Shown here: positions 1 through 32,491 of the stretch, in pieces
Numbering within the stretch: position 1 is the first letter of the stretch
How the letters are laid out: each line of letters starts with the position of its first letter
Source: a virus
Length of the DNA: 32,491 nt
Strand: one strand, 5' to 3'
Virus record (IMG/VR): IMGVR_UViG_3300033144_000765
Span: 1 to 32,491 of that record
The notes under the pieces: model-generated
Database searches by the model: none
What the model saw: the letters and a program-made list of their open reading frames with translations, nothing else
Told to the model about the DNA's origin: nothing
Translations under genes and position numbers: made by a program

Positions 1-774
1 TATTTAAGAGAAGTATGGCAACAAACAACAGAGAAAGACGCTTTAATAGGCGTCTCGATGACTGGGATAGGCTCGGGCACGGTGTTAGGATACGACATGA
101 AGAAAGCCGCTCAATTAGTAAAACGAGAAAACGCAAGAGTCGCGAAGCTGATTGGAATTAATTCTGCAGCTAGATGTACAACTGTAAAGCCTGCAGGGAC
201 GACATCTCTGGCGTTAGGAACATCATCTGGTATTCACGCATGGCATAATGATTATTATCTTCGTAGAATAAGAGTTGGTAAAAACGAGAGTATATATAAA
301 TATCTACTTGAGAACCATCCATTATTGGTTGAAGATGAGTTCTTTAGACCTCATGACACAGCTGTAATCAGTATACCTCAGAAAGCTCCTGAAGGTTCTA
401 TACTTAGGACTGAATCACCTTTTCAATTACTTGAACGTATAAAAAAGGTTGCTACAGAGTGGGTTGCACCTGGTCATAGAAAAGGATCTAATACACATAA
501 TGTATCTGCTACTGTTAGTTTAAAAGCTGAGGAGTGGGAAGATGCAGGAGAGTGGATGTGGAATAATAGAGAACACTATAATGGTTTATCTGTATTACCT
601 TACGACGGCGGAACTTATACTCAAGCTCCTTTCGAGGATATTGACGAAGGAACCTATATAAATAGGTTACAACATTTAAAAGATATAAATTTAGAACATG
701 TTATCGAATCTGAAGACAACACTGATCTGGCTGGTGAGCTTGCTTGCGCTGGTGGTTCTTGTGAAATTACTTAG
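1..774 (+). CDS. nrdJ: Class II (adenosylcobalamin-dependent) ribonucleotide reductase, C-terminal part; 5' end outside window
   Basis: This enzyme reduces ribonucleotides to deoxyribonucleotides for phage DNA synthesis in the cytoplasm. The frame is open to base 1 and begins in mid-protein (residues LREVWQQT, then IGVSMTGI), so the ATG at 58 is internal and not the true start. About 257 residues are visible. They include the conserved nucleotide/phosphate-binding TTVKPAGTTSLALG segment near residue 60, followed by SSGIHAWHNDYYLRR, as in monomeric RTPR-type class II enzymes. The C-terminus ends CAGGSC-EIT. This C-x4-C pair matches the position and spacing of the redox-shuttle cysteines of Lactobacillus-type RTPR. 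The thiyl-radical cysteine and B12 site would lie upstream of the window. It is the only plus-strand gene here and it converges on the late operon. The family call is strong; class II over class I rests on the monomeric-type C-terminus and remembered similarity. Confidence 0.88.
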   Translation, partial: YLREVWQQTTEKDALIGVSMTGIGSGTVLGYDMKKAAQLVKRENARVAKLIGINSAARCTTVKPAGTTSLALGTSSGIHAWHNDYYLRRIRVGKNESIYKYLLENHPLLVEDEFFRPHDTAVISIPQKAPEGSILRTESPFQLLERIKKVATEWVAPGHRKGSNTHNVSATVSLKAEEWEDAGEWMWNNREHYNGLSVLPYDGGTYTQAPFEDIDEGTYINRLQHLKDINLEHVIESEDNTDLAGELACAGGSCEIT

Positions 775-834
775 TAGCTGCAGTGTACAAGCTGGAGTAT
801 GTAGAGCTGATTTATACCAATCAGCATAAATAAT

Positions 835-863
835 AAAAGGGAGGTCTTACGGCCTCCCTTTTT
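835..863. terminator. Bidirectional intrinsic terminator between convergent units
   Basis: GGGAGG (839-844) pairs with CCTCCC (853-858) around a TCTTACGG loop region. AAAA precedes the stem and TTTTT follows it, so the hairpin is followed by a U-tract whichever strand is transcribed. It lies 60 bases after the reductase stop and 50 bases beyond the last late gene, so it should end both converging transcripts. Confidence 0.85.
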
Positions 864-877
864 GGTTACAGGAACTT

Positions 878-901
878 TGGGTATGGTGCCCATTTTTTTT
901 T
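878..901 (+). terminator. Possible second, weaker terminator of the reductase transcript
   Basis: TGGG (878-881) can pair with CCCA (889-892) around a 7-base loop, followed directly by nine T residues (893-901). The stem is only 4 bp, so this is at best a backup to the stronger hairpin just upstream. The rest of the 775-913 gap shows no gene. Confidence 0.35.
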
Positions 902-913
902 GTTCCTTATATT

Positions 914-1114
914 TTATTTTCCAAACATATTGCAGCCTTCTGGTCCACAAGTTTTAGTGTTAGTAGAAAAAAGACCACGATTCTTCCTTGCTCTATTAGC
1001 TTTACGTTTAGCTCTTCTTCTTTGTCTATCAATCTTATCATATAATGGACTACCTTCTTTTCTTAAAGCAGCGATAGGATTTTTAGCTGCCATTGTTTTC
1101 ATAAATATACTCAT
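914..1114 (-). CDS. Small basic protein with KNPIA N-terminal motif, unknown function
   Basis: This is a 66-aa, Arg/Lys-rich protein and the last gene of the minus-strand late module. It starts MSIFMKTMAAKNPIAALRKEG; in-frame Met5 or Met8 are alternative starts, and a start at Met8 would put the KNPIA motif at the very N-terminus. The middle is a predicted basic helix (QRRRAKRKANRARKNR), and the C-terminus has a C-x4-C pair (CGPEGC). The neighbouring upstream gene has the same KNPIA-L N-terminal motif, so the two may share a partner or a common origin. The plus-strand frame over the same bases gives a low-complexity hydrophobic product and is rejected. A DNA- or RNA-contacting or virion-core role is possible from charge alone. 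I do not recognise the family. Confidence 0.65.
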   Translation of the reverse strand: MSIFMKTMAAKNPIAALRKEGSPLYDKIDRQRRRAKRKANRARKNRGLFSTNTKTCGPEGCNMFGK

Positions 1115-1129
1115 AACTTATTTTTTATA

Positions 1130-1507
1130 TTAACATTTCCATCTACGTCTAGCAGCTAAACCTCTTTTACCTTTCCAGCCTTTTGATCTAGCGCAAAATG
1201 ATTTTCTTCTTTTGGCAGCTTTACTACCTTTTTTAACTTTACCTGTTACAGCAGTTTTAAGTTTACTGCCTGGGTTTTTCTTTCTATATTCTTTGACTCC
1301 TTTAGAGGTCATTCCAGCACCCTCTTTGGTTGTTCTAAAATTACGTCCTTTACCTTTTGTAGTCTTACGCAATCTTTTACTTTTCTTTTTCTTATATCTT
1401 TTTTCTAAAGGATTTTCAACAGATTCTTCATTAAGTAATATAGCTGGGTTTACAGAAGCTAATTGAGCAATAGGATTTTTAGAACTAAATCTTTTACTAA
1501 AACTCAT
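1130..1507 (-). CDS. Small highly basic protein of a family seen in marine phages, unknown function
   Basis: This 125-aa protein is very rich in Lys and Arg. The N-terminus carries SSKNPIAQL (near residue 10), then ENPLEKRYKKKK (near 32-42). The C-terminal half contains GMTSKGVKEYRKKNPGSKLKTAV and KRRKSFCARSKGWKG, ending RRRWKC. I recall this C-terminal pattern from an uncharacterised domain common in phage genomes; I cannot confirm a Pfam number. Its ATG overlaps the stop of the 45-aa gene upstream (ATGA, 1504-1507), so the two are probably translationally coupled. An AGGAGG stretch lies 5 bases before the ATG, but it is also the Lys-Arg coding end of the upstream gene. The charge suggests nucleic-acid binding, which is inference only. 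Confidence 0.75.
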   Translation of the reverse strand: MSFSKRFSSKNPIAQLASVNPAILLNEESVENPLEKRYKKKKSKRLRKTTKGKGRNFRTTKEGAGMTSKGVKEYRKKNPGSKLKTAVTGKVKKGSKAAKRRKSFCARSKGWKGKRGLAARRRWKC

Positions 1508-1641
1508 CTTTTCCTCCTTTTCTTTTTTGTTTTAGGTATTTTCTCACAACTACCATCTGAATAAGCTTTTTTACCTTTAACAGCTCTATATCCTCTCCAA
1601 CATCTCTTTTCTAAAGGATTTTTACTTTTTGAAAACTCCAT
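1504..1641 (-). CDS. 45-aa basic protein with KNPLEKR and paired cysteines
   Basis: Reading down from the ATG at 1641 gives a 45-residue protein that begins MEFSKSKNPLEKRCWRGYRA. It continues with VKGKKAYSDGSCEKI and ends in a Lys/Arg run (KTKKKRRKR). I recall a similar CW-x-GY ... GS-C-x-K pattern from small marine phage proteins. The gene fills the space between its neighbours exactly. It begins 3 bases after the stop of the 90-aa membrane gene and overlaps the next gene by ATGA. KNPLEKR is nearly repeated as ENPLEKR in the 125-aa neighbour, and FSK opens both proteins. No Shine-Dalgarno sequence precedes it. The tight packing, shared motif and composition support a real gene; its function is unknown. 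Confidence 0.7.
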   Translation of the reverse strand: MEFSKSKNPLEKRCWRGYRAVKGKKAYSDGSCEKIPKTKKKRRKR

Positions 1642-1644
1642 AAT

Positions 1645-1917
1645 TTATTTTTTCTTGTTATACATTTGAGCGTCTATTTCTCGACACCAATCTCTTAGTT
1701 CTTCAACTTCTTTTTCTAATCTGTTTATATGTTCCGTATGCCAGTCTTGTTTTAAATCGTACTCTATCCGATCTATAACGGCTTTGGGCATTTTTTTTGC
1801 TTCCGTGATATCATCTTGTAATGTATAATACATGCCTACAAAAGAGGCTGTTACAATTATTATACTTATAATGGTTTTAAGATCTATCTTAAATTCCGTA
1901 CTTTCCCCTATTTTCAT
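1645..1917 (-). CDS. Small single-pass membrane protein with coiled coil (lysis/holin candidate)
   Basis: This is a 90-aa protein. A short polar N-terminus (MKIGESTEFKIDLK) is followed by one hydrophobic segment at about residues 15-33 (TIISIIIVTASFVGMYY). A charged region then leads to a heptad-like coiled coil at about 62-78 (HINRLEKEVEELRDW) and a KKK end. The layout gives one inner-membrane helix with a helical soluble tail. It sits directly after the giant virion gene, and no other lysis gene is visible, so a holin, spanin-like or virion-associated membrane role is possible. Nothing in the sequence is diagnostic. The start at 1917 lies 3 bases from the giant gene's stop, with no Shine-Dalgarno sequence. 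Confidence 0.7.
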   Translation of the reverse strand: MKIGESTEFKIDLKTIISIIIVTASFVGMYYTLQDDITEAKKMPKAVIDRIEYDLKQDWHTEHINRLEKEVEELRDWCREIDAQMYNKKK

Positions 1918-1920
1918 TTT

Positions 1921-4900
1921 TTAAAATGTTGGTGATTTAAAATTACTGCCTCCAAAATTAGATCCTCCGAACTTATTGTTAGCTTTTGTTGATTGTTTTA
2001 TTTTTTTAATTGCTTTTTCATAATTCTGTGGTATTCCTTGTGATTTTCCTATATCACCTTCAATTTCCAAAGCATATTTACTCCATCCCATACCTAATGC
2101 TATTTTTTGTACAACGGTTGTTCTCTCATCCATTATTAATTGCATATCTTCAATACTTCTTAATATATACTCAGGAGCCGCGAAGTTAGTAATAGCTGTG
2201 ACAGTTTTAAGACCAGCCTCTAAATTATTACCTTCTAAGAAACCTTCTTCTTTTTTGATACCTCTTTCAGCTGCGTAACCCGCTGATTGAAGCTTACTAA
2301 TTTTCATGTCAATAGAAGTAGCAAACTGTAAAACCTCTTCCCCAACATCACCTAAACTTTTATTCCAGTTTACTTTCTTACCTTCAGGAGTTCTTTCTAA
2401 AGCCTCATTTGCTTTTTCACCCATAGCGTACATTGTAGTTACGACTTTACCCGTAATACCTGTACCATTAACTAAATTCTCTAAAACAGCATATAATGCT
2501 TCTATACTTTTCTTTTTAGTTTCAGCAGCTTTTACATCAGCAGGTATTTCATCATCCATTAGTAACCATAGTAAAGCATCTTTAGCCATAGCAAAAAGCA
2601 TAGGTTGTATAGCTACATAATTAGCTAATTGGAAAACATCTTTTTTACTACCTCTACCAGACTTTATATTTTCTGCGGCTTCAACAATTCTATTATTATA
2701 TAGCATTGTTGTGTTTAAAAAGTTTAATATAGCTCTAGAATAACCTTGAACCTGTTGTTGAGCCAAGTTCTTTTGGTCGTAAGACTGCTGATTACTTTCT
2801 GAAACGGTTCTAAAATCTACAAAAGCTTTCTCATAAGCTTCTTCAGGACTATAACCCTGCTTCTCGTAAGTTTTCTGTCTATTAACTATAAGTGTACTTC
2901 CTCCAGTTGCAATAGCAAAAGCATCCATAGCAGAGGTAATACTAAAACCAAGATCCATAGCCGATTTTAAAAACTTCTTAGGATATTGTAATATATTAGT
3001 TGTAGATATCAACTCCTGTAAGCTCTTATACTTATCATCAAAGTTCTTGAGCCCTTTAGCAAATTCACCTTCTGCAACACCCATTTCCCTATTTTTAATT
3101 CTATTTTTAACGTAATCACTTTTTAAAGTTTTTACAACTTGTTTATAGAATTTTGGTTGAGCTAGCATACTAGTCATTTTTAGTATGTTGTTATCAGAAG
3201 AATTAGCATAGTTAAGCATAGATAACATCTGCAAAACACCTGACTTTCTATTTAAGAATAATGCAGCTGCTGATGCTCCATTTAACCAGGTTATCATTTT
3301 CTTAGCATTAGGATCTTTAATACTTGAATCACTTTTACCAGTTTTCATTCTCTCTAAAGTGCTATCCATAGCTGATCTCCATTTAGGCCCTAGATTAGCT
3401 TCCATTTCTGCTAGTCTATCTTCACTAAATAATAGTTTTTTATTTTCCTCCCACTGAGTTAAAGCTTGCTCTCTACCTTTAGTATCTATAGTTATATCTA
3501 AATCCTTACCTAAAGAACCTCCTTCGTTACTTCTCCAAAATTCATTTGGATCCGCCATTCTATCTACTTTATTTAGGTTTTGAGTCCATAATTTAAATAA
3601 GTTTAAATCTGGATCATTCTTTATATACTCTTGAGCTTCTTTCATTGTTTCTTTAGAAACACCAGGCACATCAGAACCCTGCTCATTCCATATGTTCATT
3701 CTTACAATCTCTTCTCTAGTATATCCTTTAAAAGCTTCTTTATTTAAACCTAAATCTCTATGTTGTTTTCTTAAAGCTGTGTAATCATTACTCATGGAAA
3801 CTCTCATAGAAGCCAGTTCAAGCATAGCTTTGTCGTATGGTTCATAAAAATACTTATCATAAAACGCTATAGAATTTTTACCGCTTTGACCAGTGCCATA
3901 TAACTTAGAAGTTAAATTTATAGCATGCCTAGCACTATAAGGTGTTATTTTAAATGTATTTTTATTTTTCCCAGCTACTCTACCTTCTTGACTTGAAACA
4001 CCTTTAGCTCTATCCTTACCAAAAGTATTATCTAATAACCTCTCTTGCTCTTTTACTATTTCCCAACCAGTTGCTGGCGTTTCATAAGTATTGGTTCCAC
4101 TAGCATCTACAGTACTAGTTATAGGTGGTTTAGCCCAAGGATCAACATCTCCCTTTTCATTTACCCAAGTTCCTTTACCAACTACCCAAGGACATTGATC
4201 AACAACGTATTTAAAAGAATCCATGTTTTCCCACTTATCATCTGACATGTGTAGCTCGTTGTCCCCTGCTTCTATTCTTTCGCAATAAACTAACATTTTA
4301 CCTTCGTCTCCACCACAACATTTAATGTTTTCAATTGGAATTTCAAGACCAGCTTCTTTAAAAGCTTTATATATAGATTCTTCAGCTCCAAATCTAGCAG
4401 TAACTATGAACACTTGATCTGCTTTACCTTCTTCAATTAACCTTTTAAACTCTTCATACTTAGGACCAGGTAACCAATCTTTAAGTTCTGTAAATTCAGA
4501 GTAATCAAATTCAGCACCTTTAGCTTGAAGATCTTTATACTGCTGCATATACTCTTCGTTATTTAAACGTAGTTCAGTTCCATCAGGTAGTTTAGCTATA
4601 GTTCTTTCTCCAGATTTACCAACAAGAACACCGTCCATGTCGTACATGTAAGCTGGTCTTGATTCATCTTCAGGCCTATTTAATTTGTCTCTAGTGTTAT
4701 CTAATAATTCTGCTGTTCTCTTCTGCCCTGTTGTACCATCTACAGCACTATCTCTAATTACTTTTTTAAGAGGATCAGGAGCTGACTCAGTGTTTTGCTT
4801 TTCAGCATTATCATATTCCTTATAATTTCTTACTTGATCTTCTATAAATTCTGTAGCTAAATCTTTACCACTAGGATCTATAACTGCATCTGCTAAAATT

Positions 4901-7900
4901 AGTTTACTTTGATCATTCATTCTATTTAGAACTTGTCTCTCGGTTAAACCAGTTCTATCTATAACCTTATCTATTACCTCCTCTTTAATAGTCTTAGTGT
5001 AATTACTGTCTATTGTATAAACGTTTTCAAACTCTGAGCCTATATCCATTAGCGCAGACTTATCCCTGTTTAATTTTAAAGATTTACCTCCTGGAGTAAA
5101 CTGTGCGTCGAGTTCATCTAACCTATTTCTTCTAGCATAAACTGCAGCAGCAGGTGTTTCACTGCTTTCACCACTTATTAAATTCTCTATAGTTTCTAAT
5201 CCTGACTCTAACTGAGGTTTAGCATGTTCAACTTTAGTCTTTTCGCTCATATTACGCTTAGAGTTAGTACCTTTAGTTGGCCCATCCATAAAAGCGTCAC
5301 CAAAGAATTCTTTATAAGAATAATTTATAGACTCATTATCTTGTGATTTTCTCTCAGGTATTACTATCTTATATTCATTTCCGCTAGGATCGGTATATGT
5401 GAAATATTCTTGAGGTTGAGTTGTTGTTGGTATTTCTATAGCAACTGTAGGTGATAATTTTCTTTTACCTTCTCTTATGCTAGTGTCAGCTTGATTTTTA
5501 GTTGCTAAATATTTTAATCTTCTTTTATATTCTTCTTCACTTATTTCTTTACCTTCTTCTAAAAACAGTCTTTCACTTTCAGCTAAAGCTTTTTCAGTAG
5601 CTACTTTATTGTCTTGAGTTTCTTTATCAAAGTTTTTTCTAGCTAATTCTTGTCTTGCCTCGAATGATTGCAATTCAGGATCTATTACTTTAACAGGATG
5701 CTTCTTTCCATCAACACCTTCTACTTGTACTTTTTTAGTACCATATATAATTTGATCAGCTTTTGCAGCGTCAGAAGAGGATCCTTTAACCTTTCTAACA
5801 CCATCCCAATGTGATGTTCCACTTGACCCAACATGTTCAGTTCCATAAAATTGTTGAGTTGTTTTAATTCTTTCAAGAGGTTCACCTGTTTTTAAGTTTG
5901 TTAAACCTTGAACTCCATATCCTCCATAGGTTGCTTGACCACTATAAGCATCTAAATCACCACCGCTAACTACTTTAGCATTATTAGGTAAAAACTTTTG
6001 GAATTCATAAGCCATCTTTCTTTCTTCATTTAGCTTATCAACATCCATTGTTCTATTCTTCTTATTATACTTATAAGTAGGTGTAGAAACTTCTTCTAAC
6101 TCTTTCACAAACTCCTCATCGACACTGTATTTTTCACCAATATCACGAATACCTTTTTTAAAGTTTTTTATTTCATCTTTCTCGTTTAGATCTGCTTGCT
6201 TTCTTAATTCTAAATCAACTATATCTTCAATGGTTCTATTAGTTATACCATTAGTTTCGTTTTCTTTCCACTGTTCGTAAGTATCATTGCTTATAGATTC
6301 TTTTCTGCTATCAGCCCATTTTTGAAACTGTCTAGGTTCTATACCTTGGTTTTCTAATTCTAAAAATATATCTTCTGCTACTTGATCTGTAACTTCTTCA
6401 TACTCTCTAGATGAAGCATCTATATCTACTTCGTACTCAATGTCATAAGCTCTTAAAGTAGTACCAGCGTTAGCTAAAGCTTTTTGATTTTCTGCGTTTC
6501 TTTGTATTTCTCTAATCTTTTCTGGATTAGTTTCAGTTCTAGATGATATATCCTCTACTGCGATAACTTTATTAACAGTCTCTCCGCTAGGCAACTCAAC
6601 AGTATAAACACCTTGATTATCTATAGTTTGATTAAGAAATTGTTTTTGTTTATTTAAAGCTATTAACTCAGCTAATTTTAATCTTCTTTGAGATGTTTTA
6701 TTACTTTTTTGCTGATTAGTATATTCTAAACCTGTTTTAGGATTTGTGGCGTAATCTCCCTCAAAGGTCATAAAATCTATAAAATCTTTTTGAGTAGGTA
6801 TTTTAGTTATATAAACAAAATCTTCTTTACCTTTTTTCACTTGAACTCTTTTACCTGTACTTTCGTAAAATATATTCCAGTTTCTAAGTCTCAACCAATC
6901 ATTTTCATTCTCAACTAAATCAACTAGGTCTGGATATATATCTAATAAGCTTTCAGTATACTTTTCACCAGTTCCTAACTCCTTAGCAATAGGACCTGAA
7001 TTGTTCATAGCTGCTTTCTTCATGTCTTTGTAGTCACCACCTGCTCTAACTACATCAGCTGTTGTTTCTTGTATAACAAAATCTTGTTCAGGTGTTATGT
7101 ACTCATCTAATATCTCAGTCTTTTGTTTTACTAGCTCAGTTTGTTTAGTTTCACTAGCCCCTCCATACTCAGAAGCATCTTCAGTAAATTCAAATTTATG
7201 TTGTAATTTTTTTAGTATATCTGGAAACTTTATAGTTAAATCACGTATATAAGCACCAAAAGGAGCTCCATTAGGATCCCATCTTTGTGTAAATTTTAAA
7301 ACTTCGTAATCAACTTCTGCCCTAAACTCATCAATCAAAGCTTGTTTATCAGATTGAGCCATGTCTTGAGTAGTAGGATGGTTTTGTATAAATAATCTAC
7401 CTTTTTCTTTTATACCAATTTGACCTTTACCATCAGCTCCCCTCGTTCCACTAATAATTTTATTTTTTTGGATTTGCCCCCATGCCTCTTCCTGAGTCAT
7501 AGATCCATCACCTTTACCTTGTAACGTTAGAACAGCTTGATCATTTTTATCAGATATAGTTAAGTTCTTTTGGTTTTTATCTATTCTATCTTGAAGCTTT
7601 TTAATTTCTTTATCAAAAAAATCTTTTTGATCAGGATATAATCTAGCATCTGCTTTTAATTCTAAAATAGCTGTTTTATCCTGCTCTATAGCTTTAAGTA
7701 TTTCTATTTTAGCCGCCGCATCTATATCAGCTGTCACATCATAACCAGTGGACGATGCTGAAGCAATTTGAGAAGTAGTAGGTTTCTTTACGGTTTGTGA
7801 TATGTCACCATAACTTCCACCCTCCATAAAGTTTTTAGTGTGGTTTTTAATTATTTCTTTATATCTTTCAACGGTAAGATCTACTTCACCACTACCTTTT

Positions 7901-10900
7901 AAATTATGAGTATCATTAATTAAATCTTCAAACGTTTCCATTTGCTGTTCTAATTCAATATCGTCAATCTTAATATCTCCTTTAACTATAGCTTCTACGT
8001 AGTAATTAAACCACTCTAGTGTAGATTTATTTTTCTTATAAGAAGGATGTTTTCTTAAACCAGCATCTAATATTTTTTCTTTTTGAGCATCAGTAAAAGT
8101 ATCTATAAACTTATCTACAAATTGTTTTTCTTTAGCTTCATTGCCTTTTATACCTAAATTTTCTAATAAATGATTTGTAAATTGGTGCTCATCCTCATGT
8201 GGACCTTTACCAGTTTCAAACTCTTGCTTGATTAATTCAGCATCTGCTAATAGAATAACTTTCTCAACCTCTTCACCATTTGGTAACTTTTCTTTTACTT
8301 TAATATTTAAAGCATCATAAACAGTACCTTTGTCCATGTTTTCAATTATCTCATTATACTGCTTTTCGTCTATTGTTTTATTATCTTTTAGTTCTTCTAA
8401 CTTATTTCTAACCTCTTGTTGACCTTTAACAGCAAATGATTCACCTATACCTTTTTCATTTCTGTTTTCAATAGTACGCTTTAAATTTTGAGAGGCTCTA
8501 TCTTCAGCTTTAATTTTAGCTTCTTTGATTATAGCATCTTCTTTCAGCTTAAGTTCTTCTAACTCAACTTCTATTTGTTTTTTAACTTCTCTTTCGCCGG
8601 GGAACACATCAGTTCCTCTAGCTTTCATTAATCTTAATTGAGCTTCTCTTTTTAATATTTCAGTAGTATTATCTATATATTTTTTACCTTCTGGAGTACT
8701 AAAATCTATAGCGTTTTGTCTACCTTTCGCCATTATATAATTAGATACCTCAGTATAATTAGAGTATATATCTATAACTTGAGGATCAACCCCAGCGTCT
8801 TCTAATATTTTTTTGACTACACTTTTAGATCTTATTTCGTTTAAAGTTCTTACAGTTTTAGAACTTAATGGAGCTCCAGACTTAGCTGATTGAATCACTA
8901 GGTTTATATCTTTATCCGTAACGTCTCCACCTTTATCTTTAGCTACTATTGTTTTGAAGTTTTCATATTCAAAATCTAATAAAAGAGATTGCTTAGCGTC
9001 GTGTACTTTAATTAACTCTCTTAAAGAGTTTAAACCGTTTTCTTTACCTTGGTTTTTACCGAATAATCTTAAATTATTTATAGCTTCTTGCTTTGCTCTA
9101 GTACCACTACCACCACCAAGAGCAACTTCAGTTTCAACCTTAGTTATTAAATCACTTATACTAGTTGCTTCCGCAAGTTCTTTATTAGTGAGACCTAATG
9201 TTTTTAAGTTAATTAAAAAACCTTCACCAACACCTATTTTTTTGTACTGTTCTTTAGCAGCTTTGTTTATCTTGTTTTGATAATCACCTACTAAACTTTC
9301 CTTGCTAGTATTTAAGTCTTTAATAGATTTATTTAAGTTTTGCTTATATCTTCTAGAACCGGTTACAGCATTAACTTCTCTTACTACATCGTTAAAAGTA
9401 TTTCTAGCTATTTTAATAGGCACCGCATTTTTAGTTACAAAACATAAAGCTGCCTTTTCTGCAAATGCTTCAGGATCCAATATGTGACCAACAAAAGTTT
9501 TAAAATCATAATCTTGATCTGGATTCTGAGGATTAGGTGCGCCAGAAACTACATCCCATAATCCAACAGGAACTTCACCAGCTGTCATTACAGCAGCACC
9601 TGTTATAGGTTTACCCACTGCATCTTTAACTAGTCGCTGCGCAGAACCAGGTACATAAGCCATTAAGTTCATTAATTGATCTACTTTACCACTTTCTAAA
9701 AGTTTAAGCATAGATTTGTCTAAACCAATACCAGCAACTGGAGCAAAAGCAAATAGTAAAGACATAGGGTCTGCATCATAAGCTCCACCAAAAGCAACAT
9801 TTCTAGCTTTTAGTATAGCTAATTCTTCAATGAATGCTACCATGTATTTCTCAGTGAATCTACCTACTCTACCAGTACCAAATAATAAATTATTAAATAA
9901 ACTACCCGCACCTTTAATACGCTTTAATAAACCAGCTCCACCTAACATACCTCTAGTAATAGCCATTTCAGCTATAATAGCTAAAAAACCAGGAGTACCA
10001 TATCCTACTTTATTTAAAAAAGTTTTATTATAAACAGCATCAATTTCATCTTGACTAAACTCCGTATCAGGAAAGTTCTCTTTAACCCAATCAAAAAATA
10101 CAGCTCTCTTATCCATTTTAGACATAGCTGGATTAGCAAACTGTTCACTAGCACCTTCTTTTACGCCATCAAAAAAGTTGTCGTCTTCAAGATTTAATGG
10201 ATTAAAGTTAAGTAAATAAGCTTGAGACAGTACATCAAACTCATTTGATTTTTTATTAAGTAAGTCTACAATTATTTGAAGTCTTGGTGAACCTTCTATC
10301 TCTTTAGGTAAGTATGTTAACTTTCCATCTTCAACAGCTTGTAATAGCTTTCTTAAATCAATGTCATCTAAATAACCGCCTGGTCTGTTTTCCATCTCTG
10401 CCCAACCCACTTGACCAGTAAAAATAGTTTCAAAAAAGTTAGAAAGAGCAGATCCTGCAGAAACATCTTTCCTATATGTATCTAAATTGTCATACAATTG
10501 TTTTGCTAAGTAGACTATTTCAAACTCTTTATTAGCCATTTCTTCCATAATAGCGTTAGAACTGCTAGGAATAACACCACTAGTTTGTAATATATCTATA
10601 TTTTCAGCATTAACAAAGTCATCACTTAAATCACTATCTAAAAAACTCTCTAAATCATCATCACCTTTTTTAAACTTTAATACTTCTTTAGTTTCAGGAT
10701 TTACAAATAACTCAAAATCTAAACCTAATGTTGTTTTAAAATCTAAGCCTGCACCTTCTAAATTTGCTTTATGTATATCTAATATTTGAGATCTTGTATT
10801 TTCGTATTGATCTATTTTTTTAGATGGATGTCTTTTATTCCAAGATTCTATCTCTTCATCAGTACCATCTAATAGGCCTAACAACTCGTCTGTTTCTTCT

Positions 10901-12189
10901 ATTAACCCAACGTTGGCTTTAGCTCCAGTCTCTGTTCCACCCCACCAGTTGTCATCAACTTCCACTGATTGAGCCATAATTTTTCTAACTTGTTGGTATT
11001 GTGTTGCACCGGGATCTATTGAAGATTCGTCTCCTTTTGCAGCAATAGCCTCTAAATCCTTCATTCTTAACTCAGCCGCGTTAGCCATTATTGCATCGCT
11101 TATAAACTGATAGTTTTCACCTGTGGATATATTATCTTTATAAGCCTTTGCTAAAGCTTGTCTTCTCTCACTAACAGCACGTCCAAACATTCGTTGTTGC
11201 TCTGGAAAAGCATTACCATACACTTGACTAGCTAAAATGTTATCATAATTTAAGCCACCTGGCATAGACTCTATATCTTCTAAAACACCTGGAGATCGTT
11301 TTATTTGATCAAGTGCTTCTTGTATAATTAAATCATATTCTCTAGTAACATCACTTATATTAATACCTAGCAACTCACCATTGTTACTTTTCATCAATCC
11401 ATAAAGGTCTTGAGCTTGTGCTGTAAGATTACCAAAATCTCTTGGTTTACCACCACTTAATGCACTTTCTGTATATTCTTCCCCTTCTAATGGATCATTT
11501 GTTGCTATTCTTACAAAAAGATTAACACCTTCTTCGCTTAACATGAGATCAGTTCCTACAACGTCGTTGTATTCTTGAAAAGTTGCTTTTTGTTTTTTAT
11601 ACTTTTCAATTTGCTCTTTTTGTATCTTAGCTTCTTTAATTTTTTGTTGTTCTGCAAGGTCTTGTAATACAGCTGGTGGAGCGGAATTTATTACTTCTTG
11701 TAATGCTTCGTTTGACTCTTGAATTTCAACTTGATCTTTAGCGTCTTGAGTTATTATAACACCTTGCCTACCAGCTCCCATGTAATCAGAAACGGCAGGT
11801 TTTGGTTCAAATTGTTTAGGATCAAATGGATCTTTTATAGTTTTAGGCTCAAATGGTTTATAAAGCTCTAACTCTACAGGTTTACCACTAGGTCCTATTA
11901 TAGTTTTAGTTTTTCGTGATTCCGAAGAACCATCTTCCTGCTTGGATGCCGAAGAGTCTGGCACTGCAGCTGCATCCTCTGTCTGAGCACCGTTTGACTT
12001 TCCCGACTTTTTCTTTTTGTCATCTCCTTTCTTATCATCGCCATCATCACCATTACCTTCATCTTCTAAAAGCTCGGCACCTGTTATAGAAATGTATTCT
12101 TTTAAATCCATACCTGAATTACTAGCAAACTCTTCTACTTCTAAGCTGCTATATTCTTCTCCAGATATACTGTATTTTTCTTTACTCAT
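1921..12189 (-). CDS. Giant 3422-aa multi-domain virion/ejection-type polyvalent protein
   Basis: One uninterrupted frame covers about a third of the window. The N-terminal ~110 residues are low-complexity and acidic/Lys-rich, followed by long helical charged regions. Hydrophobic stretches occur near residues 735-760 (GFLAIIAEMAITRGMLGG) and 810-840. H1331-E1332-D-E-H1335 is an HExxH zincin-type motif. A WDPNGAPFGAYIRDL segment lies near 1635. D2517-M-D2519-G-V-L, T2597 (VTAR) and D2650-D2651 (MSDDK) are in HAD-phosphatase order and spacing. The C-terminal ~500 residues (LNRKSGVLQMLSMLNYANSSDNN near 2970) recall the end of giant marine phage proteins. The tail is FGGSN-FGGSN-FKSPTF. Position after the 651- and 214-aa genes matches T7 gp16-type internal proteins, which enter the cell with the DNA. 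The virion/ejection role is inferred from context and size; the enzymatic domains are motif calls only. Confidence 0.8.
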   Translation of the reverse strand: MSKEKYSISGEEYSSLEVEEFASNSGMDLKEYISITGAELLEDEGNGDDGDDKKGDDKKKKSGKSNGAQTEDAAAVPDSSASKQEDGSSESRKTKTIIGPSGKPVELELYKPFEPKTIKDPFDPKQFEPKPAVSDYMGAGRQGVIITQDAKDQVEIQESNEALQEVINSAPPAVLQDLAEQQKIKEAKIQKEQIEKYKKQKATFQEYNDVVGTDLMLSEEGVNLFVRIATNDPLEGEEYTESALSGGKPRDFGNLTAQAQDLYGLMKSNNGELLGINISDVTREYDLIIQEALDQIKRSPGVLEDIESMPGGLNYDNILASQVYGNAFPEQQRMFGRAVSERRQALAKAYKDNISTGENYQFISDAIMANAAELRMKDLEAIAAKGDESSIDPGATQYQQVRKIMAQSVEVDDNWWGGTETGAKANVGLIEETDELLGLLDGTDEEIESWNKRHPSKKIDQYENTRSQILDIHKANLEGAGLDFKTTLGLDFELFVNPETKEVLKFKKGDDDLESFLDSDLSDDFVNAENIDILQTSGVIPSSSNAIMEEMANKEFEIVYLAKQLYDNLDTYRKDVSAGSALSNFFETIFTGQVGWAEMENRPGGYLDDIDLRKLLQAVEDGKLTYLPKEIEGSPRLQIIVDLLNKKSNEFDVLSQAYLLNFNPLNLEDDNFFDGVKEGASEQFANPAMSKMDKRAVFFDWVKENFPDTEFSQDEIDAVYNKTFLNKVGYGTPGFLAIIAEMAITRGMLGGAGLLKRIKGAGSLFNNLLFGTGRVGRFTEKYMVAFIEELAILKARNVAFGGAYDADPMSLLFAFAPVAGIGLDKSMLKLLESGKVDQLMNLMAYVPGSAQRLVKDAVGKPITGAAVMTAGEVPVGLWDVVSGAPNPQNPDQDYDFKTFVGHILDPEAFAEKAALCFVTKNAVPIKIARNTFNDVVREVNAVTGSRRYKQNLNKSIKDLNTSKESLVGDYQNKINKAAKEQYKKIGVGEGFLINLKTLGLTNKELAEATSISDLITKVETEVALGGGSGTRAKQEAINNLRLFGKNQGKENGLNSLRELIKVHDAKQSLLLDFEYENFKTIVAKDKGGDVTDKDINLVIQSAKSGAPLSSKTVRTLNEIRSKSVVKKILEDAGVDPQVIDIYSNYTEVSNYIMAKGRQNAIDFSTPEGKKYIDNTTEILKREAQLRLMKARGTDVFPGEREVKKQIEVELEELKLKEDAIIKEAKIKAEDRASQNLKRTIENRNEKGIGESFAVKGQQEVRNKLEELKDNKTIDEKQYNEIIENMDKGTVYDALNIKVKEKLPNGEEVEKVILLADAELIKQEFETGKGPHEDEHQFTNHLLENLGIKGNEAKEKQFVDKFIDTFTDAQKEKILDAGLRKHPSYKKNKSTLEWFNYYVEAIVKGDIKIDDIELEQQMETFEDLINDTHNLKGSGEVDLTVERYKEIIKNHTKNFMEGGSYGDISQTVKKPTTSQIASASSTGYDVTADIDAAAKIEILKAIEQDKTAILELKADARLYPDQKDFFDKEIKKLQDRIDKNQKNLTISDKNDQAVLTLQGKGDGSMTQEEAWGQIQKNKIISGTRGADGKGQIGIKEKGRLFIQNHPTTQDMAQSDKQALIDEFRAEVDYEVLKFTQRWDPNGAPFGAYIRDLTIKFPDILKKLQHKFEFTEDASEYGGASETKQTELVKQKTEILDEYITPEQDFVIQETTADVVRAGGDYKDMKKAAMNNSGPIAKELGTGEKYTESLLDIYPDLVDLVENENDWLRLRNWNIFYESTGKRVQVKKGKEDFVYITKIPTQKDFIDFMTFEGDYATNPKTGLEYTNQQKSNKTSQRRLKLAELIALNKQKQFLNQTIDNQGVYTVELPSGETVNKVIAVEDISSRTETNPEKIREIQRNAENQKALANAGTTLRAYDIEYEVDIDASSREYEEVTDQVAEDIFLELENQGIEPRQFQKWADSRKESISNDTYEQWKENETNGITNRTIEDIVDLELRKQADLNEKDEIKNFKKGIRDIGEKYSVDEEFVKELEEVSTPTYKYNKKNRTMDVDKLNEERKMAYEFQKFLPNNAKVVSGGDLDAYSGQATYGGYGVQGLTNLKTGEPLERIKTTQQFYGTEHVGSSGTSHWDGVRKVKGSSSDAAKADQIIYGTKKVQVEGVDGKKHPVKVIDPELQSFEARQELARKNFDKETQDNKVATEKALAESERLFLEEGKEISEEEYKRRLKYLATKNQADTSIREGKRKLSPTVAIEIPTTTQPQEYFTYTDPSGNEYKIVIPERKSQDNESINYSYKEFFGDAFMDGPTKGTNSKRNMSEKTKVEHAKPQLESGLETIENLISGESSETPAAAVYARRNRLDELDAQFTPGGKSLKLNRDKSALMDIGSEFENVYTIDSNYTKTIKEEVIDKVIDRTGLTERQVLNRMNDQSKLILADAVIDPSGKDLATEFIEDQVRNYKEYDNAEKQNTESAPDPLKKVIRDSAVDGTTGQKRTAELLDNTRDKLNRPEDESRPAYMYDMDGVLVGKSGERTIAKLPDGTELRLNNEEYMQQYKDLQAKGAEFDYSEFTELKDWLPGPKYEEFKRLIEEGKADQVFIVTARFGAEESIYKAFKEAGLEIPIENIKCCGGDEGKMLVYCERIEAGDNELHMSDDKWENMDSFKYVVDQCPWVVGKGTWVNEKGDVDPWAKPPITSTVDASGTNTYETPATGWEIVKEQERLLDNTFGKDRAKGVSSQEGRVAGKNKNTFKITPYSARHAINLTSKLYGTGQSGKNSIAFYDKYFYEPYDKAMLELASMRVSMSNDYTALRKQHRDLGLNKEAFKGYTREEIVRMNIWNEQGSDVPGVSKETMKEAQEYIKNDPDLNLFKLWTQNLNKVDRMADPNEFWRSNEGGSLGKDLDITIDTKGREQALTQWEENKKLLFSEDRLAEMEANLGPKWRSAMDSTLERMKTGKSDSSIKDPNAKKMITWLNGASAAALFLNRKSGVLQMLSMLNYANSSDNNILKMTSMLAQPKFYKQVVKTLKSDYVKNRIKNREMGVAEGEFAKGLKNFDDKYKSLQELISTTNILQYPKKFLKSAMDLGFSITSAMDAFAIATGGSTLIVNRQKTYEKQGYSPEEAYEKAFVDFRTVSESNQQSYDQKNLAQQQVQGYSRAILNFLNTTMLYNNRIVEAAENIKSGRGSKKDVFQLANYVAIQPMLFAMAKDALLWLLMDDEIPADVKAAETKKKSIEALYAVLENLVNGTGITGKVVTTMYAMGEKANEALERTPEGKKVNWNKSLGDVGEEVLQFATSIDMKISKLQSAGYAAERGIKKEEGFLEGNNLEAGLKTVTAITNFAAPEYILRSIEDMQLIMDERTTVVQKIALGMGWSKYALEIEGDIGKSQGIPQNYEKAIKKIKQSTKANNKFGGSNFGGSNFKSPTF

Positions 12190-12198
12190 TTTACAATA

Positions 12199-14154
12199 TT
12201 ATTTTATAAACCATGAACTACCAATTTGGACTACTGTTTGATTACCAGTAGCAGCTGCTTGTGCTGCGGCTTGAGTTTTGTATCCAACTTTCTTATTAGT
12301 TGTTGTGGTTGTAGCACCACCGCCAACTCCAGCACCTGACATCAAGTCTCTTCTTTCAGCCGCGGATAAATCTAAACTTTCATACAATAACTGCTCGAAA
12401 GCTTTACTATTAAATTGCTTATCACCTATAGCTATTTTTTTAGCTCTAGCACCACTAGTCTCCCATACATCGTCTTGATGTATATTATCTGCTCCATTAA
12501 AATTAGCCATAACCTGAGCAGTAGCATTTGGATCAACCCAAGTAGCTTTATCAGAAGGAACCGCCTGCATTTTTCCTGCTGCAAACTGTAATACTTGATC
12601 TTCAGTTAAGGTAGTAGAACCAGTTGCTAAAGCTGCTAAATTAGCATATTCGTTGTAAATTTTGGTTTTAAGATCTCTACCATGCTCATATTGTTTGCCA
12701 GTTGTAGATCCAGAATTTTGTAGTATGTCTATTATAACGTCACCTCTAGTAGAATAGTCACCATTGGCATCTTGATAAGGTCCTATAGTTTCTGCCAATA
12801 TTTTTATATTAGCAGGTGTCATTTTCCCACCTTCAATAACGTCAGTTAAACTTCCTACAACTTGACCATTATTATCTTTAATTTTTATGTTATCTGTTAT
12901 ACCTCTAGTTTGATTACTTGGGTTATTAAACCCTATAGGAATACCATTAGTTCTATAGTTATTTAATCTTACAGCTTTATCACTAGGTTTTACATTTTTA
13001 ATTTTATTAATTTCTTTATCTTCTTTAGCGAAGTCAGCAATAACCTTCTCAGCAAGTAAGTCTGCATAAGCGTCTCTCATGCCTTGATTATTCTCATCAA
13101 AAACACTCCAATCTTCTGCGCCATTAGTAGTATTCCTTTGTTCACCTTGTAACATTTGCCACATGTTTTGTCTAGCGTCTCTATTGTCAGGTAAAAAAGT
13201 ATTCAAATCACTTGTTATTTTATCTTTAATCATCTGGTTACTTCTTTCATAACTAATGATTTGTTGAGTATTTATTTTTCCACCACTTTTAGTAATATTT
13301 TCTATTTGCTCTTTTAAGTCATTATAAACACTTTTACCTCCTGCTAATTGAAAAGCATTTTTAGCCCCGTCATTAAAATCTTCTTGACTTGTTACGCTAA
13401 TTAAATCATAACCTTCCGATGTTCTATCTTGATAAGCTGCAAAATTTAACGTTATATTTTCCTTATAATCTTTGTCGCCTGGTTGCAGATAATAAGTAGC
13501 TTGCGTATTAGGATCGATTCTTTCATTGTCTGGATGTTCCATTGTTAAACCAACAGCACCTCCTTCATCACCTGTGGAGAATTCTATACCAGCACCTTTT
13601 TTGTTTACAAAAGTATCCATTAATATCCACCAATCATTTTCTTGTTGGTTCTTTGATTTTAATCTGGCTCCAGACACTCCTGAATTTAAAGGTGTAGTTG
13701 ACACAGTACCATTAGCTGAGCCTTGAGGTCTACTATAAGAACCTTTAAATGAAGCTACTTCTCTTTCTAGTAGTTTCATAGCATTATTAGATAAGTCTGT
13801 ATAGTTTGTTATTCTACCAACCATTTGATTCCATTCAGTGCTTTCGTAAGGTAGGGTCATTAATTCGTCTATAAGATCATTAGTAAAACTTTTGAACTTG
13901 TCAGGAAATGCCTTTATCTTTGGTTGAGCTAAAGAGTTTAGTTTAGACCTATATTTTTCAGCATCTTTATCCTTAAGTCTTTCTCTTTTCTCTTTTTCCG
14001 CGGCTGCTTTAGCAGCGGCAGCAGCAGCGGTAGCGTTAGCTTTTTTAGTATTAGCTATATTTGTTGCTAATTGCTTTGCACCTTTATTTAAACCTTCTCT
14101 AGCAGCGCTAAAAGGATCATTCTTTATTATTTCCGGTTTACTATATGTACCCAT
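12199..14154 (-). CDS. Putative internal virion (ejection cargo) protein, 651 aa
   Basis: This is a soluble, mostly helical, polar protein. Residues ~30-75 form an Ala- and charge-rich helix (poly-Ala followed by KEKRERLKDKD), a likely coiled coil. The middle is an Asn/Asp/Gly-rich globular region. The C-terminus has a Gly/Thr linker (GAGVGGGATTTTTNKK) followed by a short domain ending QTVVQIGSSWFIK, which may be an interaction tail. No enzymatic motif or membrane segment was seen. It lies between the 214-aa gene and the giant gene with spacings of 13 and 9 bases, the slot of the T7 gp15-like internal core protein. Function is assigned from position only; it could also be a tail accessory protein. 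The start codon has an A/T leader with no Shine-Dalgarno sequence. Confidence 0.6.
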   Translation of the reverse strand: MGTYSKPEIIKNDPFSAAREGLNKGAKQLATNIANTKKANATAAAAAAKAAAEKEKRERLKDKDAEKYRSKLNSLAQPKIKAFPDKFKSFTNDLIDELMTLPYESTEWNQMVGRITNYTDLSNNAMKLLEREVASFKGSYSRPQGSANGTVSTTPLNSGVSGARLKSKNQQENDWWILMDTFVNKKGAGIEFSTGDEGGAVGLTMEHPDNERIDPNTQATYYLQPGDKDYKENITLNFAAYQDRTSEGYDLISVTSQEDFNDGAKNAFQLAGGKSVYNDLKEQIENITKSGGKINTQQIISYERSNQMIKDKITSDLNTFLPDNRDARQNMWQMLQGEQRNTTNGAEDWSVFDENNQGMRDAYADLLAEKVIADFAKEDKEINKIKNVKPSDKAVRLNNYRTNGIPIGFNNPSNQTRGITDNIKIKDNNGQVVGSLTDVIEGGKMTPANIKILAETIGPYQDANGDYSTRGDVIIDILQNSGSTTGKQYEHGRDLKTKIYNEYANLAALATGSTTLTEDQVLQFAAGKMQAVPSDKATWVDPNATAQVMANFNGADNIHQDDVWETSGARAKKIAIGDKQFNSKAFEQLLYESLDLSAAERRDLMSGAGVGGGATTTTTNKKVGYKTQAAAQAAATGNQTVVQIGSSWFIK

Positions 14155-14167
14155 TTCTTATATTTTA

Positions 14168-14812
14168 TTAACCCATTAATCCAGCAAGATTACCAACTGT
14201 ATCACCTAATGCGCCAAACATAGCTGCTTGTTGAGCTGCTGCATTTGCTCTTTCTTGATCCATAAGCGCTTGAGTTCTATCTAGTTTTTGTAAATCTCTT
14301 TTGTCTTGTTCAGCATACATGAATTGTCTACCAGCAACGTCTGCTTGTTGTATTCTTTGAGCTTCAGCCATTTTAGCTTGTTGCAGTGTGGCTTCACCTT
14401 GTGCTCTCAGTTTTTCATTATTAACCTCTTGTTGTTCTATAGTAGCTGATACACCTTTCTTACTTCTTAAAGCTGCTTGAGCTAAAGCTGTTGCACCACC
14501 CGCACCTTGACCAAGCGCTCTCATAGTATCTAAAGTATTAGCTAAAGCTATGTCTGCTTCTTCTGTTTGCATTTTAGCAGCTTGAGTAGCAACACTTAAC
14601 CCTTCATAAGGATTACTCAATGTACTACTTAAGTCAGTTACGTTAGCATAAGGATTTGATATAGCAACACGTTGACCTTCTAATTTTGCTATTTCAGTTT
14701 CAAAATCTTTAATTTTACCTTTAGTTTTTTCATATTCGTTTTGAGCTAAGTAAGCTGTAGCTAAACCGCCAAAACCTACTAATGCTGCTCCAAATGCTTG
14801 TCCGTCTGCCAT
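14168..14812 (-). CDS. Putative internal virion protein (gp14-like), 214 aa
   Basis: The protein starts MADGQAFGAALVGFGGLATAYLA, a Gly/Ala-rich, mildly hydrophobic helix that could enter membranes. Long Ala/Gln/Glu-rich helices follow. The central NPYANVTDLSSTLSNPYEGL ... LANTLDTMRALGQGAGGATALAQAAL block resembles a conserved protein I recall from many marine podovirus-like phages, next to the tail and ejection genes. It ends with another Gly/Ala hydrophobic helix (MFGALGDTVGNLAGLMG). Amphipathic ends with a helical middle are typical of ejection proteins that line the channel through the host envelope (T7 gp14 type). It is tightly packed between the nozzle-type gene and the 651-aa gene. The role is inferred from composition, recalled family and context. 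Confidence 0.6.
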   Translation of the reverse strand: MADGQAFGAALVGFGGLATAYLAQNEYEKTKGKIKDFETEIAKLEGQRVAISNPYANVTDLSSTLSNPYEGLSVATQAAKMQTEEADIALANTLDTMRALGQGAGGATALAQAALRSKKGVSATIEQQEVNNEKLRAQGEATLQQAKMAEAQRIQQADVAGRQFMYAEQDKRDLQKLDRTQALMDQERANAAAQQAAMFGALGDTVGNLAGLMG

Positions 14813-14824
14813 AATATTTATTTT

Positions 14825-16753
14825 TTATTGTGATGATAATTGATAAACGCTACCTACTGCAAATAACTCTTTAGGTCCAAATGGATTGGTATCGCTATCA
14901 GTAGACATTTTAACAGTTGCAAAGTAACCTTTTATACCACTTGTTCTGTTGTTTCTACCATCATAACCTGTTTCAAATATAACTTCTCCAGGTCTTTGTT
15001 CAGAATTATTAACTAAGTTTGCTACGTATTTATTTTCTTTTAGTGCAAATCCAGAGTTGCCAAAGTCACCATCAGCATCTGTATAAGCTCCCATTGTGTT
15101 TGATCTAACTTTTGTAGTTGAATCTCTAAGTTGAACCCAATTACCAACAGTATTCGCGTTCCAGTTCTGACCAGCATTACTCTGTGGTATAACTTGATAA
15201 CCTTGATAACCACTTACAGCTGTATCCATTTCCCAACCATTACTACCTTCATAGTTTATAGTTAAAAAGTTTTTACTAATACTAGGGCTTGGGTTAAATA
15301 TAAAAGTTATAGAAGCTTCTGATCGAACACCATAATAAGTTTGATAATTGTTTTGAGTTTCTATGTTAGAATAATGAAGATAAGTATTACCTTTATTGAA
15401 AGAGTAAAAACCATCTTTTAAACTTCCCATAAACGTAGGGTTATAAGTATAAAAACTTACCCATCCATTTATTGCATCGTCAAAAGATAATGTACTATAA
15501 CCAATACTAGGAGGTATTAAAACACCGGACTCTTCATAATTTTGATTAGGTAAAGGGAAATAATTAGGAGTAGACTGTAAAGAAACTGTATAACACTTAT
15601 TGTGTATATCCCAACCACCAACTAATCTAGGTAAACAATCATTTGAAAATATAATAGTATCACCTACGCTGCTTATATTTACACTCTTAGAAGTTTCTAT
15701 ATTCCAACCGTTAACCACGTTAGGATTAGGCGAAACACCTATAACATAGCAGCCGCTAACGGATGTTATACCACCTGAAGAATCTTGTACAGAAACTAAA
15801 GAACCTAATATAGGTATTGTTGAATTATTTGTTGCTGATATTTCAAACTCTTTAACAATACCAGTTATATTAACAGCTGAAGCTGTAGTTGTAAAATTAA
15901 TTGCTCCATCAGATATTCTCGCTAGTTCATCTCTAAAATAGTCAGACATACCATAAGATGATATTTCAGTCATGCCGTCTCTAGATAGCCTTAAAACGCA
16001 ACCTCTATCCTTGTCTATAAAGTATTTTCTAAAACCATACAAAGCAAAAGACTCTGGATTTCTACTAATACCATACTCGCCAACATATGGTGTTATTTGA
16101 CCTATAACAACTGGAGATGTGGTAACAGTGCCAGCTCCTTCTGCTGAATAAATAGCGTCTTTATCTATCAATGCTCTACTTACTTTGTTTTCTTGAAACA
16201 ATAGTAAATTACTATCTTCTGCATATAATTTTTGTAATGATCCATAATGAGGATCTGCGGTCTTTGTTATCTCAGCACCTGTAGGAAACTGGTTTGTTTC
16301 ATTTACATTTGTTTTACCGTTAAATATACCTGAATATATCATAGAGCTAGGTCTGTGAAATGTAACAGGCATTTCTTCTGTTATGTACGCTTTAACACCT
16401 AAGTCTACTATAGTGTTATTAAAACCACCTCTTATTCTAGATTCTTCAATAAACCAGCATCTAGCTTCTTGTTTTTTTCCATAGTCAATATCTTCTTGAG
16501 TTACACCAGGTTCTATTATAGTAGGTATAGGATAAAAACCTAAACCAAATCCACCCGCTATAGAGGTATTAGTACCGCACACGTTGGCTCCAGCCGGGTC
16601 ACTACCTGGCCATATAGGTTGAAAAGAAGTTTCGTCTTGCGGTGTTAAGCCGTTTGGTTGCGCAGCTCCTTCACTACCCCATTCTTTTCCATTGTCTACT
16701 ATTTTCTTTAACCAAAATGTGTTAAAATATTCTACTTCTATAACTGCTGGCAT
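14825..16753 (-). CDS. Second tail nozzle/stabilisation-type protein, 642 aa
   Basis: This is a beta-rich protein. Residues ~140-270 carry the strongest block: MIYSGIFNGKTNVNETNQFP, GSLQKLYAEDSNLLLFQENK, VSRALIDKDAIYSAEG, IGQITPYVGEYGISRNPESFA, YGFRKYFIDKDRG and VLRLSRDGMTEISSYGMSDYF. I recall this block from structural proteins of crAss-like and marine Bacteroidota phages, annotated as tail stabilisation or nozzle. It probably forms part of the tail tip below the 1992-aa protein. The C-terminal ~300 residues are Ser/Asn/Gly-rich beta structure with many aromatic residues, suggestive of a knob. The gene follows the 1992-aa gene after 30 bases. Residues 1-140 include a CWFIEESRIRGG segment. 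The virion role is well supported by context; exact tail position is inference. Confidence 0.68.
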   Translation of the reverse strand: MPAVIEVEYFNTFWLKKIVDNGKEWGSEGAAQPNGLTPQDETSFQPIWPGSDPAGANVCGTNTSIAGGFGLGFYPIPTIIEPGVTQEDIDYGKKQEARCWFIEESRIRGGFNNTIVDLGVKAYITEEMPVTFHRPSSMIYSGIFNGKTNVNETNQFPTGAEITKTADPHYGSLQKLYAEDSNLLLFQENKVSRALIDKDAIYSAEGAGTVTTSPVVIGQITPYVGEYGISRNPESFALYGFRKYFIDKDRGCVLRLSRDGMTEISSYGMSDYFRDELARISDGAINFTTTASAVNITGIVKEFEISATNNSTIPILGSLVSVQDSSGGITSVSGCYVIGVSPNPNVVNGWNIETSKSVNISSVGDTIIFSNDCLPRLVGGWDIHNKCYTVSLQSTPNYFPLPNQNYEESGVLIPPSIGYSTLSFDDAINGWVSFYTYNPTFMGSLKDGFYSFNKGNTYLHYSNIETQNNYQTYYGVRSEASITFIFNPSPSISKNFLTINYEGSNGWEMDTAVSGYQGYQVIPQSNAGQNWNANTVGNWVQLRDSTTKVRSNTMGAYTDADGDFGNSGFALKENKYVANLVNNSEQRPGEVIFETGYDGRNNRTSGIKGYFATVKMSTDSDTNPFGPKELFAVGSVYQLSSQ

Positions 16754-16783
16754 AAATATATAATTACTTGTTTTAAATAAATA

Positions 16784-19700
16784 TTACTGAACATTAGGAC
16801 CAGTTGTCCAATCTGATGTCTCGTCGTACCAACTTGGCTGTGTAGTATATACATCTAGATATGATGTTGGAATTGGTCTTGTTAAAAAGTTTCCAGTATT
16901 AGCTTCTATTTCTACAGCCCAAGTATGATAAACACCACCTACAGTATCGATACTACCTCGTCTAGGACCCATAGCTCTTTCGTCTCCATAAGGAACACCT
17001 GCTTGTTCTGGAAATAACCAATCGCCTAAAGGAAATACTTGATTAGTAGAAGGTATAGTATTATCATTAGGTGATACGTATCTTTTTGTAAACGCAAACC
17101 ATCCATTTTGAGAACCACCTGTAAATTTAGAGTATATGTAATCGTTACCAGCTTTAACTCTAGTGTAAAAATTACTAACATACCTGAATACTGGTTCTTT
17201 GGCAAATAAGTATTGATAGTTATTATTGGCAGGATCCCAAACGTCATTCACAAAATCTACAGCTGTTAATCTATTAGATTGTTCATTTATAGCAACTGTA
17301 TAAGCATACCAAACATAATCAGAAGCTTGACTGTTTTTAGGAAATCTAAAGTTTTGCTGTTGAGCAATACCGTTGTAAGCTGGTTTTTGATCAAACTTTG
17401 GAGAAGGCGATTTCTTGCCCCAAATTCTATTGTCTGGTCTTTCGTTATATAAGTCATGCACTTGCACACAAACACCTGGGCCTATAGACCTATCAAAAGT
17501 ACCTGCTGCTCCTCCGCCACCACCTCTTATAGTAGTAGTCATATATGGTCTAGCCCCATTGTAGCTTGGTCCAAAATTAGAATTTGCGTCTGGATATGGT
17601 TTTAAACCTTGTCTTAAATTGTCGAATACAAATCTATAATCCCCAGCTTTATTTACTGCAAAACAAACCTCTGCATAAGCTTGATTATTTCCTGGACTAG
17701 CATTGTTATAGTTTCTTAATGCTAACCCTTGAGGAAAGTTTCCACCAGCATCTTGCTTTAAGTAGAAATCTTGCTCTTGCATTATAAAGCTTTTTCCATT
17801 ACCTTTGTCTTTAACAGTTCCATTACCTTTTTCTTGTAAGTATATGCCTGGAACACACATTCCTTGATTATCACCCGCCACTGGTTCACTACCATTATCT
17901 TTCTTATTATAAGGTATAGTTGTAGTTCCATTTCTAACTTGACTGTTATTAAAATCTCCTCTGTAAAACAAACAAGATCCATAACCATAAAAATTAGCTT
18001 CATCTGACAACGTATCCCATATACCCGTTTGTAGTGGTTGATTATTTATATCTGTAGCTGTTTCCCAAGCAGAAGTAGAGTTTGGTCTATATTGTATTAA
18101 GAAATTTCCAAACATAACACCTTCTTGTACACATGTAGTTCCTCCTGTTGCATTTATAGTTCTTCCATTACCTGTTGCAAAGTCAGAATTTGAATCAAAA
18201 TTAAAGTGATCTATAACTATTCTTATTAAAGCTGTACCTTCTTCAAGACCGTCTTGGTTACCACATTGGACATTTATTCTATTTCTAAAAGATATTTTAG
18301 ACATATTACCATGGCTTTTCCAATTGTACAACGTAGCATCACCCCAGTTATTAATTCCCCAGGCATTATTCCAAGCTACAGCTAAACCAGTTACTTTAGC
18401 GTCACGATCATTTCCTACTATTTCGTTCCACTTTTTATTTCTTCTACTGTTGCTACCAACTTTAAATGATGAAGGTTTTCCACCTCTCGCTCTTCTAAAG
18501 CAATTACCATTGTCATCATCTTCGTTGTTTCCGCTTTCCCAATTATCATTGCTAGTATCTGCTTTATATCCCCATCCGAATATAGCACCATTAACCGCTG
18601 ATGCTAAAACATATCTATAACCAAAGCCTGTATCAGCAGCACTTTGTGTCCAAAAGCTAGTGCCAAACGTTAAGTTTCCATCAGCAGGTGGTTTACCAGT
18701 GTTATCAGGCATTATTTGTCTACTCCACCAGCTTATTGCAGATGTTTGACTACCTAGAGGTACGTACCTATCCCAAGGTTGTACTAATCCTCCTGTTCTA
18801 TTACTAGTTTCGGTTAAAGAACTACTACCATTTCCATACTCAAATCCATTGACATCTGGAAAATCACCTTCGTTTCCTCCTCCTGCCCACCAGCCTCTTA
18901 AATTAATACTAGTGTATTCAGGCCAAGCGTAAGATGGCATAACTTGAGCAGCATCTTCTCCACGTTGCCTACCAGCCCAAGTAGCTGCATAGTCTAACAC
19001 TAAACCAAAAACATCATCACCGTTTGTTCCAAACGTATCGTCCCAAACTTGCTTAGGCCAAGAACCCAGCGGTGCTCTTACCTTACTAGTTCCAGTTCCT
19101 GATCCACAAGTTAATGTTTGTAGCGTATCAACTTGACGAATCATTGATGGCATAGGTGCATACCCACTAGGGTTTTTCCACATAGGAGCACCAGAGTTTA
19201 CACCTTCTAAATTTATACCAGCTTTGTTTCTAGAGAAATAACCATAATGACCACTCCATATACCGTATTGTATAGATGCGTTTGTTATATTACCTTCTAA
19301 TCCTGGTTGTAATAAATTTATACTAGAAGTAGCTGTTGTCGTAGCTCCAAAACCATTTGCATCTGTTACAGAAAATACTAAAGTATAAGTTCCTGGCTGT
19401 CCACCAGCATTTAGTTTTAATTTATACTCACCATCAATAGCAGCTCCGTTATTACTAGTGTTTTGTACAAGCTCAAATAATGGACCACCATTAGGTGCTG
19501 TGACTTGATTAAAAGGGTCTAATATTTCTACTTGACTAGTTAAATTACAAATAAGTTGTGAAGTATTTGTACTAGTGTTAGAAGTACCATTAAAAGTTTT
19601 TAATATTTCTGGAAAATCAAAAGAAGAAAAGGATGGTACATCTGGGAAGGCAGGTATACCTTCAGGGTCACCAGTGTTAGGATCTATATCACCGAAATAA

Positions 19701-22700
19701 GGTGCAACATTAGCAACTTGGCCTTGTTCTGGTAGTAAAACTGTATTCAATGTAGGATCGTTAGGTACAAAACTAAACACAAAAGAAATAGCTCCTTTAA
19801 AAGGTGCTTGCGCATAATCTTGTAAAAACGTCCAATAAGCTCCAGTTATTCCAGATAATCCAGTGAAAAAATTATTTAGTTTTAAATTATAGGTTTGGTT
19901 AGGTGGTGCTCCATATTGTATAGGCGTAAAGAAGTCTTGAGTTCCAGCTCCAAATGAAAGATTAATAAAACCACCAGAGTTATCAGGTACTTGAGCTGTA
20001 GAATTATTCCAATCTATAACACCTGCTACTTGACTACCTAATTGATCTACAGCATAAAAGTCGTTGGCTAGTAAATCATCACCATTAAGACCAGGCTTAT
20101 CACTTTCATCACCTATAAATCTCCACTCAGGTCCTATATCTCTAGGGCCAAACGGTTGAGAGGCTTCTTCGTTTAAATCTGATATTAAACCAGTCGTAGA
20201 TGTTTCCCAAAAAATATCTAAATTAGACTCTACAGGAGATGTTTCTAAAACAGATAACTCAGGTAGTACTATTAAACTTCTTTCTGGCCCAGCAGTAACA
20301 TAAGATCCTAATCCCTCCTTTGTTGACATTCTAAGTATTAAAGGATTTGAAGCTGCGTTGTAAAAAGTGGCGTTAGTAAAAGTTAATGCTGCAGAGTCAG
20401 CTATATCAAAAGGATATTCTTCTGCCTCTATATTAAACATTGCCTCCATACCTTCTGTTCCGGCACCAGTTCCATCACTTATAAAGTCTGGATTTTGTCT
20501 ATAATTTTTAACCAACGCTCCGCTAGGGATAGTATTAGTGTTTCCACTAGTTACTAAAACAGTAGCATTGTCAAATATATTTGTACTATATTGCTTTACA
20601 AAAACGTTTTGATTTTCGTTTGCAACGGTTACATTATTAGACTGGTGAGATAGTATAACAGTTTTAGTTTGACCCATACCCATGTCGGCTAACGTACCAA
20701 TCGTTACTACAGAGTCAGGAGATTGACCAGGGTAGTATTGAGTATTGTAAGGTTGATTTAAAGTTAAAGTGCTATAAGGTTCTACAGCTGGAGCTGCTTG
20801 ATATTTAGTAGCTATATTATTTACCCTGCCAAATAACCTTACACTAGATCCAAAAGTTTTCTGTGTTGGACCTACTTCTCTTAAGTCTCTTGGTACTTTA
20901 TTTATGTTATCATTTATAAGAACCGTATGTGCGATAGTATTTATAACAGAGTCAGACGTGTATTCTAAGTACCCATCTAACATACCTGGAGTATAAACAT
21001 TGTAGTAATCTGTTTCAGTTTGTTTTACAACTACCTTATAACTATACCAACCTAAAGGGTTTGTAACTTCATCATATATACCGTTGTTTATTATAGTTGG
21101 ATCAAACAGTTGTATAGGACTGTTAAAAAGCATTTTAATAGAGTCACCTACCCAATATATTATTTCTTCACCACCTTGTTCTTTGTATTTGTGATATATT
21201 GTGGAGTTTTTAAAAGTTATTCCATTTATTATTTCTTCTTCAAGTGTAGTAGGACTTAATATAACTGGTGTTTGTCTACCAAATCTATCTGCTAAAACAA
21301 CACCTACTTGATAATTTCTATTTTGCTTTAATGTATGGTTTGGATAAGCCACTCTTGATGCCACTTTTTGAGAGGTAGCTGTTGGGGGATTAACGTTAGT
21401 GTTTAACTTTTCACTTACACCTACTTTATAATCTAACGAAGACGGGTATGGATTACTTGTTACAAAATTTCCATAAACAACTCTATTACCTACAATTTCT
21501 TGAGTTAAGGCTCTCACTGGAACTCTATCAAATACTCTTGTTGTTTCATTTTCAGGTAATACTTTTATTGGTTTTGCAGACTCATATTCCCAGTTTATAA
21601 AACTATTAGATGAATTAAATATTGGATCTGTTATTTTAATCTTTTTGACTATGTTTACAGGTATGCTGTTAGCTTCTTTATAAAGAATTTCTAAAGAAAC
21701 AACTTTATATTTATCTCTTAGTTCATTAGCAGGACATGGTAGATCAATGTATATATTAATACTGTCTACCTTATTTTCCATAAAGTCTACTATAGTACTC
21801 TTGTATGCATTATCTTCTTGCACTGAGTTTATTCCATCACCTACACCGTTATAAGTTTTTGGTAGATTTAGTATAAAATATCCATCTTGCTTAGGTATAA
21901 AAGCAGTTTGAGTGAATGGTGCCATTAAAGACATTTCATCATCTTCGTATTTAAACCTATAACTAAACCGAACAAATTTATCTTCTAAAAAAGATCCATC
22001 ACCTGCAAACTCAGGATCGTACGTTGGATTAGGGTTTGTTGGTAAACCTGTTACTGAGTTATATTTATCTTGACCGTAGTTAACAGGATTAGCATCAATA
22101 CTTTTATTTTTCATTTGAGGCTGTGGCACATCTTGACCACCACAATCTTCTATAGCCCAAAGCCTAGGTGGAGAATAAGGATAATACTTAGCTACAGATA
22201 TTTGGTCTTCAGTTACGTAATGAAAAGGACTACTAAGCGCTCTATCGATATTTATTTTTCTTGGTTGATTTCTATTATCAGTCCAAAATAGTAAATTTTC
22301 TAACACGTTTATTCCTGTTACTAAGCTATTTTTAGAAAAGTTTAGGTATCTACCTGTTGTTAATATACTTAATTGCCTAGTCATTACGTTAAAGCAAGAT
22401 ATAGCATTGTATATTTCAGGGTACGTAGTATTATTTACTAACTGTGGATGTTGTAAGTTTGTTTGAGAATTATCTATATAATTAGTTACAAATAAGAATA
22501 TTCTATCATTGTTCTCATCAATCTTAAAACCAATAACATCTAAATTATCTGGTGATTGCAAGCCAGATGTTTCTTTAATCTGTATAACAGCCTCTCTAAC
22601 AAGCTCATTACCTAAAGCGTTTTCTAAAGCTCCTACATCAGCACCTTCAGATCTACTTATTTGCACGTTTTGAGCTTGTCTATATTCTCCACTTGGAACA

Positions 22701-22762
22701 AGTCTGTCATCCAGATCTTGATTCATTTTGGATTTTATGAATAAATTCTTTACTTCTGCCAT
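16784..22762 (-). CDS. Large nozzle-type tail protein with Ig-like domain, 1992 aa
   Basis: The N-terminus (KNLFIKSKMNQDLDDRLVPS, then GEYRQAQNVQISRSEGADVG and ALENALGNE) has the opening pattern of short-tail nozzle proteins such as T7 gp12 and P22 gp10. Propeller-like strands follow (NDRIFLFVTNY, ISCFNVMTRQLSIL, NLLFWTDNRNQPRKINID). Residues ~400-1000 are beta-rich. Around 1060-1150 there is a cadherin/PKD-like Ig repeat ending PGTYTLVFSVTDANGFG. The last ~840 residues are Gly/Asn/Trp-rich with many short strands and could be a receptor-binding or tail-tip region. It is much longer than T7 gp12 (about 790 aa). It follows the connector gene with only a 2-base gap. No separate tail fibre gene was recognised in the window, so host recognition may reside here; that is inference. 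Confidence 0.72.
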   Translation of the reverse strand: MAEVKNLFIKSKMNQDLDDRLVPSGEYRQAQNVQISRSEGADVGALENALGNELVREAVIQIKETSGLQSPDNLDVIGFKIDENNDRIFLFVTNYIDNSQTNLQHPQLVNNTTYPEIYNAISCFNVMTRQLSILTTGRYLNFSKNSLVTGINVLENLLFWTDNRNQPRKINIDRALSSPFHYVTEDQISVAKYYPYSPPRLWAIEDCGGQDVPQPQMKNKSIDANPVNYGQDKYNSVTGLPTNPNPTYDPEFAGDGSFLEDKFVRFSYRFKYEDDEMSLMAPFTQTAFIPKQDGYFILNLPKTYNGVGDGINSVQEDNAYKSTIVDFMENKVDSINIYIDLPCPANELRDKYKVVSLEILYKEANSIPVNIVKKIKITDPIFNSSNSFINWEYESAKPIKVLPENETTRVFDRVPVRALTQEIVGNRVVYGNFVTSNPYPSSLDYKVGVSEKLNTNVNPPTATSQKVASRVAYPNHTLKQNRNYQVGVVLADRFGRQTPVILSPTTLEEEIINGITFKNSTIYHKYKEQGGEEIIYWVGDSIKMLFNSPIQLFDPTIINNGIYDEVTNPLGWYSYKVVVKQTETDYYNVYTPGMLDGYLEYTSDSVINTIAHTVLINDNINKVPRDLREVGPTQKTFGSSVRLFGRVNNIATKYQAAPAVEPYSTLTLNQPYNTQYYPGQSPDSVVTIGTLADMGMGQTKTVILSHQSNNVTVANENQNVFVKQYSTNIFDNATVLVTSGNTNTIPSGALVKNYRQNPDFISDGTGAGTEGMEAMFNIEAEEYPFDIADSAALTFTNATFYNAASNPLILRMSTKEGLGSYVTAGPERSLIVLPELSVLETSPVESNLDIFWETSTTGLISDLNEEASQPFGPRDIGPEWRFIGDESDKPGLNGDDLLANDFYAVDQLGSQVAGVIDWNNSTAQVPDNSGGFINLSFGAGTQDFFTPIQYGAPPNQTYNLKLNNFFTGLSGITGAYWTFLQDYAQAPFKGAISFVFSFVPNDPTLNTVLLPEQGQVANVAPYFGDIDPNTGDPEGIPAFPDVPSFSSFDFPEILKTFNGTSNTSTNTSQLICNLTSQVEILDPFNQVTAPNGGPLFELVQNTSNNGAAIDGEYKLKLNAGGQPGTYTLVFSVTDANGFGATTTATSSINLLQPGLEGNITNASIQYGIWSGHYGYFSRNKAGINLEGVNSGAPMWKNPSGYAPMPSMIRQVDTLQTLTCGSGTGTSKVRAPLGSWPKQVWDDTFGTNGDDVFGLVLDYAATWAGRQRGEDAAQVMPSYAWPEYTSINLRGWWAGGGNEGDFPDVNGFEYGNGSSSLTETSNRTGGLVQPWDRYVPLGSQTSAISWWSRQIMPDNTGKPPADGNLTFGTSFWTQSAADTGFGYRYVLASAVNGAIFGWGYKADTSNDNWESGNNEDDDNGNCFRRARGGKPSSFKVGSNSRRNKKWNEIVGNDRDAKVTGLAVAWNNAWGINNWGDATLYNWKSHGNMSKISFRNRINVQCGNQDGLEEGTALIRIVIDHFNFDSNSDFATGNGRTINATGGTTCVQEGVMFGNFLIQYRPNSTSAWETATDINNQPLQTGIWDTLSDEANFYGYGSCLFYRGDFNNSQVRNGTTTIPYNKKDNGSEPVAGDNQGMCVPGIYLQEKGNGTVKDKGNGKSFIMQEQDFYLKQDAGGNFPQGLALRNYNNASPGNNQAYAEVCFAVNKAGDYRFVFDNLRQGLKPYPDANSNFGPSYNGARPYMTTTIRGGGGGAAGTFDRSIGPGVCVQVHDLYNERPDNRIWGKKSPSPKFDQKPAYNGIAQQQNFRFPKNSQASDYVWYAYTVAINEQSNRLTAVDFVNDVWDPANNNYQYLFAKEPVFRYVSNFYTRVKAGNDYIYSKFTGGSQNGWFAFTKRYVSPNDNTIPSTNQVFPLGDWLFPEQAGVPYGDERAMGPRRGSIDTVGGVYHTWAVEIEANTGNFLTRPIPTSYLDVYTTQPSWYDETSDWTTGPNVQ

Positions 22763-22764
22763 AG

Positions 22765-24252
22765 TTAATGTTTAATCCATTTTGATTTACCTCTCATTAC
22801 TTGAACAAATTCACCAAGTTTAATATTACTTAATCTTATCTTAGCGTTTCTTAAAGCTGCTCTTCTATCCACTTTGTATCTTCTAACGATGTATTCTTGT
22901 ATATTAGGCATTGTTGACAACAAACTGTAAGCAATGTGCATGTACATAGCTTGCTCAGCCATTTTAGGAACTTTAGTATCACCGTCGTAAGCTAGACCAT
23001 CTGATATGTATTCTAATATAATCATTTGATCTTTCAAGTTACTGCTGAAGTTGAACATATTTCTTCTTCTATCTATATTAAACCAACCATTCATATTTGA
23101 TACTTCAGGCTCTAAGCCGTACCTTTGGCCCCAAACTTGATCCCACCAAGTCCAATTATAGATATTAGCATTTAAATCTTGCGCATCTATTAAACCGTTT
23201 AAATTATTGTCGTTGTTATTTTGCCACTGTATATTAGTATTAGACTTACCCGCTATTAAGTTTTGACCAAACTCACCTTGCACAGGCATTCCATCACTAT
23301 CTTGTATAATTGGCTGCGTTGGACTACTAGTTAAAGTCGTTGGGTATATAGGATGTTTAACTCCTAAATGATCAACCCAAGAAACCTGTACATAATTAAC
23401 GTAGTCTTGAGGTATTACACAACTGTTATTTGGTTGTAAATCAAGCTCTTGAGACTTAACCGATCTTAATGTATCATAGCTAAATTCTTGTAAACCTCTT
23501 TTAGCATGAAAAACTATTTGACTTCTAGGTATTGTTTCTAATAATTTACCAGGACCAGTGTATCCAACCACAAAGTTATCAACTATATCATCAAGTTTTA
23601 TATACTCGTAGCTGCCGTAATTATCCCATATTGATTGTTGTTGTAATTGGATTTTAACCGCTACTTGAGTGTAAGGAGATATAGGCCCGGGTATACCAGT
23701 TGAATTAAAAAAAGATATTAAATTTGTTCCAACATCTGAAACAGAATAAGTACTTCCAGTAAATAAATTACCAGCTTGTAATGTTATAGTAAATGAAGCG
23801 CTACCACTACCTAATGAGTTTGGTGGAATAGTAAGAACTGTTCCATCTAAGTAATCACTACCTAAATTTATAACGCTTATACCACCTATTGTTTGATTAG
23901 TTACCGTGATACTGAGCAATACACCATTACCCTGAGGAGACGTTGGTGCTACAATCCAACCGTTTGGAGGACTGTCTACATAAGAAGCGCTAGTAGCTAC
24001 ACTAGGTGTTAAAGTGTTACCCTGTGTTACAACCACTCCATTATCCACAAAAGATGGAAACTCTATGTAGTTTTGTTGAGCTCCAGATCCAGTTGGATCT
24101 ACAAATATTTTATAATTAGCTGGTTTTTCATTAGGTATATTGTCCCATAAGTCTACGTCTAATCGAGACTGTATTTCGGTTATAGATGAAGTTGAAAAAT
24201 GTATATCAGAACCTGTATAGTATTCTTGATTTGTTTGATCTATTAGTCCCAT
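22765..24252 (-). CDS. Head-tail connector/adaptor-type protein with beta insert, 495 aa
   Basis: Residues ~215 onward (YEYIKLDDIVDNFVVGYTG, IVFHAKRGLQEFSYDTLRSV, CVIPQDYVNYVQVSWVDHLG, MIILEYISDGLAYDGDTKVP, then KMAEQAMYMHIAYSLLS) look like an adaptor or ring protein. The helix bundle and beta-strand order resembles phage connector-complex proteins, and I recall close relatives in marine phages. Residues ~45-200 are a beta-rich insert rich in Ser, Gly and Thr with a repeat-like LLSITVTNQTIGGISVINL ... LDGTVLTIPPNSLGSGSASF pattern, as in tail/baseplate decoration modules. The C-terminus is basic (RRAALRNAKIRL, GKSKWIKH). It lies between the 235-aa adaptor candidate (6-base gap) and the nozzle gene. 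The connector role is inferred from neighbours and motif memory. Confidence 0.6.
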   Translation of the reverse strand: MGLIDQTNQEYYTGSDIHFSTSSITEIQSRLDVDLWDNIPNEKPANYKIFVDPTGSGAQQNYIEFPSFVDNGVVVTQGNTLTPSVATSASYVDSPPNGWIVAPTSPQGNGVLLSITVTNQTIGGISVINLGSDYLDGTVLTIPPNSLGSGSASFTITLQAGNLFTGSTYSVSDVGTNLISFFNSTGIPGPISPYTQVAVKIQLQQQSIWDNYGSYEYIKLDDIVDNFVVGYTGPGKLLETIPRSQIVFHAKRGLQEFSYDTLRSVKSQELDLQPNNSCVIPQDYVNYVQVSWVDHLGVKHPIYPTTLTSSPTQPIIQDSDGMPVQGEFGQNLIAGKSNTNIQWQNNNDNNLNGLIDAQDLNANIYNWTWWDQVWGQRYGLEPEVSNMNGWFNIDRRRNMFNFSSNLKDQMIILEYISDGLAYDGDTKVPKMAEQAMYMHIAYSLLSTMPNIQEYIVRRYKVDRRAALRNAKIRLSNIKLGEFVQVMRGKSKWIKH

Positions 24253-24258
24253 ATCTTA

Positions 24259-24966
24259 TTAACTTTTTTCGTTAGCATCTTCAGCTGCAGCCATCTGTGC
24301 TGCATTTTGTATTATTTGAGGATCTCTTATTATTATACCAGAGTATGATAATATTTTAAGTATAACCTCCGTTTGTTCAACACTAGATAACTCAAAGTCT
24401 GTTCCGCCAGTGTATGTGTATTGACCTTGACTACCTGTACTATACTCCCAAGTAGGTGGTTCAGGTTTTCTAACGTAATATAAAACAAACCTACTTTCAT
24501 TAGAAGAAATACTTGGAAATACAAAAAAATCATCTTGTATTCTATAATAGTATAGTAATTTAGAATCACTTTTAGTTAACTTACTTCTTTGTAGATCAGA
24601 AAACTCTTTTCTAGTAACTAATTGAACTTCTCTACTTGGTAGATTATCTATTTGTAACTCTAGTGTACCAACTCTATGTACATCGCCAGCTTGTACTTTT
24701 AAACTACCTGGTAGTGTACCAGTGGTTAATTCTGAAAACTTTTCAAATATCTGTATTCTTTCTCTTAAACTTTTTACCCTATTAGCGTACTCACTGTCAT
24801 TTTGAGGAGATCTAAGTTGTTGATTGAGGTCTTCAAAATATTTTTCAAATATTTCTAGCTGAACCTGATTAGCTACGCTATTAAATTCAGCAGGTGTTAG
24901 GTAACCTCGTTGCTCCTTGTTTAATATATATAAAACAGTTTTGTAAACTAAGTTGGCTTTTATCAT
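24259..24966 (-). CDS. Head-tail adaptor (tail tubular A-like) candidate, 235 aa
   Basis: The N-terminus MIKANLVYKTVLYILNKEQ-RGYLTPAEFNSVANQVQLEIFEKYF reads as two helices with a Gly-Tyr-Leu-Thr turn. It resembles a small adaptor/ring protein I recall as very common in marine phages, usually between capsid and tail genes. A helical, charged middle (SLRERIQIFEKF) and a beta C-terminal half (VGTLELQIDNLPSREVQLV, DDFFVFPSI, RFVLYYVRKPEPPTWEYS) follow. The end is helical (EQTEVILKILSYSGIIIRDP), as in gp11/gp4-type adaptors that dock on the portal. It is the first gene after the 24979-25007 terminator and the start of the tail cluster. Function is inferred from layout and motif memory. Confidence 0.62.
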   Translation of the reverse strand: MIKANLVYKTVLYILNKEQRGYLTPAEFNSVANQVQLEIFEKYFEDLNQQLRSPQNDSEYANRVKSLRERIQIFEKFSELTTGTLPGSLKVQAGDVHRVGTLELQIDNLPSREVQLVTRKEFSDLQRSKLTKSDSKLLYYYRIQDDFFVFPSISSNESRFVLYYVRKPEPPTWEYSTGSQGQYTYTGGTDFELSSVEQTEVILKILSYSGIIIRDPQIIQNAAQMAAAEDANEKS

Positions 24967-24978
24967 CTTTTATTATTT

Positions 24979-25007
24979 AAAAAAAAGGGTGGCGTAAACC
25001 ACCCTTT
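24979..25007 (-). terminator. Intrinsic terminator after the 240-aa gene
   Basis: On the minus strand AAAGGGTGG and CCACCCTTT form a 9-bp stem (six G-C pairs) around a 6-base loop, followed by eight T residues. It lies 14 bases after the 240-aa stop and 12 bases before the adaptor ATG. Tail genes downstream therefore need read-through or a promoter of their own; none was recognised. Confidence 0.85.
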
Positions 25008-25021
25008 ATATATATCACTTG

Positions 25022-25744
25022 TTATTTAAGTTTTTTCTCTATTGACTTATAAACTTCCATACCTTCCTTACGACCATTGCTTCCCCATTTAAAGGTTCTT
25101 TGATCATCTGCAATTCTTATGATACCGTGCTCTTGGGCTAGTATACCAAAGTTTCTTAATACAACATTTTCGTCTTCTGAAAGTTCTAAGAACAATCTAG
25201 AGTTTCTTTTAGCATATAACAATAAATCTCTTCTCAGTTCCTTAGAGCTCAACTCTGTTACTCTTGAACCTACTTCAACTCTCATTATAGCTTCAGCTTG
25301 ATCTATGTCCATTTCGTAAGCAACATTCATAGCAGCTATTTCCATTTCTATATCTTCAAAGTCATCTTCCGCTTGAACCTCTGCATCAAACTCTTCAAAT
25401 ATTAAACCTCTATGAGGGTGTTTAGCTAAAAACTCTTGTAAATTTCTTTTTTCTTTAGGAACCATCATATGCCCTTTTTCAAATACAATGTGTCTAAGAG
25501 TAGCAGGTCCTTTTTGTTCATCAACAAAAATAGACTTTTGATTTGTAGCATATCTTAGTTCTCTTTCATAACCAGCTTCTGGATCGAACCATACTAATGG
25601 GTATTTTCTAGAGTGTCTACTAGGTATTGTATGTGTTAAAGGATGTCTGTTTCCTTTTAAGAAATAATTTCTATCTTTATATTCCCAAGTATCTTTTTTA
25701 ACCTCTTGCTTGGGAGCAGGAGCTTTTTTTTCTTTTGTTTCCAT
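25022..25744 (-). CDS. Unrecognised head-region protein, 240 aa
   Basis: The first ~18 residues are Lys/Glu/Pro-rich and probably disordered. Residues ~45-115 form a beta-rich domain with KYPLVWFDPEAGYERELRYA, KSIFVDEQKG, HIVFEKGHMMVPK and LQEFLAKHPHRG, a pattern I have seen in other phage head-region proteins but cannot name. The remainder is acidic, helical and soluble (VQAEDDFEDIEMEIAAM ... VYKSIEKKLK). The gene stands alone between two intrinsic terminators, in the gap between capsid and tail genes. Independent dosage control is therefore likely. Its start is abutted by a four-copy ATTAT repeat and no Shine-Dalgarno sequence. It could be a head-completion or internal head protein; function is not assigned. 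Confidence 0.6.
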   Translation of the reverse strand: METKEKKAPAPKQEVKKDTWEYKDRNYFLKGNRHPLTHTIPSRHSRKYPLVWFDPEAGYERELRYATNQKSIFVDEQKGPATLRHIVFEKGHMMVPKEKRNLQEFLAKHPHRGLIFEEFDAEVQAEDDFEDIEMEIAAMNVAYEMDIDQAEAIMRVEVGSRVTELSSKELRRDLLLYAKRNSRLFLELSEDENVVLRNFGILAQEHGIIRIADDQRTFKWGSNGRKEGMEVYKSIEKKLK

Positions 25745-25762
25745 AATATAATATAATATAAT
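25743..25762 (-). repeat. Four-copy ATTAT pentanucleotide leader abutting the 240-aa start
   Basis: On the minus strand the sequence AATT is followed by four perfect ATTAT copies and then G, so the last repeat supplies the AT of the start codon. It continues directly from the U-tract of the preceding terminator. The scaffold-like gene has the same element with three copies. It may aid SD-less initiation or hold a promoter -10 element; this is not established. Confidence 0.7.
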
Positions 25763-25766
25763 AATT

Positions 25767-25792
25767 AAAAAAGACCCCGCCGAAGCGGGATC
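25767..25792 (-). terminator. Strong intrinsic terminator after capsid/103-aa pair, UUCG loop
   Basis: On the minus strand GATCCCGC and GCGGGGTC form an 8-bp stem closed by C(UUCG)G, an unusually stable tetraloop, followed by six T residues. One pair is U-G in the minus RNA but would be a C-A mismatch in the plus RNA, so the hairpin favours the minus strand. It ends 15 bases after the 103-aa stop and probably marks the end of the highly expressed capsid transcript, as T-phi does after T7 gene 10. Confidence 0.9.
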
Positions 25793-25807
25793 TTATTGTT
25801 TTTGAGG

Positions 25808-26119
25808 TTATGCAGCTCCTCTAGCAACTGAAGCAACATCTTTAGATAATTTGTCAGTGTTTTGCATTCCTGCACCACCGCCAATTAATCCAATTGCTTT
25901 TACAATCGCTTGTACGTCTGCCTGTATGAAGTGAGTTGAAGTTGTACCAACAACCCAACCAACAGGTGTTATTATAACTTCATTTTCACCATCACCATTA
26001 TACATAACTGATATTTTACCTGCTTTTGCAGCATCTCCAGATAGTCCGCAACTACCTACATCCTCAGCTGACAATACATCAAATGCGTCACCAGCTTTGT
26101 CTAATTTTACATATCCCAT
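25808..26119 (-). CDS. Small head protein next to capsid gene, decoration/vertex candidate
   Basis: This 103-aa protein begins MGYVKLDKAGDAFDVLSAED. Beta segments (KISVMYNGDGENEVIITPVG, HFIQADVQAIVKAIGLIGG) follow, and a short helical C-terminus (LSKDVASVARGAA) ends it. It is encoded 30 bases after the capsid gene and its transcript ends at a strong terminator, so it is probably made in large amounts with the capsid protein. That pattern fits a decoration or cementing protein. Two cysteine-bearing loops and a Gly-rich region are visible but no known domain was recognised. It could also be a minor head or internal protein. Confidence 0.6.
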   Translation of the reverse strand: MGYVKLDKAGDAFDVLSAEDVGSCGLSGDAAKAGKISVMYNGDGENEVIITPVGWVVGTTSTHFIQADVQAIVKAIGLIGGGAGMQNTDKLSKDVASVARGAA

Positions 26120-26149
26120 TTTCTTATTTTTTTAAATGTTAATAATTAA

Positions 26150-27673
26150 TTAAGCTGCTTTGAATAACACGAAGTTATTAGCCGCTTGAGTTACTAAACA
26201 TCTTTCAGATAAGAAACTAATAGTCATAGCATCTAAAGTGTCAGTGTATGCACCACCTACAGATCCAGTGATCCAAGACTTCATTCTTCTATCCTCAGTT
26301 TCAGAAGCTCTGTAACGAGTATGTAAGAAAGGTCTACGAATATTTGAACCTAACATTTGCATTTGGTCATATACAGTAGATGTACCTGCAGGAATTAACA
26401 CACCGTCAATTTCCTTAGATAAACCTCTTGTAGAAGCATCATTTAGATATTTCCAGTCAGTTTTGTAGAAGTCATAAGAACCTCTTCTGAAACCAGAAAA
26501 TCCAAAGTTCAACGCCATATCACCGTCATTTTCAAATAGACCGTAAGAAGCAGCTTGAGTAGATGCATAAGATCCATTCATAGCAGCAATCATGTCATCA
26601 AAGTCAAGAGCAGTTTGTCTAGATAAGAAAAGCATGTTTTCTTCAATAGCACCCTGCTTGTCTAAGTTTTTAAGGATTTCATCAAAATCACCTAAAGCAC
26701 CTGAACCAGGAGCAGCAGCACCAGCAAAGCCAGCATATACATTACCTCTTGCTTCAATAGCTGCAAATAATCCTTCAGAACCTTTAACAAGACCTGTAGC
26801 ACCACCTGGAGCAGCACCAGCTCCACCAAATTGGAAACTTGTACCAGAAGCGTAAACATCTGTAGGATCCATAAATTCAGCTTCAACCATTGCCATCTCT
26901 AATTGATCTTCAAATCTTAGTCTTGTTTCAGACTCAGACTTTAAATACCAAAGATATCCATCTTGACCATCTTCTGTAGATACTTCAACCCAACCGATCT
27001 GAGCAGTGTCAGAACCGTTAATTCTAAAGTTGTCTTTTAAGATGATAGGTGAGTTAGAGTACTGAGTAAAGTTTGGCTCAATAGAACCATCCATACCAAC
27101 AGAACCTTTTCCAAAATCAGAACCATAAACGAATAAATCAATTGATCCAGCAACGTTACCGTAAGGGTTTGTTTGATTATCGTAGAACTTAATTTCAAGA
27201 ATCTCACTGTTAGTACCTTTAACTCCCTGTACTAACGCTTTTCTAATTACTAATCCAGTAGCATTATCAGACATTAAAATTGTTTGACCAACTCTAATAG
27301 CACCTGATCTAGAACCAGCAGCAATATCCGGCTGAGCAACAGCTAGATTAAGTACTAACTCTTGGTCATATCCAGTACCACCACCATTAGCGTTGATTTC
27401 ACATTTTTTATATGAGATGTGCAATCTGTTTTGTTCAGACCAAACAACTTGGTCAGATGTCATAGGCATCTCTGCGCCTACCATTCTTAGGAAACCACCA
27501 ATTGTTCTGTTCCCGTATCTTTCTACTTCTGCTTCATAAAGCTCAGGTAGATATTGTTGTGCAAAGTTTCCTCCAGCAGCTCCTGTAAAATCTAAGTAGT
27601 TGGTGTTTAAAGCCATCTGAGATTGTGCAGGTACTAAAGAAGCAGGAAAACTTCCGCTTACATTAAAAGCCAT
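26150..27673 (-). CDS. Major capsid protein (HK97-fold candidate), 507 aa
   Basis: It follows the scaffold-like gene and portal in the order portal-scaffold-capsid. Features include an N-terminal arm (NVSGSFPASLVPAQSQMALN), a helical segment (AQQYLPELYEAEVERYGNRTIGG), a beta-rich middle (VVWSEQNRLHISYKK) and a C-terminal RASETEDRRMKSWITG ... SERCLV region. A Gly/Ala-rich stretch near residues 265-310 (GAGAAPGGATGLV, GFAGAAAPGSGALG) may be a surface loop or insertion. Size and gene order fit a capsid protein, and its transcript ends at strong terminators. The fold itself is inferred, since HK97 similarity cannot be read reliably by eye. The leader carries a perfect 13-bp tandem repeat ending at the ATG. 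Confidence 0.8.
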   Translation of the reverse strand: MAFNVSGSFPASLVPAQSQMALNTNYLDFTGAAGGNFAQQYLPELYEAEVERYGNRTIGGFLRMVGAEMPMTSDQVVWSEQNRLHISYKKCEINANGGGTGYDQELVLNLAVAQPDIAAGSRSGAIRVGQTILMSDNATGLVIRKALVQGVKGTNSEILEIKFYDNQTNPYGNVAGSIDLFVYGSDFGKGSVGMDGSIEPNFTQYSNSPIILKDNFRINGSDTAQIGWVEVSTEDGQDGYLWYLKSESETRLRFEDQLEMAMVEAEFMDPTDVYASGTSFQFGGAGAAPGGATGLVKGSEGLFAAIEARGNVYAGFAGAAAPGSGALGDFDEILKNLDKQGAIEENMLFLSRQTALDFDDMIAAMNGSYASTQAASYGLFENDGDMALNFGFSGFRRGSYDFYKTDWKYLNDASTRGLSKEIDGVLIPAGTSTVYDQMQMLGSNIRRPFLHTRYRASETEDRRMKSWITGSVGGAYTDTLDAMTISFLSERCLVTQAANNFVLFKAA

Positions 27674-27699
27674 AATTTTTAGTTTTAATTTTTAGTTTT
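27674..27699 (-). repeat. Perfect 13-bp tandem repeat at the capsid gene start
   Basis: On the minus strand AAAACTAAAAATT occurs twice in tandem and the second copy is followed directly by ATG. The first copy encodes the last residues and stop of the scaffold-like gene (KTKN-stop), while the second is the spacer and leader of the capsid gene. It contains no Shine-Dalgarno sequence, so an A-rich leader role in translation is possible. Confidence 0.75.
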
Positions 27700-28782
27700 A
27701 CTTTTTATTTTTAATTTAGAACTATTTGTGCCATTAATAGCTTTAACTTTCAAACCGTTAATAAAGATTTCTCCATTACCTTGGCTTGGTCTAGCAGAAG
27801 AACTTACGTTATTAGACTTAGACGTTAGATCTTTGATCGCGTCCGCTTTGCCTTGTTCGTAAAAATGTTCTGCTATAGTGTCAGCATTTCTAGCAGCATA
27901 GATTGCTTTGTGATATCCCGCTGTATCGTTTACGTTGCCATCTTTATCTAGGAACTTCCCAATAAAAGTGGACAAGTCAGCTTGCTTATCAGCAACGGCG
28001 TTAGGATTTGAAACACCATACTTAAACTTATCTTCTCCTACATTAAAATCGAAACCTTCGAAATCTTCAGAGAAATATTTATTAGTATTTTGTTTAAAAA
28101 CCTCTCGACGCTGTGCAGCAGCATCTTGTTCTTTATTATATCTGTTGAAAAAGTCTAATGCTTTTTGTTGATCAGGACTAACATTGGATGACTTCAACTT
28201 GATGTCTTCGTAGTACTGTTCTTTTAAATTGTTCATAAATGAACTAGCATTTGCCACTTCTTCTTTCATCGCAAGCTTTTTCTTGCGAATGCTTTTTTCA
28301 TCTTCCTCGTTTTCATCAAATGAAAACTTGTCAGTTAATAAAAACTTTACCTCTTCATCATTTAAGTGAGGTTTAGTTTTCTTATAAAATTCTTTTAATA
28401 GATCTTCATCCTTTATTGTAGAATAATCTACATTTAACCTAGCGTAGTCTGTTAAATCTCCGCCAGTATCTTTCATGAAATTAATTAACTTTTTAACTCC
28501 TTCTGGCATTTCAACCTCCGCTTTAATAGGAGCTTTTTCAGTTATAGACTCTTTTTTTTCACTAGTAACTTCATTAACTACTTTAGTTATTAAGTTTTCT
28601 TTTTTAGATTCTACAGGTTTTTCTTCTTTAGCTTCTGGAGTTTTTTCAACTTCTTCTTTCTTATCTTTATTCATTTTAAGTTTGAATACAGGATCTTCTT
28701 TTCTAGTACCTAAATTAGATGGTCTTTTTGCTTTAACCTTTAGAGGTTCTTTTGTTTCTTTTTCTTCTTTTAATTCTGACAT
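27685..28782 (-). CDS. Scaffold-like head assembly protein, 365 aa
   Basis: This is an extremely charged, low-complexity protein. Residues 1-90 are Lys/Glu-rich and disordered (EEKETKEPLKVKAKRPSN ... EVEKTPEAKEEKPVESK). A helical middle with coiled-coil character (~100-250) and a short polar C-terminus (LKVKAINGTNSSKLKIKS) follow. Its slot between portal and capsid genes is the classic place for a scaffolding protein, which is transient and binds capsid and portal. No protease motif was seen in the protein, so the scaffold may leave intact or be cut by another enzyme. Three ATTAT repeats abut its ATG. The role is inferred from position and composition. Confidence 0.7.
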   Translation of the reverse strand: MSELKEEKETKEPLKVKAKRPSNLGTRKEDPVFKLKMNKDKKEEVEKTPEAKEEKPVESKKENLITKVVNEVTSEKKESITEKAPIKAEVEMPEGVKKLINFMKDTGGDLTDYARLNVDYSTIKDEDLLKEFYKKTKPHLNDEEVKFLLTDKFSFDENEEDEKSIRKKKLAMKEEVANASSFMNNLKEQYYEDIKLKSSNVSPDQQKALDFFNRYNKEQDAAAQRREVFKQNTNKYFSEDFEGFDFNVGEDKFKYGVSNPNAVADKQADLSTFIGKFLDKDGNVNDTAGYHKAIYAARNADTIAEHFYEQGKADAIKDLTSKSNNVSSSARPSQGNGEIFINGLKVKAINGTNSSKLKIKSKTKN

Positions 28783-28795
28783 AATATAATATAAT
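28781..28795 (-). repeat. Three-copy ATTAT leader abutting the scaffold-like start
   Basis: On the minus strand AATT is followed by three perfect ATTAT copies and then G, so the repeat ends inside the ATG. The same architecture with four copies precedes the 240-aa gene. The stop codon of the portal gene lies 10 bases upstream of the repeat. Confidence 0.7.
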
Positions 28796-28804
28796 AATTA
28801 ATAG

Positions 28805-31204
28805 TTACATTCCACTTAAATTAATACCACCTAAATTAGCATCTTGAGGTTTTTCAAAATCAGTAGGTAAAGTATCATTTTGTCTTTGTGAAATCATTTT
28901 GCTTTGTTGACTAGCTTGTATTCTAGTTCTTTGGTCTTTTCGGTCTTCAATATCTTTTTCTTTTTGTTGATCTTTTTGAATATCTGCTTGAGCTAACTTC
29001 ATATCAAACTCAAATTTCTGTTGTGCTAATTGTTGTTTTATTTGTAATTCAGCTTGCATTCTTTGTGTTTCAAACTCAGATTTAGCTTGTTCTACTTGTA
29101 TTTGAGTTTCAGCTAAAGCTTGTTGTTTTTGAACTTCTGCCATAGCTGCAGCTTCAGTAGTTTGCGCATTAGCCTGTGCTTGAGCTTCTATCATCTGCTG
29201 TTGCTGCTTCTGATCTTGCTCTTGCTTTTTAATTCTTCTTTGCTTTAATATTTGATTAGCTAGTTTTAAATTTCTCACCTCCCTTATATCTATAGCGTCT
29301 TCTAAAAATATTTGTTGTTGCTGTAGAGCCATTTGTATATTTTGCTCTAACATAGCTTTTTCTTCTTCGTCAGGTTCTAGTTCTAAAAATATACCAAAGT
29401 CAGCATTTGTTTTATTAGATATTTCTTCTAAGGTTTTAACATTAAAAACTGATATACTACTTTCTAAAGCTTGTTTTAACAAAGGAAACTCTAAACTATC
29501 AACAACTCTTCTACATACATTCTCTGCTGTTTTAACAGTTAAGTATAAGCTAGACTGTAATATGTGTCTTGTTGCTACATTTGAATTTGCAGCAGCTAGT
29601 TTTTGCAAACCTACTAATGATTGTTTATCAGGCATTGAACCATCTCTAGCTTCATTTAACCCGGTCACATCTCTTATCATTTGTAGATAGTATTGATAAG
29701 TACCTATTAATGATTGCATTTTTTGTTGACCACTTCCTGTTTGTAATTCTTGTATAGGAACTTTACCATGATTTATTTCACCATCTTGAGTTAGTGATCT
29801 ACCTACTATACTACCAGTCTGGAAATACATGTTTAATGCTTCGGATGGATTATAATTTGTTCCATTACCTAAGTCAACTTCTGCTAGTCCATCTACATCT
29901 AAGTAAACACCGTCTGGAACAACCCTAGATAATACTTGTTGTATTTTTAAATGCGTTAATTGAATCATATCAGCAAAACCAGTTATCTTACCTACTAACG
30001 ACTCTATACGACCTTTGTACATTCTAGGAGCGCATATGTTATAATTCATATGTACTCTAGTTTTATCAGCTAAAGGTCTTGTCATATTCTCAGCCATTTT
30101 CCAGTCAAGCATTAATGGATGACCTAGTATTTTAGCACCAGAGTAAATGACCTCTATTGATCTAGAAACCTTTTTAAATGAATCATTTTTAGGTGGATTA
30201 AAGTCACCTGATTTTTGAACAACTTTTTCTAAACCGTTTTTAGTCTTTTTTAATTTAAAAACTTGATCTATAAATGTTTTATATTCGAAATACAAAACTT
30301 GACACGTCTGGTCATCATTTCTACCATTCCAACCTCTTAAGTATTCTGAATTACCATGATACTTTTGTATCTGTTCTAATTCTTCTTTTGTTAAGTTAGG
30401 AAACTCTGTTTTTAACTCTGATAAAGCAACGGGTTTTACTTCTCCAACGTAGTATAGATCTTCAAAATTAGGATCTTCAGTATATGAATAAACTAAATTA
30501 GCTGGATCCACATACTCTATTCTAACACCACGCATTTTATCCCAAGATGTTTTTACAGCTCCAATGCCTAGTACACAAAGATCGTAATTTATTCTTCTAT
30601 TAACTAAGTCATACTTATTAAAGCTCATAACATTTGATATGAGTTCTTCTTGAGCTATTTCTATTGATTGCTTGTAATCTAATTGTAAATGTAGTTTAAG
30701 ATCAGATGTTGTTTGTATTCCTAATTTCTTAATACTTTCATCTCTCATTCCAATACCAGTCTTGCCCTCTATGCTTTCTAATAGTGATCTAGCTTTTAAA
30801 TCTCTATCTAATTTATTTGCATAATCAGTTCTTTCTTTTATGGAAGTAGGATCTTGAGCAAAAGCGTTTATATCGTAATTCCTACTAGATATTCCATTAA
30901 CAACTATATCCACAAATTTTGATATAACAGGTACTGGTTGCCAATCTAAATTAAGATAAGACAAATCACCGTCAATAGCTAACTCATCTTTATATTTTTG
31001 TACTGGTTGTTCTCCTCTTGCGTATAATCTTAACCTGTGATAGTTTTGAAAGTTTGTTGCGTACCTATATCCTGTTCCTCTAGTGTTTCTAAACCATTCT
31101 CCTTCTATAGCTCTACCAACTTGCAGGCCATAATCTTCACTGTTCTTAACACTCTCTGGTACTATCTGATCAGGAAATGAACTATAATTATTAGTATAAA
31201 TCAT
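28805..31204 (-). CDS. Portal protein with long Gln-rich C-terminal coiled coil
   Basis: The portal is the dodecameric gate at one capsid vertex, through which DNA is packaged and later ejected. At 799 aa it is in the size range of P22-type portals. Recognisable segments include SKFVDIVVNGISSRNYDINA near residues 92-111, GIGAVKTSWDKMRGVRIEYVD near 215 and IRDVTGLNEARDGSMPDKQS near 520. Residues ~600-790 form a very Gln/Lys/Glu-rich helical region (QMALQQQQIF, EQDQKQQQQMIEAQAQANAQ), suggestive of the long barrel of P22 gp1. The last residues are NLGGINLSGM. Its ATG directly follows the terminase stop with no gap. The portal call is well supported by context; the barrel is inference. Confidence 0.83.
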   Translation of the reverse strand: MIYTNNYSSFPDQIVPESVKNSEDYGLQVGRAIEGEWFRNTRGTGYRYATNFQNYHRLRLYARGEQPVQKYKDELAIDGDLSYLNLDWQPVPVISKFVDIVVNGISSRNYDINAFAQDPTSIKERTDYANKLDRDLKARSLLESIEGKTGIGMRDESIKKLGIQTTSDLKLHLQLDYKQSIEIAQEELISNVMSFNKYDLVNRRINYDLCVLGIGAVKTSWDKMRGVRIEYVDPANLVYSYTEDPNFEDLYYVGEVKPVALSELKTEFPNLTKEELEQIQKYHGNSEYLRGWNGRNDDQTCQVLYFEYKTFIDQVFKLKKTKNGLEKVVQKSGDFNPPKNDSFKKVSRSIEVIYSGAKILGHPLMLDWKMAENMTRPLADKTRVHMNYNICAPRMYKGRIESLVGKITGFADMIQLTHLKIQQVLSRVVPDGVYLDVDGLAEVDLGNGTNYNPSEALNMYFQTGSIVGRSLTQDGEINHGKVPIQELQTGSGQQKMQSLIGTYQYYLQMIRDVTGLNEARDGSMPDKQSLVGLQKLAAANSNVATRHILQSSLYLTVKTAENVCRRVVDSLEFPLLKQALESSISVFNVKTLEEISNKTNADFGIFLELEPDEEEKAMLEQNIQMALQQQQIFLEDAIDIREVRNLKLANQILKQRRIKKQEQDQKQQQQMIEAQAQANAQTTEAAAMAEVQKQQALAETQIQVEQAKSEFETQRMQAELQIKQQLAQQKFEFDMKLAQADIQKDQQKEKDIEDRKDQRTRIQASQQSKMISQRQNDTLPTDFEKPQDANLGGINLSGM

Positions 31205-32491
31205 TTATTTTATTATTTGTGAAATTGACCCTTCGTTATTGTATTTTTTCATACCTAATTTTATTTGTTGGATTGAGTTCATAGATATTGGTTTATAATT
31301 ATTTTTATTACAAGCCATTATGGCTAGTCCAGAACTAATGGAAGCATCGTGCTTCGTTCTGTTGTTAATGTTAAATTGTGCCCAATCTTCAAGAGTTCTT
31401 TGGAAATACATATCTCCACATTCTTCATTATTGTATCCAACAAAATTTTCTATATAAGATTCTATAGCTGAAGCGTGTGCTTGCTTAATATCTTCACTTG
31501 AGTTAGGTATTCCACCTATTTCTTTTTCAGTTATTGAAAGTTTATTATAAACCTTATCTGGTCTATTAATACTAAAACCTCTATATCCTCTACGTTTAAA
31601 ATAATATAATAATCTAGGTTTATTATTTTCCGCAAGTATTGGCATGCCGTAAAATACACAAGCCATTAATACGTCTTCAAAAAATATCTCAGCTGTCTGA
31701 GGTCTAGCTATGTATTCTAAAAAGAAGTGATTAGGTGGCGCATCTGCCATACTAAATTTGGTTAACCCATGTAGCGATCCATTAGACCCTTTACCGTCGA
31801 CAGTACCACTAATATCATAAGAATCACAACCAAATGCTCCGATATGATCGTTTCCAGCGTGTCTAGTTCCATTTTTTATTATTACATTATTTTGTAAACT
31901 ATTGCTTGGTATCCATGTTATAAAAAACCTACCATTCCTACTTGGATAAAACAAAACTTTAGTATCTTTTTTTCCATTTTCCCAGCCAAAATTGCCTTGA
32001 GTTACGTTTTTACTGTTATTAAAGTCTTCGTTATAATCTATTTGTTGATATATTTTAGTAAGATTAAATAAACTTTCTTTAGCTTCATCCCTAAAGGCAT
32101 GCTTCTCAGTTCTTGGAAACTGCCTGTAATATTCATTTAAACTATCTTGATCTTCTTTTAATCCATCAACTTCGTTTTCCCAGTGCTCGATAACTCCGGT
32201 GTCAATTGAGATATTATCAATTCCGAGGATTTTATCTTTTGGCGTAGTGAATACAGGTAATCCAAAAGTATCCATGAATCCTTCGTAGTTCCATTCCATA
32301 GGGATGAAAAGAGAATACAATCCGCTAGCTGTTTGTCCGTTTCTATTTCTTTTAGTAACGTCTGAAGAGTAGTATAATTTTTTGAAGTTGTTTCCACCTT
32401 TATCTAATGCGTTTGAAGTTGAGCCCATCATACACTTACCTACGATCCTACGTCCTAGTCTTAATGTAGTTTTTGTAACTCTCCAGTTGTT
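31205..32491 (-). CDS. terL: Terminase large subunit, C-terminal part; 5' end outside window
   Basis: TerL uses ATP to pump DNA into the head and cuts it. The frame is open to the window edge; about 428 residues are visible, and residues before the first in-window ATG (WRVTKTTLRLGRRIVGKC) continue the protein. The ATP-binding Walker motifs are outside. Visible are the end of the ATPase domain (GKCMMGSTSNALDKGG, motif III-like) and the segment SGLYSLFIPMEWNYEGFMD. The nuclease domain has the acidic motif FGCDSYDISGTVDGKGS, the segment AEIFFEDVLMACVFYGMPIL and the late HDASISSGLAI segment. I recall close relatives in marine Bacteroidota phages. It is followed immediately by the portal gene. Confidence 0.9.
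   Translation of the reverse strand, partial: NNWRVTKTTLRLGRRIVGKCMMGSTSNALDKGGNNFKKLYYSSDVTKRNRNGQTASGLYSLFIPMEWNYEGFMDTFGLPVFTTPKDKILGIDNISIDTGVIEHWENEVDGLKEDQDSLNEYYRQFPRTEKHAFRDEAKESLFNLTKIYQQIDYNEDFNNSKNVTQGNFGWENGKKDTKVLFYPSRNGRFFITWIPSNSLQNNVIIKNGTRHAGNDHIGAFGCDSYDISGTVDGKGSNGSLHGLTKFSMADAPPNHFFLEYIARPQTAEIFFEDVLMACVFYGMPILAENNKPRLLYYFKRRGYRGFSINRPDKVYNKLSITEKEIGGIPNSSEDIKQAHASAIESYIENFVGYNNEECGDMYFQRTLEDWAQFNINNRTKHDASISSGLAIMACNKNNYKPISMNSIQQIKLGMKKYNNEGSISQIIK

Follow-up and report, generated by a model that had tools for sequence, protein, structure and literature searches.

A 3422-residue putative virion cargo protein with predicted protease and phosphatase domains in an uncultured podovirus

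The window analysed here is an IMG/VR record of 32,491 bases in the linear class, and its contig is probably a fragment. One open reading frame of 3422 amino acids with an ATG start occupies positions 1921–12189 of the minus strand, and the ORF listing agreed exactly with the single unbroken 10.3-kb frame of the initial annotation. At the GC content of the window (~33%), roughly 7% of codons in a random frame would be stops, and a frame of this length is therefore not a product of chance. The ATG start is supported by residues 6–43, which match a module at the extreme N-terminus of ~20 relatives. The giant is the final gene of a co-directional virion block, which runs from the terminase large subunit (TerL) and portal through structural and tail genes to proteins of 1992, 642 (muzzle-like), 214, and 651 aa and then the giant, a position that bears out its earlier placement in the ejection-protein slot. 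The genes of the block that matter below are:

31205–32431, minus strand: terminase large subunit, running off the window (phrog_6681)
28805–31204, minus strand: portal protein (phrog_6547; tblastn)
14825–16753, minus strand: 642-aa protein with a crAss muzzle C-terminal domain (PF25729, E 1.2e-6)
12199–14154, minus strand: 651-aa protein with an MGTY-type N-terminus, directly upstream of the giant
1921–12189, minus strand: giant ORF, 3422 aa, final gene of the virion block; homologous giants fill this slot in relatives

The window portal was 49% identical to that of ctfjg026, 42% to those of Flavobacterium elemo phages, 34% to that of Calle_2, and 27% to those of phi18:3 and Gundel_1 (tblastn), and the window phage is therefore an uncultured relative of the flavobacterial podoviruses (Elemovirus, Pervagoviridae, Pachyviridae). 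N-termini resembling that of the 651-aa protein precede giants in four relatives (L107, L111, L116, L117), the protein upstream is a different one in several others, and the 651-aa product is a candidate second cargo protein. In phrog_14478 (1474 residues), the 642-aa protein matches residues 922–1095 and the 1992-aa protein (16784–22762) matches residues 1–180; a tail gene that is single in some relatives looks to be split into these two proteins in the window. Just beyond the giant, the plus strand encodes part of a ribonucleotide reductase (58–774, phrog_367), and a DUF6321 protein lies at 1130–1507.

The same slot holds a 3859-aa gene in ctfjg026, a 3694-aa gene in elemoE, and shorter genes in Calle_2 and phi18:3. 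When the window protein itself was the query, searches of Pfam, PHROG, PDB, and phages (tblastn) gave nothing useful, and peptide-seeded scans using this protein alone were unsuccessful. A profile of residues 2500–3400 found at least 587 confirmed relatives in viral metagenomes, 80 of which were kept for a combined set with a median length of 2923 aa among its 87 full-length giants. Portal-recovered long contigs carry giants of 2804–3670 aa, where these are complete, and one version of 1228 aa. The family is thus abundant in viral metagenomes (at least 587 loci), but Pfam gave no significant match to its conserved core, and tblastn gave none among phages of the collection. Matches in the genome collection were seven loci on MAG contigs, for which we rejected an assignment as host genes and which we read as binned phage fragments. 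On one 50,058-base contig (G004), two giants face in opposite directions, one of 3450 aa (L107, 2595–12947) and the other of 3520 aa (L108, 1287–11849); this contig is either a chimeric assembly or derived from a single phage with two cargo giants.

Iterated HMM searches, the seeds of which included the window, showed that all 91 homologues have a HAD-type domain and share a conserved C-terminus. We also tested whether sharing the slot means sharing the family for elemo and ctfjg026. The HAD and C-terminal profiles scored no better on these giants than on shuffled controls, and the zincin alone was detectably shared; the slot therefore does not imply homology throughout. Because the earlier HMM seeds had contained the window sequence, profiles were rebuilt without it and scored against 196 shuffled or reversed decoys (leave-one-out test). 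Within the giant we distinguish the following features, listed from the N-terminus:

12061–12174, minus strand: N-terminal module, residues 6–43 (leave-one-out, 24.9 bits against 5.6 for the best decoy)
11800–12060, minus strand: charged low-complexity linker, residues 44–130, probably disordered (sequence, composition)
9706–9984, minus strand: moderately hydrophobic stretch, residues 736–828 (Kyte-Doolittle)
7759–8307, minus strand: predicted zincin-type metallopeptidase domain, residues 1295–1477 (leave-one-out, invariant residues)
6730–7368, minus strand: segment at the position of the relatives' sigma-like domain, residues 1608–1820 (pairwise match to L158, E 0.0023)
4930–5442, minus strand: EHxxPA-type conserved motif (E2321 H2322), residues about 2250–2420 (alignment)
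4045–4677, minus strand: predicted HAD phosphatase domain, residues 2505–2715 (invariant residues, leave-one-out, model, Foldseek)
2059–4032, minus strand: conserved helical C-terminal module, residues 2720–3377 (91 of 91 homologues, leave-one-out)

The N-terminal module sits at the N-termini of giants, with one weak internal match elsewhere among 2748 scanned ORFs, and it may be a packaging signal. Charged residues make up 41% of residues 30–130, which look disordered. The hydrophobic stretch does not form clear transmembrane helices (best 19-residue Kyte-Doolittle mean 1.35). Residues 622–948 show weak pairwise similarity to L106 (E 4e-8), and in the leave-one-out test, with 196 decoys, the profile of the hydrophobic region gave the window copy no support. 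Of the segment types described at the outset, the enzyme-like ones (zincin and HAD) held up, the disordered one is probable from composition, and the hydrophobic one proved moderate.

Several observations support the predicted zincin. First, the motif HEDEH (residues 1331–1335) is followed by a third ligand at E1392, and none of H1331, E1332, H1335, and E1392 varies across an alignment of 50 sequences, which had been selected by zincin matches. Second, the leave-one-out profile scored 19.9 bits against 4.7 for the best decoy. Third, 82 of 94 slot giants contain HExxH, where composition predicts 0.47; the motif is missing from some slot giants and from phi18:3 gp123. Finally, the profile matches Gundel_1 gp074, elemoE gp18, and, more weakly, ctfjg026, with hhalign probabilities of 94% for elemoE gp18 and 43% for ctfjg026, and the zincin is the module most widely common to slot giants of different groups. 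This breadth is also what one would expect of a maturation protease that acts in virion assembly, cutting the giant and perhaps other head proteins, so that the main role of the giant would end before ejection. Processing inside the head has been put forward as one option for polyvalent proteins (PMC5512222), but a maturation role leaves the universal HAD domain and the variable cargo unexplained, and we consider it improbable.

The predicted HAD phosphatase domain has the DxD, T/S, K, and DD motifs of this class on a Rossmann-type core. Residues D2517, D2519, T2597, K2631, D2650, and D2651 are invariant in 65 sequences, and the leave-one-out profile scored 75 bits against 4.8 for the best decoy. 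In an AlphaFold2 model of residues 2441–3422 (mean pLDDT 73.8), an alpha/beta HAD-like core is followed by an all-helical module. Foldseek against the PDB placed a class C acid phosphatase at the top (probability 0.92, E 0.19) and also listed a phosphoserine phosphatase; these E-values are weak, yet motifs and fold agree on the prediction. The initial annotation had staked its case on enzyme folds, as opposed to disorder or coiled coil only, and the model and Foldseek gave HAD. About half of the giants have an EHxxPA motif ahead of the HAD domain, with E and H nearly invariant in an alignment of 50 sequences; this region may be a further enzyme domain. The HAD domain is interrupted by a P-loop kinase of the AAA_33 or Zeta type in 7 of the 91 relatives, an arrangement reminiscent of polynucleotide kinase-phosphatase. 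The window protein has no P-loop kinase and is not a polynucleotide kinase-phosphatase in domain content. Pfam scans of other slot giants gave DUF3293, ART-PolyVal, or collagen-type matches.

The length and position of the giant are similar to those of virion RNA polymerases of the N4 or crAss type; the DEV virion RNA polymerase has 3398 aa (PMC10925440), and the DxD superficially resembles a polymerase motif. We rejected this identity. Pfam scans of the window and its relatives found no polymerase domain, and the DxD is part of a HAD signature, together with the T, K, and DD motifs and the HAD fold; PF00940 was also absent in 19 records, a search whose control was uninformative. A virion RNA polymerase is thus hardly credible here. 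The DEV protein also bears on size, as do the slot homologues, which are mostly 2280–3859 aa: the window protein is far longer than T7 gp16, as first stated, but its size is not unusual.

The helical C-terminal module was the strongest in the leave-one-out test (450 bits against 3.0 for the best decoy), and Foldseek found no enzyme match to it in the PDB. Searched against the predicted viral structures of BFVD, the model of residues 2441–3422 matched 46 entries at E ≤ 0.001. Podo-, sipho-, and myoviruses are all represented, and the matches include proteins annotated as ART-PolyVal, PolyVal ADP-ribosyltransferase, and large polyvalent protein associated domain. The C-terminal profile also matches Gundel_1 gp074 (45.9 bits, hhalign 96%).

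That the most conserved part of the giant is helical and lacks a PDB enzyme match is compatible with a mainly structural protein of the inner core or ejection channel, like T7 gp16 or crAss gp45, in which the enzyme-like segments would be structural relics. Such a protein would also suit the ejection-protein slot and the hydrophobic stretches. However, the HAD and zincin catalytic residues are invariant over dozens of highly diverged sequences, and enzyme modules have repeatedly been added in relatives. The lytic transglycosylase domain of the T7 gp16 type had no Pfam match in the window or its relatives. On this evidence we think a mainly structural role unlikely.

In 21 giants, a domain of about 100 aa follows the zincin, with the pattern FxPIV ... 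LLTDEIETGxRGIxDLIxxYxPxSGVPLAAYIN. By sequence and modelled fold, this domain resembles region 2 of sigma-70. An hhalign comparison put the profile of the domain in register with sigma region 2 of primary sigma factors at a score of 27.4, against a maximum of 18.1 over 150 column shuffles. In a blind ranking of 2113 ORFs, only 41 of which are sigma factors, nine of the top ten were sigma factors; the set holds many related sigma factors, and these ranks are not independent. The 50 PDB matches that Foldseek listed for a model of the zincin and sigma-like domains of L170 (mean pLDDT 81.7), the latter domain at residues about 780–885, are mostly to sigma-70/SigA chains, and each of them is weak (E 0.095 and up). 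Against PDB sequences, the profile found sigma factors only at E 0.28 and 0.59; single-sequence Pfam scans of 12 sigma-like sequences gave no Sigma70_r2 match, and one member of the wider set had such a match at E 0.0032. In comparison with E. coli sigma-70, the domain keeps the tyrosine of region 2.3 but not the paired tryptophans, which makes promoter melting by it uncertain.

The window copy of this segment scored at noise level in the controls and in the leave-one-out test, and a sigma-like domain in the window protein is not established. An E-value of 8e-18 was discarded, as the window had been in the seed and the controls and leave-one-out test removed the support. A stand-alone sigma factor of about 250–260 aa is present in 13 of 15 long relatives (L240–L252; hhalign 99.5% to host sigma factors), suggesting that these phages use host RNA polymerase. 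A tentative extension, which on balance we doubt, is that ejected giants of this marine phage family bring a sigma-70 region-2-like domain together with phosphatase and protease and redirect or block host RNA polymerase before phage genes are expressed, with no packaged polymerase, the window protein being a diverged version.

The gene, its family, its domains, and their catalytic residues stand at the level of sequence or fold. From them, we infer packaging, ejection, processing, targets, and all activities. The presence of the giant in the virion is suggested by synteny with phi18:3 gp123, a same-slot protein whose virion annotation comes from MS/MS proteomics, and by the 'structural protein' annotations of the elemo, Calle_2, and Gundel_1 counterparts. 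The giant of this uncultured podovirus is likely to be a virion cargo (ejection) protein of the polyvalent type, packaged and ejected to deliver a phosphatase and other cargo. After packaging in the head, it would exit via the tail in a partly unfolded state, together with the DNA or before it; ejection through the tail has been proposed for crassvirus cargo (PMC10172136). Cleavage by its own zincin, either inside the head or once in the host, might release separate units, and zincin self-processing has been proposed for polyvalent proteins (PMC5512222). The phosphatase and lineage-variable effectors would then be delivered in the first minutes of infection. Across relatives, variable cargo lies between conserved ends, and because only the C-terminus and the HAD domain are kept in every homologue, the C-terminus would be the scaffold for packaging or ejection.

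The polyvalent, many-domain character first proposed is largely supported by the zincin, the HAD domain, the variable cargo, and the fold matches to polyvalent proteins, and not by exceptional size. Both the size and the polyvalent principle were already known. A limited literature search turned up neither this family nor its universal HAD domain, and neither the kinase nor the sigma-like insertions. These results extend polyvalent proteins to relatives of flavobacterial podoviruses and add a universal HAD phosphatase, a kinase within a phosphatase, and sigma-like insertions to the cargo list, and Gundel_1 offers a cultured phage for work on how such giants are packaged, processed, and injected.

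Among known systems, elemoE gp18 and ctfjg026 UOF82488 share the slot, a comparable size (3694 and 3859 aa), and the zincin with the window giant, but are not matched by its HAD and C-terminal profiles above shuffled controls. N4-like virion RNA polymerases, such as that of DEV, resemble it in length and in a probable virion cargo role, whereas no single-subunit RNA polymerase catalytic domain was detected in the window giant. T4-type polynucleotide kinase-phosphatase joins the same two activities as the seven relatives with a P-loop kinase and a HAD phosphatase, but the relatives' kinase sits within the HAD domain and the window protein has none. Gundel_1 gp074 (Tenacibaculum phage, host Tenacibaculum sp. 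AHE14PA, Pachyviridae, YP_010356829.1) is a 2482-aa structural protein with a homologous C-terminal segment and a zincin; unlike the window giant, it has no detectable HAD domain, N-terminal module, or sigma-like domain, and its gene stands before TerL. Within gp074 (gene at 4109–11557 of L253), one segment resembles a GNAT acetyltransferase by eye and is another possible cargo domain. The phage polyvalent proteins, in which the zincin is a common hub domain (about 36%; Iyer et al., 2017, PMC5512222), differ in that curated Pfam models for LPD or ART do not match the window protein, an LPD match being supporting and not required, and the terms sigma, phosphatase, and polynucleotide kinase are absent from the main text of that study. 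Like them, the window giant is a very long protein encoded beside virion genes, with domains of disparate activity (zincin and HAD) in one polypeptide, a zincin hub, variable cargo, and a C-terminal fold that matches polyvalent-annotated proteins.
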